Source: a virus. Taken from it: DNA of 57,549 nucleotides. The stretch is from IMG/VR virus record IMGVR_UViG_3300025000_000120, positions 1-57,549 of that record, one strand, 5' to 3'. Positions 1 through 57,549 of the stretch are shown piece by piece; within the stretch, counting starts at the first letter, position 1, and every line of letters starts with the position of its first letter. The notes under the pieces are model-generated. The model did not search any database. It saw nothing but the letters and a program-made list of their open reading frames with translations, and was not told where the DNA came from. Position numbers and translations under genes: made by a program.

Positions 1-4
1 AAGA

Positions 5-244
5 TCAATCGTCTATTGATACTCGTATATGCTGCCCGGATGCATTCTCCATAACAATCTCATCAATTGCGGCTTCAATAGCATCTGATTCATCTTGTGG
101 GCTTAGTGACTCCGAAGTCTTGGTAATCCTAGCTAAGAGAGAACATGAGTAATAACCTTTGTCTTCGTCAAAAGCAAGCCATTCATCGTATTGTGTGAAT
201 GGATCGAATGGATTATCGGTTGTTGTTAGCATAGATTGTGCCAT
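5..244 (-). CDS. Conserved small phage protein
   Basis: A 79-residue acidic protein with no signal peptide or membrane segment. The start is an ATG behind an AAGGAG site. It follows the RNA polymerase gene by 16 bases and is probably in the same transcript. The N-terminal pattern (DNPFDPFTQYDEW, then KGYYSC and LLARI) looks like a short protein I recall from many Firmicute phages, but I know no function for it. It is the last gene before the left edge. Confidence 0.75.
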   Translation of the reverse strand: MAQSMLTTTDNPFDPFTQYDEWLAFDEDKGYYSCSLLARITKTSESLSPQDESDAIEAAIDEIVMENASGQHIRVSIDD

Positions 245-260
245 AACATCTTCTCCTTAT

Positions 261-3125
261 CTATTCCATGACTTTAGCTATGGTACTAGTAGAGATACCA
301 AGAGACTCAGCAATTTCTGCTTGAGTGTATCCAGCCGCAACCTTTCTCTTAATCGAAGCTATCTTAGATGCGGTTAGTACTTTAGCAGACCTAGGTGTTG
401 CTAACACCTTAACTTTATCAATGTTAGTATTGCTAAGTATTTGAGATACTACGTTAGCACTTAATGCTCCTGCTTGTATAGCAGCCCATTCTCTATCAGA
501 GATAGTTATAGGCTCTTTCTTAGCCCCTACTCTAACTCTAGCTGCGGCTAATGATTGACCTTTCAGCTTCTTTAGCTCAGCATTATCCATGTATGGATTA
601 GATTCCTTCTTCGCAGCTATAACAGAATTGGCTGATAACTGGGCTTGTCTCTCCATTGGTTTGTTCATTAGAGCGGTGTTTAATTGTCCTAAAAGAGAGC
701 GCACCTCAGGTTCGTATACTTTTTTAGCAGAGGGGGACATAAGTGGGGGTTTAATGTTAAGGGAGACCTTTCTTGATTGGTTGGCTAAAGCCTTTAATTT
801 ATTGGCGTGGGTGGCATATACGGTTTCCATAGGTGTTCCCGATGATAAGTCGAAGGCATCCTTCGCTTCTGCCATCTTAGTGGATGATGTCGTACGTTGA
901 ACTAATTTTCCTTTCTTGTCAGTATATGTTGCAAGGTTTACTAGGTTACCTTTCTTATCGAGGTATGTGCCCTTTATGTCCTCGTATACTATGGCTCCAG
1001 TATTAGGATCATCTTTAAGGCGTTTTCTGATATTGGGTCGTACTTCTGATGACGCTCTAGATATTAGAGTGGCGGCGCCACTTCTTGAACTACCTTGATA
1101 TTTTTTCTTTAGAGCACCGATTTGGTTCTCAGCATAAGATGTTTTATAATCCAAACTATGCTTTTGCGAATCAATAACGACCATAGAATGTCTTACTGCA
1201 CGAGCTATTTCTTCACCAGTAGGAACTGCCCCTTTAATAGTCATATCAGTAATCAGATTGGATATGTCTCCCATTTTCATCTGCATAGTTTGATTTTTAG
1301 GCTTTTGGCCTTCAGCAAATTCAGCTTTACCGGTCTTGGCATTAAATATACCACCATCAATGGTTGGCATACCGTCATACCCTTTATATTGCACCTTAGG
1401 ATCGAAATCGACTAAACCTTTTAATGATGCTGCAGTTTTAATTCCGCCATTGTTATTTGGTATAACTAATACAGCATCACCATCAAAATCTGCTCCTGAT
1501 AGTTTTTCTGCGACCTTTGGGTGTATCCCAATAGCATCCTTTGCTGTTCCCGTTTTATCACTAAGAATTTGCTTAGCATCCTTATTGCGATTATTAACGG
1601 TTAGTTCCGGTATTTCAAATATACCACCATGAGGATATCGAATTAACACTACTTTTTCACCATCATTATAGTTGGGCGCATACACTTCATTTTCTTTAAT
1701 GGAAGTAAATGGCAGTAATACATGCCAACTAGTTCGAGGTAAGGCCGCTGACTTAAGATGCACCGCTGAGGAATCACAATCATCAGCGAATGAGTCCATT
1801 AAGCGTTTTTTCACTAATGGATTAGTTAGAGATACTATCTCATCAAACGCTTGTTTCTTTTGCTCAAAAGCTAATTTTAATTGTTTCTCAGCTAATGCGG
1901 GTGCTTGTTTGGATAACATTTGAGAGGATAGACTTTTAGACCACTTATCTCTCCACTCACCCTCTTCATTTACAACGTTTAAGGCTTTAACTGTTACTGC
2001 CTTACGAACTATGTCTTCTGACACATTCAGTTTTTCGGCTATCTGAGAATAAGACATATCGCCCTTAGTTTTCAAGTCAAACATTTGGGCAGAGTCTTTG
2101 ATCTTTAATCCAGCATCAGTAATATAATGTTGTTGTCTTACATTAGCCCCAAATGGATTATCGGGATCAATTACCCCATCTTTGTCTGTTTTCATTTCTT
2201 TAAATACTTTTTCTTTAGGTGTTCCTACCGCCTTATTGGTATTGTAGATTATATCAACACCTTTTGGCAAATTGTCAGTATACATAGCCATGCCCTTTAA
2301 ATAATGGGTATCATCTACTCCTATACGGACTTGCATATACTTAGCATTCCCCATTGACAGATCGGAAACACCACGACGAAGTTCGATCACGCCATCCTTA
2401 TCTGATCCACCCTCAGGACCGTACCTTATTTGTATACGGTTCGAGTTAACGCTCTGTATTGGTTCTAAGCCAAGAAACGTTTTACCATTATCATTGGTAT
2501 GATCTGTGATCATCTTTATTTGGTCTTTATTTTGGACCACATCAATATAACTAGTCCCCGGTTTAGCTAGAACCATAATCCTTGTTTTTTTACTAGTTCC
2601 TAACTGATCGACAAGAACGTTATGAACTGAATATCCCTCTTCTTCTAGCATAGCAAGTGAATTTTTTAATTTAGTTCTACTAATACCAATATGACGCTCA
2701 ACGCCAAGCCCAACGTCAATATAACCTTTTTTATCAACGCTAGCTTTTAACATTTTAGCTGTAGAATCAGCTTCCTCAGAACGAGTTTGAATAGCCGAAT
2801 CTAATAGCGATCTAACTGACGATTCGTTACGACCACCCATCCGTTTGCCAATCTCGACATTAGAATATCCTTTCGCTTTGAGTCTATTAGCGTGGATGGT
2901 GTCTATCTTACGCTGTTCGGCTTTTATTAACGATCTTCTAATTCGTAACTGAGTGGTGTTCATACCTTCACCTTTGGCAATATCAACATCACTCATTCCT
3001 TGTTTCTTTAAGGCGTTGATTCGCCCAATGAAATCAGGATCTCGTTGTTGTGGGTTTTCACCAGAGCCCCACTCATAACGACCTGAGTGTCGCTTAGTGC
3101 CATAGTGTTTTATTTCATCAGTCAT
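261..3125 (-). CDS. DFDGD-type (YonO-like) phage RNA polymerase with multiple HTH segments
   Basis: A 954-residue protein with the signature DFDGD at residues 546-550. This is the metal-binding aspartate motif of the double-psi beta-barrel in beta-prime-like and QDE-1/YonO-like RNA polymerases. Upstream, around 491-510, is an RYP..G stretch typical of the same barrel. Four helix-turn-helix-like segments are visible: about residues 35-63, 75-108, 350-378 and 920-950. The extreme N-terminus holds an HSGRYEWGSGEN motif. The start ATG follows a GGGAG site. It sits at the end of the replication and nuclease operon driven by the promoter at 4240-4268. The family places it as a DNA-dependent RNA polymerase for phage genes; promoter choice by its HTH segments is inference. 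A degenerate, non-polymerase relative cannot be excluded. Confidence 0.8.
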   Translation of the reverse strand: MTDEIKHYGTKRHSGRYEWGSGENPQQRDPDFIGRINALKKQGMSDVDIAKGEGMNTTQLRIRRSLIKAEQRKIDTIHANRLKAKGYSNVEIGKRMGGRNESSVRSLLDSAIQTRSEEADSTAKMLKASVDKKGYIDVGLGVERHIGISRTKLKNSLAMLEEEGYSVHNVLVDQLGTSKKTRIMVLAKPGTSYIDVVQNKDQIKMITDHTNDNGKTFLGLEPIQSVNSNRIQIRYGPEGGSDKDGVIELRRGVSDLSMGNAKYMQVRIGVDDTHYLKGMAMYTDNLPKGVDIIYNTNKAVGTPKEKVFKEMKTDKDGVIDPDNPFGANVRQQHYITDAGLKIKDSAQMFDLKTKGDMSYSQIAEKLNVSEDIVRKAVTVKALNVVNEEGEWRDKWSKSLSSQMLSKQAPALAEKQLKLAFEQKKQAFDEIVSLTNPLVKKRLMDSFADDCDSSAVHLKSAALPRTSWHVLLPFTSIKENEVYAPNYNDGEKVVLIRYPHGGIFEIPELTVNNRNKDAKQILSDKTGTAKDAIGIHPKVAEKLSGADFDGDAVLVIPNNNGGIKTAASLKGLVDFDPKVQYKGYDGMPTIDGGIFNAKTGKAEFAEGQKPKNQTMQMKMGDISNLITDMTIKGAVPTGEEIARAVRHSMVVIDSQKHSLDYKTSYAENQIGALKKKYQGSSRSGAATLISRASSEVRPNIRKRLKDDPNTGAIVYEDIKGTYLDKKGNLVNLATYTDKKGKLVQRTTSSTKMAEAKDAFDLSSGTPMETVYATHANKLKALANQSRKVSLNIKPPLMSPSAKKVYEPEVRSLLGQLNTALMNKPMERQAQLSANSVIAAKKESNPYMDNAELKKLKGQSLAAARVRVGAKKEPITISDREWAAIQAGALSANVVSQILSNTNIDKVKVLATPRSAKVLTASKIASIKRKVAAGYTQAEIAESLGISTSTIAKVME

Positions 3126-3127
3126 AA

Positions 3128-3682
3128 TTACTCTCCCATCTTAAGCTTATCAAGTTCCTTATCGAATATGATAATTTTCTCCATTACATTAAGGATGTCT
3201 TGAGTAGGCGGTGTGTGAATGAGTATTTCATCACATTGATAGAGTCTCAGTTCAATCTCAATAGTATTCGGATCAACATCATACTCTAAGCAAAATAAGG
3301 CGGTATATATTTCGAGTTGATGCATCGATGTGGGGGATACTCCGGTTTTTAAATCATGAATCCTCAGGCGATTTTGTCTGAAGGATATGGCATCAGCAGT
3401 ACCAAAACAGTTCTCTGAATATTTCAACCGTTGTTCGATGTCCATCTTAAATCCAATAGCGTCATTAATATACATATTCAGTGTGCTTTTATTTTTAGGT
3501 AGTTTAATGCCTAAGGCTATAGACTCTGCAGCAAAAGCATGCAGTCTGGTTCCACGTTGAGTTGCCAAAAATTTAATATACGACGTCGTCAGTTTTTCAA
3601 CGTCATAATTTATCCAATGGTATTTACTAGCACTTAGAAACGCGTGACGACCTTCGAGATCTGAATGCTTGTTGAAGTTCAT
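3128..3682 (-). CDS. RecB/Cas4-like PD-(D/E)XK nuclease
   Basis: A 184-residue protein. The catalytic pattern is clear: GTAD in the middle, then HDLKTG (the D-x-K pair) and Q-E-IYTALF, as in the PDDEXK_1/DUF2800 group. The N-terminus carries the usual LSAS-type element. The gene overlaps the upstream nuclease by 56 bases and starts at an ATG behind GGAGGT. Likely role: exonuclease in phage DNA replication or recombination. Confidence 0.75.
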   Translation of the reverse strand: MNFNKHSDLEGRHAFLSASKYHWINYDVEKLTTSYIKFLATQRGTRLHAFAAESIALGIKLPKNKSTLNMYINDAIGFKMDIEQRLKYSENCFGTADAISFRQNRLRIHDLKTGVSPTSMHQLEIYTALFCLEYDVDPNTIEIELRLYQCDEILIHTPPTQDILNVMEKIIIFDKELDKLKMGE

Positions 3683-3944
3683 CTAGAACCTCCTTCTTTA
3701 TTTCCGGATAAATAACACTAGCATATGACATACGACCAAGCGTCTCAAGATAGTACTCTTGGTTCGGTTGATATGATGCATACTTATCGCGTTTACATTC
3801 TAGGACGGCCCATCTATCATTAAATAGGATTAATAGATCAGGAAAGCCTTGAATATAGTTAGCATCGTTTTTTAAAATTACACATCCTATAAACATCAAA
3901 TTAAGCTCTTTTATTAACTTACTCTGGAATGCACTCTCTAACAT
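3627..3944 (-). CDS. VRR-NUC-type endonuclease
   Basis: A 105-residue protein with the VRR-NUC core: QGFPDLLILF, then WAVLECK, giving the G-x-P-D...E-x-K active site. The length is normal for the stand-alone phage form. Its start ATG is one base from the stop of the upstream gene, so translation is probably coupled. Members of the family are suggested to resolve branched DNA; the target here is unknown. Confidence 0.75.
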   Translation of the reverse strand: MLESAFQSKLIKELNLMFIGCVILKNDANYIQGFPDLLILFNDRWAVLECKRDKYASYQPNQEYYLETLGRMSYASVIYPEIKKEVLDELQQAFRSRRSSRVSKC

Positions 3945-3945
3945 A

Positions 3946-4158
3946 TCAAACGCCAGGTTCGGTAGCTTCTGATGAGTTACTAACGCTTGGCTGAACCGTG
4001 TACTTTGAGAATATAGTCAACTTATCGGTTGGTGCGGCATAAGGATGTGCTAAGTTAGCAGGGACTGTACATACAAATACCCAACCTCTAGACGTGAAAT
4101 CGTATATGGTTGACGGATCTACATAACCATTAGTTATAATTGAATCTATTTCTAGCAT
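3946..4158 (-). CDS. Hypothetical protein, first gene of the RNA polymerase operon
   Basis: A 70-residue protein of unknown function. I place the start at the second ATG because GAGAGGGAG lies just before it and would otherwise be coded. It contains a compact WVFVCTVPANLAHPYA stretch and a serine-rich tail. It is the first gene after the CTCGCG/TATAAT promoter at 4240-4268, followed by two nucleases and the RNA polymerase. Confidence 0.6.
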   Translation of the reverse strand: MLEIDSIITNGYVDPSTIYDFTSRGWVFVCTVPANLAHPYAAPTDKLTIFSKYTVQPSVSNSSEATEPGV

Positions 4159-4239
4159 TACATTCTCCCTCTCATAATTCAATTCTTAGCTAAAAATAAA
4201 AGAGAAGGTTAAATACGATCATATTCTATCCTTCCTTCT

Positions 4240-4268
4240 ATTATAGTGCGTGTTTTGCGCGCGAGGTA
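4240..4268 (-). promoter_or_regulatory. Cassette-type promoter driving the nuclease-RNA polymerase operon
   Basis: Minus strand: -35 region TACCTC, 17-base spacer starting GCG, -10 TATAAT. It shares the CTCGCG core with the array at 28.8-40.6 kb but lies 24 kb away, directly ahead of the genes that end in the phage RNA polymerase. Confidence 0.7.
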
Positions 4269-4285
4269 AAAATAGTATGTGTCTG

Positions 4286-4633
4286 TTAAACGCGGTCTAT
4301 TATTTTACCGCCCATATCTAACCAGTCGTCGATAGCTTCGTCATCAATAGCATCCCTGTAAACTATAGTTTGTTCATCATTAGCAAACACAGGCAGACCA
4401 TTTGCATACAGTACATTTTCATCATTATAATGAGCTCGCAAAGGATCAGTATCTTCTAGCGTAGGAAAATCTTCAGTATGACTATCCGTAAGTGTCTCGG
4501 AATTTCTAACCATCATAAGTTCCTTACTTAATCCCAATACCACAACTGTCACAACTACTCCAAGAACGACTTTACCAATAAATGTTATAGTTTTCTTATT
4601 GGTTTTAACAAATGTTTTAATTTTATTTTTCAT
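4286..4633 (-). CDS. Single-pass membrane protein with acidic outer domain
   Basis: A 115-residue protein. A lysine-rich N-terminus is followed by one hydrophobic segment (about residues 16-37), then an acidic soluble domain. The ATG start follows GAAAGGTGG; a GTG four codons upstream is less likely. It lies between the helicase and the RNA polymerase operon. No family is recognised. Confidence 0.65.
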   Translation of the reverse strand: MKNKIKTFVKTNKKTITFIGKVVLGVVVTVVVLGLSKELMMVRNSETLTDSHTEDFPTLEDTDPLRAHYNDENVLYANGLPVFANDEQTIVYRDAIDDEAIDDWLDMGGKIIDRV

Positions 4634-4654
4634 AATATTAACCACCTTTCAAAT

Positions 4655-5881
4655 TTAGACATTTGCAAACGTTTGAATATTAAAATTCTTCTTAGCCTTA
4701 ATAGCCTTAACAATTGAAATATCAATAGCCGAATTAGACCGAACATGATAGTAATATAGATCCGAGAATGGACTATTTAATCTGTCAATTCTGCCTGCAG
4801 CTTGCACCATGATCTTATAGGAGTAGTTTTGGGAGTAGAATATAATGGTGTCAGTGTCCACACAATTCCAACCTTCAGCACCAGCCGTGTATTGGACCAA
4901 ATAAGCCCACCTATCACCTTTAGGTATAGATTGGTGCTTATGACCATTCCACTCGCTTATAGGCAATCCTAGAGTGTCTGAGAGGGTTCTGAGTATATCT
5001 AGCTCATAGTTGAAGTTGTAGAATATGATTACCTTAGGATGATTGTTAATTATCCTCTCTACTGCCTCGAGTCTGGCTGGGTCAAGATTTACTACTTTAC
5101 GCAGTAGGTAGCATAATTCTCCAATAGCTTTCACAGGTCTATTCTCAAATATGTTCCACCTTTCAACCATAACCTTATTGAATACTTCTTTATCAAAATC
5201 TACAACTATACTCTTATCGTGAGCGATGGTATGTTTCGCATATGCCATAGTAACTGTTATTTGATCTCGCAATTTAAGTAGATGTCCACATTCAATAAAT
5301 TTCTCAATCTTAGGATACTTGGTGAATCGGTTGTATACAGCATGTCGACGAAGAAACTCAGTACGATTCTTATAGAAACGATTTGCTACAAACACCGGAA
5401 TATAATCCGTCCAGGTATCACCAGGTGTTGCGCTTAATAAGATCCACGAATTGTACTTCTTTACGATTTTCAAAAATGACTTTACCCATGCCCCAGATCC
5501 AACAAGTCTTTGCTCATCAAAGATTATAAACGCATTCTTAACGCCGATATACTTGGATATGTTGTTCCAAGAATCAACAACGACCTTTACTCCACTAATA
5601 CTAAATTCGGGATTAGAAAATAACATAAATGGAGCACATTCTTTTTCCCATTCAAGGCTATCCCTTTTTTTAGCAGTAGTTATAATATATAGATCTTTTG
5701 GTTTTTTCATTGGAAGCGATGGACCTTTACCATTAGTCTTGATCTTTCCGCCACAAGCCTTGAGAAAATAATAGGCTATGGCAGTTCGGGATTTTCCAGA
5801 GCCTACTCCTCCACAGAGTATTGAACCAGACTTTAATTCTTCTATGGCTTTCCTCTGATACTCACATAACTCAATAGCCAT
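4655..5881 (-). CDS. SF2 (SNF2/DEAD-like) helicase
   Basis: A 408-residue protein with helicase motifs in order: Walker A GGVGSGKS (residues 24-31), motif II FDEQ, motif III SATPG, and motif VI QAAGRIDR near the C-terminus. The length fits the compact phage SF2 helicases found beside ssDNA-binding and polymerase genes. Start at ATG behind GGAG. It probably unwinds DNA during replication or recombination. Confidence 0.85.
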   Translation of the reverse strand: MAIELCEYQRKAIEELKSGSILCGGVGSGKSRTAIAYYFLKACGGKIKTNGKGPSLPMKKPKDLYIITTAKKRDSLEWEKECAPFMLFSNPEFSISGVKVVVDSWNNISKYIGVKNAFIIFDEQRLVGSGAWVKSFLKIVKKYNSWILLSATPGDTWTDYIPVFVANRFYKNRTEFLRRHAVYNRFTKYPKIEKFIECGHLLKLRDQITVTMAYAKHTIAHDKSIVVDFDKEVFNKVMVERWNIFENRPVKAIGELCYLLRKVVNLDPARLEAVERIINNHPKVIIFYNFNYELDILRTLSDTLGLPISEWNGHKHQSIPKGDRWAYLVQYTAGAEGWNCVDTDTIIFYSQNYSYKIMVQAAGRIDRLNSPFSDLYYYHVRSNSAIDISIVKAIKAKKNFNIQTFANV

Positions 5882-5937
5882 AGACTAATCTCCTTTCAAT
5901 AAAATGCCCGTCAAGCCGATAGCACAGCTTACCTAGA

Positions 5938-6519
5938 TTAATCGTGATTGTGATCGCAACTACCATCACAGGTTTCGCAGTTACCACAACCACCAATGGT
6001 AGAGGCCGCACTAACCGGCACATCATTATACTTGTGCTCGAACTCATCCTCCACGATTACCACTCGCATGGTTTTGATATAAGCTTTTACACCACTTTTT
6101 GCATTCTTTGTTCCTTCATGCATAGACCAATTATATGGTCGGATAGCCAAATCGACAAGTGGCAAATATACCTTCTTACCGTCAACTATTTGTTCCTCAT
6201 TAGCAATCTCAACCCAGTCCAACATGCTGACCGAATCAGCATCAAGAAGACTCTTACCTCTACTTGAAACTATCGTAATCTTTGGTGGCACATTATCATA
6301 GCTAACAGCCACCGACATGTACCCTTGTTTTTCTTCATACTCATCTTTTGGATCGAGCCAACGAACATTCCAGCCATCCTGTTCTAGCGCAGTGGCAACA
6401 TCAAAGTCCAGAAATACGCAAAAATTTCTGCGTCCTGCAGGATTGAATTTTCCCTCTTTACCAGCAAAGTTACGAAATGCAATACGAGCGTTTTCGATTA
6501 TAATGTTATTCTTAATCAT
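5938..6519 (-). CDS. ssDNA-binding-like protein with Cys/His-rich tail
   Basis: A 193-residue protein resembling the gp2.5-like or DUF2815-like single-strand-binding proteins found beside phage helicase and polymerase genes. Visible marks are ARIAFRNFAGKEGKFNPAG near the N-terminus and an NVPPKITIVSSRGK core. The last 16 residues contain four cysteines and two histidines among acidic residues, where such proteins usually carry a plain acidic tail. The start overlaps the stop of the MazG-like gene. Family assignment is from memory of the pattern. Confidence 0.65.
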   Translation of the reverse strand: MIKNNIIIENARIAFRNFAGKEGKFNPAGRRNFCVFLDFDVATALEQDGWNVRWLDPKDEYEEKQGYMSVAVSYDNVPPKITIVSSRGKSLLDADSVSMLDWVEIANEEQIVDGKKVYLPLVDLAIRPYNWSMHEGTKNAKSGVKAYIKTMRVVIVEDEFEHKYNDVPVSAASTIGGCGNCETCDGSCDHNHD

Positions 6520-6809
6520 TAGTTTAACTCCTCTTCGTTATATTTAAATACGTATTTATCGGCTTTTTTTCTGGTCTCAACATTTATATCCTCAGTGGTT
6601 ATACCATAAATATTAGCAATCATAGCTGAAGACATAGCAACATGTGCTAATTCTTCTTTCAGATTAGCTAAGGCCTCTGGTTTTCCTCGCTTAACTTTTG
6701 AACAGGCTTTTATGAGCTCTGCGCATTCCTCCTGAAGAATGTCAATCTGATCATCGTGATTGAACATTTTCAAACAACAAAATGTAAACTTCTCGGATAT
6801 ACCAAACAC
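6519..6809 (-). CDS. MazG-like nucleotide pyrophosphohydrolase
   Basis: A 96-residue all-helical protein with the MazG pattern EECAEL...K...LKEELAHVAM. These acidic residues bind metal for hydrolysis of (d)NTPs to monophosphates. A GTG start follows GGTGG at good spacing. The gene is coupled to the ssDNA-binding-like gene, so it belongs to the replication module. A second MazG-like gene is at 34.5-34.8 kb. Confidence 0.75.
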   Translation of the reverse strand: MFGISEKFTFCCLKMFNHDDQIDILQEECAELIKACSKVKRGKPEALANLKEELAHVAMSSAMIANIYGITTEDINVETRKKADKYVFKYNEEELN

Positions 6810-6829
6810 GCTTAATCCACCATCCTTAT

Positions 6830-6919
6830 CTACCTAGTAATATGGTACCACCAGGCACCAACAAACGGACTAGCAATAACACATAACCCTAAGATAATAA
6901 CAATGATTCTCCTTATCAC
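6830..6919 (-). CDS. 29-residue membrane peptide
   Basis: A short open frame from GTG behind AAGGTGGG. The product is one hydrophobic segment with an RR pair at the start and a WWYH end. It lies between the structured leader at 6945-7082 and the MazG-like gene. Too short for homology; supported only by its SD site and hydrophobicity. Confidence 0.45.
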   Translation of the reverse strand: MIRRIIVIILGLCVIASPFVGAWWYHITR

Positions 6920-6944
6920 AATCTACCCACCTTTAAATATGGTA

Positions 6945-7082
6945 TTAACAAATCACTACACTCTCTTCTAAGAAACGCAGAGGCCTCTCTAAGCTGTTGG
7001 ACTTATATAGCAGTGCGATTATGCCCCATCTACCGCCACTACGCTTAAAACGGCCTTTACGGCTCTATTAGCCGATGACTTT
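6945..7082 (-). ncRNA. Structured leader region, related to 41165-41328
   Basis: A gene-free stretch behind the polymerase gene. On the minus strand it begins with a CGGCT...AGCCG hairpin, which could end the polymerase transcript. It then has GGGCATA, CTATATA, GTCCAACAGCTTAGA and the palindrome AGAGGCCTCT followed by CTTAGAA. The same words in the same order occur at 41196-41261. Could be a conserved leader RNA or paired processing or terminator structures. Confidence 0.4.
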
Positions 7083-10000
7083 TTAAATTGGAAGGTTCTC
7101 ATACCCTAATTGGCATGTCCCAAGATTTGCCCCATCGAAATCTGGACAATTAAGACAACTTGTAAATTTAGTACTACCGCAAGGCAATACCGCATATCTA
7201 GAGGTATCGTCGGATATAAACCATTCATAGTCACCGAACTTTGAAATATCAGTTACTGCAGCATTAACCAACCCCATATAATATGAGTGCGAGACCGCGT
7301 CTTGTTTCCCAAGGACTTTTACAACCTCCGATTCTAGCCATCTATAACCCTTGGTGCCACTAGCAGCATTATACTTTCCATCTTTTTCCCTGAGTAATAT
7401 ACCACCACCATGCCCAATTTGAATTGGACAGAACGATCCTACTTTTCCTACGAAGTGATAATTGTGCTCATCTTCTGGTAGGTTCTCATTCATGTCAAGA
7501 TATAAAGCAGTGGTTACCGATTTGGTTTCGCATGTATCTTCGAACTCGATAGGCTCTCTACTGAATAATGTCTTGAATACGTATGGCTGTGAGAATTGTG
7601 CTCCGGTAGTTGTCCATGTACCAGCATCTCTACCATTGATTTTTTCATCCTGACTATATTTAGCAACATACACAGCATTGTTTACTAAGCATAATTTTTC
7701 ATAGGTGTTTTCATGCTCAAAATCATACCCATATTTTTTACCGAATTGCATAACAAATTCAATAATTTCTGGAGTAGCTTCGGGTATCTTGATGGAGTCA
7801 GTCTTAATATGGGCTGCTTGAAACCCTCGCTCTTGAACTGCGAACATGAGATCGACCATGAACAGTGCGCCACGTTTAGCAATAATGTTGTCAATGTTAC
7901 GAGGGTCTTTAAATGGATTATCAAATCTAGCGAACGTTAATCCATATGCCGCGTTAAGGGCCGTCTTTAACCCATTTGATACGTCCTTTAAAGTAAATTT
8001 TGGGTTATCGCTTTGTGAGTCTTTTATAAATGGAATAATTCTACCATCTAGAAGAGTCTTTAAGGTTTCAAGATCTTTATGTTTGATGGCAATTCGAGCC
8101 TGCTTTAATTCGCTATACTTCTTAGTATATGGTCCTAGATAGTTTAACGCCTCAATAGTACTTGGGTGCATTGCCCCGACATCAATTACCGGAACATTAG
8201 CGTACATTCCGGGTTCCCCATGAACAAAACCGCCTTCACCAACCTCAATCCCACGGTAGGTACTTTTACCATTCTCAAATTTATATCCAGGAAACATAAC
8301 GCTCAAGTCAGTATATACCAATTCGTTCTGAGGTTTCCCATTAGTGCCGAATACGATTTTGGTGGTGTGAGTGTTGGTTGTATCGTTTACAGTTAATCCA
8401 CTTAGCTCTGCAAGGATTTGTCTCGCTGCCCAGTCCCCCGATAAATGATTGAACGTTGTTTCGGTTGCCATAACATCATTTATACAGTAGTCTGCTACTT
8501 TTATCCATAAACTTGGATCTACTGGTTTATCCCAGGGTAGTCCTAACTCATGATGATGAATTCCTAGTTTTATCTCCCATTTTTTCAGACTCATTTTGTT
8601 CTGTGCGGATGCAAAGTCATATACATCGGTGTAGGATATACCATAGGCTTCTGAAAACATACAATTAGCACTGCCACTTATGATCCGCTGACTAAGGGTA
8701 TACAATTGTGCATTATCATAACCAATGTATGCCGCATACAACATATGGTTATCATACCTTCGACAGTTGAAACCAACCAACTTAAAGTTTAGTATCGATT
8801 CAATATCGGCCGGAGTTGGATTAATCATTCTTACGGGGTCTCTACCCACTGCTTTCCATACAACAACGAATAGATTAGGAAATACCTCGACATCAAAGAA
8901 TACTAAACCATCGCTAATATAGTCTGAACTTGGTATGCTAGCCTCCTCGGATTTAAACTTAATTTTACTTACTAACTTGACGCAATAATCCGATTGGTTA
9001 TTGCTGTTATTAGCAAATGCTAAAACACTAGGTCTCATATCAGTAACGTCATATGCTAACCCTGATGAATATGCGTCCTCAAGTATCTTTTGAATGAAGT
9101 CTAGACTTGGTTTCGTGCTTGGATGTATCTCTTTCTTCAGATTACGCTTTATTAAAGCGCGTAGCCCCTTCTCGCTTTTGACAGCATCAAAGTTTATCAT
9201 GACTTCCTCCTTTAGGGGTAATCCAGAGTTTATAGTTGCTACCGGTATGTTATTGCAAGTACTAAGTTTTCTACGTAAAGAGCTGTTACCCGTAAATACT
9301 TTGACCTCCACATCATCCGAATATATTCGGCTAAGTTTAGTTACATCACCATCATATATATAGTGCAGGTGTAGTCCGTTACCACTCTTACTGAGTTCAG
9401 TATACGTGGCGGGCCACTTACTAGCTGTATCAATATTTTTAGATAGTGACTTGGTCCCTGTTTCATCCTTTAAATCAAAGTCAATAACAATATGATTGTC
9501 TGGGACTTTAACATAATGGACCTGATGTGTATCTAACTTATTTAATTTAGTTCTTACTTCTGACCATTTAGCAATTGGCGTCCCTTGATCGTTTGCATAT
9601 TGTGCTGGACACTTAGCACACATAGTATCAAATATGGACTCAGTACAATCTATTAATAATGAGTTTGGAGGTTCCTCTTTGACTGGGGGTACAATTTTTA
9701 GTTTATCCCCTAGAAACCCAGAATAGTAACTTCTAACTTGCAATCCAGCAACGCGCATAACTTCAGAGAATGTTTTAAAATAACTTCTCAGTTCCTCCCT
9801 AAATTTATGACGTGGGGCTTTATACTCGATTAAAGCTTCATCACAATATGTTTTATACATTGCATATGCTTGTGCTAACGAGACCCCGTCTTGCTCTTTA
9901 AAAATATCATAATTACATTCCACAAAATTATAAAATATGTCGGTTTGCATCATCATATCAATTGGACGATATGATGAATAGTAATTCTTACCTAAGTCCC

Positions 10001-10988
10001 TATAAACATCAAGACAATGTTTAGCTATGGCTCCAAGCTCAAAGTCTATTTGGGACATTAGGATTTGATATTCTTTTGGCGGTATCTTATTGCCCGATGG
10101 TTTGACATCTATAAGTCTTCGTATAACACCAGACTTAGCATCGGTGATTTTTACCGGCTTATTAGTACCCATGAACAAGAAGGCGTTGAATCGAGTGGTA
10201 TATGACGGCTTATATAATTCCCTAACACTCATTTCTTCGTGGGATACAATAGAGTTTAGTTTGGTGTTATCCTCAATCTTTGATAGGTCGCCATCATGCT
10301 GAATCGCCACAAGCGGGTTAGATTTAAATGCTTCTGTCGAGAAGGTGTTACCTGAAGCAGTAAGCGCTTTGGCTTCGAAGGTGACATAATATCCCATAAA
10401 TAACTTTTGAATGATGTTAAGTATCGTTGACTTACCAGAACCCATTTCTCCATAAAGGACAATAAACTTTTGGATATCTTTTGAATCGCCTGAAACAATA
10501 GCGCCAATTGCCCACTCAAGCTTTTCACGCTCTTCTGGATCATAGAGCGTCCCAATGATCTTGTCGTAGCTATCAATCTTTCCTTTCTCTAATGGATAAT
10601 TTAATCGTTTGCTAACATAGTCTTTTTTATTAACCGTAGTATTAGCAAATGTTAATTGAGTATCCAGTTGCTGGGCATTGTCAGAAATATGCCCAATGTA
10701 ATTTCTAAACTCTGCCCACGAGTTACTAGAGAAATCGCTCATTAACTTTACATTGATTCGATTATCGCTTTTAGCAGTAAGTTCTTTTTGATGCACAACA
10801 AGTTTACCATCTACTAATCTTTGAACGTCATACTCATCGGTGGACCACATTCCTCGATCCTCATCCCAGATAGCATAGAATGATCTTCCTCTAACCATTA
10901 AATCTTTAGATCGACACACTTTAAAATCTGGGAATAATTCTATGACACTATTCTTTGCAGCCCTTTCTTTGATTTGATAAAAATCCAC
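7083..10988 (-). CDS. Fused SF3 helicase, prim-pol and family-B DNA polymerase
   Basis: About 1301 residues from a GTG start. An upstream ATG would force translation of the iteron region and is rejected. Positions below count from that upstream ATG; subtract 49 for the GTG start. Residues 200-440: D5/SF3 helicase, Walker A GEMGSGKST at 229-237, sensor FMGTNKP near 321. Residues 500-640: primase-polymerase, IDFD near 551-554 and SGNGLHLHY near 584-592. Residues 740-900: DEDD proofreading exonuclease, FFDVE, GFNCRRYDN and YCINDVMATE. Residues 980-1200: family-B palm, IDVGAMHPS (motif A), LKTALNAAYG (motif B), KTDS (motif C). One polypeptide thus covers unwinding, priming, synthesis and proofreading. 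Confidence 0.85.
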   Translation of the reverse strand: MDFYQIKERAAKNSVIELFPDFKVCRSKDLMVRGRSFYAIWDEDRGMWSTDEYDVQRLVDGKLVVHQKELTAKSDNRINVKLMSDFSSNSWAEFRNYIGHISDNAQQLDTQLTFANTTVNKKDYVSKRLNYPLEKGKIDSYDKIIGTLYDPEEREKLEWAIGAIVSGDSKDIQKFIVLYGEMGSGKSTILNIIQKLFMGYYVTFEAKALTASGNTFSTEAFKSNPLVAIQHDGDLSKIEDNTKLNSIVSHEEMSVRELYKPSYTTRFNAFLFMGTNKPVKITDAKSGVIRRLIDVKPSGNKIPPKEYQILMSQIDFELGAIAKHCLDVYRDLGKNYYSSYRPIDMMMQTDIFYNFVECNYDIFKEQDGVSLAQAYAMYKTYCDEALIEYKAPRHKFREELRSYFKTFSEVMRVAGLQVRSYYSGFLGDKLKIVPPVKEEPPNSLLIDCTESIFDTMCAKCPAQYANDQGTPIAKWSEVRTKLNKLDTHQVHYVKVPDNHIVIDFDLKDETGTKSLSKNIDTASKWPATYTELSKSGNGLHLHYIYDGDVTKLSRIYSDDVEVKVFTGNSSLRRKLSTCNNIPVATINSGLPLKEEVMINFDAVKSEKGLRALIKRNLKKEIHPSTKPSLDFIQKILEDAYSSGLAYDVTDMRPSVLAFANNSNNQSDYCVKLVSKIKFKSEEASIPSSDYISDGLVFFDVEVFPNLFVVVWKAVGRDPVRMINPTPADIESILNFKLVGFNCRRYDNHMLYAAYIGYDNAQLYTLSQRIISGSANCMFSEAYGISYTDVYDFASAQNKMSLKKWEIKLGIHHHELGLPWDKPVDPSLWIKVADYCINDVMATETTFNHLSGDWAARQILAELSGLTVNDTTNTHTTKIVFGTNGKPQNELVYTDLSVMFPGYKFENGKSTYRGIEVGEGGFVHGEPGMYANVPVIDVGAMHPSTIEALNYLGPYTKKYSELKQARIAIKHKDLETLKTLLDGRIIPFIKDSQSDNPKFTLKDVSNGLKTALNAAYGLTFARFDNPFKDPRNIDNIIAKRGALFMVDLMFAVQERGFQAAHIKTDSIKIPEATPEIIEFVMQFGKKYGYDFEHENTYEKLCLVNNAVYVAKYSQDEKINGRDAGTWTTTGAQFSQPYVFKTLFSREPIEFEDTCETKSVTTALYLDMNENLPEDEHNYHFVGKVGSFCPIQIGHGGGILLREKDGKYNAASGTKGYRWLESEVVKVLGKQDAVSHSYYMGLVNAAVTDISKFGDYEWFISDDTSRYAVLPCGSTKFTSCLNCPDFDGANLGTCQLGYENLPI

Positions 10989-11021
10989 ATCTCCGCCCTC
11001 TTCTCTCCCCCACTGTCTACC

Positions 11022-11292
11022 TGTTACACTTGTTACGTTTTGAAACACATTTATAAACTTTCTATATATTAATTTTTCTCTTATAAAGGTTAGTGATTTT
11101 TTTTGTTTTCGTAACAGAAAACCCGCAAAGCCCACTCCCCCTAAGGCTAAGGCCTGTTACACTTTTTTTTAAAAACGTCACAACTGTCACAAAAACGTCA
11201 CACTTTTTGCCTTTTTTCGCCCTTTTACACAATTTCTTCAAATATCCAATTTTCAAAAACGTAACAAGTGTAACAAAAACGTCACACTTTTT
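11022..11292. repeat. Iteron cluster, candidate replication origin
   Basis: Between the polymerase start and the ligase stop. A 20-base word TGTTACACTTGTTACGTTTT occurs at 11022-11041 and as an exact inverted copy at 11256-11275. A variant with C for A in each half (GTCACAACTGTCAC) is at 11172-11191. Extra half-sites are near 11155, 11191-11208 and 11276-11292. A tract repeats with an 84-base period (11172 and 11256). An AT-rich tract lies at 11049-11090. The layout is typical of initiator-binding iterons beside a melting region; origin function is inference. Confidence 0.55.
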
Positions 11293-11301
11293 TCACCCAT
11301 T

Positions 11302-12243
11302 TTACACAATTCCCTTGAATATTGGACAATTTAGTGATACCATCCCCTTCTTATTTTTAGACTCACCAAAGGATTCCATGTCAACTAACCTACCTAAATA
11401 TGCTTCTCGGTTAGCCCAAATCTCCTCACGCTCCATAATATTTAACCCGGAACCAACACTAACGGCGTGTCCTTTGTAGTCGACAATCAATGATCCAAGC
11501 ATACCCTTAAGTTTACCATCCCCTTCACTAAATGCTATGATCGGTAGAATATGGTCCTTACTCTGTTTAACTTTCAGCAAACCATTGGACCGTTTGAACT
11601 CGTACTTACCATACAAAGTATTCAGCATAACGCCTTCAAAGCCGCGATCCCAGATCTCCTGAGCGTACCCCATTATCTCTTCGTCCGTAGAAGCCACGCC
11701 TAAGATTGGCACAGATCTAATATACTTGAACTTAAAGATCGAGTTGAATGTGGGTTCCACTTTCCTCATAAAGTAGTCGTACGTACCCTGGTCTGTCAGT
11801 AATAAACTAAAGCTCGGGTCCTTCAAAATAGAACAAATATAGATCTTCCTAGCCACTGCGGGTTCTCCACGACCATCAGTTAATACTCCTAATCTGAAGA
11901 ACTCAGCTACCGGAATAGCATCAAATATGTTGAACGTTAACCCACGCTTCATACCTTTAGTAGACGCTATTGCATTAGTAGCCTGACGTAACTCAAGAGC
12001 ATTAGAATATGACCCCATGGCTAGTAACTCTCCATCATATACCATGTTATCTGGAAGATGCAATGCTTCCTGTCTGAGGTCAACTAATCCAGTGTCCTCG
12101 ATACCAGTCCTACTATAAAACTTAGGAGCTCCATCTTTCTTTATCAGTAGGCGTCGTACGCCATCTAATTTTTCAGTAACGATATATGGGCCTTTGTTCT
12201 TACCCTTACTAAATTGTTTTCCTAGCATGACGCCTACGTCCAA
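11302..12243 (-). CDS. ATP-dependent DNA ligase
   Basis: A 313-residue protein with nucleotidyltransferase motifs: motif I EKLDG with the adenylated lysine at 25, motif III YDGELL near 69, motif IV GFEGVML, and motif V LLKVKQ. The start is a TTG behind GAGGTG. The length fits small phage ligases that lack accessory domains. It seals nicks during replication and sits beside the probable origin. Confidence 0.85.
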   Translation of the reverse strand: MDVGVMLGKQFSKGKNKGPYIVTEKLDGVRRLLIKKDGAPKFYSRTGIEDTGLVDLRQEALHLPDNMVYDGELLAMGSYSNALELRQATNAIASTKGMKRGLTFNIFDAIPVAEFFRLGVLTDGRGEPAVARKIYICSILKDPSFSLLLTDQGTYDYFMRKVEPTFNSIFKFKYIRSVPILGVASTDEEIMGYAQEIWDRGFEGVMLNTLYGKYEFKRSNGLLKVKQSKDHILPIIAFSEGDGKLKGMLGSLIVDYKGHAVSVGSGLNIMEREEIWANREAYLGRLVDMESFGESKNKKGMVSLNCPIFKGIV

Positions 12244-12265
12244 AGTAGTTCACCTCATCCTTCAT

Positions 12266-12607
12266 TTATAATAATGGTTTTAATACTATTGTTTTTGGGA
12301 GGGACTTATTTAATCCATCCAAGAATCTTTCAGTAACCGTAAGATCATACTTTGCAAAATCCTTTGGTGGAAGTTCTATGCTTTCTACACTAATTCCTAC
12401 TGGTAAATTAAGCATTGGTTTATCTTCCAAAATTACTTCACTATTCTCTATCCAAATCTCATCAAGAATTGTATCCTTGCCGTGAGCTTTTAACTCATCT
12501 AAGAATCTTTGAATAACTTGAAGTTCGTCCAATTTAAAATTCTCAGTGGGCCATTTAACTACATCCTCACCATCATACGCTGGGGATACATAAAATATAA
12601 ACGGCAA
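12266..12607 (-). CDS. Hypothetical protein with an internal repeat
   Basis: A 113-residue protein from a TTG start behind AGGAGGTG. Two related segments (IQRFLDELKAHGKDT and TERFLDGLNKSLPKT, about residues 33-47 and 91-105) suggest an internal duplication. No family recognised. It lies just upstream of the ligase in the same transcript. Confidence 0.6.
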   Translation of the reverse strand: MPFIFYVSPAYDGEDVVKWPTENFKLDELQVIQRFLDELKAHGKDTILDEIWIENSEVILEDKPMLNLPVGISVESIELPPKDFAKYDLTVTERFLDGLNKSLPKTIVLKPLL

Positions 12608-12613
12608 AACAGT

Positions 12614-12703
12614 TCACCTCCTAGTTATCCATGCCGCTAATAACCTACAATATATATTACAGCTTACGGAGTATGTCGTACAACCATTACAAGGAAACCT
12701 CAA
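12614..12703 (-). CDS. 29-residue Cys-rich micropeptide
   Basis: An open frame from TTG, eight bases behind GAGGGTGA. The product holds C-x2-C and two more cysteines, so it may bind zinc. It fits exactly between the neighbouring genes. Supported by SD site and packing only. Confidence 0.4.
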   Translation of the reverse strand: MRFPCNGCTTYSVSCNIYCRLLAAWITRR

Positions 12704-12709
12704 AGTACT

Positions 12710-12898
12710 TCACCCTCTCATAGTGTAATCCGCATTACCCTTAGTGTAACAACCACAATTACCAGGATGACATTTGTGATTATCACACGTAGCTTTATCT
12801 AAGATACATGAAAAAGCACATCTATCCTCGCAATCGTGACAGCACTCAACAATATCGCGTCTTGCCGGTCGAAAGATACTTAACAATTTTTTAAACAT
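12710..12898 (-). CDS. Small Cys-rich protein
   Basis: A 62-residue protein with a basic N-terminal helix followed by nine cysteines in short-spaced pairs. It is likely zinc-binding or disulphide-rich. ATG start behind GAGGTG. No named family. Confidence 0.65.
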   Translation of the reverse strand: MFKKLLSIFRPARRDIVECCHDCEDRCAFSCILDKATCDNHKCHPGNCGCYTKGNADYTMRG

Positions 12899-12907
12899 AG
12901 ATTCACC

Positions 12908-13492
12908 TCATCGCCCATAATAGTTCTCTAACAAATATGCATTCAATTGATACCACAATTCAACCTTTCGTTGATCTTGCTTGGCGTGATTTAGTGGAAA
13001 TAGACTTCCTTGACCGTTGCGACGATATGTCCGATCATTGACTTCCCTTAATATCCGATCCACATTCAGATCCCCGTCAATCGCGGTCCACACTTCGTCC
13101 GTAAACTTACTCAATCCAATATTACCCATCATGTCCCAAAACCATTTGGTCATAGGCATGTTGCCATATTGGTCAGCCATAATACTCTCGCATCTATACG
13201 CTAACGCTACTATTAATTCTAGCATGGAGCATTCGTCATTAAAATATTCGCATACATAGCGGATGTTATTCTCATCGCAAAATCTCTCACGTAAATTCGT
13301 TCCTTCATATGCCCGATTGTCATCATTAGGCACTGTCCAAGAGAAATACGTATCTTCGAGCTTCTTCGTGAGTAGAGTATAGCTTCGAGTAGATTGGTTG
13401 GTATTGATTAAGTCACAAAACCAGAAGTGATATGCACTTATCAGTTCGTTCTTAGACATTATGACCGGCTCAGTAAACTTCTTACTTCGCAT
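12908..13492 (-). CDS. Conserved phage protein of unknown function
   Basis: A 194-residue protein with the blocks FSWTVPNDDNRAYEG, ECSMLELIVALAYRCE, WFWDMMGNIGL and LWYQLNAYL. I recall this pattern as a widespread uncharacterised phage family. It is soluble and mostly helical. It lies in the operon between membrane-anchored proteins and the ligase. A GGGGAGGAG site lies 11 bases before the ATG. Confidence 0.7.
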   Translation of the reverse strand: MRSKKFTEPVIMSKNELISAYHFWFCDLINTNQSTRSYTLLTKKLEDTYFSWTVPNDDNRAYEGTNLRERFCDENNIRYVCEYFNDECSMLELIVALAYRCESIMADQYGNMPMTKWFWDMMGNIGLSKFTDEVWTAIDGDLNVDRILREVNDRTYRRNGQGSLFPLNHAKQDQRKVELWYQLNAYLLENYYGR

Positions 13493-13497
13493 TTATT

Positions 13498-14076
13498 TTA
13501 AGTCTCCTCCCCTGAGACTACTACTGAGAATTTCTTATCTAAGAAAACGATCTCGTAGTCAGTCTGTAGTATTTCATTACGTACGTACACTGCGTGAGTA
13601 TCTCTTGCATCCACACCAAAATATGAATGCACATCGCCAACCAATACCATGTGGTTAGTAACTTCATCTGACTGATCATCACATAATATTCGATCCTTAC
13701 CGTAGTAATATAGGATCTCCTTCTCGTGATCGTCACATTCAAATGAGAATGCTTGAGTTGATATCACGTATGGATATGGATTAACGTCACCATTAATGTT
13801 ACTGTCTTCCTCCTCCGCGTCTTCCTGCTGAGTGTCGTATCGTTTAGCCAAGCCAGTGTATTCTTTCCGCATGAGCCTCAGTTTACTAACCTGGCCTGTA
13901 ATACTGCCTTCTGGATCTCCGTGATCCGCAGAAACACGAGCCTTAGACCCCAGCTCAATATCATCCAGTCGCTCCTGTACTCGTTCTTCAAAGGAGTCTT
14001 TCAAAGCCATGTTAGCGCCGATTACCCCAAAACCAAAACCTAGTGCAAATATAAGTACGCCTTTAAATACCGTCAT
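13498..14076 (-). CDS. Membrane-anchored conserved phage protein
   Basis: A 192-residue protein with an N-terminal hydrophobic anchor (about residues 4-24), a charged linker, and a C-terminal domain starting near NPYPYVISTQAF with EILYYYGKDRILCDD. This domain looks like one I have seen in many gut phages, with no known role. Its start overlaps the end of the next upstream gene. Confidence 0.65.
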   Translation of the reverse strand: MTVFKGVLIFALGFGFGVIGANMALKDSFEERVQERLDDIELGSKARVSADHGDPEGSITGQVSKLRLMRKEYTGLAKRYDTQQEDAEEEDSNINGDVNPYPYVISTQAFSFECDDHEKEILYYYGKDRILCDDQSDEVTNHMVLVGDVHSYFGVDARDTHAVYVRNEILQTDYEIVFLDKKFSVVVSGEET

Positions 14077-14407
14077 TGTTTAAAACCTCTTCCTTTTCTG
14101 TAGTTACTCTTTTTACACGGGGTTTTTTCTCAACGGGTGACTTTATTGCATTAATCTCAGCATTTACACGTGCAATTTCAGCTCTCGTTCGCACTCTATA
14201 ATCTGAATGATCATTAATCATCGCAGCTTCCCGTTCCTGGTAATATGTTTTAAGGTCTAATTCCCTCTCGTCATACTCTGCTTTAATACATGCGTCCCTG
14301 TCAGCATCGATTTGGTTAAGTTGCTTGGCATAGAGCACATACATACTTCCCGCACCAGCAACTATACCAATACCAATCCCGATTAATACCAATCCGATCT
14401 TATTCAT
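14063..14407 (-). CDS. Membrane-anchored coiled-coil protein
   Basis: A 114-residue protein. A glycine- and isoleucine-rich transmembrane helix (residues 5-25) is followed by a charged coiled coil and a basic tail. It resembles an Rz/spanin in outline only; a spanin is not expected for a Gram-positive host and the gene is far from the lysis genes. Function unknown. Confidence 0.6.
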   Translation of the reverse strand: MNKIGLVLIGIGIGIVAGAGSMYVLYAKQLNQIDADRDACIKAEYDERELDLKTYYQEREAAMINDHSDYRVRTRAEIARVNAEINAIKSPVEKKPRVKRVTTEKEEVLNNDGI

Positions 14408-14408
14408 T

Positions 14409-14669
14409 TTAATACGTCCTTTCTATAAAATCATAGTAACCATCTTCCTCTTCACCTTCCCGAGGAAATACTACTTCATAAGTAACATCCACTTCCGTTT
14501 GAGATTTAAAATAGAATGTTCCTCGTTTTTGCTTGCACCATAATAACCTACTAGGAGACATGACTCTGAATATATCTATGACTGGGCGTCCCTCTTGGTC
14601 AATAAGCATGTTGTCATACGGATCGTAGTACCAAGAATTAATAATCGGCCGATCATTAACTCTATTCAT
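14409..14669 (-). CDS. Tandem paralog 1 of a small phage family
   Basis: An 86-residue protein with the shared pattern NMLIDQEGRPVIDIFRVMSP followed by a W-C-K element and YEVVFPREGEEED. It is closely related to the next two genes upstream, so this is a local triplication. The start overlaps the end of paralog 2. Confidence 0.65.
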   Translation of the reverse strand: MNRVNDRPIINSWYYDPYDNMLIDQEGRPVIDIFRVMSPSRLLWCKQKRGTFYFKSQTEVDVTYEVVFPREGEEEDGYYDFIERTY

Positions 14670-14934
14670 TTAAGTACATCTGCTCGCGTTCGTATACATA
14701 TAAATCAGGATCTAAAAAGTAGTAATAATCCTCTTCTTCGCCTTCGCGTGGAAATACCACCTCGTATTGGATACCCTTATCTAAATGGCAATCAAAGTAA
14801 TATGTCCCTCTGTGAAGTTTACACCATGCATATTTAGCTGGCGACATAATCTTAAACACATCAATAAAAGGAGTACCTTCCTCATCTATAAGATAATTAT
14901 AATACTCCATATAATAGAAGGATTTAGTTTCCAT
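14662..14934 (-). CDS. Tandem paralog 2 of a small phage family
   Basis: A 90-residue protein. I choose the ATG at 14934 because the longer frame upstream is only the shadow of paralog 3 in another frame. The shared core is NYLIDEEGTPFIDVFKIMSP, a W-C-K element and YEVVFPREGEEED. The start lies inside the last codons of paralog 3. Confidence 0.65.
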   Translation of the reverse strand: METKSFYYMEYYNYLIDEEGTPFIDVFKIMSPAKYAWCKLHRGTYYFDCHLDKGIQYEVVFPREGEEEDYYYFLDPDLYVYEREQMYLNE

Positions 14935-15169
14935 AACGGCTATCTTCCGCGTCATGATATACCAGCACAACAAGATTCCCATGATTATCCCAAACGGACG
15001 TGCTTTGTTTATGATTCTTAAACACCGCCAACCTTGCGGGAGATACGATTCGATGTATGTCATAAATTACTTTCCCGCACTCATCGATCATATAATTCAT
15101 ATCGGCGTCATAATGTAGCTCCGTAATATCAAACGCGCCATAACCCCTACTTGTTTTTACAGCAGCCAT
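14924..15169 (-). CDS. Tandem paralog 3 of a small phage family
   Basis: An 81-residue protein with the core NYMIDECGKVIYDIHRIVSP. It is the most divergent of the three tandem copies and lacks the REGEEED ending. The ATG at 15169 follows AGGTG; the upstream ATG has no SD site. Confidence 0.6.
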   Translation of the reverse strand: MAAVKTSRGYGAFDITELHYDADMNYMIDECGKVIYDIHRIVSPARLAVFKNHKQSTSVWDNHGNLVVLVYHDAEDSRYGN

Positions 15170-15191
15170 AGTTATACCACACCTACCCATA

Positions 15192-15302
15192 TCAATGTGT
15201 CAGAAGATATCTTATCATAACATAAATAAGCCAACGCCCACCAATACAGTCGGCTAATGCGTCTAATCCAGTATGTGGTTTTGCTACTTTAACCTTCCAC
15301 AT
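15192..15302 (-). CDS. 36-residue small protein
   Basis: An open frame from an ATG overlapping the stop of the upstream gene (TAATG), with GGAGGT eight bases before. Basic start and hydrophobic C-terminal half. Not recognised; supported by coupling and SD site. Confidence 0.5.
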   Translation of the reverse strand: MWKVKVAKPHTGLDALADCIGGRWLIYVMIRYLLTH

Positions 15303-15889
15303 TACGAAGCACCTCCCACTTTAACACCGCACATAGGACAATAATTAATTAAACATGACACGCCATTACTACTAGTTCCGTTCGGATCATACCCAAAAGC
15401 TACGAGTCTATTTGGATGTTGAATAGCTATGCCACGATCGTTGTCGTCAATAATGATTAAAGCGTGTCCACCGTTACAGTGGATGCACGGTTCGGAGGCA
15501 TGTAATATAGGTCTAACTTCGGAATCCCAAAGTTTACGCAACTCTTCTACGGACTCCGCCGATAATGTTTCTTTTTCTAAATGTTTAAGATCAAATGGAC
15601 CAACACCGTCTATATCCGGATACCTTGTTTTCGCCGGGCGATACAGATGACAATTATATCGTACTTCTTCGTACGAAGCCGGTTTGAACTGACAACGAGT
15701 AACCGCACACGTCTTGCAACTAGATAGTTCAGTTATTCGATCTGTAAATATCAACAACTCATCAATTGCATTAGCTGCAGAGTCCGCCATGTCGGATATA
15801 CGAATAGCACCAAAATCGGTGGGTAGCCCTTTGTGTTTTTTAGATATCAACCTCAATTCTTTGGATACGTCAATTGGTGACATTGACAT
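15302..15889 (-). CDS. Protein with C-terminal zinc-ribbon module
   Basis: A 195-residue protein. A central SSCKTCAVTRC cluster and a C-terminal CIHCNGG...INYCPMCG module are visible. The same module ends the gene at 18525-19046 (CIYCDGG...IDYCPMCG), so it is a shared mobile domain. I place the start at the ATG at 15889 because the longer frame would translate a hairpin leader (15899-15945) that is repeated elsewhere in non-coding DNA. Confidence 0.65.
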   Translation of the reverse strand: MSMSPIDVSKELRLISKKHKGLPTDFGAIRISDMADSAANAIDELLIFTDRITELSSCKTCAVTRCQFKPASYEEVRYNCHLYRPAKTRYPDIDGVGPFDLKHLEKETLSAESVEELRKLWDSEVRPILHASEPCIHCNGGHALIIIDDNDRGIAIQHPNRLVAFGYDPNGTSSNGVSCLINYCPMCGVKVGGAS

Positions 15890-15898
15890 TTTAAAATC

Positions 15899-15945
15899 CC
15901 CTTTCAAGACGCCCACAGGGCGGATTCCGGCTTTTGCCATGATGT
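15899..15945 (-). promoter_or_regulatory. Leader hairpin, copy 1 of 3
   Basis: Minus strand: CGCCC, loop TGT, GGGCG (15910-15922), then CTTGAAAGGGG as the SD site of the next gene. The same block with loops ACA and ACC precedes the genes starting at 27691 and 28300. It may be an RNA processing or stability element. Confidence 0.5.
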
Positions 15946-15957
15946 TTATTACCATCA

Positions 15958-16545
15958 TTAGATATCATTTGATTTGAATCCATTATTATCCATTCCCATA
16001 ATGATTGGAACTTGAACTCCATCTATAAGGAATATAATACTGTTACACCCATTGATTGATGTAAATGTATTTACTGCCTCGTAGATATACACCATAGCTT
16101 GCGTTGATCCACCTTTATACGCATCTATAAAATCATGCGATAGGTCGAGATAACCTACTCCACCTTCCTTAATTGAAAAATCCAAAACGCTAACACCTTT
16201 AGGCTCATCGGCAAGCATATCCCAAATAGCTTGCGGTGTAGTTTCTTTAATTGTTATAGATTTACCGATTAAATAACCTTGCTCATCGGCGTGATATATT
16301 GTTAAGTTAGTCATTATATCAGGATTAACCGCGATTGGTGTAGGTATTACAATTTCTGGTTTAATTACCGGATCAACACTTACTGGTTGTTGTACTACTT
16401 TTTCATCAACACTTACCGGCTCAATTTCTGTTATTGGCGTTTCTTTAATAACTGACGCAATAGGACTAGTAGGGATGTTTGATTTAGCGCAACCTATATT
16501 TGATAGCGCGATTAACATTATGGTGATTACTAATAACTTCTTCAT
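15958..16545 (-). CDS. GerMN-domain lipoprotein
   Basis: A 195-residue protein. A short signal peptide ends in a lipobox (S-N-I-G-C, cysteine at 19). A proline- and valine-rich linker follows, then a GerMN-like domain: LTIYHADEQG, GVGYLDLS, YEAVNTFTSINGC, IIFLIDG. GerM/GerMN proteins act at the cell surface during sporulation and germination in Firmicutes. A phage copy could modify the host envelope or exclude other phages; that is inference. Start behind AAGGAA. Confidence 0.7.
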   Translation of the reverse strand: MKKLLVITIMLIALSNIGCAKSNIPTSPIASVIKETPITEIEPVSVDEKVVQQPVSVDPVIKPEIVIPTPIAVNPDIMTNLTIYHADEQGYLIGKSITIKETTPQAIWDMLADEPKGVSVLDFSIKEGGVGYLDLSHDFIDAYKGGSTQAMVYIYEAVNTFTSINGCNSIIFLIDGVQVPIIMGMDNNGFKSNDI

Positions 16546-16566
16546 AGTATTCCTTTCAATATATGG

Positions 16567-16716
16567 TTATCGTCGTTCAAAATTGTTTTGATTTGAGTAC
16601 GCACAACCGGTTGCCGCATGTTGGACACATGTCGGATTCCTCAGTAAACATATTTTATCACAGCGTACACATTCGCAACGGTTTGGGCAATCGGGATTCA
16701 TTAGTATGTCAGTCAT
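16567..16716 (-). CDS. 49-residue Cys-rich small protein
   Basis: An open frame whose ATG overlaps the stop of the upstream gene (ATGA). Seven cysteines, including C-E-C-V-R-C, suggest metal binding. Not recognised. Confidence 0.5.
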   Translation of the reverse strand: MTDILMNPDCPNRCECVRCDKICLLRNPTCVQHAATGCAYSNQNNFERR

Positions 16717-16904
16717 TGCCCCGGTCGGTTTGCACTCCTCCGTCTACCGAGCAAACCTAAAAAGTCAGGATATAACAGATGTCCAATAGCGCCTATTACT
16801 AAGTCCTCAGACTCGCGCTTGGTTATTCGTCGCTTAGGAGCCTTAGGTGGGAGTTTCCCCGCCTTTGCTAATTTGGCTGTAGGGTTATGCTTGTGTTGAC
16901 CCAT
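16713..16904 (-). CDS. Small basic conserved phage protein
   Basis: A 63-residue, strongly basic protein beginning GQHKHNPTAKLAKAGKLPPK. I recall this start from many Firmicute phages, without a function. It may bind nucleic acid. The stop overlaps the next start. Confidence 0.65.
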   Translation of the reverse strand: MGQHKHNPTAKLAKAGKLPPKAPKRRITKRESEDLVIGAIGHLLYPDFLGLLGRRRSANRPGQ

Positions 16905-16905
16905 A

Positions 16906-17172
16906 TTAATTGGCGCTGGTAATTGAGTTGGATTTAGGATTAGACCTCTCGTTTAGCAAGTAGTTGGCCATGTCACTTTTGGAATCCGACTTAACTTCCC
17001 GCTTAGGCGTTATCGAAAACCACCGTACAGTCCGCAGTGGGATATGGCGATTCTGACCAGTAACCAATACCATCCAAAGCAGATCATTACCGGCTCTAAC
17101 TTCGGAGGCTTCAAACTCCTCCAAATATCCATCAGACCAACGTACTGACACATCTTTAATTTCTTGTTTCAT
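16906..17172 (-). CDS. Hypothetical protein
   Basis: An 88-residue protein with a beta-rich N-terminus (VRWSDGYLEEF) and a polar, serine-rich tail. ATG behind GGAGG. The start overlaps the stop of the zinc-binding gene upstream. Confidence 0.55.
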   Translation of the reverse strand: MKQEIKDVSVRWSDGYLEEFEASEVRAGNDLLWMVLVTGQNRHIPLRTVRWFSITPKREVKSDSKSDMANYLLNERSNPKSNSITSAN

Positions 17173-17606
17173 TTTAAATCCTCCTTCTTCTGACTATATT
17201 CATAGGCTCCAGTTGCAAAATTTCTTGAGTATTGAATTGGCTCGGATAAGTTAAACCCGGCATGTATGAGCAAGGACTCAACCCACTTTTGATCATTCCG
17301 AACAATATCAATTAATGGGACGTCGAGTTGTATAAGGTTATCCTCAACTTCACATCGTTTACCTCTAAGAAAATTAGGTATCTGGATATCTAATCCTACT
17401 TTTAACCCATCGATTATTGATTCCCCGGCATCTTGGGAATTATCAGGCTCACCAATATACTTTTTACATACAACTTCATGGTTGCAACCTATAATAACAA
17501 TGGCTTCGGTAATTTGACCATCACAATTATATAAAGCCTCATCATTTAGATAGGTCTTTACTTGACTACACTTATGGCAGCAACCTTTAAAGTTTATATT
17601 AATCAT
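17169..17606 (-). CDS. Hypothetical zinc-binding protein
   Basis: A 145-residue protein. CCHKC near residue 10 and a later C...CNHEVVCKKY arrangement look like a zinc site. The rest is not recognised. ATG behind AAGGGTGG. Confidence 0.55.
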   Translation of the reverse strand: MININFKGCCHKCSQVKTYLNDEALYNCDGQITEAIVIIGCNHEVVCKKYIGEPDNSQDAGESIIDGLKVGLDIQIPNFLRGKRCEVEDNLIQLDVPLIDIVRNDQKWVESLLIHAGFNLSEPIQYSRNFATGAYEYSQKKEDLK

Positions 17607-17619
17607 CTCGAACCACCCT

Positions 17620-17853
17620 TCAAGATTTTAATAGTTTAGTAATATTAACGTCTAAAGCGTTAGCCACCTTAACTAACGACGAGATACTAGGTACAAAATC
17701 GTAATTCCCACTTTCCCATCGTCTAATCATTTTTTCACCAACGCCAACTAACTTAGCTAAACTTCTCATTGATAAGTCTCGCTTTTGTCTATAATAACTT
17801 ATCTTGGAGGCAATTGTTGACTTTACCAACTCGATATCATTCTTTTCAGACAT
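17620..17853 (-). CDS. XRE-family HTH regulator
   Basis: A 77-residue single-domain Cro/CI-like protein: YYRQKRDLSMRSLAKLVGV...MIRRWESG...SLVKVANALDV. It is the only classical XRE regulator in the window. The gene follows a gap at 17854-17938 with no clear promoter. It could repress an operon in the long unknown region. Confidence 0.8.
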   Translation of the reverse strand: MSEKNDIELVKSTIASKISYYRQKRDLSMRSLAKLVGVGEKMIRRWESGNYDFVPSISSLVKVANALDVNITKLLKS

Positions 17854-17938
17854 ACGATTTCAGCCCCTCCCCCTTCTAAAGACTAATAACATTTATATCC
17901 AAATACCAATCACTAAAGATACCACATGCTCTCTAGAC

Positions 17939-18142
17939 TTAACCATCGCCATTCAAATCCTTTATAAATACAGTGTTACCGATATCGTCCATCGTAAAAT
18001 CCATATACCTACAGAACATATATTTCACCCTAAACATTTGACCCGACACAGCAATCACTTCGCCGTGAATGGTTGCTTCATGGCCATTATAAGGTCGGAA
18101 TACCTTAGCCATAACAAGATCGCCGACTTTACACGGTATCAT
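17939..18142 (-). CDS. Hypothetical SH3-like small protein
   Basis: A 67-residue beta-rich protein (VGDLVMAKVF, GEVIAV, FRVKYMF), compatible with an SH3-like barrel. I choose the ATG behind GGAGGAG. Not recognised as a named family. Confidence 0.55.
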   Translation of the reverse strand: MIPCKVGDLVMAKVFRPYNGHEATIHGEVIAVSGQMFRVKYMFCRYMDFTMDDIGNTVFIKDLNGDG

Positions 18143-18159
18143 TATCAATCACTCCTCCG

Positions 18160-18366
18160 TCAAATGAGATTGTAGATAGTCTTGGCTACATGTTCTGGAA
18201 TCACAATACCATAATCCATATCGAGGATATACAGTACGTCAATTTCCTTACCATTAATATTAGCTTTAACTATAGCCATTACGTTTGCATGATCTGAACT
18301 ACGCTCTTCAATCTCTAATTCGCCAACACATTTACCGGCATCAAACACTAAAATAGTTTTCTTCAT
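18160..18366 (-). CDS. Hypothetical protein
   Basis: A 68-residue protein, ATG behind AAAAGGAG. Alternating hydrophobic strands (TILVFDAGKCVGELEI). Function unknown. The SD site lies in the end of the upstream 22-residue peptide gene. Confidence 0.55.
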   Translation of the reverse strand: MKKTILVFDAGKCVGELEIEERSSDHANVMAIVKANINGKEIDVLYILDMDYGIVIPEHVAKTIYNLI

Positions 18367-18367
18367 T

Positions 18368-18436
18368 TCAAAGCTCCTTTTCTAAAAGAAGACAGGCCAA
18401 AATAAACATGCAGCCTATCATAATGCCTATACTCAT
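18368..18436 (-). CDS. 22-residue membrane peptide
   Basis: An ATG eight bases behind a perfect GAGGAGG. The product is almost entirely hydrophobic (SIGIMIGCMFILACLLL) with a charged end. Likely a tiny membrane peptide. Confidence 0.5.
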   Translation of the reverse strand: MSIGIMIGCMFILACLLLEKEL

Positions 18437-18461
18437 TTCGAAGCCTCCTCAAGATACTAAT

Positions 18462-18498
18462 CTACCCCAACCTATAAACATAAATCGGGGTAGTCCAT
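18462..18498 (-). promoter_or_regulatory. Hairpin with mini-ORF, copy A
   Basis: A 7-bp CTACCCC/GGGGTAG stem (18462-18493) overlaps an SD-preceded 8-codon frame M-D-Y-P-D-L-C-L. Copy B at 19076-19116 keeps stem and peptide start. Possible leader-peptide attenuator; inference. Confidence 0.4.
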
Positions 18499-18524
18499 AA
18501 TATCCTTTCAAAATAAGATTTCCG

Positions 18525-19046
18525 CTATTGCCTGTGCAGATGTTTTAAACTACGACCACACATAGGACAATAATCAATTTTAACCTCAATACCATTGTTT
18601 CCGAACCCATGAACATCATATCCATATGCATTAAGAATGCCAGGATATCTAATACCAATTCCAGAATCATTAGTTTTACCAGTCGTTAAAGCTACTCCGC
18701 CATCACAATATATACATTCTAATTTATCAATCACCTCGTTTGATTCTAATTTAATTTTTCTAACACCACTTCCTCCTACAAGATAAATACGATTAAATTT
18801 ATCTTGTACCGCAATACAATACTCGTTTTTATCATATATCTCATCCAGAACATGGTTGTGCACCCCGATGATAGTTAACGGAAATCCCGTTGGTTCAACA
18901 AAACGTTTATACTGCCAATATGGAGCATACTTAGGATGTTTCTTAATAAATTGACTATACGAATAATATATCAGATCCTGATTTATTATCACTTCGTCGC
19001 CGATATTAAACCCAAGATTTAATTTTTTCACTTCACGTTTGGTCAT
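18525..19046 (-). CDS. Protein with C-terminal zinc-ribbon module
   Basis: A 173-residue protein whose end (CIYCDGG...IDYCPMCG) matches that of 15302-15889. The N-terminal part (GFNIGDEVIINQDLIYYS) is unlike it. The ATG at 19046 sits behind GGAAGGG; the longer frame would run through the hairpin/mini-ORF repeat. Confidence 0.65.
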   Translation of the reverse strand: MTKREVKKLNLGFNIGDEVIINQDLIYYSYSQFIKKHPKYAPYWQYKRFVEPTGFPLTIIGVHNHVLDEIYDKNEYCIAVQDKFNRIYLVGGSGVRKIKLESNEVIDKLECIYCDGGVALTTGKTNDSGIGIRYPGILNAYGYDVHGFGNNGIEVKIDYCPMCGRSLKHLHRQ

Positions 19047-19075
19047 CTTAATTTCCCTTCCTAGGACAACAGTCC

Positions 19076-19116
19076 ACCCCAACCTATAAACACAAATACA
19101 GGTTAGGGTAGTCCAT
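19076..19116 (-). promoter_or_regulatory. Hairpin with mini-ORF, copy B
   Basis: A 10-bp stem ACCCTAACCT/AGGTTGGGGT (one G-U pair) overlaps a 10-codon frame M-D-Y-P-N-L-Y-L-C-L behind GAGAGGG. The bases differ from copy A but the fold and peptide start are kept. Confidence 0.4.
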
Positions 19117-19167
19117 AATATCCCTCTCAAAATAACCGGACCCGACGGCATTCCAGCCGTCCCGGAG

Positions 19168-20091
19168 TCAAATCTTGTCGTACATCGTCCCGTCCACATT
19201 AAAGTCGAGGAGAATACTACGTTCGTAGCCATTCACGAAGTCTCGAGCCTTACCGCTTTCAGCATCAAATATACCAAAGTCAATATAATCATCACCTTGA
19301 CCCTTGACCCAACCAACAACAGCTCCGGCAGTCGTGTGAGGCACACCAATTAGATCATAGACTTCGTTAAGGAATACGTGTCCACGGGAACGTAACATAT
19401 CGTTGGCAAAGTTTTGTTGTCCTTTTAAATATGCCATGTTATACCCAGGATCTTTACTCCACTGAGTAGAATACTCATCGAAGAACTTAGCGTATTCGCT
19501 GTGACCATTAGGGTCTATGACTTCGACAGTTGTTGTTTTGGCCTCATGTTCTACGCCATTTTCATCTGTATAAGCCATATCTGTTACGTCCATTGTGGTA
19601 ATACCATATTTAAGACGACGATCCTCTTCGACACCATACTTGGCAACAACCCTCTTGCGATAGTCGGAATAACTTTCTTCAACGGCTTTATAAGCAGCCA
19701 TGAGAGCTACATTGCGTTGCTTAAGAATATTATGACCGGCAAGAATACAACCGACAGATAATACGCCAAGTGTAATAGGCTTCCAGTAAACTATAACGAA
19801 GTCGACAGCTGTCTGAGCATAGACCACAGCAATATCCCTTTTATAATCGGTACCACTATAATCCTCAACTGGCAGTGTGTCATGGGCAATATGGATCTTA
19901 TCCAGTTTACCTTTGGCATTTTCGAGTGCGTCTTCGGCCTTGATCGTAGCCTTACAAGCCATCACAGTACTCGTTATGACACCAGCGATACCCACAACTA
20001 CTAATATCTCAGGACTAAACTTCTTGAGAAGCAGAAGACTTCTAGCGCCTTTACTTGTTACTGCTGCTTTAATTAATGCTAATTTACTCAT
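19168..20091 (-). CDS. DUF6353-family membrane protein
   Basis: A 307-residue protein. The N-terminus KFSPEILVVVGIAGVITSTVMACKATIKAEDAL is the DUF6353-type start, followed by a second hydrophobic segment near residue 95. The C-terminal part contains FLNEVYDLIGVP...GWVKG, like the small-domain proteins at 22.5-24.9 kb. A paralog lies at 28963-29787. Its function is unknown in any phage I know of. Confidence 0.75.
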   Translation of the reverse strand: MSKLALIKAAVTSKGARSLLLLKKFSPEILVVVGIAGVITSTVMACKATIKAEDALENAKGKLDKIHIAHDTLPVEDYSGTDYKRDIAVVYAQTAVDFVIVYWKPITLGVLSVGCILAGHNILKQRNVALMAAYKAVEESYSDYRKRVVAKYGVEEDRRLKYGITTMDVTDMAYTDENGVEHEAKTTTVEVIDPNGHSEYAKFFDEYSTQWSKDPGYNMAYLKGQQNFANDMLRSRGHVFLNEVYDLIGVPHTTAGAVVGWVKGQGDDYIDFGIFDAESGKARDFVNGYERSILLDFNVDGTMYDKI

Positions 20092-20158
20092 TTGTTTTAC
20101 CACCTTCGTTTTTAGTTCCGCTGTCCGTCAACATAAACCATGTTTTAAACGCGTTTAA

Positions 20159-20341
20159 TCAATGTAATGAATGGAGCATTAACTTTACCGTACAATCCTT
20201 GGCAATCATACACCAACCACAAATAGATCCATGGGTAGTAGCAAAGCATCGATTAAATAACAATCTATTCATACCTTCGAGTTCATCCACCCTTTTCGTC
20301 AAGATAGAGATCTGCTGACGTTGCTCTTCAAGAGTATCCAT
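20159..20341 (-). CDS. Small coiled-coil protein
   Basis: A 60-residue protein. An N-terminal heptad pattern is followed by a cysteine-containing CGWCMIAKDC segment. ATG behind AAAGGAG within the end of the upstream gene. Unknown function. Confidence 0.55.
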   Translation of the reverse strand: MDTLEEQRQQISILTKRVDELEGMNRLLFNRCFATTHGSICGWCMIAKDCTVKLMLHSLH

Positions 20342-20342
20342 T

Positions 20343-21236
20343 TTAGGTCTCCTTTATGAGTTGTTCGCAGTCTAAAGCTTGCCCACAATTCGGACAATGA
20401 TTAACCTTACGATGTTTAATCTGCCCAATTCCACATATATATGCGTCGCAAATTGGACAACGGACTTTACCGTAATCTTTTATGACAACGGATTTTTTGT
20501 CAGATACGGGCTCAGAAGATTCATTTGGTGATTGATCTACGATATTTCCACAGGTCTCAGACTCACCATCACATTTACCGACACAGGCGTCCTTTTTAGG
20601 ACATTCCTCGCAACAGATATATTTATGCTCGCGACAATTGTACTTACAAGCGAAGGTGTATTCGCCTTTAGGTTTTCTTTCGCCTTCGTAATTATATGTA
20701 AGGTTTGGATTTACAAGGCAGACACGGCATACATCACTAATACCCATAAGATTTAGCCCAACATGTCCCTGATTACTATTAACGCAAGCAAAACAATCCT
20801 GATCAGATTTCACCAACCATAATAATCGAGCGTGAACATTATTTATAAATGCGTCAAGATCAATAAAATCGTTCTTCCAACTCTCACCAGTCTCTACATC
20901 ATACCTACTGGTGAAGCCATATTTCGGGCGGCTTTCGTCATCAACCAAAATACCCTTTTCGAATTCCGTTTGGGATAAATTGAGCTCGGTAAATTCGGGG
21001 ATACCCATAAGTAAATCCTCTATGAATTTATAACTAGTGAATGTTCCATCCGCTTCCGGTACCTCTGCAGCATACCATTCATTATCATTATAACAAAGAG
21101 CCCTAAATGCGTCTCTAACTTTTTGCATAATGATTTCTGGTTTCCTTGGCTGTCTATTGGGCGCTTGGTCGAATAGTTGACCGGCAATAACGAACATTAG
21201 GTGTCCCTCACTAATCAATATACTTTTGTTTCTCAT
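20343..21236 (-). CDS. Large Cys-rich protein with several zinc sites
   Basis: A 297-residue protein. The N-terminal half is soluble and not recognised. The second half has at least four cysteine clusters (CFAC, CRVC, CCEECPKKDAC, CPICDAYICG...CPNCG), so it is a multi-zinc protein. It may act as a nucleic-acid or protein adaptor; that is inference. Confidence 0.65.
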   Translation of the reverse strand: MRNKSILISEGHLMFVIAGQLFDQAPNRQPRKPEIIMQKVRDAFRALCYNDNEWYAAEVPEADGTFTSYKFIEDLLMGIPEFTELNLSQTEFEKGILVDDESRPKYGFTSRYDVETGESWKNDFIDLDAFINNVHARLLWLVKSDQDCFACVNSNQGHVGLNLMGISDVCRVCLVNPNLTYNYEGERKPKGEYTFACKYNCREHKYICCEECPKKDACVGKCDGESETCGNIVDQSPNESSEPVSDKKSVVIKDYGKVRCPICDAYICGIGQIKHRKVNHCPNCGQALDCEQLIKET

Positions 21237-21279
21237 TAATTATTTCCGCCTTTCAAGATATTTTTTAACATGGTGCCCC

Positions 21280-21480
21280 TTATTCTATTTCCACGATAAC
21301 TTCGTCATCCGTAAAAGTCACAGATATAATTTTTCGTTTCACTCGATCTGCCCCAGGCCTATCAGTCCAATCAATATACGTACCGACTTTAGACAACCAG
21401 GCTTCTTGCATAATTTCTTTCGGACAAACCATATATGCGCCCATCATAGTATCAGCATTAGGCATTTTAATTATGAACAT
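21280..21480 (-). CDS. Hypothetical protein
   Basis: A 66-residue protein; ATG nine bases behind GGAGGA. Beta-rich end (IISVTFTDDEVIVEIE). Overlaps the end of the next upstream gene by 14 bases. Confidence 0.55.
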   Translation of the reverse strand: MFIIKMPNADTMMGAYMVCPKEIMQEAWLSKVGTYIDWTDRPGADRVKRKIISVTFTDDEVIVEIE

Positions 21481-21625
21481 TATCTAAATCCTCCGAGTTC
21501 GTTAGTGTATTAATTTTACCGTTTCCACATATACAAATAAAACCTTTCATCATAGCGTCGACTGCGTCTTTTAAGGTAAATGCCTTAATAGGTTTGAAGT
21601 GCCAATCTTCATATTTAACTTCCAT
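21467..21625 (-). CDS. 52-residue hypothetical protein
   Basis: An open frame from ATG behind AAGGAGAACC. It contains a C-x-C-G-N-G-K element. Strong SD site and overlap with the downstream gene support it. No family. Confidence 0.6.
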   Translation of the reverse strand: MEVKYEDWHFKPIKAFTLKDAVDAMMKGFICICGNGKINTLTNSEDLDNVHN

Positions 21626-21636
21626 TTGGGTTCTCC

Positions 21637-21774
21637 TTACTTAAATTTCCTCTCAGCTAAGAACTTATAGTACATGGCAATAACCTGACCATCAGCCATA
21701 GTAGAGACCTTACGTTTCCACCTCTCACCAGGATATACAGTCAATAGAGTATTCCTCATTTGATCGAGGGACAT
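21637..21774 (-). CDS. Short conserved phage protein
   Basis: A 45-residue protein: MSLDQMRNTLLTVYPGERW followed by MADGQVIAMYYKF. I recall this pattern as common in phages. The ATG at 21774 lies behind a perfect AAGGAGG, which excludes the longer upstream start. The stretch 21859-22028 ahead holds no supported gene. Confidence 0.6.
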   Translation of the reverse strand: MSLDQMRNTLLTVYPGERWKRKVSTMADGQVIAMYYKFLAERKFK

Positions 21775-22028
21775 TACCGTTACCTCCTTGAATAAGTTTC
21801 CACCAAGTGCATTTAGAATAATATATTTCTTCACGACTCGTTGGGTCCGTCCTTTCACTGCATCACAAGTATACAGACGTGACCCTGCCTCGAGTATTCT
21901 ATGTGCACATCCTTGATATTACTCTCCCATATAGTTCAAGACCATCATATGCGTTCGTCGCCTACTTAATTCTTACTACCACACAAAACAGATTTGAGGG
22001 CCATACATCTCATATACAATTATGCTCC

Positions 22029-22295
22029 TTACAGTTCATTCACTAGTTTAGCCAGGAAATCTCCGTGACATCTCTTTGGCTTACAGAAGCATCCGAGACT
22101 CTTGCCTTTCAGCTTATACAACTCAGATACCAAGTTAGTTGTCCAAAAATACTCTTCGTAGAGGTCACAAACACGATTGCGTTCTTCATCAGAGGAATCT
22201 TTCATTAATACAAAAGGATTACCCCACTTACTTCCACGCCCAATGTAAATATGGAATGGGTCCTTGTATTTATTGACGACGGTGCAGATAGGCAT
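22029..22295 (-). CDS. DUF4326 protein
   Basis: An 88-residue protein with the diagnostic blocks YIGRGSKWGNPF and LKGKSLGCFCKPKRCHGDFLAKL. DUF4326 is frequent in phages and has no established role; the Cys/His cluster may bind metal. ATG behind GGGAGGTG. Confidence 0.8.
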   Translation of the reverse strand: MPICTVVNKYKDPFHIYIGRGSKWGNPFVLMKDSSDEERNRVCDLYEEYFWTTNLVSELYKLKGKSLGCFCKPKRCHGDFLAKLVNEL

Positions 22296-22299
22296 TTCG

Positions 22300-22533
22300 T
22301 CACCTCCCAGTTGCACTAAAAACATTTAATCTCGCTTTAACCATTGGATGTTCGCATGCTTCGGATATGGTAATCCCGTGGTTTCTAGAGAATGCAAGTA
22401 AATATTTACCATAAGGAGTAAGCGCGTTTGCGGATTGATCCGGCGAAGAAGCTAAGTCTATTCCAGTAATAACATTACCGACTATTCCATTTTCATAACA
22501 TATAACTTTATCGCCAATCTTAAAAGATTTCAT
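22300..22533 (-). CDS. Hypothetical protein with a HPMVKARL tail
   Basis: A 77-residue protein. An N-terminal beta-barrel-like part (IGDKVICYENGIVGNVI) precedes a helical tail YLLAFSRNHGITISEACEHPMVKARL, a pattern I have seen at the end of short gut-phage proteins. ATG behind GAGGAG; overlaps the upstream stop. Confidence 0.6.
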   Translation of the reverse strand: MKSFKIGDKVICYENGIVGNVITGIDLASSPDQSANALTPYGKYLLAFSRNHGITISEACEHPMVKARLNVFSATGR

Positions 22534-22535
22534 AA

Positions 22536-23063
22536 CTAATCCATCTCCTCTATCGCAAGAATACATTGCTCGACGTAATATAACAAAACATTACGATTTG
22601 CGCTGATCATTTCTAATTCGGAAAAGGATATTTGGGAATGATGATCCTTACTATCACTAACTCTAACTGTATACTCCATCTGCTCTGTGTCACGACGCAC
22701 CATCATACTATACTCAGTTCCAAGCAACTTCAACATAGCATTGTTATCGTCGACCACGGCCTTCTCCCGTATATCGACCATAATCTTGGGCGCTGGAAGC
22801 ACTATAGCTTCGGGTAAATGAAGTCGATAACGCTTCTGAATACCCGCCCTATAAGGTTCGCCACCAGTGACATGAATGCGAGCATTAGTGAGATCTACCC
22901 ATCCATGCTCTTTATTCTCAGGATGATTAGTTCCTCCAATACAGCTATGCAGATCAAAAACGGTTACACTACCTCGTCGCTTGATGGTGTCATTAAGATG
23001 GTCTAGAACATACTCGGCATCACCACGATTATCGAACAGAATCTCTTCTACTTTCTTAAGCAT
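22536..23063 (-). CDS. Two-domain protein, paralogous to both neighbours
   Basis: A 175-residue protein. The N-terminal half (FDNRGDAEYVLDHLND...GWVDL...LHLPEAIVL) matches the C-terminal domain of 23056-23478 and of 24214-24858. The C-terminal half (NNAMLKLLGTEYSMMVRRD...FSELE...VLLYYVEQCIL) matches 23517-23984. It looks like a fusion of two local paralogous domains. Start ATG behind GGAGGT. Confidence 0.65.
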   Translation of the reverse strand: MLKKVEEILFDNRGDAEYVLDHLNDTIKRRGSVTVFDLHSCIGGTNHPENKEHGWVDLTNARIHVTGGEPYRAGIQKRYRLHLPEAIVLPAPKIMVDIREKAVVDDNNAMLKLLGTEYSMMVRRDTEQMEYTVRVSDSKDHHSQISFSELEMISANRNVLLYYVEQCILAIEEMD

Positions 23064-23478
23064 TTGTCGATACCTCCACATCTAAGATCACCGTCTCAGG
23101 CAATCTAAGCATATAACCACCATACGTACCAGCCACATGAGCATAACTAAGATCCTTCCAACCAAACTTATATTCCACACTAGAAGTAGTAATACCAAGT
23201 AGTTCTTTTAAATCAGTTATGCTAGTCTGACCATACGTATTAATTATATCGTTAAGCTCGCTTAAAATGTGCTCGGCTTCTTTTCGGGTTTTTAATACTG
23301 GAAATTTCTTACCTTTATAATAAGCAATAGACTTACAGTATCTACCAGATCGTGAGAACTGTTTACAATCAGCCGTCTCTTTTTTTAGTGTAGCGAGTAA
23401 AAGATACTTTAACCCTAAAACCCCCACTACAATCCCTAAAATAAACGCAAGAAGTACTGCGATTATGGTGATAATCAT
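23056..23478 (-). CDS. Membrane-anchored paralogous-domain protein
   Basis: A 140-residue protein. One N-terminal hydrophobic anchor (residues 2-30), a charged linker, then the domain KTRKEAEHILSELNDII...DLKELLG...FGWKDL...LRLPETVIL. The domain recurs in three neighbouring genes. Role unknown. Confidence 0.65.
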   Translation of the reverse strand: MIITIIAVLLAFILGIVVGVLGLKYLLLATLKKETADCKQFSRSGRYCKSIAYYKGKKFPVLKTRKEAEHILSELNDIINTYGQTSITDLKELLGITTSSVEYKFGWKDLSYAHVAGTYGGYMLRLPETVILDVEVSTNA

Positions 23479-23516
23479 TTTACCATTCCGCCTTTCAAGA
23501 TTCGTTAAGGTGTCTT

Positions 23517-23984
23517 TTAATTAACTTTTACTTTACGTCCACAACCAGGGCAATATTTACTTAAGTTTTCTAATGAGTCATATACCGTAGGATGTATGTA
23601 ACCGCATTTAAGACATTTAGCATTTTCGATAGGTTTATCGTGATTACCACTCCATCCAGACCTATATAACCAAGACGTAGTATCTGAGTCATGTTCTTCT
23701 TTTAACGAGAGAATACACTGTTCGATGTTACATAACAAAACATTATGATTAGCGGTTTCGACTTCTAATTCGGAAAATGTTTTGATCATCATACGATCTT
23801 GACTATCACAAATTGCGACAATAAACTTTCCTGTACTCATGTCACGTCGCAATTCCATGGTATACTCAGTGCCAAGCATTTTCAATATAGCATTGTTATC
23901 ATCTCTTCTGATAATACTAGGTGCCTCTGGTTTAGTGATAACCGCAACCCCTTCAGACAGGGCTTTCATAAATTTATCATTCAT
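23517..23984 (-). CDS. Paralogous-domain protein with zinc ribbon
   Basis: A 155-residue protein. The NNAILKMLGTEYTMELRRD...FSELEVETANHNVLL domain is shared with 22536-23063. A C-terminal zinc ribbon follows (CLKCGYIHP...KYCPGCGRK). Start behind GGGAGG. Confidence 0.65.
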   Translation of the reverse strand: MNDKFMKALSEGVAVITKPEAPSIIRRDDNNAILKMLGTEYTMELRRDMSTGKFIVAICDSQDRMMIKTFSELEVETANHNVLLCNIEQCILSLKEEHDSDTTSWLYRSGWSGNHDKPIENAKCLKCGYIHPTVYDSLENLSKYCPGCGRKVKVN

Positions 23985-24017
23985 GTTGACATCCCTCCCA
24001 AGATTATTTAAGGCAAT

Positions 24018-24197
24018 TTAATCTATATACACTCGTCCGTCATAGACTACCCATTTTCTTAATCGGCATCTACTACGTTTATAATACTTTCCAAAAACAT
24101 GTCCGGTAGGACCATCAGTATATTCACCTACATATATCCAATCGCATGGTCTAACCGAACATGGTAGTTTATCAATAAGTCTTCGAATAATTCCAAT
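24018..24197 (-). CDS. Small protein with no standard start codon (possible AUU start)
   Basis: A 59-codon frame ending YYKRSRCRLRKWVVYDGRVYID. No ATG, GTG or TTG is in frame after the last in-frame stop. The first plausible codon is ATT, eight bases behind a run of nine G that could act as an SD site. Either translation starts at AUU or the gene is damaged. The codons look coding (basic and aromatic, no stops). Confidence 0.4.
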   Translation of the reverse strand: MGIIRRLIDKLPCSVRPCDWIYVGEYTDGPTGHVFGKYYKRSRCRLRKWVVYDGRVYID

Positions 24198-24213
24198 AGG
24201 TCATGCCCCCCCC

Positions 24214-24858
24214 CTAATCCAAGAATATAGGTTTAGGTAGATTTAGAACATAACCCCCACCGCGTAGTGGACTAGCACTGGCACTACTAAGATCTGTCCA
24301 TCCCCATCGGGTATCGGTAGATGTATGTGGGGTTCCGACCAAGGCATACAGATCAGATACAGTCGCCTGATCATAATCCAGGGTTAGATCCACAAGAGTA
24401 CTTATAACCTCGTCAGCCTCAGCCCGCGAATCAAGGATTATCTCATCGAAGTTGTGTCGGGCTCTATTTTTAGGTGATACATCCCTGCTACGATCATCTC
24501 TTTGGTTTCGTTGATTGGTATTTCGGTGTCTGTCGTAGCTTACATACGAACGACCTTGTTCCCGTCTACCTCTCGACCCAGAGTTTCCTCGTCCAGGGAA
24601 TAATATCATATCGATGCCGCCTTGAACCGTATCGGCGACTGCGCTCTTTGCAGCAGGTACAAGCACATCATGGACTATATAGTGGATTACATTACTAATA
24701 TCATCCACCACAAATGTATCCATAAAGCGTTTATACAGCGACTTCTTTCTTGTGGCAACCTTACCTGTTGTGATCTTAGTCAATTGCTTGGGTTCTTTTT
24801 TTTCCTGACGGGCCTTATGTGAATTTCCCGGGTAACTTCCTAGCGGATCTCTTTCCAT
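24214..24858 (-). CDS. Conserved phage protein ending in the local paralogous domain
   Basis: A 214-residue protein: NSHKARQEKKEPKQLTK start, a hydrophobic patch (VLVPAAKSAVADTVQGGIDMILFPG), a low-complexity R/S/G/Q linker, then the domain SRAEADEVISTLVDLTLDYDQ...DLYALVG...WGWTDL...LNLPKPIFLD. I recall this architecture from many Firmicute phages; function unknown. Confidence 0.7.
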   Translation of the reverse strand: MERDPLGSYPGNSHKARQEKKEPKQLTKITTGKVATRKKSLYKRFMDTFVVDDISNVIHYIVHDVLVPAAKSAVADTVQGGIDMILFPGRGNSGSRGRREQGRSYVSYDRHRNTNQRNQRDDRSRDVSPKNRARHNFDEIILDSRAEADEVISTLVDLTLDYDQATVSDLYALVGTPHTSTDTRWGWTDLSSASASPLRGGGYVLNLPKPIFLD

Positions 24859-24893
24859 GGCTTAAGCGCCTCTCTTTCTACAAATATGTTCGA

Positions 24894-25313
24894 TTATCTG
24901 ATAAGATTTTCCAGAAATCGTTTTGCTGCGTCGTTCGCCAAGTCGTGAATATTTTCCATATTTGACATTTGGTCCTTAAATCCGCAGTATTTTAAGTTCA
25001 GCATGGTATCCATTATTGCACACGCAATGTTTGATTGCCACGAGTAGTAATAACTACCTGGTTCTTTATCTTCTTTAAGTGCGTCAATCAATAGTGATAT
25101 TGCTATGGAGACTGGATTTTTAAGGTCCTCGGTTTTGAATTGGACGCTTGTGTATTCCGGTTCCTTAGGTGTACAGTTTTTCCCGTGACGATTTATTTCA
25201 AAGTGCTGTGGGCTATGACATTCACATTTAATAGGATAGTAAAAAACAGTTCTCTCTAAAGTCTCATCTTTGCCACAAACATCACATCTTCCGTGCTCCA
25301 TTTCTCCACACAT
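24894..25313 (-). CDS. Zinc-finger conserved phage protein
   Basis: A 139-residue protein beginning with a zinc-binding module (CGEMEHGRCDVCG...YYPIKCECHSPQHFE...C) and ending in a helical domain with YYYSWQSNIACAIMD. The start is the ATG nine bases behind AGAGGTG. Both modules look familiar from gut phages, without a known role. Confidence 0.65.
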   Translation of the reverse strand: MCGEMEHGRCDVCGKDETLERTVFYYPIKCECHSPQHFEINRHGKNCTPKEPEYTSVQFKTEDLKNPVSIAISLLIDALKEDKEPGSYYYSWQSNIACAIMDTMLNLKYCGFKDQMSNMENIHDLANDAAKRFLENLIR

Positions 25314-25344
25314 ACGGATTAACACCTCTTTCTACAAATATGGT

Positions 25345-25743
25345 TTACCTAAGGTTATTTATTGCGTGTAGTCTCGCGACATGATATCCGTCACTTGAGT
25401 CATAACCCCATCCAAAATATCGTTTACGAACCCTAGCAACTGCCCAATCGTCTGGCGAGTGTTTCCTACCCAGCATAAAGACCGCAGCCCATGGTGTTGC
25501 GTTTCTACTAATATAGAAGTACATCGGTCTCCAGTGTAACTTATCACCGTACTTAATCTTACCAGACAGTCCGCATACAATAGGTAACCGCCAACAAAGG
25601 TAACCGTACTTCTCCGTCCAGAAAGTACAACCAAAGTGCATAGCGTTGTCTCCAAACACGGTAAGTCTACCGATCGTGAAGTGGCCATCAAAACGCATAA
25701 AGTATACGGTTGCTATTAATACGCAAACTAAAAATACTATCAT
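25345..25743 (-). CDS. Membrane-anchored hypothetical protein
   Basis: A 132-residue protein. The N-terminal hydrophobic anchor (MIVFLVCVLIATVYF) is followed by an aromatic-rich soluble domain (CTFWTEKYGYLCWRLP). The start overlaps the stop of the upstream gene behind AGGGAG, which excludes the longer frame. Confidence 0.6.
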   Translation of the reverse strand: MIVFLVCVLIATVYFMRFDGHFTIGRLTVFGDNAMHFGCTFWTEKYGYLCWRLPIVCGLSGKIKYGDKLHWRPMYFYISRNATPWAAVFMLGRKHSPDDWAVARVRKRYFGWGYDSSDGYHVARLHAINNLR

Positions 25744-25744
25744 G

Positions 25745-26179
25745 TCAACGCTCCCTTTTAGAATAGTATTCGGGTTTAAATGATGATGGCGGCCATATAT
25801 CTCGTTCTTGGTTATGTTTTGATTCGTCTCGAGTGAATATTTGCCGTGGCGAAAGTTCGGCCATAATGAGCACGTAATAAATACGGATGACTTCTTCTCT
25901 AAAGAATCTTGCATAGTGTGACACCTGACCCGCAGATTTATATCGGTCATTAATAGTCCAATCGTCCGCATACCTGATGATATCATCGTTTCCAAGGGGT
26001 TCATCATCAGCAAATAACATCTTAATGATATACACCAAGGTCTTACCAGTTCGCCGACCAGTGATCCGCATATCCAAAACCATAGGTATGTCTAACATGT
26101 AGTTTTTCTGCCATTCTTCAAACTTAAAACCCAATATGCCCTCAATAGTTTTAATGAGATCCATATCTAACTTATCCAT
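25745..26179 (-). CDS. Small P-loop-like protein (GRRTGKT)
   Basis: A 144-residue protein. FKFEEWQKNYML followed by RITGRRTGKT looks like the Q-motif and Walker A of a terminase- or helicase-type ATPase, but no Walker B is obvious and the protein is short. It may be a reduced ATPase or nucleotide-binding adaptor. Start overlaps the upstream stop. Confidence 0.55.
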   Translation of the reverse strand: MDKLDMDLIKTIEGILGFKFEEWQKNYMLDIPMVLDMRITGRRTGKTLVYIIKMLFADDEPLGNDDIIRYADDWTINDRYKSAGQVSHYARFFREEVIRIYYVLIMAELSPRQIFTRDESKHNQERDIWPPSSFKPEYYSKRER

Positions 26180-26338
26180 AAATCACCTCAAAACAGTTAC
26201 TTTCAAACCACTCATCGCATCCTAAAATCTTATACCTCTTTCCGAAGATAGGGTGGTCTTCGACTTCTGTAATTTCAACCAGTCGTCCGCCTATTATACG
26301 AAACAGTTTATTATGGCCTTTTTTAATAAGCCTTCCAT
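26172..26338 (-). CDS. SH3-like small protein, apparent -1 frameshift at A AAA AAG
   Basis: The ATG at 26338 behind AAAGGAG opens only 14 codons. After seven codons it reaches the slippery heptamer A AAA AAG (26318-26324). A -1 shift there joins a 48-residue frame GHNKLFRIIGGRLVEITEVEDHP...CDEWFESNCFEVIYG that has no start of its own. The joined product is 55 residues, with a barrel-like pattern. Programmed frameshifting, or loss of one A in the run, both explain it. The reading-frame coordinates therefore include one shift. Confidence 0.5.
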
Positions 26339-26400
26339 AATATCTCCTTTCAAATACAAAAGATAAATACCACGTTAATGGTACTATCCTTCGATTTAGT

Positions 26401-26646
26401 CTATTTCCCTTTTGGTTCAATATCAATTTTAATTCGGTCATCCCAAGCCTCAACAATTTGTTCTTCAATGAAGTTAACGGTTTTCTCACCTACCATGAAT
26501 GCTACCGCCGACCCCGCCACAGCAACGCACGCTCTACTAAAAGTGCTCATTACTGCAGGGGTGGTGGCTTTCACTACATTTGTGATGATTGTTCCTACTC
26601 CCAATGAAATAACAACTTGTCCAAGACCTTTAACAAGTCCAAACAT
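26401..26646 (-). CDS. Small membrane protein
   Basis: An 81-residue protein with two hydrophobic stretches around TTPAVMSTFSRACVAVAGS and a C-terminal amphipathic end. A familiar Firmicute-phage pattern (TTP near a conserved arginine). The start is the ATG behind AAAGGGG. Confidence 0.6.
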   Translation of the reverse strand: MFGLVKGLGQVVISLGVGTIITNVVKATTPAVMSTFSRACVAVAGSAVAFMVGEKTVNFIEEQIVEAWDDRIKIDIEPKGK

Positions 26647-26710
26647 ACTAATAACCCCTTTCAAGAGTTCAATATCTATTTCATTATATAGCACGTAATC
26701 TACGCGACGT

Positions 26711-26875
26711 TCAGACAATTACGTTTTCCTTCGCTAGGAATAAGGGGACACCCATGAGTATTCCAAAGATGAGACCTGTACCATTCCCATCTATGGATAC
26801 TGATAGCACCCCTGCGCAGACAATAAGTACAGCATACAGCTTGTTAGTAGCCGTCTTAATTGTTAATTTTCGCAT
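26711..26875 (-). CDS. Small two-TM conserved phage protein
   Basis: A 54-residue protein LTIKTATNKLYAVLIVC...SIDGNGTGLIFGILMGVPLFLAKEN. Two membrane helices separated by an IDGNGT turn; I recall this as a widespread phage family of unknown role. Confidence 0.65.
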   Translation of the reverse strand: MRKLTIKTATNKLYAVLIVCAGVLSVSIDGNGTGLIFGILMGVPLFLAKENVIV

Positions 26876-27071
26876 GTTTCGGTCCCCTAACATAGTAATT
26901 GTTAATTACCATAAATATAGGGTTTTTGATAACCGGTTTGCTTGGGGTGACGGCTTTGATTATGCTGATGCCCGAGAATATGGCTACACCTACATGAACG
27001 GTTTTAACAATAACCTCGCGATTGATGTTTTTGGTGGCGTTTAATGCCCGTTTAACAATAGTTTTCAACAT
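26856..27071 (-). CDS. Small membrane protein
   Basis: A 71-residue protein with a basic N-terminus and one hydrophobic segment. ATG behind AAAGGGG. The end overlaps the start of the next gene by 20 bases. Confidence 0.55.
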   Translation of the reverse strand: MLKTIVKRALNATKNINREVIVKTVHVGVAIFSGISIIKAVTPSKPVIKNPIFMVINNYYVRGPKHAKINN

Positions 27072-27115
27072 AGTGATTAATCCCCTTTCAAAATATGGTT
27101 GGAAGTCATGAACTT

Positions 27116-27691
27116 TTATTCGTAGTTAGGACTATTGGGCAATGGACACCAATGTGTAACTTTTACTCCGAGCACTTCCTCGAAAGGAGTGATACAACAA
27201 TCAGCATACCATTTGCCATTTCTAAGTTCTGCTACATGTGGGATACCATAATATCCCTCGGGGTCCATCCTACATAATACAAGCACCCAATCGTACGTAG
27301 GAGATTCTGGTAATCTTTCAGTTACTGGAATCCAGGTTCGGTAACTATTAATAGACAGCAATCTACCAACATCTTTATCGGTATGACCATCCCATGGTTT
27401 CCCAAATCCAAGTTCCCGAACATTAAATATGTCCCAATCCTTATCTTTATAGTGATAAGTATATGATCCGTCTGGAGTATCAATCCCAACAATAAACCAT
27501 CCACCACCGAAGCATTCTCGACCATCGGCATGCCTACGAGACTTCCAAGACAGTTCTTCAAAAGCATTAAACAATGCGGCAGATAGAGCAAGTCTTTGGT
27601 CATATAGATCATTAAAAGAGTGATAACCGTCGCTTACTTCCCCGATGGAAATACCATTTTTTTCACATAGGTCTTTTAAAGTTTGTAACAT
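27116..27691 (-). CDS. WDGHT / DUF551 protein
   Basis: A 191-residue protein. The N-terminal domain contains SDGYHSFNDLYDQR...SWKSRRHADG...FIVGIDTPDGSYTYHY...WDGHT. The C-terminal domain (WIPVTERLPES...VTHWCPLP) is DUF551-like. Both parts are common in phages of Gram-positive and enteric hosts; biochemical role unknown. The leader hairpin at 27703-27738 precedes it. Confidence 0.75.
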   Translation of the reverse strand: MLQTLKDLCEKNGISIGEVSDGYHSFNDLYDQRLALSAALFNAFEELSWKSRRHADGRECFGGGWFIVGIDTPDGSYTYHYKDKDWDIFNVRELGFGKPWDGHTDKDVGRLLSINSYRTWIPVTERLPESPTYDWVLVLCRMDPEGYYGIPHVAELRNGKWYADCCITPFEEVLGVKVTHWCPLPNSPNYE

Positions 27692-27702
27692 GGCGATTAA
27701 CC

Positions 27703-27738
27703 CCTTTCAAGGCGCCCTGTGGGCGAATTTCGGTTTTA
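27703..27738 (-). promoter_or_regulatory. Leader hairpin, copy 2 of 3
   Basis: CGCCC, loop ACA, GGGCG (27713-27725), followed by CTTGAAAGGGG. Same layout as 15899-15945 and 28313-28350. Confidence 0.5.
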
Positions 27739-27751
27739 CCGTAAATGATGA

Positions 27752-28300
27752 TTAATTACCGATCTTAAATGTCATTTCTGAGTCTTTCTTCTTAGTCATA
27801 CTGTCGGCTATCGAGCTATAGATCTTGGACACATTCGACAGGCTACCATTGAATTCCTCTAATAATCCATTAAGATTAGCATCAAACTTCTCGACAACAA
27901 GCTCTTTGGCTCTATTTTTGACCTCTTCCCTAAGTTTGTTCATGTCCATGTTGGCCACTTGCCTAGCTACCTCGTCGGTAACTGAAGATCTAACATGCGA
28001 ATATGCTGCATCCACGCTAGTTTTAACTTCCTTATGAATATCATTACGGACTGTGGACGTCACGTCATAGGAAATTGATTTGATAGCTTTACCCACTTCA
28101 CGATCCACGGCTCTACTAACTGCCTTCTCAATTATAGCATCGGAAACATTAACGGAAATATCCTTGGATAGTCCATCAGCAGACGATTCAATAACAGCTA
28201 ACAATTCATTAACCTTAATGTGTAAATACCTTGTATATGCTGATGCGACTACCCCTACAATACCTACGCCTATGATTCCTACTTTGATTACGTTACTCAT
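27752..28300 (-). CDS. Membrane-anchored coiled-coil conserved phage protein
   Basis: A 182-residue protein. One N-terminal transmembrane helix, then a long helical region with KDISVNVSDAIIEKAVSRAVDREVGKAI. The pattern is one I recall from many phages, without a function. Start behind AAAAGGGG after the third leader hairpin. Confidence 0.65.
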   Translation of the reverse strand: MSNVIKVGIIGVGIVGVVASAYTRYLHIKVNELLAVIESSADGLSKDISVNVSDAIIEKAVSRAVDREVGKAIKSISYDVTSTVRNDIHKEVKTSVDAAYSHVRSSVTDEVARQVANMDMNKLREEVKNRAKELVVEKFDANLNGLLEEFNGSLSNVSKIYSSIADSMTKKKDSEMTFKIGN

Positions 28301-28312
28301 GGTGATTAATCC

Positions 28313-28350
28313 CCTTTTCAAGGCGCCCGGTGGGCGAATTTCGGTTTACC
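28313..28350 (-). promoter_or_regulatory. Leader hairpin, copy 3 of 3
   Basis: CGCCC, loop ACC, GGGCG (28324-28336), followed by CTTGAAAAGGGG. Its loop differs from copies 1 and 2 while the stem is kept. Confidence 0.5.
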
Positions 28351-28361
28351 GGTAATGATGA

Positions 28362-28553
28362 CTACTTATTCAAAGATTCCATTTTACGACGGTATAACAT
28401 CTCAAGATCATTACTACTTTGATTGGCTATGAAATTCCGGTTCTTCAATTTCTCAATACGCCATTCCACATATTTAATTCCGACGGCTCCAACTCCGACA
28501 CATACAACGGCACCAATGGCTACGGTTCTAAAATTAAATGCCAACATAATCAT
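28362..28553 (-). CDS. Small membrane protein
   Basis: A 63-residue protein: one glycine- and valine-rich transmembrane helix, then a charged tail. ATG behind GAGGTG. Confidence 0.55.
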   Translation of the reverse strand: MIMLAFNFRTVAIGAVVCVGVGAVGIKYVEWRIEKLKNRNFIANQSSNDLEMLYRRKMESLNK

Positions 28554-28614
28554 AGTTTCACCTCACTGAAAAATAGGATGCTATGTATTTTACTACATGC
28601 ATCCCGTTCAAGAT

Positions 28615-28809
28615 CTACTCTTCTGAGTCGGTTTCAATATCCACGATTTCATTTAAATCTACTTCCACATCCTCAACAACCACTTCATCAGTACCTAGTT
28701 TACCGGCCACTACAACCACTAACGCTATTGCGCCAGTTACTGCTAATGCTCCGTAAACTAATCCTTTTAAAACTCTCGTTTTGTTTGCTTTAATAATATT
28801 CATAAACAT
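28615..28809 (-). CDS. Small membrane protein with acidic tail
   Basis: A 64-residue protein. A basic start, one transmembrane helix, then a strongly acidic tail (EVVVEDVEVDLNEIVDIETDSEE). It is the leftmost gene of the cassette array and is driven by the promoter at 28842-28870. Confidence 0.6.
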   Translation of the reverse strand: MFMNIIKANKTRVLKGLVYGALAVTGAIALVVVVAGKLGTDEVVVEDVEVDLNEIVDIETDSEE

Positions 28810-28841
28810 GATATATTCCCACTTTCAAATTTTATTCTTTC

Positions 28842-28870
28842 ATTATAGGGCATGTAATTTTCGCGAGGCT
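28842..28870 (-). promoter_or_regulatory. Cassette promoter (for 28615-28809)
   Basis: Minus strand: -35 AGCCTC, 17-base spacer beginning GCG, -10 TATAAT. Leftmost copy of the main array. Confidence 0.75.
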
Positions 28871-28962
28871 AGGTTACTTTGCTTTTCGAGTTTAACAATC
28901 GTAGTAGTTCCAAAGGCTGATGCCTCATAACTTAATACATTCTTTTCATAGTGATTAATCCC

Positions 28963-29787
28963 TTAATAACTACGCTCTTGATATCTTGGGGTAACGGTAA
29001 AGTCCAACACGATACATGGCTCGTCATTCTCAGCAAATGCAGTTCCAAATTTAGCTTCGATTAACCCCTTATCATCGGAGTACCAACCCAGCAAATCGCC
29101 CATTTTAATCCCCTTCATGCCAAGACCAATATATACATCGTTTACAGGCATGAATCCTTGCATATCGTTCAATAACTCTCGACTTAGATCGTTAAGCACT
29201 CGTTCAATTTGTGCCCTGTCACTTCTAAAATATCTTCCTGACAATTCATCATAACAAAGAGTCTCGCCTCTACCTGTGAATACAACTTCACGTTCGCTAA
29301 CCGGATTGACTATAAGTTTATCCTTGTATATTTCTTCTACAACCTCACGCTCCTTACCCTTACCAATGGTTTCAATCACCTTACTCTTATACTGTCTAAA
29401 AGCTGCGTCAGATAATGAATATAACCCCGCCAATGCAGCGTTCCTACGCAGATGGATAGTGTTAGCTCCCACAATACCCCCGATTGTAACCACACCCATT
29501 ATTACGGTTGGAATATAACACTTCCATGTGAGTTTGACAATTTCCAGTTTGGTAATAGGGATTATGGAATAGTGGCCGCTACTCTCTTCACCTTTCTCAA
29601 TACCCTCATCTTCACGACGATATCGTTCCTCGTCAAGAATACGAATAGCCTTAGGTGTTGCCCTTACGGCCATTACTGCAGTACTAAGTAGCCCTGCTAC
29701 ACCGAGTATTGTAAGTAAGGTTGGTGAGTTTTTACCAGCTAATGCACCTATGGATCTTGTTGCTTTTTGTATGTTTGCTACGTTCAT
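28963..29787 (-). CDS. DUF6353-family membrane protein
   Basis: A 274-residue protein with the DUF6353-type start GKNSPTLLTILGVAGLLSTAVMAVRATPKAIRI, a second hydrophobic segment near residue 100 and a C-terminal NDVYIGLGMKGIKMGDLLGWY part. Paralog of 19168-20091. ATG behind GAAGGGGG. Confidence 0.8.
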   Translation of the reverse strand: MNVANIQKATRSIGALAGKNSPTLLTILGVAGLLSTAVMAVRATPKAIRILDEERYRREDEGIEKGEESSGHYSIIPITKLEIVKLTWKCYIPTVIMGVVTIGGIVGANTIHLRRNAALAGLYSLSDAAFRQYKSKVIETIGKGKEREVVEEIYKDKLIVNPVSEREVVFTGRGETLCYDELSGRYFRSDRAQIERVLNDLSRELLNDMQGFMPVNDVYIGLGMKGIKMGDLLGWYSDDKGLIEAKFGTAFAENDEPCIVLDFTVTPRYQERSY

Positions 29788-29792
29788 TGATA

Positions 29793-30098
29793 TTATTCCC
29801 CCTTCAAAAGTTCAATTTTGCTTAGATGATTATTAATTCGTTCCTGCAATAAAACTATTGCCGATTCCGCATAGGCTATTAAAATTTCCTTTGCTCGAGC
29901 ATCATCCCTTTCTTTAAGCCATACCATTGAATTGTATACTATACCTTCTTCGGCAGCACAACCAAGACTTTTAGTTTTGGATTTAAAGGACCCGCGTTTG
30001 TGATATTCATAAACCCGTCCTTCATGAACAGTGAATCTGCCGTTCAATAAAGAATACAAATAGACGTGTTCTTGAAGTAATGGATATGGTCTGGTCAT
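29793..30098 (-). CDS. Hypothetical protein
   Basis: A 101-residue protein, mostly helical, with a GRVYEYHKRGS turn. ATG behind AAAGGAG. Transcription from the promoter at 30204-30232 would pass through the tRNA-like RNA before reaching it. Confidence 0.55.
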   Translation of the reverse strand: MTRPYPLLQEHVYLYSLLNGRFTVHEGRVYEYHKRGSFKSKTKSLGCAAEEGIVYNSMVWLKERDDARAKEILIAYAESAIVLLQERINNHLSKIELLKGE

Positions 30099-30130
30099 TA
30101 GTATTATCTCCTTTCAAAAAATATAATGAA

Positions 30131-30200
30131 AGAATATGTAGGATTCGAACCTACGACACTTAGCTTACACTAATCGCTCTAGCCACTGAGCTAATATTCT
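30131..30200 (-). tRNA. tRNA-like RNA, possible Tyr(GUA), 6-nt anticodon loop
   Basis: A 7-bp acceptor stem (AGAATAT/ATATTCT), D-arm GCTC/GAGC with GG in the loop, and T-arm GTAGG-TTCGAAT-CCTAC are all present at tRNA spacing. The anticodon stem is TTAG/CTAA with a 6-base loop TGTAAG, one base short; read as U33 it gives GUA. No CCA is encoded and the variable loop is short, unlike bacterial Tyr tRNAs. Its first base lies where transcription from 30204-30232 should begin. The acceptor stem continues as an inverted repeat through the promoter -10. It may be a real or decoy tRNA. Confidence 0.55.
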
Positions 30201-30203
30201 TTC

Positions 30204-30232
30204 ATTATATAGTATGTAATTTTCGCGAGCAT
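30204..30232 (-). promoter_or_regulatory. Cassette promoter (for the tRNA-like RNA at 30131-30200)
   Basis: -35 ATGCTC, 17-base spacer, -10 TATAAT. The expected start point coincides with the 5-prime end of the tRNA-like RNA. Confidence 0.75.
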
Positions 30233-30601
30233 TCATCGATACCCATTTTTTTCGTTACGTAATTCCAGTACAACTACAGATCGACATTGGCTTATACTCA
30301 AACCAAACTTCATACCAATATCTTTGTAGGTGTATCCCGAGTCCCGCATTTGTTTAATGGCGATGTTTCGAGTTTTACATTTAGTTGATCCTCGCTCCTT
30401 TGCGTAGTTATGGGCACTCAATGGTTGGGTTATCTTTTCGATTTTTTTGGTGTCACCATTGGCATACATAATTACTCCAAACTTTTTTTCATAATTAGAT
30501 CTGATTTGTAATAGAGTCTTCACAACAGATATTAAATCGTCGTTGGAATCAATCTCCGTTGGGAGTTCCTGTTTTTTTCGATCCAGATAACGCTTCTTCA
30601 T
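30233..30601 (-). CDS. HTH protein
   Basis: A 122-residue basic protein. The C-terminus (RNIAIKQMRDSGYTYKDIGMKFGLSISQCRSVV) is a helix-turn-helix of the same style as those in the phage RNA polymerase (RLKAKGYSNVEIGKRMG). It overlaps the upstream 58-residue gene by 53 bases. Likely DNA-binding regulator; target unknown. Confidence 0.6.
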   Translation of the reverse strand: MKKRYLDRKKQELPTEIDSNDDLISVVKTLLQIRSNYEKKFGVIMYANGDTKKIEKITQPLSAHNYAKERGSTKCKTRNIAIKQMRDSGYTYKDIGMKFGLSISQCRSVVVLELRNEKNGYR

Positions 30602-30725
30602 CTCTAAAACAATAGTCTCCTTCCCAACAGCCCATTAGGGCTTCGACGCACTTACTACAGTCTTTAGGTAATATACCTTTAGTTGGTGATACTTGGCACT
30701 TTATGAGTTTAGACTTTTTTTTCAT
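30549..30725 (-). CDS. 58-residue Cys-containing protein
   Basis: An open frame from ATG behind AAGGAGG. Lysine-rich start, cysteines at 10, 23, 26, 33 and 39. It follows the ncRNA at 30756-30804 in the same transcript and overlaps the HTH gene out of frame. Confidence 0.6.
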   Translation of the reverse strand: MKKKSKLIKCQVSPTKGILPKDCSKCVEALMGCWEGDYCFRDEEALSGSKKTGTPNGD

Positions 30726-30755
30726 TAGTATCCTCCTTAAAATATGAGCAAAAAA

Positions 30756-30804
30756 GAAATGGCTAGGACTTACTCCTAGGTAGACTATTCAAACAGTCCA
30801 CTTC
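30756..30804 (-). ncRNA. D-armless tRNA-like small RNA
   Basis: 49 bases. Closing stem GAAGTGG/CCATTTC (7 bp, one G-U), an internal GACT/AGTC hairpin, and a CTAGG/CCTAG arm with a 7-base loop abutting the 3-prime closing strand as a T-arm would. No D-arm. The 5-prime end falls at the expected start point of the promoter at 30809-30837, and TTTCTTTTTT follows. Confidence 0.5.
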
Positions 30805-30808
30805 TTTC

Positions 30809-30837
30809 ATTATATAGTGCGTAATTCACGCGAGCAA
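30809..30837 (-). promoter_or_regulatory. Cassette promoter (for ncRNA 30756-30804)
   Basis: -35 TTGCTC, 17-base spacer GCGTGAATTACGCACTA, -10 TATAAT. A near-consensus copy. Confidence 0.8.
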
Positions 30838-30840
30838 AAA

Positions 30841-30911
30841 AGAAGTCCAAGCGAGAATTAACTCATTAGGTACTCTTGGATGTCCGTATGTCTAGCATAT
30901 AGAACTCTTCT
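30841..30911 (-). ncRNA. Structured small RNA between promoters
   Basis: 71 bases. AGAAG/CTTCT closes the molecule, TCCAAG/CTTGGA abuts the 3-prime closing strand, and TATG-CTAGA-CATA forms a small arm. A T run follows. No open frame. Layout as in the other RNA cassettes. Confidence 0.45.
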
Positions 30912-30915
30912 TTTC

Positions 30916-30944
30916 ATTATATAGTGTGTAATTTTCGCGAGAAA
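30916..30944 (-). promoter_or_regulatory. Cassette promoter (for ncRNA 30841-30911)
   Basis: -35 TTTCTC, 17-base spacer GCGAAAATTACACACTA, -10 TATAAT. Confidence 0.75.
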
Positions 30945-31006
30945 AATAATGGTTATTCAATATACCCGACTTGCGCCGATGGGAATCAAACCCACTAACA
31001 TTATCT
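30945..31006 (-). ncRNA. Cloverleaf small RNA, copy 1
   Basis: 62 bases, aligned without gaps to 39782-39843. Positions within the RNA: closing stem 3-7 with 57-61; arm 1 (12-16 with 24-28) with the T-loop TTTGATT; arm 2 (29-32 with 37-40) with a GCAA tetraloop; arm 3 (41-43, 45-47 with 51-56) with loop TGA. Differences between copies fall mostly as compensatory pairs in arms 2 and 3. A T run follows, so the closing stem may serve as terminator. Confidence 0.65.
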
Positions 31007-31009
31007 TTC

Positions 31010-31037
31010 ATTATACAGCATGTAATTTCGCGAGCAA
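31010..31037 (-). promoter_or_regulatory. Cassette promoter (for cloverleaf copy 1)
   Basis: -35 TTGCTC, 16-base spacer (the only copy one base short), -10 TATAAT. Confidence 0.75.
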
Positions 31038-31077
31038 AAAGAAATGCTAAGTTTCCTTAACAACTTCTCTTTATAAG

Positions 31078-31263
31078 TTAATCTTTATCCATACTTAGTT
31101 TCACATGTTCCGCCTTGAATCGTATCTTAATCATAGTTTCTTGGGTCTCTCCATTGTCGCTTGTTGTTGTGCTTGGAATATCAAATTCCATTTCACAGTT
31201 ACGTGCTTCGTATAAGACACCTTTTTTTATAATTGCTGATATAATTACATCGGTGATTTTCAT
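31078..31263 (-). CDS. Hypothetical cassette protein
   Basis: A 61-residue protein with alternating strands (TMIKIRFKAEHVKLSM). Single gene between promoter 31294-31322 and the cloverleaf RNA cassette. ATG behind AAAGGCGG. Confidence 0.55.
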   Translation of the reverse strand: MKITDVIISAIIKKGVLYEARNCEMEFDIPSTTTSDNGETQETMIKIRFKAEHVKLSMDKD

Positions 31264-31293
31264 ATGCTTTTCCGCCTTTCAAATATAACTTCT

Positions 31294-31322
31294 ATTATAG
31301 CGCATGTATCCTACGCGAGCAA
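31294..31322 (-). promoter_or_regulatory. Cassette promoter (for 31078-31263)
   Basis: -35 TTGCTC, 17-base spacer, -10 TATAAT. Confidence 0.8.
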
Positions 31323-31352
31323 AAAGAATAGAAGCTTAATAAGCTTCTATTC
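31320..31352 (-). terminator. Terminator of 31336-31569
   Basis: A 12-bp hairpin GAATAGAAGCTT with its complement and loop holding the stop codon TAA, then TTTTT. It runs straight into the next promoter. Confidence 0.8.
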
Positions 31353-31569
31353 TCCCTTTAATTCCAACAAAGCTTAATACTTTTAAATCATATTCTAATT
31401 TCTTAATAACCGACTTCTTACTGACGAATGTAATTTCAACTGTTCCATCAATCATGAGACATATGTCGATCGTTGTTCCCGATTTCTTATATGTTTCAAT
31501 GAGTTTTGTAACTTTCGAACTATCCCCGTTCAATACTCTTGTGATTACTTTAAATTCCTTAGTAAACAT
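31336..31569 (-). CDS. Hypothetical cassette protein
   Basis: A 77-residue beta/alpha protein. Its start FTKEFKVITRVL resembles that of 38695-38952 (IIEFRVITQLL), so the two cassettes may be distant paralogs. ATG behind AGGAGG; its last codons form the left arm of the terminator. Confidence 0.6.
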   Translation of the reverse strand: MFTKEFKVITRVLNGDSSKVTKLIETYKKSGTTIDICLMIDGTVEITFVSKKSVIKKLEYDLKVLSFVGIKGRIEAY

Positions 31570-31599
31570 GCTATATTCCTCCTAAATTTTATTTCTTTC

Positions 31600-31628
31600 A
31601 CTATATAGCATGTTACGTACGCGAGTCT
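31600..31628 (-). promoter_or_regulatory. Cassette promoter (for 31336-31569)
   Basis: -35 AGACTC, 17-base spacer, -10 TATAGT (one mismatch). Confidence 0.7.
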
Positions 31629-32097
31629 ATCGATTAGAATACGGACATCCACCAATGCCTGGATTGTCATCACACACGGGAACGTCATACTTGGCAAATA
31701 ACTTTCGTACACTACAATTACTCGGTAAATCGGAACAATTATTGCAAGCTACCATAGCTTTTTCACATAGATCTAATAAATCTGAAGTCTGGATTGGCGT
31801 GACGCTGTCAAGTTCTAACATTTGCTTATACTCACGTATTGCGTCGTTGCGGTACTTCAAAACAACATCCATTTTCTTAGACTGACTCATTAAATTATCG
31901 GATTCGAGATCATCCAACTGTTCACACTTTATACATAGTGCTCTGAATATAAACGATTTAGCCATTCGAAGGGCTTTGACAGAATCTTTATTGCCTATGT
32001 TCTTAGCCCATTCATCAGCCGTACCAGTTGCATAATCTATGAACGCCGATAAGGTTAAGACCTGGTTCTTCTCTAGTCGATTGAAATATGTTTTCAT
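31627..32097 (-). CDS. DUF5651-like protein
   Basis: A 156-residue helical protein (YFNRLEKNQVLTLSAFIDYATGTADEW) with a C-terminal Cys cluster (CNNCSDLPSNCSV...GGCPYS). I recall this as the DUF5651 phage family; no known function. ATG behind GTAGGAGGAGG. Confidence 0.65.
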   Translation of the reverse strand: MKTYFNRLEKNQVLTLSAFIDYATGTADEWAKNIGNKDSVKALRMAKSFIFRALCIKCEQLDDLESDNLMSQSKKMDVVLKYRNDAIREYKQMLELDSVTPIQTSDLLDLCEKAMVACNNCSDLPSNCSVRKLFAKYDVPVCDDNPGIGGCPYSNR

Positions 32098-32160
32098 CGT
32101 ACGCCTCCTCCTACTCTATACACGGTATAGTAACGGTCCAATGTGAAGCCACGGGTACAT

Positions 32161-32189
32161 AGTATATAATACCACCTCCACGCGAGCAA
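32161..32189 (-). promoter_or_regulatory. Cassette promoter (for 31627-32097)
   Basis: -35 TTGCTC, 17-base spacer, -10 TATACT. The most divergent spacer of the set. Confidence 0.65.
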
Positions 32190-32201
32190 AAGAGAAAAGG
32201 A

Positions 32202-32351
32202 TCAGCCCTCAAGGAGCTTTTCCAATTCATCTACTTGTTCCGTAAATCGCTTTTTAAATTCTTCAAATGTCAGCGAACAGGCTTCCGATTCGATAAAGGT
32301 TCTCAATTTTATAAGTACCTCATCTATTTCTTCAACCGTAATCTTTTTCAT
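32202..32351 (-). CDS. 49-residue acidic helical cassette protein
   Basis: An open frame from ATG behind AGGAGG. Heptad-like, rich in E and K. Its last codons form part of a GAAAAG/CTTTTC hairpin followed by a T-rich tract. Not recognised. Confidence 0.6.
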   Translation of the reverse strand: MKKITVEEIDEVLIKLRTFIESEACSLTFEEFKKRFTEQVDELEKLLEG

Positions 32352-32377
32352 AATAAAACCTCCTTCAATTTACTTTC

Positions 32378-32406
32378 ATTATACGGTATGTACCTAACGC
32401 GAGCAG
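32378..32406 (-). promoter_or_regulatory. Cassette promoter (for 32202-32351)
   Basis: -35 CTGCTC, 17-base spacer, -10 TATAAT. Confidence 0.8.
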
Positions 32407-32428
32407 AAAGAGAGAGACTAAGTCTCTC
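32404..32428 (-). terminator. Terminator of 32430-32651
   Basis: GAGAGAC-TTA-GTCTCTC followed by TCTTTCT, directly before the next promoter. Confidence 0.7.
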
Positions 32429-32429
32429 A

Positions 32430-32651
32430 TCAGTTTCCTAATAAAGTCTCTAACTCTCTCATAGCTCTTTCAAATCTTCTTGTGGCTTCCCCTCCTGTAT
32501 ATGTATCCGCGTCAGTACCAATGCGTTCGTGCCAGGTTATTGCTTCGGACGATACCATATAAATGTCATTTACAATGTCATTTTCATAATTTTCGTCTAT
32601 CATCTTTAACCGATACTTCATATTGATCTTCGTAACTTCTATCATATCCAT
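32430..32651 (-). CDS. Hypothetical cassette protein
   Basis: A 73-residue acidic, helical protein. ATG behind TGAGGAGG. No family recognised. Confidence 0.6.
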   Translation of the reverse strand: MDMIEVTKINMKYRLKMIDENYENDIVNDIYMVSSEAITWHERIGTDADTYTGGEATRRFERAMRELETLLGN

Positions 32652-32678
32652 AATAAAGGCCTCCTCAAATTTATTTTC

Positions 32679-32707
32679 ATTATGGAGTATGTAACTAACG
32701 CGAGTAA
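32679..32707 (-). promoter_or_regulatory. Cassette promoter (for 32430-32651)
   Basis: -35 TTACTC, 17-base spacer GCGTTAGTTACATACTC, -10 CATAAT. Confidence 0.7.
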
Positions 32708-32712
32708 TATGT

Positions 32713-33306
32713 CTACTTAATTTGCCAAAACACTATATCTCTTTTTTTTGTACCCACTTGCATTGGATATTTTGTGATTTCCAGCAATTTGTCAAATAAA
32801 TCGTAATTATATAGAGTTAACAAATCTCGTCTAATACATAATTTATTTATGCCATATCGCTTATTAAACACGTTCCAAAGATGAATGCCTTCCGACAAAT
32901 TCCCAGAACATGATAACAATGACACGGGATGTCTATACATATGCCTCAACGGTATTTTTAAATCCGAAGCTTCAAATATAAAGTCTCCATTCTTTTTAAT
33001 TTTAGCAACCATGTTATACTTTTGAAACTTATCGTATTGAATAGCGTTACTTATAATAAGTTTATATTGTTTACCCTGTGCCTCATCCCAGATCAAATCT
33101 AAATATTCATTATCTTGCTCTTTTGCCTTGTCAAATACATAAAAAGGCAGGTCTTCGGATATGTATTTATGATCTGTTCTTATGGTGCACAATCCAAACT
33201 TATCTATCAGATCCACGTACTCATCATATGTTTCGGGTATGTAAAATTGATGAATATTCAAATTTAATTCCATAATGCGATTAAGACTTTGAATTTTATC
33301 GAACAT
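32713..33306 (-). CDS. Hypothetical cassette protein
   Basis: A 197-residue protein, the largest single-gene product of the array, without recognised motifs. Unlike its neighbours it has no CTCGCG promoter. The ATG follows a run of six G and TATAAC, and the terminator of 33346-33531 ends just upstream. It may depend on read-through or on a divergent promoter. Confidence 0.6.
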   Translation of the reverse strand: MFDKIQSLNRIMELNLNIHQFYIPETYDEYVDLIDKFGLCTIRTDHKYISEDLPFYVFDKAKEQDNEYLDLIWDEAQGKQYKLIISNAIQYDKFQKYNMVAKIKKNGDFIFEASDLKIPLRHMYRHPVSLLSCSGNLSEGIHLWNVFNKRYGINKLCIRRDLLTLYNYDLFDKLLEITKYPMQVGTKKRDIVFWQIK

Positions 33307-33324
33307 GTTATACCCCCCATATAT

Positions 33325-33356
33325 CCATTGTGAGAAAAAGAAAACCTAAGCTTTCT
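33325..33356 (-). terminator. Terminator of 33346-33531
   Basis: GAGAAAGC-TTAG-GTTTTCTTTTTC: the stop TAG is in the loop and a T run follows. Confidence 0.75.
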
Positions 33357-33531
33357 CTGGTATAAGAGTTAAATGTTTATTGGACTTAAAGTTTATTTTG
33401 AATTCTTTAATTCCGTTTTGATGAGCAATATTGGTTACTAAATCCATAAGATAGTCTAATGATATAGTAACTCCTTCTCTACTCTCTAATTCAGCAACTA
33501 GTTCTTCGGTTGATATTTTTGATAAATCCAT
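33346..33531 (-). CDS. Hypothetical cassette protein
   Basis: A 61-residue protein, ATG behind AAAGGAG. It begins with a short acidic helix (ISTEELVAELES). The stop codon lies inside the terminator loop. Confidence 0.6.
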   Translation of the reverse strand: MDLSKISTEELVAELESREGVTISLDYLMDLVTNIAHQNGIKEFKINFKSNKHLTLIPEKA

Positions 33532-33549
33532 AATTACTCAACTCCTTTC

Positions 33550-33578
33550 ATTATATCGCATGTATCCATCGCGACCAA
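33550..33578 (-). promoter_or_regulatory. Cassette promoter (for 33346-33531)
   Basis: -35 TTGGTC, 17-base spacer, -10 TATAAT. Confidence 0.75.
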
Positions 33579-33605
33579 AAAGAAAGCCTAAACTTTCTCT
33601 CCTTT

Positions 33606-33836
33606 CTATAAAAGTGGTTTGTTTAGTATTGTTCTGATACTGGATTCGTTTATAAACATATTTTTGCTAATTTCGACATTAGACAGTCCTATACTCTTTA
33701 GTCTGGTTGCCTTGGCGTAAAGATCATTCATTAATTCCTCTTCGCCCTGACACGCTATACTTCTTAGTTTAGTTACTGTAATACCCATTCTTTTAGCAAC
33801 GTCTGCTTCACTTACTTCCAATGTACGTTCAATCAT
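33606..33836 (-). CDS. Stand-alone double-HTH protein, paralog of the RNA polymerase N-terminus
   Basis: A 76-residue protein of two HTH segments. It aligns with residues about 44-108 of the phage RNA polymerase. Shared features, in order, are an S-x-x-D-[IV]-A-K segment, T-x-L-R, RLK followed by G-x-SNVEI, and NESS-[VI]-R with a leucine soon after. I choose the ATG at 33836, because an upstream ATG lies inside the promoter spacer. It could compete with or modulate the polymerase at its promoters; that is inference. Confidence 0.7.
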   Translation of the reverse strand: MIERTLEVSEADVAKRMGITVTKLRSIACQGEEELMNDLYAKATRLKSIGLSNVEISKNMFINESSIRTILNKPLL

Positions 33837-33860
33837 ATTAAACACACGCCTTTCACTTTC

Positions 33861-33889
33861 ATTATAAAGCATGTTATGTACGCGAGGTC
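33861..33889 (-). promoter_or_regulatory. Cassette promoter (for 33606-33836)
   Basis: -35 GACCTC, 17-base spacer, -10 TATAAT. Preceded by the 40-base upstream element at 33881-33920. Confidence 0.8.
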
Positions 33890-33920
33890 TACCGATAACA
33901 GCCTACTACGCAGAACCGGC
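33881..33920 (-). promoter_or_regulatory. 40-base promoter-upstream element, copy A
   Basis: Shares GC..[GA]TTCTG[CT]GTAGTAG near the upstream end and ends ACCTCGCG. Same length as the elements at 38259-38298 and 39867-39906. Candidate operator or UP element. Confidence 0.55.
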
Positions 33921-33943
33921 AAAAAGAAAGCCTAAGCTTTCTC
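33921..33943 (-). terminator. Terminator of 33952-34281
   Basis: GAAAGC-TTAG-GCTTTC plus TTTTT, the clearest 6-bp form of the array terminator. It begins eight bases after the stop codon. Confidence 0.75.
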
Positions 33944-33951
33944 CGCTAGAC

Positions 33952-34281
33952 CTATAATTCTACCTCATGGTAATTTCCGTTATCGAGATCACTCATTGTT
34001 GCGAGGAACGCTTCGGATACCGTAATATCACTATTAACCGGTAAATCTAACGTCCATCCAATACCTGAGCCTTGCTCGTTTCCTTGAAACCAATGAATAG
34101 AATAATCAGGTTCCTTTGCGGGAATCTCTACGACTTCTTCTTCTTTCTTAGTGTTTAGGCCAATTGTTATTAGAGCTAAAACCCCCATTCCAACGATAAT
34201 CCCAGCTGCTATGACCTTTTCTTTGTGGTTGTTCCACAAGACCTTAGCCTGTTCTTTCACTGATAATTTGTTTTTAATCAT
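33952..34281 (-). CDS. Single-pass membrane protein
   Basis: A 109-residue protein. Basic cytoplasmic start, one transmembrane helix (about residues 19-40), and a soluble domain containing YSIHWFQGNEQGSGIGWTLDLP. ATG behind GAGGT. Confidence 0.6.
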   Translation of the reverse strand: MIKNKLSVKEQAKVLWNNHKEKVIAAGIIVGMGVLALITIGLNTKKEEEVVEIPAKEPDYSIHWFQGNEQGSGIGWTLDLPVNSDITVSEAFLATMSDLDNGNYHEVEL

Positions 34282-34301
34282 AATACAAATACCTCACTTT
34301 C

Positions 34302-34330
34302 ATTATGACGTATGTAACAGTCGCGATCCT
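34302..34330 (-). promoter_or_regulatory. Cassette promoter (for 33952-34281)
   Basis: -35 AGGATC, 17-base spacer, -10 CATAAT. Overlaps the stop of the gene upstream. Confidence 0.7.
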
Positions 34331-34481
34331 ATCGATCCTCCGTTCGCATGATTAATGTGAATATAGCGGTGGCTCTAGCCTTAAGTTCCTCATTCGTAAG
34401 GTCTGATAGTAATTCGATACATAAACGATCATGTTCGGCATATAGCTCGGCATAGGTCATGGTATAAGAATCTTTCGTCAT
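34329..34481 (-). CDS. 50-residue small protein
   Basis: An open frame whose ATG overlaps the stop of the MazG-like gene (TGATG), with GGAGGA before it. It is helical (YAELYAEHDRLCIELLSDLTNEELKARA in two parts). Translationally coupled. Confidence 0.6.
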   Translation of the reverse strand: MTKDSYTMTYAELYAEHDRLCIELLSDLTNEELKARATAIFTLIMRTEDR

Positions 34482-34780
34482 CACACGTCCTCCACCAACA
34501 CTAATGTTTTTCTGTTAACGGCATAAGACATATACTTTAAAACACGTTGTTTCTTCCGCTGTATTAAATTATCATTATCAAGAATAGGAATAAGACATTC
34601 TTCTTTAAGCATTTCAAATACCCCAAGAAGATCTCCAAACTCAATAGCGATTTTTTCAGCAGTATTAATATCACTCTTCCATTTATCATCAAGGCCAAAT
34701 CGTAAAGCTTTTGCGGCTTCTTTTTGAATTTCTGAACATTCTTCAATTAAACAGGTTAATAAATGTTCGGTTTTATTCAT
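34481..34780 (-). CDS. MazG-like protein
   Basis: A 99-residue helical protein: LIEECSEIQKEAAKALRFGLDD...IAIEFGDLLGVFEML. This is the phage MazG-like pattern with an acidic metal site. Second such gene in the window. ATG behind AAGGAGG. Confidence 0.7.
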   Translation of the reverse strand: MNKTEHLLTCLIEECSEIQKEAAKALRFGLDDKWKSDINTAEKIAIEFGDLLGVFEMLKEECLIPILDNDNLIQRKKQRVLKYMSYAVNRKTLVLVEDV

Positions 34781-34826
34781 AATATCCTCCTTATTAATTT
34801 TTAGACTTAGACATTAACCTAAAGTA

Positions 34827-35009
34827 CTATTCGTTAACCCCATATACAAATATCCAATTCTCTGCACGAGTCTCATAATATACACGATCGTCCACACGTA
34901 CGTCAAAGTACTTAATTCCGTTTTTTTCATAGACGGCCACTACAATTCCACTAAACTCGTTGTTGATATTTTTTACCTCATCTTGATAGCCTGGTAATGT
35001 TACACTCAT
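34827..35009 (-). CDS. SH3-like small protein
   Basis: A 60-residue beta-rich protein (FSGIVVAVYEKNGIKYFDVRVDD). ATG behind AGGAGGAG. Unknown role, within the nucleotide-metabolism block. Confidence 0.6.
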   Translation of the reverse strand: MSVTLPGYQDEVKNINNEFSGIVVAVYEKNGIKYFDVRVDDRVYYETRAENWIFVYGVNE

Positions 35010-35022
35010 AGTTATACTCCTC

Positions 35023-35556
35023 CTAAATGCCTTTTATTTTGCATGCTATCATATCTGCCATGTGGGAATACAGAACATTCGGATAACGATCAATGGCTCT
35101 ACCATAATATGCCCATTTATTGGTATCTTTTTCATAAGAACCCATATGCCATCTTATACACGCTACTTCTTCGTCCGTAAGATCCATATATTTTTGAAGG
35201 TATATAACCGACTTCTCCCCATGACCATCAATAAGGAGTTGATCATTGTACTTATATGGATGTTCCCCATCGGGCGTTTTGATATAGTTGTCAATTTTAC
35301 ATAGATCATGGAATAACCCAACGATCAACGGTGATTCTGGACGTTGCCATTTCAAGCCCATACCTATTGTTAGTTTCTGTAACGTGTCATAAACCTCGTA
35401 GCTGTGGTCAAATAACCCGCCCTCGTAACTTCCATGACGCTTCGTACTTGCTGGTGCGGTTAGGAATTCGGCTATTGGGAATTTACCATTCGTGAGAACT
35501 CCTAGTTTACCATAAGTTAAAGCTCTAAATTTGTCATATCTATCATCGAAATTCAC
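35023..35556 (-). CDS. HD-domain phosphohydrolase
   Basis: A 177-residue protein with H...FHDLCKI (the HD pair) and a later DGHGEKS element, typical of phage HD hydrolases acting on nucleotides. The length is close to that of DatZ-type dATPases, but the same outline occurs in many uncharacterised phage HD proteins. GTG start behind AAGGAGGTG. Confidence 0.7.
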   Translation of the reverse strand: MNFDDRYDKFRALTYGKLGVLTNGKFPIAEFLTAPASTKRHGSYEGGLFDHSYEVYDTLQKLTIGMGLKWQRPESPLIVGLFHDLCKIDNYIKTPDGEHPYKYNDQLLIDGHGEKSVIYLQKYMDLTDEEVACIRWHMGSYEKDTNKWAYYGRAIDRYPNVLYSHMADMIACKIKGI

Positions 35557-35558
35557 AA

Positions 35559-35795
35559 TTACACCTCCTTCCTTAGAATATGATTCCGGAATTCATGATC
35601 ATCACTTATTTCACTAGCGCGTAATATTTGTAGCGTCATCCAAGTGGCGATATAACCCTTTTGGTTTAGATATTTCTTACCTTCGGTGACATCCATTTTC
35701 CACATAACGCCAACGACTTCTCTAGGGGCATTCGTTATTAAGACATTATGTGCATCATATATGAAGGCTCTACAACTATCTAAGTCTCCCTGCAT
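35559..35795 (-). CDS. Paralog of 37212-37406
   Basis: A 78-residue protein nearly collinear with the gene at 37212-37406 (CRAFIYDAHNVLITNAPREVVGVMW versus CKAFIYDEHNVLITNAPREVVAVMW). The two copies flank the deaminase and diphosphohydrolase genes. The last codons (LRKEV) encode the SD site of the HD gene. Confidence 0.65.
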   Translation of the reverse strand: MQGDLDSCRAFIYDAHNVLITNAPREVVGVMWKMDVTEGKKYLNQKGYIATWMTLQILRASEISDDHEFRNHILRKEV

Positions 35796-35798
35796 TAA

Positions 35799-36203
35799 TT
35801 ACACCTCTTTCCTTAAAATATGGTTCCACAACACGCCTTTGATATAAACATTTTTAATACCAGCGTTGACAATCATTCGACGGCACATAAAGCAGGGTTC
35901 GTCCGTAACATAAATATCCGCACCATCAATCGATATACCATGTCTCGCGGCTTGAATGATTGCATTTGCTTCAGCGTGCACACTTTTGCATAATTCGTAA
36001 CGTTCGCCGGGTTTAACCCTTAGTCGTTCACGCTCACACACCACACAGTGCGCTTCACCCATAGGGGTTCCATTATATCCACTACTTAATATTAGTCTAT
36101 CTTTCACGATTATAGCACCCACGTTACGACGTAAACACGTTGATCTAGTCGCCACTGTCTTAGCAAGTAATGCAAAGTATTCACTCCATGATGGTCTAGT
36201 CAA
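35799..36203 (-). CDS. dCMP/ComE-type deaminase
   Basis: A 134-residue zinc deaminase: HAEANAI supplies the catalytic glutamate and a zinc ligand, and PCFMCRR the other ligands. The N-terminus SWSEYFALLAKTVATRSTC is typical. I favour a TTG start behind AGAAGGTG; a GTG six codons upstream is the alternative. It would make dUMP from dCMP. Confidence 0.8.
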   Translation of the reverse strand: MTRPSWSEYFALLAKTVATRSTCLRRNVGAIIVKDRLILSSGYNGTPMGEAHCVVCERERLRVKPGERYELCKSVHAEANAIIQAARHGISIDGADIYVTDEPCFMCRRMIVNAGIKNVYIKGVLWNHILRKEV

Positions 36204-37191
36204 GTTTACGCACCTTCTCACTAGTAATTGGATTTATCAGATATACGTCTCCCATATTTTCTCTTATCCATTGAATTTTATCATCCGATGGTATTGGTCC
36301 ATATTTATCCTCGACGAGCTTAATAAGATTTATCAGATATACGTCTCCCATATTTTCTCTTATCCATTGAATTTTATCATCCGATGGTATTGGTCCATAT
36401 TTATCCTCGATGAGCTTAATAAGATTTATAGACATCCCTCCATATTTACGATTTGTTTCAATTTCACCCAACATGCTTTTTAAATTAGAAACATGTTTGT
36501 CGACACCATCTAACATTTTTAATGTTTTCTGATTAGACTCTTCTCCATTAAGGTTTTCTTCTCTCATCAATATGTCATTATTTTTCTTAATGATCCCCTT
36601 TCTTAAATCAAAATTAAATAGAGATCGTTCGGGCTTAGATCTTGATGGAATATCCTGTAATTCAGGATGCTTTTCTTCTATCCACATAGCACCAATAATA
36701 TTCCACGCAGCAGCAACAAGATGATCCTCGTCCGTCTGCCCATCAACACATTTTAATAGATGTCGAATTCCACTATCTATAAAACTACTAATCGGAAGAC
36801 CTTTTTCCCAATTTCTCGGGGCATATTTTACTGCGCCAGCCTCATAATGCTTCGAAAGACGTAATAATGCACATGCTGGATATGATGAATATTTTGGAAT
36901 ATCTATTGATTTTTTTTCTTCCATATACATGGCATCTATTAAATCACATGCGGCCGCGCAAAGATGATCATGATTTGTTTCGCCATCTAGATAAAACATC
37001 AATCGGATCAACGAATCATCCAACATAGAGCAAAACGATACATTATCGTTAAGTCTTCTGGCATTAGCCCGATATTGAGATATTCTCAATAGAGCCGCCG
37101 CCGGTAATAGATCACATCGACCCTTACCTTCACTCATATCACGTACGGCACCACTTTCAAATTCTCGTCTATCGCCACTGTCTTTTAACAT
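36196..37191 (-). CDS. dATP/dGTP diphosphohydrolase-like protein with duplicated tail motif
   Basis: A 331-residue protein. Residues 1-190 hold a doubled dGTP_diPhyd_N-like module: FESGAVRDMSEGKGRCDLLP...HLCAAACDLIDAMYMEE, then YEAGAVKYAPRNWEKG...HLVAAAWNIIGAMWIEEKHPELQDIP. After a charged coiled linker come two 32-residue repeats LIKLVEDKYGPIPSDDKIQW. These resemble the LIRIVEDKMGTIPAIDKVQW motif of the tail protein at 43765-48897. Nucleotide-pool function is inferred from the family. Confidence 0.65.
   Translation of the reverse strand: MLKDSGDRREFESGAVRDMSEGKGRCDLLPAAALLRISQYRANARRLNDNVSFCSMLDDSLIRLMFYLDGETNHDHLCAAACDLIDAMYMEEKKSIDIPKYSSYPACALLRLSKHYEAGAVKYAPRNWEKGLPISSFIDSGIRHLLKCVDGQTDEDHLVAAAWNIIGAMWIEEKHPELQDIPSRSKPERSLFNFDLRKGIIKKNNDILMREENLNGEESNQKTLKMLDGVDKHVSNLKSMLGEIETNRKYGGMSINLIKLIEDKYGPIPSDDKIQWIRENMGDVYLINLIKLVEDKYGPIPSDDKIQWIRENMGDVYLINPITSEKVRKLD
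36233..36424. repeat. 96-bp tandem direct repeat
   Basis: Two copies (36233-36328, 36329-36424) differing at about one base, inside the coding region of 36196-37191 and in frame (32 codons each). A recent duplication. Confidence 0.9.
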
Positions 37192-37211
37192 AGTATAAAC
37201 ATCTCTCTTTC

Positions 37212-37406
37212 TCAAACTACTTCACTGGAACGTAATCGTTGTAAGGTCATCCACGTAGCCACATAACCTTTTTGTGTTAGATTTTTCAAACCTTCGGTAA
37301 CGTCTAAATGCCACATAACCGCAACAACTTCCCTAGGCGCATTGGTTATCAAGACGTTATGCTCGTCATATATGAATGCCTTACACTTATCTAAATCTTC
37401 TTGCAT
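37212..37406 (-). CDS. Paralog of 35559-35795
   Basis: A 64-residue protein. See the paralog for shared residues; this copy lacks the C-terminal extension. ATG behind AAAGGAG. Function unknown. Confidence 0.65.
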   Translation of the reverse strand: MQEDLDKCKAFIYDEHNVLITNAPREVVAVMWHLDVTEGLKNLTQKGYVATWMTLQRLRSSEVV

Positions 37407-37680
37407 GGCAATATCTCCTTTCTTAAACTTAGAATATAAATTACTAATGTGGCATAGAACATAGCATCAGATACATTGTTCCCGTAAAACTGAAGTTAGT
37501 GTTGGTCGAATTTGTAACTTCTCTCCAAGTTCTCTTTTCGAAGAAATTCACATCTCACATTTTAGACCCTATCTTTTTATTAACGAGTTAACCCGATATA
37601 ACAACGATCATAGCCGCTACGCCCATCAAAACACCTGTAAAATATACTGGTTCCTTCTTTCAAAATATGGCTTAGTGAGA
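37407..37680 (-). other. Gene-poor stretch with ORF remnants
   Basis: No SD-supported gene. Frames such as PVYFTGVLMGVAAMIVVISG (no start codon) and SDAMFYATLVIYILSLRKE (no start codon) look like decayed small membrane genes. Confidence 0.4.
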
Positions 37681-37685
37681 AAAAA

Positions 37686-37774
37686 GAAATAGCTGTACGT
37701 AGGTCCGGTTTGACTCTTAATCTTCATCTCCTACTGTTATCGCCAGGGACTTAATGCCCTATACTCGCTTATTC
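37686..37774 (-). ncRNA. Structured small RNA between promoter and T run
   Basis: About 89 bases with no open frame. GTAGG/CCTAC closes a large arm, and AGGG/CCCT a small one. The ends (AATAAGC and GCTATTTC) only partly pair. TTTTTT follows. It belongs to the same cassette type as the tRNA-like RNAs but is less well defined. Confidence 0.4.
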
Positions 37775-37778
37775 TTTC

Positions 37779-37807
37779 ATTATATAGTATGTAATTTTCG
37801 CGAGCAA
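37779..37807 (-). promoter_or_regulatory. Cassette promoter (for ncRNA 37686-37774)
   Basis: -35 TTGCTC, 17-base spacer GCGAAAATTACATACTA, -10 TATAAT. Confidence 0.8.
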
Positions 37808-37832
37808 AAAGAAAGAGTCTAAGCTCTCTCAG
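37806..37832 (-). terminator. Terminator of the 37819 frame
   Basis: GAGAGAG-CTTAGA-CTCTTTC (one G-U), stop TAG in the loop, TTTTT after. Confidence 0.7.
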
Positions 37833-37974
37833 ATTCAATTGCTTCTGTAACAACATTATCGCTCAGCGTAAGATAGACATAGTCCTTTGGATTAGGACCT
37901 TCTCTGAATATGGCGAACGTTTCATTGTTATCGGCATTTAAGTCTAAGAGTTCTTTAACTCTTTCTAAATTTAT
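37819..37974 (-). pseudogene. Cassette frame without start codon or SD
   Basis: An intact frame ending NPKDYVYLTLSDNVVTEAIESERA, with its own promoter (37978-38006) and terminator. No ATG, GTG or TTG lies in frame and no SD site is present downstream of the promoter. It probably lost its start region; a non-standard start is the alternative. Confidence 0.45.
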
Positions 37975-37977
37975 TTC

Positions 37978-38006
37978 ATTATAGAATATGTTACGTACGC
38001 GAGCAA
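37978..38006 (-). promoter_or_regulatory. Cassette promoter (for 37819-37974)
   Basis: -35 TTGCTC, 17-base spacer, -10 TATAAT. Confidence 0.8.
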
Positions 38007-38029
38007 AAAGAAAGCCTAAGCTTCCTCCT
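38004..38029 (-). terminator. Terminator of 38016-38207
   Basis: GAAGC-TTAG-GCTTTC with the stop in the loop, then TTTTT. Confidence 0.65.
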
Positions 38030-38207
38030 TATCAATAAGTTTATTAATAATATGGGCTTTTATATCATTCAGTTCTGTAGCACTTGGTATCGAATTTCCG
38101 TCCTCATCCAAAACTTCCATTTTAAAGTTTTCAATTTTAAATTGTTTTGCGTTCTCGATATTTACATCAATTAGTACCTCTGCTACTGCTACGATTTTTA
38201 CTTTCAT
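38016..38207 (-). CDS. Hypothetical cassette protein
   Basis: A 63-residue protein, ATG behind AAGGAGG. The longer frame starts within the promoter -10 and is rejected. It ends EEA because its last codons are the terminator arm. Confidence 0.6.
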   Translation of the reverse strand: MKVKIVAVAEVLIDVNIENAKQFKIENFKMEVLDEDGNSIPSATELNDIKAHIINKLIDKEEA

Positions 38208-38238
38208 GATAATCCTCCTTATTTTATAAATTTCTTTC

Positions 38239-38267
38239 ATTATATGGAATGTAATTCACGCGAGGTC
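38239..38267 (-). promoter_or_regulatory. Cassette promoter (for 38016-38207)
   Basis: -35 GACCTC, 17-base spacer, -10 TATAAT, with the 40-base upstream element. Confidence 0.8.
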
Positions 38268-38298
38268 TCATGACAACCATCTACTACACAGAATGGGC
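38259..38298 (-). promoter_or_regulatory. 40-base promoter-upstream element, copy B
   Basis: Same length as copies A and C and ends ACCTCGCG. Matches copy A closely through TTCTG[CT]GTAGTAG. Confidence 0.55.
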
Positions 38299-38305
38299 TA
38301 GAAGG

Positions 38306-38370
38306 GAAGATGTGTACATGGATATTCTCCCGTACGTATCAGTCTACTATTTTCGACTAATATCATCTTC
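38306..38370 (-). ncRNA. Structured small RNA with 7-bp closing stem
   Basis: GAAGATG/CATCTTC closes 65 bases. Inside are AGTC/GACT and GTACGG...CC..GTAC arms. The 5-prime end lies at the expected start point of promoter 38372-38400. No T run follows, so transcription may continue through element B. Confidence 0.45.
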
Positions 38371-38371
38371 T

Positions 38372-38400
38372 ATTATAGAGTAGGTTACGTACGCGAGCAG
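38372..38400 (-). promoter_or_regulatory. Cassette promoter (for ncRNA 38306-38370)
   Basis: -35 CTGCTC, 17-base spacer, -10 TATAAT. Confidence 0.8.
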
Positions 38401-38409
38401 AAAGAAAGC

Positions 38410-38616
38410 CTAAGCTTCCTCTACGTCTGATATAATTTTAGCGGCGATAATTGTTCCAATTATTAATCCTGCTGTAGCGCTTATAAACGCGCACGCAAAC
38501 CCCTTCCACCAACCTTCATCAAAGCACTTCTTTTTTAATTGTTGTACTTCAAATTCGTTTGTTGGAATAGTCTCACATTCCTCTGTTTGTAGGTGATGCA
38601 TTCTTATCATTTTCAT
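38410..38616 (-). CDS. Small C-terminal-anchored membrane protein
   Basis: A 68-residue protein: soluble His- and Glu-containing start, one C-terminal transmembrane helix (CAFISATAGLIIGTIIAAKII), ending EEA in the terminator. The ATG at 38616 follows GGAG; the longer frame would start in the promoter. Confidence 0.6.
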   Translation of the reverse strand: MKMIRMHHLQTEECETIPTNEFEVQQLKKKCFDEGWWKGFACAFISATAGLIIGTIIAAKIISDVEEA

Positions 38617-38643
38617 AATATCAATCTCCTTTAAATTTATTTC

Positions 38644-38672
38644 ATTATATAGCAGGTTATCCACGCGAGCAG
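38644..38672 (-). promoter_or_regulatory. Cassette promoter (for 38410-38616)
   Basis: -35 CTGCTC, 17-base spacer, -10 TATAAT. Confidence 0.8.
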
Positions 38673-38694
38673 AAAGAAAGCCTAAGCTTCCTTC

Positions 38695-38952
38695 TCACAT
38701 TAAGGTCTTAAATCCTTCGTAAATTATTTCTGTCATTTTTTGTTGAACTTTAAAATTCTGATAATCCTGTTCTCTACCTTGGCAGCATAATACGTACACC
38801 TTTGATACTAGTGATCCATCTGAATCTGAAACTACTTCCGACTCTCTCAAGTCGAGTACTTTAAATTCATTGGCTCTAAGTATCCTGGTTACACTTATTA
38901 CTGCCTTTTCTAACAACTGAGTTATCACTCTAAATTCAATTATTTTAGTCAT
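38695..38952 (-). CDS. Hypothetical cassette protein
   Basis: An 85-residue beta/alpha protein beginning MTKIIEFRVITQLL, similar to the start of 31336-31569. I choose the second ATG because the first is one base from AGGAGG. The array-type terminator lies just after the stop. Confidence 0.6.
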   Translation of the reverse strand: MTKIIEFRVITQLLEKAVISVTRILRANEFKVLDLRESEVVSDSDGSLVSKVYVLCCQGREQDYQNFKVQQKMTEIIYEGFKTLM

Positions 38953-38982
38953 AATCATTCCTCCTATATTTTGCTTAATGTC

Positions 38983-39011
38983 ATTATGGTGTATGCAAAT
39001 ATCGCGAGCAG
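38983..39011 (-). promoter_or_regulatory. Cassette promoter (for 38695-38952)
   Basis: -35 CTGCTC, 17-base spacer, -10 CATAAT. Confidence 0.75.
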
Positions 39012-39020
39012 AAAGAAAGC

Positions 39021-39254
39021 CTAAGCTTCCTCGATGTTTTCTGCTACTTCGTAGAATTTCCCATCGATTTCAATTATGCTTCCATCTTTTAAACCTTGTT
39101 TAATTTTCTTGTTGAATTTCACTTCGTTAATAACATTGCCAACTCCAACAGCAACATGCCCTATAGCACTAAATGCAATTCCAACTACTGCTGGCACTAC
39201 TACTAATACTACAAAACCCATTACTGCTAGGTCTACGATATCTTTATCTTTCAT
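39021..39254 (-). CDS. Small membrane protein
   Basis: A 77-residue protein: one long hydrophobic segment (LAVMGFVVLVVVPAVVGIAFS) and a soluble tail. ATG behind GAAGGAA. Ends EEA in the terminator hairpin. Confidence 0.6.
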   Translation of the reverse strand: MKDKDIVDLAVMGFVVLVVVPAVVGIAFSAIGHVAVGVGNVINEVKFNKKIKQGLKDGSIIEIDGKFYEVAENIEEA

Positions 39255-39286
39255 GATAATTCCTTCTTTCAAATTAAATTTATTTC

Positions 39287-39315
39287 ATTATAGAATATGT
39301 TACGTACGCGAGCAA
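39287..39315 (-). promoter_or_regulatory. Cassette promoter (for 39021-39254)
   Basis: -35 TTGCTC, 17-base spacer, -10 TATAAT. Spacer identical to that at 37978-38006. Confidence 0.8.
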
Positions 39316-39339
39316 AAAGAAAGAAACCTATTTGGCTTC
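39313..39339 (-). terminator. Terminator of 39328-39456
   Basis: GAAGCC-AAATA-GGTTTC (one G-U) with the stop TAG spanning the end of the loop, then TTTTT. Confidence 0.65.
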
Positions 39340-39456
39340 TCCCCATGTCAATACCTTGGATGTTTCGTTAGCTATTACTATACTCGCCATTGCTACTACC
39401 ATTACTAAAGAAACTCCAGCGAGTCCTCCTAAAATAGTTTTTGCAATATTCTTCAT
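39328..39456 (-). CDS. 42-residue membrane protein
   Basis: An open frame from ATG behind AAAGAGGG: one transmembrane helix (LAGVSLVMVVAMASIVI) and a short polar tail. The same cassette layout as its neighbours supports it. Confidence 0.6.
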   Translation of the reverse strand: MKNIAKTILGGLAGVSLVMVVAMASIVIANETSKVLTWGEAK

Positions 39457-39485
39457 AATAAATTCCCTCTTTCAAGTTTATTTTC

Positions 39486-39514
39486 ATTATATAGCACGTA
39501 ATTCACGCGAGCAA
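39486..39514 (-). promoter_or_regulatory. Cassette promoter (for 39328-39456)
   Basis: -35 TTGCTC, 17-base spacer, -10 TATAAT. Preceded by the T run of an upstream terminator. Confidence 0.8.
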
Positions 39515-39577
39515 AAAAAGAAACCTAAGTTCCTTCATTATGCTATTTAGTGATTTGTAATATACTCGTTCATTGTA

Positions 39578-39712
39578 TTATTTCATATTTACTGCGTTGT
39601 TACGTCTGTGATTCACTACTACCGTTGCTATTATCGCAAAGGCTACAATCAATCCTGCTGTAATTCCTACAGTAGTCATGGTTAATGCTACTTGTTGAAC
39701 TTTAATATACAT
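39578..39712 (-). CDS. 44-residue membrane protein
   Basis: An open frame from ATG behind AGGAG: one transmembrane helix (VGITAGLIVAFAIIATVVV) then a basic tail. Cassette layout as in the neighbours. Confidence 0.6.
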   Translation of the reverse strand: MYIKVQQVALTMTTVGITAGLIVAFAIIATVVVNHRRNNAVNMK

Positions 39713-39745
39713 ATTAATCGCTCCTTTTATTTACATAATTCTTCT

Positions 39746-39774
39746 ATTATATAATGCATAATGGACGCGAGCAA
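39746..39774 (-). promoter_or_regulatory. Cassette promoter (for 39578-39712)
   Basis: -35 TTGCTC, 17-base spacer, -10 TATAAT. Confidence 0.8.
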
Positions 39775-39781
39775 AAAAAAA

Positions 39782-39843
39782 AATAATGGCAATCCAATTA
39801 ACCCAGTTTTCACTGATGGGAATCGAACCCACTAACATTATCT
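39782..39843 (-). ncRNA. Cloverleaf small RNA, copy 2
   Basis: 62 bases, same fold as 30945-31006. Arm 1 has the canonical T-loop TTCGATT, arm 2 CAGT-GAAA-ACTG (GNRA loop), arm 3 GGT/GCC with AAT/ATT. Eleven T follow the closing stem. Changes relative to copy 1 preserve pairing in arms 2 and 3. Confidence 0.65.
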
Positions 39844-39846
39844 TTC

Positions 39847-39875
39847 ATTATATAATGTGTAATTCACGCGAGGTA
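39847..39875 (-). promoter_or_regulatory. Cassette promoter (for cloverleaf copy 2)
   Basis: -35 TACCTC, 17-base spacer GCGTGAATTACACATTA, -10 TATAAT, with the 40-base upstream element. Confidence 0.8.
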
Positions 39876-39906
39876 TGATAACCACTATCTGTCACGCAGA
39901 ACGAGC
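39867..39906 (-). promoter_or_regulatory. 40-base promoter-upstream element, copy C
   Basis: Starts GCTCGTTCTGCGT and ends ACCTCGCG; the middle is more divergent than in copies A and B. Confidence 0.5.
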
Positions 39907-39913
39907 AAAAAAA

Positions 39914-39987
39914 AGAAGCGACGGGTTCGAACCGCATTTCTCTGGTAGATATACCAGCGCTTTAACTTTTAAGCTAAATTTTCTTCT
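39914..39987 (-). tRNA. Degenerate tRNA-like RNA
   Basis: 74 bases. D-arm GCTT/AAGC, anticodon-type arm CTGGT/ACCAG with a 6-base loop ATATCT, and T-arm GCGG-TTCGAAC-CCGT are in order. The closing stem AGAAG/CTTCT has only 5 bp and the acceptor register is 4 bases off normal. Eight T follow. With U33 the anticodon would read AUC, which is not a usual one. Likely a tRNA mimic or decaying tRNA rather than a working one. Confidence 0.5.
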
Positions 39988-39990
39988 TTC

Positions 39991-40019
39991 ATTATGTAGT
40001 ATGTAATACACGCGAGCAG
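39991..40019 (-). promoter_or_regulatory. Cassette promoter (for 39914-39987)
   Basis: -35 CTGCTC, 17-base spacer GCGTGTATTACATACTA, -10 CATAAT. Confidence 0.8.
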
Positions 40020-40028
40020 AAAGAAAGC

Positions 40029-40190
40029 CTAAGCTTCCCTCCCGACAATGTCATGAATAATCGGTCTTTTGTTTTTAACATTCATTGTATCTATTATGTC
40101 GAATATCTTTTTGTTAGCATCTTTTCGTCCTTGCCAGTAACATGTACCAGCAATCGTCAAACCTACAATCAATAACCATAATGTTTTCAT
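40029..40190 (-). CDS. 53-residue membrane-anchored protein
   Basis: An open frame from ATG behind AAAGGAG. N-terminal hydrophobic segment (LWLLIVGLTIAGTCYW) then a basic tail ending GREA in the terminator hairpin. Cassette layout as elsewhere. Confidence 0.6.
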   Translation of the reverse strand: MKTLWLLIVGLTIAGTCYWQGRKDANKKIFDIIDTMNVKNKRPIIHDIVGREA

Positions 40191-40227
40191 AATGTTAATC
40201 TCCTTTCAAAATTATCATAACACTTTC

Positions 40228-40256
40228 ATTATAGTATATGTTTTGGATGCGAATCG
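40228..40256 (-). promoter_or_regulatory. Cassette promoter, divergent (for 40029-40190)
   Basis: -35 CGATTC, 17-base spacer with GCATCC in place of GCG, -10 TATAAT. Confidence 0.55.
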
Positions 40257-40257
40257 A

Positions 40258-40288
40258 GCAAAAAGAGAAGGCATGTTTTACACACGCC
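40258..40288 (-). terminator. Terminator of 40278-40571
   Basis: GGCGTGT-GTAAA-ACATGCC with the stop TAA in the loop, then TTCTCTTTTT. Confidence 0.75.
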
Positions 40289-40571
40289 CCTTAATGATAA
40301 ACCCTAACGCTTTCGTAGTTATTACTCCAGCTTGTTCAAATCCCAATATCAGTGCTATGCCCAATAGATTACCTGCTATGATCAGAATCGTGTCTTTCTT
40401 TATTTTCTGTTCGCGTTTTATCGCGTCCATTTTATAAAGCTTTTCAAGATTATCGGTCATATTTTTGTATTCCGCTGAGTCTGGCTGATGTTGTTTCATA
40501 ATTTCCAAGACTGCTGCAATTTCTGCTTCAAGCGCCGTTTGTTTATTCTTTTTGGTGAATTTCTTAAACAT
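40278..40571 (-). CDS. Small membrane protein with coiled coil
   Basis: A 97-residue protein: basic start, a helical coiled-coil-like part (LEAEIAAVLEIMKQHQ), then two hydrophobic stretches at the C-terminus. ATG behind GGAGAG. First gene of the array in transcription order. Confidence 0.6.
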   Translation of the reverse strand: MFKKFTKKNKQTALEAEIAAVLEIMKQHQPDSAEYKNMTDNLEKLYKMDAIKREQKIKKDTILIIAGNLLGIALILGFEQAGVITTKALGFIIKGRV

Positions 40572-40603
40572 TTGCGTTCTCTCCTTCAAGATTTTATTCT
40601 TTC

Positions 40604-40632
40604 ATTATAGCGTGAGTTATTTCCGCGAAGGA
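40604..40632 (-). promoter_or_regulatory. Cassette promoter, divergent (for 40278-40571)
   Basis: -35 TCCTTC, 17-base spacer GCGGAAATAACTCACGC, -10 TATAAT. Marks the right edge of the array. Confidence 0.6.
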
Positions 40633-40639
40633 ATCATCA

Positions 40640-40694
40640 ACAATGGATTTTCGTAAACCTTGGAATTTTTACCGTCAATTATAATGTCGGTACA
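40640..40694 (-). terminator. Candidate terminator of the tail-lysis operon
   Basis: TATAATGT-ACCG-ACATTATA is a perfect 8-bp hairpin directly after the Gp49-family stop. No T run follows, so termination is uncertain. Confidence 0.35.
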
Positions 40695-41138
40695 TTATAG
40701 GCATACGCCATCCTTCGCTGTTTGAAGTAAGAAACCGAGAAGAAACCACACTTTGTTTTTGATTCGGTCCTTACAAATATCCGAGCCCAACTTCTCATTG
40801 TAGTTAGCAGGGTCAACGCAGGCCGAAGACTCTACAATTGTGAAGTTATTAGCAAGAGTGGCCGTCACAATGGTGATCTTATTTTGTTGAGTCACCACCT
40901 CATAGGCTACGATGAAACCCTCAACTAACTCCTGGGTAATTGTGTTATTATCCCCAACTTGCATATACGCTTTTTCAAAAACATCTTTTGGAGACCAACC
41001 ACTGTAATTATCAGGATAATCCACTTTATAACCTTCTTGACTAGCGCCACTGTACACTAGAGGCCGAACTTGTTTGTTATACTCAGCTACGGTCATTGGT
41101 TCAGCTTGAATCATCTTAAAACCGATGTATTTTTTCAT
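40695..41138 (-). CDS. Gp49-family phage protein
   Basis: A 147-residue protein. The N-terminal element KKYIGFKMIQAEPMTVAEYN...GYKVDYPD...WSPKDVFEKAY is followed by the N4 Gp49 / Sf6 gp66-like part ITQELVEGFIVAYEV...VVESS-type ACVDPANYNEKLG...KNKVWFLLGFLLQTA. Widespread in phages, function unknown. ATG behind GAGAGGAT. Confidence 0.75.
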   Translation of the reverse strand: MKKYIGFKMIQAEPMTVAEYNKQVRPLVYSGASQEGYKVDYPDNYSGWSPKDVFEKAYMQVGDNNTITQELVEGFIVAYEVVTQQNKITIVTATLANNFTIVESSACVDPANYNEKLGSDICKDRIKNKVWFLLGFLLQTAKDGVCL

Positions 41139-41164
41139 TAGTCTTAATCCTCTCTTCTTTTAAA

Positions 41165-41328
41165 TACCGTTTCATGCAAAATATAGCCAAATCGTTTCTA
41201 AGGCCCCTGAGAGGCCTTCTAAGCCGTTTGACGTCCGTAGCCTATATATATGTATGCCCAGTAGCTTATAGTGGCGTACAGGGCAACGTCGAGGGCGGTT
41301 TTTTATGACTTTCGAAATATAGGGTGTA
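41165..41328 (-). ncRNA. Structured leader region, related to 6945-7082
   Basis: No gene. The words GGGCATA, CTATATA-like, GTCAAACGGCTTAGA, AAGGCC...GGCCTT and CTTAGAA occur in the same order as at 6967-7027. AAGGCC/GGCCTT forms a hairpin. It follows the holin stop and precedes the Gp49-family gene; it may be a leader, processing site or terminator. Confidence 0.4.
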
Positions 41329-41514
41329 TTAAGCCTCAGGTATACCCGCCATGCTTGTTAAGAGAGAATATATCCCCGCCACGAGAGCCACTGATCCGAC
41401 ATATTGCCAGTTAACCCCGTCCATAGCCACACCAATGGTGATCATACCGAGACCGGTTTGGGCAACGGTCTTAACCGCGCGAATGGCCGCTGCTTGTAAC
41501 CATTTTACTGTCAT
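41329..41514 (-). CDS. r1t-type holin
   Basis: A 61-residue protein matching the phage r1t holin pattern: KWLQAAAIRAVKTVAQTGLGMI...DGVNWQYVGSVALVAGIYSLLTSMAGIPE. Two membrane helices. It should permeabilise the membrane to release or trigger the amidase. ATG behind TAGGAGGTG. Confidence 0.85.
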   Translation of the reverse strand: MTVKWLQAAAIRAVKTVAQTGLGMITIGVAMDGVNWQYVGSVALVAGIYSLLTSMAGIPEA

Positions 41515-41527
41515 TAGTTTTCACCTC

Positions 41528-41602
41528 CTACTTCACATGTGCTCCGTGATTGAACATTAATATTAAGACTAGTGCAACCGCATATATAACTACGTACGTC
41601 AT
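41528..41602 (-). CDS. 24-residue membrane peptide
   Basis: An ATG-started frame between amidase and holin. One hydrophobic helix and a short basic end. It could modulate the holin, but the SD site is weak. Confidence 0.4.
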   Translation of the reverse strand: MTYVVIYAVALVLILMFNHGAHVK

Positions 41603-41607
41603 AGTCG

Positions 41608-42333
41608 TTAATCCCGTCGTAACTTTAATGGAAATTGTTCGGCATAAAACCCTAATGCGTTTATCCCTTTTATTGCTTCCTGAACCTTTGACGTACGAAC
41701 CCAAACGACCACATTAACATCCGGGTCTGATATCCCCGTAGAGGTCACAGGAGGGCTTGTGACGGGGTTAACCGCTTCTGAGTAAGGAACGTTCACAGCT
41801 CGACTTAAACCCCTACAAATGGCACTAGCGACCGTCTGATCCCATTTTGAATCTTTCATCAACGCTTCTTCTTTGGGGTTGGATATAAAGCCACATTCCA
41901 CAAGTAAAGCCGGACCATTAGTCTCCCTCGTAACGTGCAGGTTGGCGGTCTTTACGCCACGATCAGTAAGACCAGTTGCGAGCACCATTTCCTTCTGAAC
42001 TTCTTTAGCAATCCTCTCAGCCCAACCACCTAAGCCTTGTACGTACGTAGTTATCCCATGCGCTGTCGGATCGTAAAATGAATCGGCATGTATGGATAAG
42101 AAGTATTGTGGGACCCAAGCGTTTGATATATCAGTAACATCGTCGAGATCTCCGTCCTGAATATCAAGCACTTGCCATCCGTTACGTCGCATATTAGTAA
42201 TGACCAGATCACCAATTTCTTGGTTTTGTGTGGACTCCTTAAGCCCAGTGGGTCCGATGGCTCCTGGATCGAATGTTCCGTCATCTTTTGGGCCATGGCC
42301 TTTGTTGACTGTTAATTTACCGGGAGCATTCAT
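41608..42333 (-). CDS. N-acetylmuramoyl-L-alanine amidase (endolysin)
   Basis: A 241-residue Amidase_3 enzyme: zinc ligands H13 (KGHG), E33 and H82 (SIHAD), catalytic E146 (LLVECGF). The C-terminal 60 residues (NVVVWVRTSKVQEAIKGINALGFYAEQ) look like a SPOR-type wall-binding domain. It cleaves the bond between MurNAc and L-alanine at lysis. ATG behind GGAGG. Confidence 0.85.
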   Translation of the reverse strand: MNAPGKLTVNKGHGPKDDGTFDPGAIGPTGLKESTQNQEIGDLVITNMRRNGWQVLDIQDGDLDDVTDISNAWVPQYFLSIHADSFYDPTAHGITTYVQGLGGWAERIAKEVQKEMVLATGLTDRGVKTANLHVTRETNGPALLVECGFISNPKEEALMKDSKWDQTVASAICRGLSRAVNVPYSEAVNPVTSPPVTSTGISDPDVNVVVWVRTSKVQEAIKGINALGFYAEQFPLKLRRD

Positions 42334-42683
42334 ACGGATTCCTCCATTTCCAATTTTTGTGAGATTTCCACTAACTTCATATTAGCAATTTCTTGATTGT
42401 CAAATACTTTACGAAATAAACCGAATTGTTCAAGTCTACATGTACCACAATGTCTTTGATCGGTTTCAATCATTGACTTCAATGCGGAGTTTACTTCGGT
42501 GTTCCTCTCAATTACTTGTATTAATCGTCCTTCGCGGTCGAAATCCTGTTTCCTCTTTGTGCCGTCTATAGACGCTAGCGTTTTCATGACCGGTATTAAT
42601 GCTACTATGATTAATGCAACCACTACGAGGAGAGTTATAATCGTACTATCACTCTGTTTTGCTAAAGTGATGGCTGACTCCAT
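42330..42683 (-). CDS. Membrane-anchored coiled-coil protein, holin-like
   Basis: A 117-residue protein. One N-terminal transmembrane helix (TIITLLVVVALIIVALIPV) and a charged coiled coil with CGTC. It recalls BhlA/UviB-type holin-associated proteins and lies directly before the amidase. ATG behind AAGAGGT. Confidence 0.55.
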   Translation of the reverse strand: MESAITLAKQSDSTIITLLVVVALIIVALIPVMKTLASIDGTKRKQDFDREGRLIQVIERNTEVNSALKSMIETDQRHCGTCRLEQFGLFRKVFDNQEIANMKLVEISQKLEMEESV

Positions 42684-42738
42684 TTTTACCTCTTTCTGGC
42701 TTCCGCCCCTTTCGTTGATACCTGTGGAAAACAACTTA

Positions 42739-42888
42739 CTATATGATTGAGAATAAGGTCCCTGGTGTTTGTGGTGTTTCTAGAATAGTAGCACACTCTG
42801 TCGCAGTGATAAACTTTGGAACACGCTCTTGAATATACTCAGCTGTGACTCGGGCCATCGTCCATTGTCCTGACAGATAATTATACAT
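42739..42888 (-). CDS. XkdX-like peptide
   Basis: A 49-residue protein: W near the start, then VTAEYIQERVPKFITATECATIL, resembling the short XkdX proteins found between tail-fibre and lysis genes. ATG behind GGTGGTGAG. Confidence 0.55.
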   Translation of the reverse strand: MYNYLSGQWTMARVTAEYIQERVPKFITATECATILETPQTPGTLFSII

Positions 42889-42911
42889 AGGACTCACCAC
42901 CGTCAACCTCC

Positions 42912-43532
42912 TTACATCATTGTCATGATCACGTTTAAGGCATCCTCAGCCATGGTCACTCTCTCCGCTGTTATTTCCTCTACGGTCTTAACTGGGACTG
43001 TGTTTGCGATGGCGTTTAAAACCTCGTCAGCAGTGAAGATATAACAGTTCTGCTCTAAAGTGTACGTACGAACGATTACTTCTTCCGCTATGATGGGTTC
43101 GTGATCGTTCCAGGCGATAGGTACTTCTAAAGATGTCGTGATGATGTCATACACGGGAACTTCGACGTCTTCCATTACAGTCGTTCCATCTGGTTGTATT
43201 ACGGCCTGGAACTCGGTAGTAGTTTGATCAGTGGACGTTTTGTACGTAACGGGTCGCGTCTCCCATGTAGTTACTGTTAGAGCGTCCGTAGTCTCTACTG
43301 TATTAATATCCTCCTCAACGTAACCGCCATATCCAATAGGTGTAATTACATCCATCCAATATAGCAGCTGGCCAGCCTCATTGACCTTCTGAACCATATT
43401 ACCAGTAGGTTCTTTAACCGTCTTCTGGAGACTGATAGGATAAGGGATGTCTATAGATAACTCGAATGGTAAGGGTTCGCGGTCATATCCTTTAATCTGA
43501 CCTGTTACTATGTCATAGACAACATTTCTCAC
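42912..43532 (-). CDS. Tail or baseplate accessory protein
   Basis: A 206-residue protein from a GTG behind AGAGGAGG. Beta-rich and proline-rich (SIDIPYPISLQKTV) with a helical C-terminus. It lies between the BppU-type protein and the XkdX-like gene, where tail accessory genes are usual. No specific family. Confidence 0.5.
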   Translation of the reverse strand: MRNVVYDIVTGQIKGYDREPLPFELSIDIPYPISLQKTVKEPTGNMVQKVNEAGQLLYWMDVITPIGYGGYVEEDINTVETTDALTVTTWETRPVTYKTSTDQTTTEFQAVIQPDGTTVMEDVEVPVYDIITTSLEVPIAWNDHEPIIAEEVIVRTYTLEQNCYIFTADEVLNAIANTVPVKTVEEITAERVTMAEDALNVIMTMM

Positions 43533-43580
43533 AGTTGTACCTCCTCTTGAGAAGGGCGATATTTCACGCCCCACTTAATT

Positions 43581-43754
43581 TTACTTACCGTGCTCGTAAT
43601 CGTAGTAAAGAGTGTGAAATACTCCATCTTTATCGGTGATATAACTTTCTCGACATCCCTTACAGACAAATTCGACGTAATTACCCTTTACAATGATTTC
43701 GAAGTGTTCTTTATTACCGCACTTAGTACATTCCAGTTTAACCTCAATCGACAT
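43581..43754 (-). CDS. Small zinc-ribbon protein
   Basis: A 57-residue protein with C-x2-C twice (CTKCG and CKGC), a typical zinc ribbon. ATG behind AAGGAGGAG. It is the first gene after the large tail protein. Confidence 0.65.
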   Translation of the reverse strand: MSIEVKLECTKCGNKEHFEIIVKGNYVEFVCKGCRESYITDKDGVFHTLYYDYEHGK

Positions 43755-43764
43755 AGTCTCCTCC

Positions 43765-46700
43765 TTAGATACTGTTACCAGTAGTAATAAGTTTATTGGT
43801 TGCCTTATCAACATATCCCATCGGAATTAATTCGCCGGACTTCCAAGCAGTAGGCGTGTTAACGCCAGCCCTTACAACGCCATCGGCTTCTTTAGATAGT
43901 GGTTTGCCGGGTAGATTAACAAGTATTCCCACACCTGTTCCATCAACTGTAAACCCTCCTGTAGCAGAGTATTTACTGAAGACCAACAGCTTTAGTTCCC
44001 CACCGACTAAAACTAAATATCGGGCAATACCCACCATGGGTTTACCGATTGTCGCTAAAGCATATTGCTTCCAGTAAGCTGTGCTAAATCCTGTTGCGTT
44101 TACAGTGACTTTACTCCCAACGTTGATATCCTTAGAGTCTGGCGCGAACTTAACAACGCTAAAACCCAGTTCACCATACAAATCACCTTTATCCTGTCCT
44201 ACACGATAAGTCAAGTTCATCCAATGATGAATTCCTTGCTTATTTCCTACAGCACTTCCTAAATCTGTAATCAAGAACTCTGGGATTTCAGCAAGTATCG
44301 TTACGTCAGTATTCGCGGAAATAGGGGTAGGTGCTTCAAGATAATCACTATACGTAGTCAACATAAACTCATTGGAATAAGGGAACATTGATTGAACTTC
44401 CTTAGTCTCTTTTCTTACGAATAGGATGTTACTTAACCCCGCATCCCTTCTTGGATTAGATGGAGATAAAACGTCATAACCTGTCGGCTTTTTGAAGGTT
44501 AATTCGATGTTGCAGTAGTCCGTGTAGATGGTGGAGGTGATTTCTCCATTGCTTGCATTAGCCCATGAAAGGAAGTGAACGAATCCGTCCGATTGAATAC
44601 ATGCAGATAATTTTACGTTTGCATTCGATTCATTAACATTTCCAGATACTTTTGAAACACTCCCCAAAGTATTGTAAGATTGGGCTGTCCATACTCCATT
44701 CCATGTTGAAATAGTAGCATAGTTTCCTGAAGGATTTGTGCCATACCCCCACCAATTAAAGTCGATATTCAATAAATTATTCTTCAACCACTGTACCTTA
44801 TCAATTGCAGGAATGGTTCCCATCTTATCTTCTACTATGCGGATTAGGTTGAAGGAGAAGAGTTGTTGAGCCATATTCCCATTATAGCTATAAGCACCAG
44901 TAAGGGTGTTATCAAGAGCTAAAATACCTGAGTATCTACCAGCATCCATCTCAACAGTAAACTGACTTGGAGTTTTAAGAGTAGAAGAACCTTCGCTATA
45001 TTTTGCAATATTCGGATTCCCAACCACATCACCAGCAGTTTTTCCAGCAAAATCATCCCTCACATCAACGGTTTGACCTGTTGCTAAACCCATCGAAATC
45101 ACGATTTTATCTGAGAAGGTGATGTCTAAACTAGCAAAGTCTACATTAATGGTTGAGGGGGTGATGCCATCTGAGGGGTCGGCAAAACAGAGAAAGAAAG
45201 CGTATCCATCAACACTAATACTATCAAGTAGAGATTGTCCGAATGGGACAGGGATGCTCAGAGTTGCAACTGTACTAGATGTCGTAAACGTATTTACAAT
45301 ATCCCAATCATTCCAAAAATTACCTGTATTGTTATAGCGAGTTAGCGTGGCTTTATTTCCAGAAGGAGAACTACCGTGTCCTTTAAAAAGGCATGATATT
45401 CTATTCAAATTATTCTTCAACCAAGTAACTTTTAACGCCTTAGTCTTAGCAGGTATCTTACATCCCAATTTCCTCTCAGATTCCTTAATTAAGTCAAAAC
45501 TTAATAGTACGCACGCCTGTTTACCATTGACATTTGTACTAAATGTTGTAACTGTCCCATCCTGAATAAACATCTTAGCATACTCACTCGTAATCAACTC
45601 ATCAACAAACGTAGAAGGAGCGGGATTATTCGCTACAATTGCACTTAATGTCTTAGCAATATTCGGATTCTCCCAAGTTCTACCTGAAATCTTACTAACA
45701 TAATCACTCGTAATAGTCTGATTAGCATATGGAAGTCTAAACCCTGCTTCACCCATCAAGGTAGTTGTGGTTGGTACACTCAATGCAGGTTGACCACTAG
45801 GCATAATCATAGAATAATCAATCTGTAAATCTTGTGCTACTAAACTGGCATTTGTACCTAATTTAAACGTAGCAACATTCCCAAACATCCCAGTCCAAGG
45901 TGTAACTGCATCGCCAACAACTTCAGTTTTAGTTGTTCCATTCATGTAATAAACCTTTGGATTTGATGATGTTGCGGTTGACTCCATAGCAACAACTTGA
46001 TATTTACTTAATGCTACTCCAATTGTTTCAGTGAATGTTAATTTTTTATTTACTGCATCTACTCCACCAGTATTAATTATTTTCGTAGCTAAAAGTGTTC
46101 CCAAAACTCTATCAACTAATTTAACTGTATCCCCATCTGAATACAAAGTTGCATCAACAATATCAAAATAAGCTGAAGTATCAGTTGATAAAGCATCTTT
46201 TACTAATGTGGATTTAGCAGTATCAGTATCAAAGACACCGCTAATCAATTCCCCTGCCATACCTGTTACAGTAATAGTATCTCCTGCGCTCCATGTATTA
46301 GGAGTCCCAATTACAACACGATTAATTCCTCGACTATTTAACAAATTTGTCGCTTTTACAATAGAATTGACTGTTTGTGGCATCTGTGCTTCCGATGAAA
46401 TGCGTCTTTGATTGGTGTAGGCTGGCATGATGATAGCATCACCTGAGATGAAGTCAGGAGGGAGATTTGGGAAGAGTGAGCCTCTGTCGATGTTGGAGAT
46501 GGAGATGTCCGAAACAGCACCTACATATCCATATCCACTAGTTGTACTTCCGATGTATCCAACGTTTGCGGAACTTAAATTTGTAATACCTATGGTAGCG
46601 ACTTGGACACCATTGAGGAACACATACATATTCGTGCTTGTAATTCTAATCCTAATATGAATAAATGGTGTATTTGGTTTTGCTAGAGTAAAAGTAAGAG

Positions 46701-48897
46701 CATTATTTGTACCATTACCACCAATTAGATAATAACTAGTAGAAGAGGGATTCTTATTTAAACCGATATAGTTAGTTCCATCGTTTATATTAAGAATGGA
46801 TTGAGCATTTGATGTAATAGCAAAAAAGTCATCTGCCTTAAAAATAGCATCTAGTGTACATGAAGTTAATCCACTTGCAAAAGCACAACTGACTCTGCCT
46901 GTATTTGGAATTTGCAAACCTGAACCTGTAGGCATTGGTTTGTAAGTAGGAATAGGGATATTTGTTAATGTGGTTGTTCCAACTTCAGGCACAGTCGTCC
47001 CATCCAAACTAGCATAAAACACAGTATTCCCATCTACTTCACTCTTAGGTATTCCATGGTGTACGGTCAGCATTTTCTTCGGCGAAAGTTCCCCACGATT
47101 GAACATGTTATCTGCTTTTTTGAGGATGTAGTCATAATTATATTGAGATTTTGTTTCATGTCTCAAGTCTGTGATGTCGCGTGAGTCGATGACGTTGGCG
47201 TAGAGGGATTGGGGGTGGTCTGATTTTGCGATAATAGTACCACCACCGCCTAGAGTCCCTATAGATTGACCTATTGTGATTGTTTGAGGATTCGATACTG
47301 TGTTTATGGCAGTAATTACTCCTAACAATGTACCTGTTGTGTTAATTAGCATTTCACCCACACTATAATTTGACCCTATTGGAGTGCTGGCAGAGATATT
47401 TGCAACATAGTTAGTTTGGCCATTTGTAATACCATTTGTTACTGTTAAGGGATTATAACCTCTCGCTCCATTCGCATTACTTGGTGAAAACCCCGATGAA
47501 TTCCGTCTTTTAACCCTAAATAATGGAATTGCGTAGGAGTAGCCATCGTATGTCACTAATGCAGTCTTACTGGCAGAAGTTCCATCTCCCGCAATATACA
47601 AACCAACATCTTCAAGAGAAATTCCTTTTCCACTAATACCTACGTTGTTTATTCTATCCGATTGACTGAAGAAATGACTATATTTAAAGATACTAGAAGA
47701 AGCAGACCAATCGTATATATAGTTAAGTGGTACAGTGTTTCCTCCTTGTGCTTGAACCAAGGCATCCCTAGCGTTAACCCCATCTGTATAAGGTGCAATA
47801 AAATTAACATTTGATACGGTTCTATAACGTCCAGCCATAGTATATCCATTCCCGTTAGCTGGAAAATATGTTTCAAGGAATACTAAATCATCCCATTTCT
47901 CTCCAACGTTTGCAGGTGCAGTAGGAAGTGTTAAAATAGTTAACGGCATTTTTATTTCATAACCATTGATAGGATAAACAGTTTCGGGAATTGTAATGGA
48001 ATTTAAATTTGTAGTTGAACCAGTTGTAATCGCTGGAATTGTTCTACAACCAGAATGCATTTGATTACGAATCATATCTGCTTTTGCTTTATCTACATCA
48101 TTTAAACTAACCACAGTTGCAGCACCAGTTATACTAAAGTTTCCTTTATATTCCCATACTGTTCCACTATATCTATACCATTGATTATTGTCTAATGTTT
48201 GAGCACACCAACCTATTACGGCACTTGGATATGTAGATGCCAAAGCAGCAAAATTTGCTACAGGTGTTTGCCATATGAGCTGTGTTGTGTTTGCTGAACT
48301 ATTTGCTAGTGTGGCAGCGTTTTGAGCGTTTGCTATGGCTGTGTTTGTATTAGAAGTGGCCGTAATAGCTAATTGACGTGTAACTTCTGTCTCGGCAATC
48401 TTATTCGTCGCTTCTGCCAGTTTATTATTCACGTCAGAATTCCATCGAGCTGAGTCGTCGTTATATTGAGCTTGTATATCTATGATTTTAGCGTCCAGCT
48501 TAGGTATTACATAGACACTAAGCGTATCGCCATTATCTAGACTCTCTGTGACGTTGAATGTGAATTGGGCGGTACTAAGTTTTGTTCCAGCAGTACTGAA
48601 ATCAACTTCGCCTTTCACAATACCGGTGACCGCGAGAGTGTTAGAGCTTAGAATACACTCCACTTTACCAGTTGTAGCGTTAATCACAGTGACACCGGTT
48701 AGACTGTCCTGAATGACAATGGTTCCGTCCGGTTTGTAGAACGACACGATTACTTCTTGGTTGGAGATGTCTACTGGCACACCGTTATTGGTTATGCGAA
48801 ATTCAAGCACACTCGAGTTTATATCTCCCTGAACAAACTTGACATTAAATATACTTCTTTGTTTAAAGTCTAAATATACTACTTGTCTGTTCTCCAA
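43765..48897 (-). CDS. BppU-type baseplate/receptor-binding protein with LamG and repeated domains
   Basis: A 1710-residue protein. Residues 1-140: BppU_N (VVYLDFKQRSIFNVKF...VIVSFYKPDGT). About 140-200: alanine-rich coiled coil. About 625-790: LamG-like carbohydrate-binding sandwich. About 1130-1265 and 1345-1470: two copies of a domain marked LIRIVEDKMGTIPAIDKVQWLKNNL then G-x-G-x-x-PSGN. The C-terminus ends with a small beta domain. The start is TTG behind AAGGAGGG. It should mediate host attachment; the LamG and repeat domains suggest glycan recognition. Confidence 0.8.
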   Translation of the reverse strand: MENRQVVYLDFKQRSIFNVKFVQGDINSSVLEFRITNNGVPVDISNQEVIVSFYKPDGTIVIQDSLTGVTVINATTGKVECILSSNTLAVTGIVKGEVDFSTAGTKLSTAQFTFNVTESLDNGDTLSVYVIPKLDAKIIDIQAQYNDDSARWNSDVNNKLAEATNKIAETEVTRQLAITATSNTNTAIANAQNAATLANSSANTTQLIWQTPVANFAALASTYPSAVIGWCAQTLDNNQWYRYSGTVWEYKGNFSITGAATVVSLNDVDKAKADMIRNQMHSGCRTIPAITTGSTTNLNSITIPETVYPINGYEIKMPLTILTLPTAPANVGEKWDDLVFLETYFPANGNGYTMAGRYRTVSNVNFIAPYTDGVNARDALVQAQGGNTVPLNYIYDWSASSSIFKYSHFFSQSDRINNVGISGKGISLEDVGLYIAGDGTSASKTALVTYDGYSYAIPLFRVKRRNSSGFSPSNANGARGYNPLTVTNGITNGQTNYVANISASTPIGSNYSVGEMLINTTGTLLGVITAINTVSNPQTITIGQSIGTLGGGGTIIAKSDHPQSLYANVIDSRDITDLRHETKSQYNYDYILKKADNMFNRGELSPKKMLTVHHGIPKSEVDGNTVFYASLDGTTVPEVGTTTLTNIPIPTYKPMPTGSGLQIPNTGRVSCAFASGLTSCTLDAIFKADDFFAITSNAQSILNINDGTNYIGLNKNPSSTSYYLIGGNGTNNALTFTLAKPNTPFIHIRIRITSTNMYVFLNGVQVATIGITNLSSANVGYIGSTTSGYGYVGAVSDISISNIDRGSLFPNLPPDFISGDAIIMPAYTNQRRISSEAQMPQTVNSIVKATNLLNSRGINRVVIGTPNTWSAGDTITVTGMAGELISGVFDTDTAKSTLVKDALSTDTSAYFDIVDATLYSDGDTVKLVDRVLGTLLATKIINTGGVDAVNKKLTFTETIGVALSKYQVVAMESTATSSNPKVYYMNGTTKTEVVGDAVTPWTGMFGNVATFKLGTNASLVAQDLQIDYSMIMPSGQPALSVPTTTTLMGEAGFRLPYANQTITSDYVSKISGRTWENPNIAKTLSAIVANNPAPSTFVDELITSEYAKMFIQDGTVTTFSTNVNGKQACVLLSFDLIKESERKLGCKIPAKTKALKVTWLKNNLNRISCLFKGHGSSPSGNKATLTRYNNTGNFWNDWDIVNTFTTSSTVATLSIPVPFGQSLLDSISVDGYAFFLCFADPSDGITPSTINVDFASLDITFSDKIVISMGLATGQTVDVRDDFAGKTAGDVVGNPNIAKYSEGSSTLKTPSQFTVEMDAGRYSGILALDNTLTGAYSYNGNMAQQLFSFNLIRIVEDKMGTIPAIDKVQWLKNNLLNIDFNWWGYGTNPSGNYATISTWNGVWTAQSYNTLGSVSKVSGNVNESNANVKLSACIQSDGFVHFLSWANASNGEITSTIYTDYCNIELTFKKPTGYDVLSPSNPRRDAGLSNILFVRKETKEVQSMFPYSNEFMLTTYSDYLEAPTPISANTDVTILAEIPEFLITDLGSAVGNKQGIHHWMNLTYRVGQDKGDLYGELGFSVVKFAPDSKDINVGSKVTVNATGFSTAYWKQYALATIGKPMVGIARYLVLVGGELKLLVFSKYSATGGFTVDGTGVGILVNLPGKPLSKEADGVVRAGVNTPTAWKSGELIPMGYVDKATNKLITTGNSI

Positions 48898-48899
48898 TG

Positions 48900-49040
48900 T
48901 TATCCCTCCTTAACCTTCTTCAGTTCGACTATCTCTTTCTGCAGCGATTCTATCATAACATCTTTCACGGCAATTCCTTTTGACATATGTTTTATTTGCT
49001 CTAATAGCATGTTAATGACTCTATTAGCATCTACTTCCAT
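48900..49040 (-). CDS. 46-residue coiled-coil protein
   Basis: An open frame from ATG behind AAGGAGAATC. A helical, heptad-like protein with a lysine-rich end. It fits exactly between the protease and the BppU-type gene. Confidence 0.6.
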   Translation of the reverse strand: MEVDANRVINMLLEQIKHMSKGIAVKDVMIESLQKEIVELKKVKEG

Positions 49041-49051
49041 TTTGATTCTCC

Positions 49052-50542
49052 TTACGTAATCGAATTCAAATCGCTAACTAGTAAATTTAAAAAGGATGCG
49101 TATACTTGAGTACCACTACTGACTTGCGACATACTCATAGCTTGCATATCACTTATGGCTGTTCTGGCTTGGTTGAATATTGAGGCTGAGAACACCGTAC
49201 CCTTGTATGCTTGAGTAAATGTGACTTCAGACAAACCCTTATATACCCTGACTAAGTTTATATTAGCAAGGAACGCATTCCACTCCACCGCTGTTAATGC
49301 GACAGGATTTAAATACGAAGGTGTGTGAGTCCAAGCGAACGTGGAAGGTCTTACCCTCGTATATGTTGGAGAATACGCCCAACCCCATGCCTCTCCTCCA
49401 CTAGTCTGAATTAACCAAGGCTTGACATCTACGTATCTTGCCCTGAATTGAACCGTTTGTCCCTGAGTCATTGACTCTATGTCGTGATACTGCTCCGCAC
49501 CAGCGTACAGGTCGGCTCCGCGCCAAATATTAGCATAAGGTCCGTAGTTAAGTTTTTTATCAAAGGCTAACGTCCCAATTTCATAGTCAATGGTGGCTGA
49601 GGTGTTGATGTACTGGGACAACTGACTGTCAATAGTATATATGCAACTCTCTGGGGCAGGGCAATTCTGTTCGGATAAATCGTCGGTAACTGTGATAAAG
49701 CGTATGATGTTCTCATAATAAAGAGGCATGTAACATCTTCCAGTAGAAAGGTTAGGGCTTATATATTCGCCCCACCACCAATCGCCCCAATTGTTATGAA
49801 CGATCCAGTGTGTAATCCCATCAATCAGCTTCCATCCAATGATGCACATTACGTGAGAGGTCTTGGTTTCACCTATGACTATGTTTTGGTCGACATTAGC
49901 GGGAACTACGCCGTCACAACCGGCTCCACCTAGATCCTGAAAGTTATTCGCGACATATGTCGTCACTAATACTACGCCGTTGTCGATGATACTTTGCTTA
50001 AGACTCTCAATCTGGGTAGCGTTGATGATATTAATAAATTCGCCAGGATGAACTGGGTCAGGTCCTAAAGCTTCCATTACCGAATAGCTTGATATTTTGG
50101 CTTTGTACATCTCCCTATTGGCGTTGTTAGCCACAAGTGTCTCTGCGCCTATGATAGGGGTGCCGCCGTCAGTCCAGTCATAATACATATAAGTATCTGG
50201 ATACGTCCATTCACCCCAACCATTATAACGATTCTCAGGTAAACTCTTATACAGGGGCACGCCATCATATTTAAGTCTATCGAGAGCATAGTTGACAATC
50301 ATTCCGTCGTTAGGGTTATCCTCCTGGGTCGTCCTATTTCCGAATATCCAACCTATAGAATATCTATTTGTGTAACCGTACTGTCTATACTCATGAACTT
50401 CCTTCATTGTACATAGGGCGTTAGCTACGCAACTACCAGCTTCACTCTCCCAACCATGAATGTCTGGACCATTGCCTATACCCCATACCCACTGGTCTGT
50501 TACTTTGGGCCAAAAGGAGGGTATATATTCTGTGGGTGGCAC
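49052..50542 (-). CDS. Papain-like (C1) cysteine protease in the tail operon
   Basis: A 496-residue protein. The first 270 residues carry the C1 triad: C38 in GSCVANALC, H230 in TSHVMCIIGW, N251 in HNNWGDWWWGE. The remainder is not recognised and may be a virion attachment part. A GTG start follows GAGGAGG. Its place among tail genes suggests a virion-associated protease acting on host surface proteins or on tail proteins; the substrate is unknown. No signal peptide. Confidence 0.8.
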   Translation of the reverse strand: MPPTEYIPSFWPKVTDQWVWGIGNGPDIHGWESEAGSCVANALCTMKEVHEYRQYGYTNRYSIGWIFGNRTTQEDNPNDGMIVNYALDRLKYDGVPLYKSLPENRYNGWGEWTYPDTYMYYDWTDGGTPIIGAETLVANNANREMYKAKISSYSVMEALGPDPVHPGEFINIINATQIESLKQSIIDNGVVLVTTYVANNFQDLGGAGCDGVVPANVDQNIVIGETKTSHVMCIIGWKLIDGITHWIVHNNWGDWWWGEYISPNLSTGRCYMPLYYENIIRFITVTDDLSEQNCPAPESCIYTIDSQLSQYINTSATIDYEIGTLAFDKKLNYGPYANIWRGADLYAGAEQYHDIESMTQGQTVQFRARYVDVKPWLIQTSGGEAWGWAYSPTYTRVRPSTFAWTHTPSYLNPVALTAVEWNAFLANINLVRVYKGLSEVTFTQAYKGTVFSASIFNQARTAISDMQAMSMSQVSSGTQVYASFLNLLVSDLNSIT

Positions 50543-50557
50543 TATAAACGCCTCCTC

Positions 50558-53254
50558 TTATCCAAATACTGCTATTACTCCGTTCGGAGCTGTGATAACC
50601 CCAGTAACAGTTAAGTCTCCGTGAATTGTGGTGGCTAAAGCATCGATGTCTACTTGTAAGGCGTCTATGGATAATAGGGAGCTACCATCACCACTAAGGC
50701 CCTGATAATACTTTATTGTGGCTGGGGCAGAATATCCAGCTACCACGGCACCAAATTGTAGACCATAGGAAGAACCATTGTTCCAGATATTAGAGGATAC
50801 CTTCAGGGTGTCGTAAGCTTCGATCATAACGCCGTCGATTGTGCCGCCAGAAATAGTTGGACTCTCAATAGTAGTTTGTGTTATCTTAGTTGACGTAATA
50901 TAACTAGGAAGAACCGGACTGATCCCATCGACCCCATCGACTCCATTAATACCATTTATCCCATCTACTCCATCGGCCCCTGTTAGATTTACTTGTGATT
51001 CAGGTGTAAGATTAGCCCATGATATTACGGCGTTGTCGCCCATAGTAACATTGGTGCCTACCACCAGCTCGTCGGTTTTAATCTTACTAGCCGAAATACT
51101 GTTCGCAGCTATAGCATCGCCGGCGATCCCAGCTCCAGTTATTGCCGTGGCGAAAGTTAAGCCGCCGTCTATGCTTACGCCAATTCCACCCGCAGTTATC
51201 TTAACTACATTATCGCCGCTTACTGCGTGAAATCCAGACGCATCCCAATAAAAATCTGAACTAACCGATATTTTGTTAGTGGCGGATATTAAAAAGTTAA
51301 TTAATCCGTTCGTGATGTCCGTCGTGGGAACAGCAGCATTAGCAGTTGATTGGGCATTATCTGCTTGGGTTTGGGCTGCGTCTATAGCCGCCTTTCGTTG
51401 GTTCTCCAGCTCCGTCTGTAAATTTGCCTTGGCCGTACTATAAGCGGCAAAGTAGGCTTTAAAAATGACAGCATCAATATCAGATGTCCCAGTGATTGCT
51501 AAAATTGCCTCGAGATAAGTTGATAGGTTGTTATACTGTGCTACGTAAACTTGATATGCGGTAGCATCTCCCGCAGTGGGCCATAATTGTTGGGCTCTGA
51601 TCGAATCCATAACGGTAATAGTTCCGGTAATATTCAAGTCGTATGACATGTCTAGTTGGGGGATTAGTGAAGCTAGATAATCCAATATATTTTGTGACAC
51701 ATGGATAATCGGTAGAGTATACTTTGAGGCACTTGCGTCAAGAGCTAGTTTTTCGGCTTTTATACCGTCGTAAGTCACAGAGAGGCTTTGTTTTTCAAGA
51801 GGTGTGAATTTGTTATCGCTCGCCAAATCAAGGGTTTGTGCATGAGCATAGTTCCAATCCGTAGCGCCGTCTATTAAGTCATCTGCTATCGTCTCTCCCA
51901 GGTCTCCAACCATGATTTGATTAGCGCGAATGGTTACGAATTTCCCCAACAAGCCTGTAATGAAGCTACCTACTATTGATCCATCTTGGGTTATGGCTGT
52001 GGTATATGGGCCGTTAACCCCCATAGAACTATGTCCGAATCCACCAAGATTCCAACGCCACACGTCGAGTGCGGTCATGACGTCTGTCGTGTCCATGATA
52101 AGTATCTCATAAGGCTTTCCGGCCTCATCCGTACGTATTACTACGTTACCACCATTTGAACCTGTTATGAGGGCTGTGGCGTTCTCTATAGCGAGTTGAT
52201 ACGCGGATTTAACGTTAATAATATCTTGTTTTACTTTCTGAATGGAATTAGTAATACCTGTTGCAAGGTTGGGTTTAAAGCTTCCCAATTCAACACTTTC
52301 AATCCTATCGGTTATGATATTCTTGGTTATTTTAATAACCTTGACTTTTAGATTGAGGTTGAGTCTGGAGTGCTTAACGGTAACTGTATCGCCTAAATAT
52401 ACACTTTCGAGCACTGCGTAGTTTTTGTACTCTTCGGTCTTAGATAGCTCAACGAAATCAACTTTGTAATTGAATTGAGGAATATCTATTTTGGAGGTTT
52501 CCATGTACGCCAGAGCCGCAGTCCTGAGTTCATCCCAGGTGTCTATTTCACTAAAGTCAACCACTTTGATCCTTGGGTTGGGGTAATTACCAATATACGG
52601 ACTGTCGATGTACTTTTCGTCAAGTGTTAAGCCGTCACTACCAATAGGCATTAAGCGTGTACAGATACCACTAGTATCTAACGTCTCCTCTATGCCCTGG
52701 ATGTTCTTACCGTAAGCTATTAGGACTCCTCGATCAGACCCTCTAACCCCTAAATGTTTAATAAGGAAGTTGTCTCTGACCAGTTCTCCTCCGTACGTAC
52801 TAAGCAGTCCTTCCGAACCCATGATAGCCTCGACTGGATTCTTACGAATGAAATATAAAGTGTTGACCCCACCAACGTCACTTATAGACGTAAAAGGGTG
52901 AGCATATTGGGTATTAGTTAGAATATGGTTTAGCGTAGCTTGTCCACTTAAATCAGTAGAAGTTACGTCTTCTAGTAGATTGTCAAGAAGATCATAAAAT
53001 ATATGACGAGCATTGACTCTGATGGAGGTTAACGTCTTTACTTTGTTGTATATGCGAAAGAGTTGTCCGTCAGCTTTTATGACGTTATCCTCTATGAGAT
53101 ACTCCCACTTACCACGTGCGTCTAAGGGGTGTTCGAGTTCGCACTCAAATATGCCATTAAGCTCTTCGGTGACCACGGATGATATGGAATCAGATAAGAC
53201 CACTAGACCGTTGCTTGTAAATTCAGTGGCCTTGCTGTCATGTACAGAAATCAT
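50558..53254 (-). CDS. Tail-associated protein (Tal/prophage endopeptidase tail family)
   Basis: An 898-residue protein. The first 370 residues match the gp44-like hub domain of phage endopeptidase-tail proteins (SDSISSVVTEELNGIFECELEHPLD...DNVIKADGQLFRIY...VNARHIFYDLL). Long coiled and beta parts follow, then a short collagen-like GVDGINGINGVDG stretch near residue 770. No lytic active site is apparent. The start ATG overlaps the Dit stop. It forms the tail-tip hub under Dit. Confidence 0.8.
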   Translation of the reverse strand: MISVHDSKATEFTSNGLVVLSDSISSVVTEELNGIFECELEHPLDARGKWEYLIEDNVIKADGQLFRIYNKVKTLTSIRVNARHIFYDLLDNLLEDVTSTDLSGQATLNHILTNTQYAHPFTSISDVGGVNTLYFIRKNPVEAIMGSEGLLSTYGGELVRDNFLIKHLGVRGSDRGVLIAYGKNIQGIEETLDTSGICTRLMPIGSDGLTLDEKYIDSPYIGNYPNPRIKVVDFSEIDTWDELRTAALAYMETSKIDIPQFNYKVDFVELSKTEEYKNYAVLESVYLGDTVTVKHSRLNLNLKVKVIKITKNIITDRIESVELGSFKPNLATGITNSIQKVKQDIINVKSAYQLAIENATALITGSNGGNVVIRTDEAGKPYEILIMDTTDVMTALDVWRWNLGGFGHSSMGVNGPYTTAITQDGSIVGSFITGLLGKFVTIRANQIMVGDLGETIADDLIDGATDWNYAHAQTLDLASDNKFTPLEKQSLSVTYDGIKAEKLALDASASKYTLPIIHVSQNILDYLASLIPQLDMSYDLNITGTITVMDSIRAQQLWPTAGDATAYQVYVAQYNNLSTYLEAILAITGTSDIDAVIFKAYFAAYSTAKANLQTELENQRKAAIDAAQTQADNAQSTANAAVPTTDITNGLINFLISATNKISVSSDFYWDASGFHAVSGDNVVKITAGGIGVSIDGGLTFATAITGAGIAGDAIAANSISASKIKTDELVVGTNVTMGDNAVISWANLTPESQVNLTGADGVDGINGINGVDGVDGISPVLPSYITSTKITQTTIESPTISGGTIDGVMIEAYDTLKVSSNIWNNGSSYGLQFGAVVAGYSAPATIKYYQGLSGDGSSLLSIDALQVDIDALATTIHGDLTVTGVITAPNGVIAVFG

Positions 53255-53952
53255 TACATCCACCGCCAATTAGGAGTTATTACAACTGAAGTAACTGTTC
53301 CCGTCCAACTAATAGAGTTTTGACCGACGACTAATTCGGGGAAATCACCCGACATGTCGTTGTTCTTAAGTACAGTATCCTTATAGCAGTCCATCAGATC
53401 ACTATCTATCGTAACGTGACCCACAACGTTTGTGAGATGAATCACGTTACCGTTAATATCGAGATCGATGGTTCCGGTGCCATAGACTTTGAATATGGGT
53501 TTGCTTGTGCAGGTTCCTACGTTAATCAGAGCACTGGGGACAGTCAGTGTAATCTCCGAATTCTCGACCGACAAGGGAAACGGCTGACAATCAAATATGA
53601 CAATGAATTTGTGCCACTGTCGCATAATTCGTTCGAATGGTATTTGATTGATTATACTAGCCTTGTATTTTCGGTCTGGTTGGTCGGAGAAAATAACATC
53701 TCCGGAGCCATCCAACCATGCTAAGACTTTATCAACCTCAGCAATATCTAAGAGTGTGCATTCACACGACTTAACCATACTACTATAAGTCCCAAAGTCC
53801 TCCGTTAAAAAACCATCTCTACCGGGTATAACTATCTTGTTAATGTCCCTATTGACCTTGATGATGGGCGGTAATGTATTCACCAAAATACCCATATCTT
53901 TACTTGAAATCCTGTTGTATATAAAATATGGCTCTTCGTGTAAATAGACCAT
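53254..53952 (-). CDS. Distal tail protein (Dit)
   Basis: A 232-residue protein of the siphophage Dit family: SSKDMGILVNTLP, NKIVIPGRDGFLTEDFGTY, VIFSDQPDRKYKASI, FDCQPFPLS. Normal length without a carbohydrate-binding insertion. It forms the ring linking tail tube and tip. It starts at the stop of the tape measure gene. Confidence 0.85.
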   Translation of the reverse strand: MVYLHEEPYFIYNRISSKDMGILVNTLPPIIKVNRDINKIVIPGRDGFLTEDFGTYSSMVKSCECTLLDIAEVDKVLAWLDGSGDVIFSDQPDRKYKASIINQIPFERIMRQWHKFIVIFDCQPFPLSVENSEITLTVPSALINVGTCTSKPIFKVYGTGTIDLDINGNVIHLTNVVGHVTIDSDLMDCYKDTVLKNNDMSGDFPELVVGQNSISWTGTVTSVVITPNWRWM

Positions 53953-56900
53953 TAGTTACCGCCCCTTCCGATTACTACTTGTTTACGATAGAACTCAAGT
54001 TCCTCCATGAGGGCCTTAGTGTCTTGTGCTCGGTTATTGATGAAGTTTTCAATTTTTAACACTAATCCACTAACATTTGACTCAGGAGTACTATTCGTAA
54101 CCGTGGTATTACTTCCATTTTGATTAGCATTCATTCTGCGGTTAGCGTCTAGATTTGAAATACTCGCAGTCTTACTTGTAATGCTACCAACATTGATCGA
54201 TTGACTCTTGTTGAAAGCAGAACTAAGCCCTGAACTAACATCCGTCAAATCCAAGACAGGTCTAATGGTCGGCTGTATGTCCATGTCACTATTTATGATA
54301 TCTGCGATACCTGCTACAGCTCCTGTGAGGGCCGATACAGCCCGTTTACCCACGTTGACGGCCTCTACACTAGCTACGTCCGAATAAGCCTTTAAACCGC
54401 CAGCAAACCCTAGAGCTGAGTACATACCCACTTCTTCAAATGCTTTAGACGGCGATTTAATACCTAAAGCGCTTTTGGCAGAGTTCAATGCCTGTAAGGC
54501 AGTCCTTGCTACTTCTTGTGCTAGGGCCGCGGACTTACTGTTTATGCCGTTAATCATGCCTTGTATAATGTTTATACCGACGCCAGCCCAATCAGGCGCG
54601 GACATTACCGTTTGAATGCCGCTTGCAAGGGTCGTAAATTCGGTTTCAACATTGACTCGTAACTCAGTAACAGTCGTTGCAATGTCAGTGGACATAGCCT
54701 TGAATTCGGTTTGAGATGCAGTTCTTAATGTTCCGAGTTTGGTCGACCATTCCGAATTCAAGGCTGATAATTGTACATCCGCGTCAGCATTTAAAGCTAC
54801 CATTTGGTCGTTCCACATAGTCCTATAGCTAGTTAATTCTTTTGATGCTTCTTTCTTTAACGTGGATATTTGACTTACGGTGCTCGAACGCATATCTTTG
54901 AGTTCGGCCACGGCTTGGGTTTTTGCATCTTGGTGTTTGTTTTGCCATAAGGATACGTACGTAGTCAGTTCTGACGCACTTAGGGTGTTTAACGCTGCAA
55001 TTTGAGCTGAAGCAGAAGGACCCATCGCTTTGAGTTCGTCAATTAAGTCGGAACTAATTCCCTTTCTGGATAAATCGGTAAGACTTTGTCTCCACTCATT
55101 TAAATCAGCAGCTTGAGACTGCAAGTTTTTGATTAGAGACGCTCCACTAACTCGTTTTTTGGAAGCAACCTTGTCAAATAAACCGTACGTGCCGTATATT
55201 GTTTTACTGCGAGAGTCAAGAGCATCTTCGTACTCTTTGTTCACGCTTGCAATATCGGCTATTAACTTTTCGTTAGTAGATTGGGTTTTAGCATAATACT
55301 CATCTTCAAGACGCATACGTTCATCATTTATACTTGTCTCAAGATCCAGACTACGTTGCGAATATGATTCATTAAGGTCATTTATGTTTTGTTCAATTCG
55401 ATAAACTTCTTTGTCCGCTCGTATCCGTTCATCGGACCCATTGGCATGTTTTTTTTGAAGTCTTTGCCACGCATAAAGTTCGTCTTCTAAACCCAACTTG
55501 TTATAATACTTATACTCGTCAATCGTTTTGACGCCCACATCAAAATCATCTTTTCGGATTTGGTCCTTAATTCTATAAACTTCTTTGTCCGCTCGTATCC
55601 GTTCATCTGTACCGTCTAAATATTTTTTCTGGGCAGCTTCCCACGTCGCAAGTTCGTCAGCCACACTTAACTTTTTATAGTATTTTAGATCATCCATGTT
55701 TTTAACCATTGCGTTAAACTCAGCACTGACCATTTCTTTTCGCAGTCTATAGACTTCTCTGTCTGCTTTTTTCCGTTCCTCCGATCCTTCTGAATATGTT
55801 TTCTGAATCTTTTGCCAAGCAGCGAGCTCCTCTTGTAAGCTTAAAGTGTTGTAATACTTATGCTCATCGATCCATTCAATTGACTTATCGAAGTTGGATT
55901 GACCTTGGGCTTGTTTCGTTTTACCGATAGCTTGTTCTTTTTTAGCCATATCTTTTTGACTAGCATACACATCATTTTGACTTCGATAGGCTTCGTGTTC
56001 GGCTTTTATGCGTGCGTCCGTAGCGTTATCATATACTGCTTTAGACATAGCATCTCCAGCACCAACTGCTTCCGAGGTGCTGGCTTTTAGTCCGTTAGCC
56101 ATACCTACGCCAACCATTTGTCCTACTTCTTTGTCGAAATATTTAGACGGCGAACGAATACCTAAAGCGTTCTTAGCCGCTTGCAGTACAGTGGCACCCA
56201 TATTTGCAGCGAAAGAAGCAGCGTCAGAAATCTTATCTCTCATCCCTTTAATGAATCCGCCGATCAAATTTCCGCCAGCCTCTATGAATTTATCAATTGC
56301 TCCGCCAATAGCGCCAATAATAGCATCAACAAGATTACCTACAGCACTAGTTATTTCCGCGCCGTTAGTTCTGATTGCGTCGGCTAATCCGTTGATAAAA
56401 CTAATAATAACTTCGAAGGCTGCTTGAATCACCGCCGGGAGTTTATCAGCCACACCTTTTAAGAATTCTATGATTATTAGAGTTCCAACCACCAATATCT
56501 TACCGATATTGTCTAGAATGCCCTTAAGTAGACCCATAACCAACTTCATGCCCGCATCCACTATCATGGGTATAGACTTAACGAGAAAATCTAATACTGA
56601 TTTTAGAACGACCGATAGTCCCTCTAATAGTTTAGGTATTATTCGTATGAGCCCGTCTACAAGGGCTGAAACTACAATTACCAATGCGTCGACAAATGCT
56701 GGTGCTGTAGCCGCTAAGACTTCACATAGAGTCACAAGCGTCACGCGTAACTGGGAAAGAAGCATAGGTAGTAATCCAACGATACTTGTGATGAATAGTG
56801 CAATTGCTCCACCACTAGCAGTTAAAGCTACACTGAGAGCTGTCAACGCTACCGAAAATAAGGTTAATCCAGCCCCGACGGCCAGACACCCAATGCCTAA

Positions 56901-57549
56901 AAGTAGTACTGCTGCGCCAAGTGCTAGTAACACGGGAACTAACGGCGCTAAAATAAGAGCGGATAATCCTAGTACCGCAAATACGCCCACTAAAGCAATC
57001 AGACTTTTACCAATTTGAGCTAAGGACATTGCTCCTAATGTTTGCATGACTGTCGCTAAGACGGTAAGGGCCCCTGAAATAATTAACAATGCTGCAGCGC
57101 CTGCTAAGGACGTTGTCATTAAGGCCATTGTCGCCGCGATGATAATTAACGCACCACCCAATACAGTAAGACCTCTGGCGATCTCGTCCCACGTCATACC
57201 ACCCATAGTTTGTAATGCTCTTGATAGAATAACCAAGGCAGCCGCGATGGCTATAAGCCCAACGCCTGTGAATACCATTCCTTTAGGCATTAATCTAACG
57301 GCAATAGTTACTGCAGCCAATGCTCCCGCCATTGCAAGTAGACCTTTTTGGAGTTGTTCAACGGACATATTTCCAAGAACGCCAATGGCTTGGGCAAATA
57401 TAAGCATTGCTTGTCCCAGAATCAGTAACCCAAGGGCTGTAGCGATTACGTTCTTAGCGTTGCCTGTAAGCTTAGTAAATATAGCAAGTTCAAGAAGAAC
57501 TGTAACAACTGCACCTAAACCCTTGATTAATGTATTAACGTCTAATGCT
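53952..57549 (-). CDS. Tail tape measure protein (partial, N-terminus off the window)
   Basis: The frame stays open to the right edge, so at least 1199 residues are present and the start lies outside. The visible N-terminal part is a series of hydrophobic helices (ALIVLSRALQTMGGMTWDEI type). Three charged repeats follow in the middle (YNTLSLQEELAAWQ, YKKLSVADELATWE, YNKLGLEDELYAWQ). Two KSALGIKSPSKAFEEVG-type blocks are the classic tape-measure signature. It sets tail length and may help DNA entry. Confidence 0.9.
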   Translation of the reverse strand, partial: ALDVNTLIKGLGAVVTVLLELAIFTKLTGNAKNVIATALGLLILGQAMLIFAQAIGVLGNMSVEQLQKGLLAMAGALAAVTIAVRLMPKGMVFTGVGLIAIAAALVILSRALQTMGGMTWDEIARGLTVLGGALIIIAATMALMTTSLAGAAALLIISGALTVLATVMQTLGAMSLAQIGKSLIALVGVFAVLGLSALILAPLVPVLLALGAAVLLLGIGCLAVGAGLTLFSVALTALSVALTASGGAIALFITSIVGLLPMLLSQLRVTLVTLCEVLAATAPAFVDALVIVVSALVDGLIRIIPKLLEGLSVVLKSVLDFLVKSIPMIVDAGMKLVMGLLKGILDNIGKILVVGTLIIIEFLKGVADKLPAVIQAAFEVIISFINGLADAIRTNGAEITSAVGNLVDAIIGAIGGAIDKFIEAGGNLIGGFIKGMRDKISDAASFAANMGATVLQAAKNALGIRSPSKYFDKEVGQMVGVGMANGLKASTSEAVGAGDAMSKAVYDNATDARIKAEHEAYRSQNDVYASQKDMAKKEQAIGKTKQAQGQSNFDKSIEWIDEHKYYNTLSLQEELAAWQKIQKTYSEGSEERKKADREVYRLRKEMVSAEFNAMVKNMDDLKYYKKLSVADELATWEAAQKKYLDGTDERIRADKEVYRIKDQIRKDDFDVGVKTIDEYKYYNKLGLEDELYAWQRLQKKHANGSDERIRADKEVYRIEQNINDLNESYSQRSLDLETSINDERMRLEDEYYAKTQSTNEKLIADIASVNKEYEDALDSRSKTIYGTYGLFDKVASKKRVSGASLIKNLQSQAADLNEWRQSLTDLSRKGISSDLIDELKAMGPSASAQIAALNTLSASELTTYVSLWQNKHQDAKTQAVAELKDMRSSTVSQISTLKKEASKELTSYRTMWNDQMVALNADADVQLSALNSEWSTKLGTLRTASQTEFKAMSTDIATTVTELRVNVETEFTTLASGIQTVMSAPDWAGVGINIIQGMINGINSKSAALAQEVARTALQALNSAKSALGIKSPSKAFEEVGMYSALGFAGGLKAYSDVASVEAVNVGKRAVSALTGAVAGIADIINSDMDIQPTIRPVLDLTDVSSGLSSAFNKSQSINVGSITSKTASISNLDANRRMNANQNGSNTTVTNSTPESNVSGLVLKIENFINNRAQDTKALMEELEFYRKQVVIGRGGN

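Follow-up and report, generated by a model that had tools for sequence, protein, structure and literature searches.

A circularly permuted, tRNA elbow-like small RNA present twice in a phage genome, and its possible role as a decoy

Viral mimicry of tRNA is already known, and the part that appears to be new in the RNAs considered here is that they are free-standing, elbow-only phage RNAs, some of them permuted. Plant-virus tRNA-like structures (e.g., TYMV) are viral elbow mimics with non-tRNA connectivity, but they form the 3' end of an RNA genome and can be aminoacylated, whereas the present RNAs would be separate small transcripts of DNA phages and lack an acceptor. Phage-encoded tRNAs that evade tRNA-targeting defence are likewise tRNA-type phage RNAs with altered anticodon loops and a possible tie to tRNA nucleases; these are working tRNAs with point changes, whereas elbow RNAs without an anticodon cannot replace a lost tRNA (PMC10264068, PMC11555353). 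The yjdF riboswitch is a bacterial RNA with a D/T-type elbow related to tRNA, but it is a ligand-dependent, cis-acting mRNA leader in tRNA order, while the phage RNA is free-standing and permuted (PMC9142559). Permuted tRNA genes of algae and archaea share the circularly permuted order and yield normal tRNAs, whereas the phage RNA offers no acceptor, CCA or anticodon that processing could restore. The tRNA-like domain of tmRNA also combines a T-arm with a D-loop and has no anticodon loop, but the phage RNA lacks the acceptor-CCA, the mRNA-like part and the pseudoknots. With tRNA itself (RF00005), the phage RNA shares a 5-bp T-arm with a TTYGATT loop, a D-arm with a UUGR loop, a predicted 19-56 elbow pair, a 4-nt variable loop and zero nucleotides separating the T-stem from the acceptor; it differs in that its arms are permuted, its anticodon loop and CCA are absent, and its acceptor is a capped stem of 4 bp.

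Two copies of a predicted permuted fold

The RNA, of ~62 nt, is present twice on the minus strand of IMGVR_UViG_3300025000_000120, the 57,549 nt of which are referred to below as the window. Copy 1 runs from 31007 to 30944 and copy 2 from 39844 to 39781. A sequence-only reading of the window had described two gapless cloverleaf copies, and both were found; the alignment holds 12 differences in 64 columns, all of which fit one fold: four pairs are compensated on both sides, two are altered to or from a wobble pair, and the last two differences are unpaired (the N of the GNRA loop and a bulge in the third arm). As that reading had claimed, the changes in arms 2 and 3 keep pairing. In all, 22 of 22 pairs form in each copy (P1, T-arm, GNRA arm, third arm with its one-base bulge, and elbow pair).

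In copy 1, the 5' strand of the closing helix P1 (31000..31006), which by position is the 3' side of a tRNA anticodon stem, is followed by the T-arm GTGGG-TTTGATT-CCCAT (arm 1; 30979..30995), the acceptor stub CGGC-GCAA-GTCG (arm 2; 30967..30978), the D-arm GGTATATTGAATAACC with loop UUGAA (arm 3; 30951..30966), and the 3' strand of P1, which merges with the terminal T-run (30942..30950). Copy 2 has the same elements on the same strand: the P1 5' strand (39837..39843), the T-arm GTGGG-TTCGATT-CCCAT (39816..39832), which is letter-identical to that of a canonical-order relative, L069(-)10971, the stub CAGT-GAAA-ACTG (39804..39815), the D-arm GGTTAATTGGATTGCC with loop UUGGA (39788..39803), and the P1 3' strand with the terminal T-run (39773..39787). 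The seven pairs of P1 are identical in the two copies.

The arm order in both copies is thus P1 - T - stub - D - P1, not acceptor - D - anticodon - T, which bears out the earlier observation of a T-loop in the place of a tRNA D-arm. Arm 1 is a canonical T-arm of 5 bp with the T-loop consensus (GTGGG-TTYGATT-CCCAT). A 7-nt anticodon loop is absent, the transcript ends opening the anticodon-arm position, and in place of a 7-bp acceptor stem with CCA there is a 4-bp stem capped by GCAA or GAAA. The predicted fold is an exact circular permutation of tRNA (T, acceptor, D, anticodon). Position 19-56, where D-loop and T-loop would meet, reads (as 56-19) C-G in one copy and U-A in the other, and this G-C to A-U exchange is one of the four compensations. 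The structural points of the sequence-only reading stand, while the circular permutation, the identity of arm 3 as a D-arm, the 56/19 covariation and the clade-wide set described below had escaped it.

All slid registers of the permuted fold fail in the comparison of the copies. P1, the linker and the T-arm hardly differ between the copies (1 change in 38), whereas the stub and D-arm are variable (11 in 26; Fisher p = 9e-5). The compensatory support that had been claimed holds in that the four two-sided changes fit the fold, but covariation drawn from two sequences is weak (35 of 500 shuffles score equally well), and the support is supplied by the relatives.

Each RNA had been said to run from a promoter start point to a T-run, and the sequence bears this out. 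In the window the clade's promoter motif, CTCGC....ATTAC....TATAATG, occurs 17 times where 0.01 matches would be expected; the promoter of copy 2 fits it exactly (39846..39872), and the copy 1 promoter, CTCGCGAAATTACATGCTGTATAATG (31009..31034), has a spacer one base shorter than the consensus. The T-runs lie at 30942-30946 and 39773-39783. In related phages the same promoter drives closed, free-standing non-coding small RNAs (the reversed control gives 1 match), and both window copies combine this promoter with a closed RNA and a T-run.

The wider set of anticodon-less RNAs

The earlier reading did not recognise the RNA class, and comparison of the copies with Rfam and ARAGORN likewise gave no known class, RF00005 included. 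Searching known phages by blastn with the region and with copy 2 gave no homologue. The covariance-model search that had been proposed, with the two copies as seed (model R1), turned up no other permuted RNA of full length in 47 polymerase-related records; besides the window copies there were two bare T-arm matches (E 0.39) within ordinary tRNAs. In 45 further records the matches were weak (best E 0.006; W12 at E 0.9), and those in Lactococcus were set aside as weak matches to RNAs in canonical, not permuted, order. A pattern search of IMG/VR with the window geometry gave a single match, an ordinary tRNA (L059), and matches to the L153 geometry were ordinary tRNAs then AAAGGTAG, or coding sequence. 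The promoter scan of a genome collection yielded one MAG contig, L153. A DUF6353 protein encoded at 28963 has no relatives in IMG/VR; relatives of its paralogue at 19168 led to L218, the orthologue of L149.

The T-arm is present in 22 of 70 promoter-driven RNAs of related phages, against 0.48 expected by shuffling (~45-fold excess). Most of these RNAs are in tRNA arm order, and none of the canonical-order members folds with a 7-nt anticodon loop; the loops in that position are UUCG, GAAA, GCAA or ACAA, or have 5-6 or at least 9 nt, and in many members they are GNRA or UUCG tetraloops. Copies 1 and 2 likewise have the T-arm and no 7-nt anticodon loop. True tRNAs with normal anticodons were detected elsewhere in the related phages. 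Three further T-arm-first families of closed RNAs were found, in G003 (L084), L153 and L149/L218, and the RNA is kept between L149 and L218 with 4 changes in ~80 nt; the permuted group now comprises five distinct RNAs and one orthologue. Related, unannotated RNAs occur in Lactococcus lactis phages 1706, P078, P092, P118 and P162, Arthrobacter phages Tatanka and Inked (a T-arm RNA without an anticodon arm), Gordonia phage OhMyWard and Faecalibacterium phage FP_oengus. The D-loop GG is missing from some members, so that elbow quality may differ among them. We read the permuted pair as one variant within this wider set of tRNA mimics without an anticodon, which extends across the clade. The set is apparently new to description: a literature search, thin on subscription papers and preprints, found no anticodon-less or permuted phage tRNA mimics, and no free-standing elbow-only phage RNAs were found in Rfam.

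Several sister RNAs lie on the minus strand of the window. A degenerate tRNA with a T-arm (39907..39989; own promoter 39990-40016) has a CTGGTA-TATC-TACCAG hairpin in the anticodon position and scores 25.5 bits against the Rfam tRNA model, under the gathering threshold of 29. Another, named tRNA-Leu(UAA) by ARAGORN (30128..30202; own promoter 30203-30229), has a short (type I) body and a 4- to 6-nt loop in the anticodon position. The remaining closed RNAs are of ~79 nt (30836..30914; promoter 30915-30941), ~58 nt (30750..30807; promoter 30808-30834), with a T-loop-like hairpin and then a hairpin capped by GUAA, and ~98 nt (37680..37777; promoter 37778-37804), together with one at 38306..38370 (promoter 38371-38397), which has a 7-bp closing stem (GAAGATG/CATCTTC) and resembles a stretch of a relative (G025, L065(+)17803). 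The early region of the phage also encodes a homologue of the Thoeris inhibitor Tad5 (20343-21236; E = 2e-32), which fits the decoy reading set out below.

These relatives bear on a different fold, in which the T-arm and D-arm regions pair with each other to give a rod-like hairpin capped by arm 2, the likeness to tRNA is a relic or chance, and the RNA acts as a small RNA of an ordinary kind, regulatory or protein-binding. The rod is the nearest-neighbour minimum of copy 2, where energy folding alone gives the T-arm a probability of 0.02, and it is of near-equal energy in copy 1, where that probability is ~0.8. The helix specific to the rod has no two-sided changes and one broken pair, whereas the cloverleaf with its elbow pair has four and none, and in the rod the T-stem strand CCCA, which is fully conserved, has no partner. 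The T-arm excess in the class also speaks against it, as do the T-arms of the other T-arm-first RNAs, which are predicted by energy folding alone. We consider the rod unlikely.

A possible decoy of the tRNA elbow

The RNAs of the set are not working tRNAs; having no anticodon, full acceptor stem or CCA, the RNA cannot decode, and the elbow is the part common to the set. Host factors that bind the elbow are many and different. The sequence itself shows where the two RNAs lie, their promoters and T-runs, the order of their arms, the excess of T-arms, and that relatives have lost the anticodon loop. We infer that each copy is produced as a free-standing, promoter-driven early phage RNA. It would fold as a permuted tRNA elbow (closing helix, 4-nt variable-loop linker, T-arm, GNRA-capped stub, D-arm, closing helix), with the closing helix in the position of the anticodon stem. 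During infection it would accumulate and compete with genuine tRNA for binding to a host factor that grasps the elbow by its T-loop/D-loop face, and the decoy would most plausibly be aimed at a tRNA-targeting defence or toxin. That the permuted RNA, as one variant of the clade-wide mimics, serves to decoy a host factor which binds the tRNA elbow is a proposal to which we give an even chance.

The same face could instead serve to block a general host tRNA machine, such as RNase P or the ribosomal E site, shutting off tRNA maturation or translation. The G19-C56 face is exactly what is recognised by the RNA of RNase P, by the L1 stalk and by T-box RNAs (PMC4810234), and both RNase P and the E site stack on the 19-56 pair. 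RNase P and CCA enzymes also measure the full acceptor/T stack, however, and the acceptor here is a 4-bp capped stub; moreover, close relatives differ in these RNAs, which points to a range of targets and not to a single conserved enzyme. This possibility seems to us no stronger than the rod.

Somewhat less probable still is that these are decayed tRNA pseudogenes or structured inter-promoter spacers without function. The tRNA ancestry of many members is evident and the exact RNA is not kept in the nearest relatives, but the stems and T-loops are intact, stable tetraloops replace the anticodons, and the closing stems reach the promoter start and the T-run. The freezing of P1 and the T-arm between the copies, and the close match of L149 to L218, likewise argue against decay.

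A cis-acting element, either a tRNA-like riboswitch or a T-box leader, is very improbable. The tRNA-like aptamer of yjdF does have a D/T elbow (PMC9142559), yet it retains the tRNA arm order; here the T-run ends the transcript ahead of the next promoter, there is no ORF on the transcript, and Rfam riboswitch families are unmatched in the region at E up to 1. Least probable of all is a permuted tRNA gene, circularised and cut to yield a working tRNA in the manner of some algae and archaea: the arms are indeed in circularly permuted order, but a functional tRNA is not recoverable by circularisation and processing from an RNA with an incomplete acceptor closed by GNRA, no CCA or CCA-addition site and no anticodon, the closing stem exceeds anticodon-stem length, and the scanned window proteins include an ATP-dependent DNA ligase only and no RNA ligase. 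A tmRNA was rejected, with a match to the T-arm only (15 nt, 12.1 bits) and none found by ARAGORN.

Returning to the decoy, we suggest more tentatively, and with some doubt, that one large group of siphoviruses of Actinobacteria and Firmicutes carries sets of free-standing elbow-only RNAs of normal, anticodon-deleted or permuted topology, which would titrate the host's tRNA-attacking or tRNA-sensing factors and would form a previously unrecognised class of counter-defence RNA. Standard tRNA finders miss or misname these RNAs, which has left them unannotated in well-known phages, and the presence of the same kind of RNA in culturable phages makes the idea testable at once. The permuted RNAs also provide a natural experiment on which tRNA elements an elbow needs. 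If the RNAs are decoys, they would amount to a general strategy, based on RNA, against the numerous bacterial defences and toxins directed at tRNA, and each RNA could be used as bait for an unknown tRNA-binding factor.

Permuted cloverleaf RNAs of the window

In this 57.5-kb phage record both cloverleaf RNAs are encoded on the minus strand, copy 1 at 31007 to 30944 and copy 2 at 39844 to 39781. As the sequence-only reading had it, each runs from a promoter start to a T run: the form CTCGC....ATTAC....TATAATG stands upstream of both and has 17 matches in the window (at most three mismatches) against 0.01 predicted by shuffling. The match at copy 2 is exact and the copy 1 spacer is one base shorter, and the T run at each 3' end adjoins the next promoter. 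Copy 1 is the first of three tandem promoter-RNA cassettes, the other two RNAs lying behind promoters 30915 and 30808. A tRNA-like RNA with its own promoter (30128-30202) is separated from this run by an ORF. Called as tRNA-Leu(UAA) and the sole annotated-type tRNA in the window, it has a short (type I) body, and its anticodon hairpin is abnormal; probably it too is a mimic (a tRNA-like RNA with no working anticodon) rather than a decoding tRNA.

From 5' to 3', both copies fold as a closing helix P1 (at least 7 bp), 4 nt, a T-arm of 5 bp with loop TTYGATT, an arm of 4 bp with a GNRA loop, an arm of 5 bp with a single-base bulge and loop UUGRA, and the second strand of P1. All 22 pairs form in both copies, including the one that joins position 56 of the T-loop to position 19 of the D-loop. 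The 12 differences between the copies are all placed on this fold: four two-sided compensations (alignment columns 31-40, 33-38 and 46-54, plus 20-51 at the elbow), wobble changes in two columns (39 and 55) and two unpaired differences (column 35, the N of GNRA, and column 45, the bulge), which upholds the earlier claim that pairing is preserved. There are only two sequences and 35 of 500 shuffles equal the observed pairing support; the changes are therefore support for the fold, not proof. Only 1 of 38 positions in P1, linker and T-arm is changed, compared with 11 of 26 in the rest of the RNA (p = 9e-5).

A rival fold is a rod, formed when the T-arm and D-arm regions pair with each other. With nearest-neighbour energies, the full transcript of copy 1 folds into the cloverleaf (T-arm probability about 0.8), whereas that of copy 2 folds into the rod (T-arm probability 0.02). 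Against the rod, its specific helix contains one broken pair and lacks any two-sided change, and the fully conserved T-stem strand CCCA has no partner in it. It should be noted that energy models leave the T-loop/D-loop contact uncounted. We favour the cloverleaf, which for copy 2 is a predicted fold.

The junction order of tRNA is acceptor, D, anticodon, T, with joints of 2, 1, 4-5 and 0 nt; read from the anticodon stem, it becomes anticodon-3' strand, variable loop, T-arm, acceptor (after 0 nt), D-arm and anticodon-5' strand. The non-tRNA arm order noticed earlier is this order restarted at the anticodon stem, with a variable-loop linker of 4 nt. Compared with tRNA, the acceptor of the copies is shortened to 4 GNRA-closed pairs, the transcript ends sit at the anticodon-loop position, and the joint lengths agree except for two that are absent (the 2-nt acceptor/D-arm joint and the single nucleotide between D-arm and anticodon stem). 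The copy 2 D-loop (AAUUGGAU) fits the tRNA pattern A-R-Y-Y-G-G, and its T-arm shares every letter with that of L069(-)10971, a canonical-order RNA of relative G027.

A working tRNA is excluded or unlikely, with no anticodon loop and a GNRA-closed acceptor of 4 pairs, as are, on class membership, a processed permuted tRNA, a tmRNA and a yjdF-type riboswitch (PMC9142559). No Rfam family matches either copy, in keeping with the initial failure to recognise the class, and the literature searched, which took in few subscription papers and may miss a report, describes no such RNAs. We file them with viral tRNA mimicry, as a novel form of mimic.

Related RNAs behind the same promoter

Relatives were gathered via DNA polymerase (45 loci) and via the promoter (45 stretches). 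The promoter family occurs in 29 of 47 records, nearly always on one strand (one match for a reversed control pattern), and is followed by small ORFs or by closed non-coding RNAs ending in T runs. The form CTCGC.....T.ACA.....TATAATG is kept across phages of Arthrobacter, Gordonia, Streptomyces, Microbacterium and uncultured hosts; Lactococcus phage versions are looser.

A T-arm is present in 22 of 70 closed non-coding RNAs against 0.48 expected from dinucleotide shuffles. These RNAs are mostly in tRNA order but abnormal at the anticodon position, where the loop is UUCG (L069), GAAA (L069, L130, L070), GCAA (L066, L092), ACAA (L161) or UAUC (window 39907-39989), and otherwise of 5-6 or 9-15 nt. 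Among the folded promoter-driven RNAs there is no 7-nt hairpin loop apart from T- or D-loops. Ordinary tRNAs elsewhere in the same phages (e.g., Leu, Lys, Met, Ile) are called with normal anticodons, and ARAGORN missed or misnamed most of the promoter-driven ones.

A 1.5-Mb scan for T-arms that immediately follow the 5' closing strand yielded 13 candidates, compared with 3 in reversed sequence; for several the permuted reading was dropped, their arms being in canonical order. Besides the window copies, three permuted RNAs are clean. That of G003, L084(-)7993, reads P1, 4 nt, T-arm ACGG-UUCAAUU-CCGU, 6 nt, ACAG-UGGU-CUGU, 1 nt, P1. That of a MAG contig, L153(+)635, has T-arm CUGGG-UUCGAAU-CCCAG, 6 nt, D-arm GUGC-AAAGGUA-GCAC, 1 nt and P1, the last joint holding if a 9-bp bulged P1 is taken. 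Linkers in these two correspond to a tRNA variable loop of 4 and position 26 of 1. The third, L149(-)10325, with T-arm UCACG-UUCGAUU-CGUGA, stub CCAC-GUGG and then AUUGGAG, has an orthologue, L218(+)9708, with 4 changes in about 80 nt.

The same kind of RNA occurs, unannotated, in cultured phages: Lactococcus phages P078, P092, P118, P162, 1706, CHPC971 and P1046, Faecalibacterium phage FP_oengus, Gordonia phage OhMyWard (CCGC-ACAA-GCGG at the anticodon position) and Arthrobacter phages Tatanka and Inked (T-arm present, anticodon arm absent). In CHPC971 and 1706 (L157:10708-10820, L175:7070-7180) the tRNA-like core sits inside two further outer helices, which set these RNAs apart from other members.

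A second recurrent RNA class uses the same promoter and has a conserved stretch made up of GACACGAAUGU, a hairpin and CC, with a distal GUUCGUYG/UUUUCGUUGG for which ACGAA is a potential pairing partner (L155:6987-7070, L160:4477-4560, L156:5652-5760, L064(-)7364, L110(-)4916, L111(+)3229, L147(-)6704, L075(+)3010, L121(+)66). It is common to Arthrobacter, Gordonia and uncultured phages, and its conservation may exceed that of the tRNA mimics. Also behind this promoter is a 140-nt structured RNA of G036, L090(-)17667, parts of which are reminiscent of group I intron cores (GACUACAAGUC-like end).

Gene context and possible function

The promoter marks an early region of many single-gene cassettes (window 26682-40629 and relatives). 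Two DUF6353 (PF19880) paralogues lie in the early region (19168-20103 and 28963-29787), and the family occurs several times in FP_oengus. The window also encodes a Thoeris-inhibitor Tad5 homologue (20343-21236; type I; PF25190, E = 2e-32). A 954-aa protein (261-3125) that matches phrog_4291, whose annotation is RNA-dependent RNA polymerase, is possibly a single-chain phage RNA polymerase; CHPC971 carries a gene with the same annotation. A protein with a Germane (sporulation/germination) domain (15958-16545) hints at a spore-forming Firmicute host.

Each tRNA-like RNA is a predicted transcript of its own; what they have in common is a T-arm, mostly with a D-arm, and the anticodon loop is systematically missing. 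Their repertoire varies between near relatives, and a covariance model of the window copies found no match in G001, despite polymerase identity up to 73%. Their putative role is that of decoys for some host factor recognising the elbow of tRNA. Candidate elbow binders are RNase P, the L1 stalk and tRNA-modifying enzymes (PMC4810234); defences that target tRNA, among them anticodon nucleases, retron effectors and Septu, are also candidates (PMC10264068, PMC11555353, PMC13096335). A decoy of this kind, having no anticodon, would escape anticodon nucleases yet still present the elbow.
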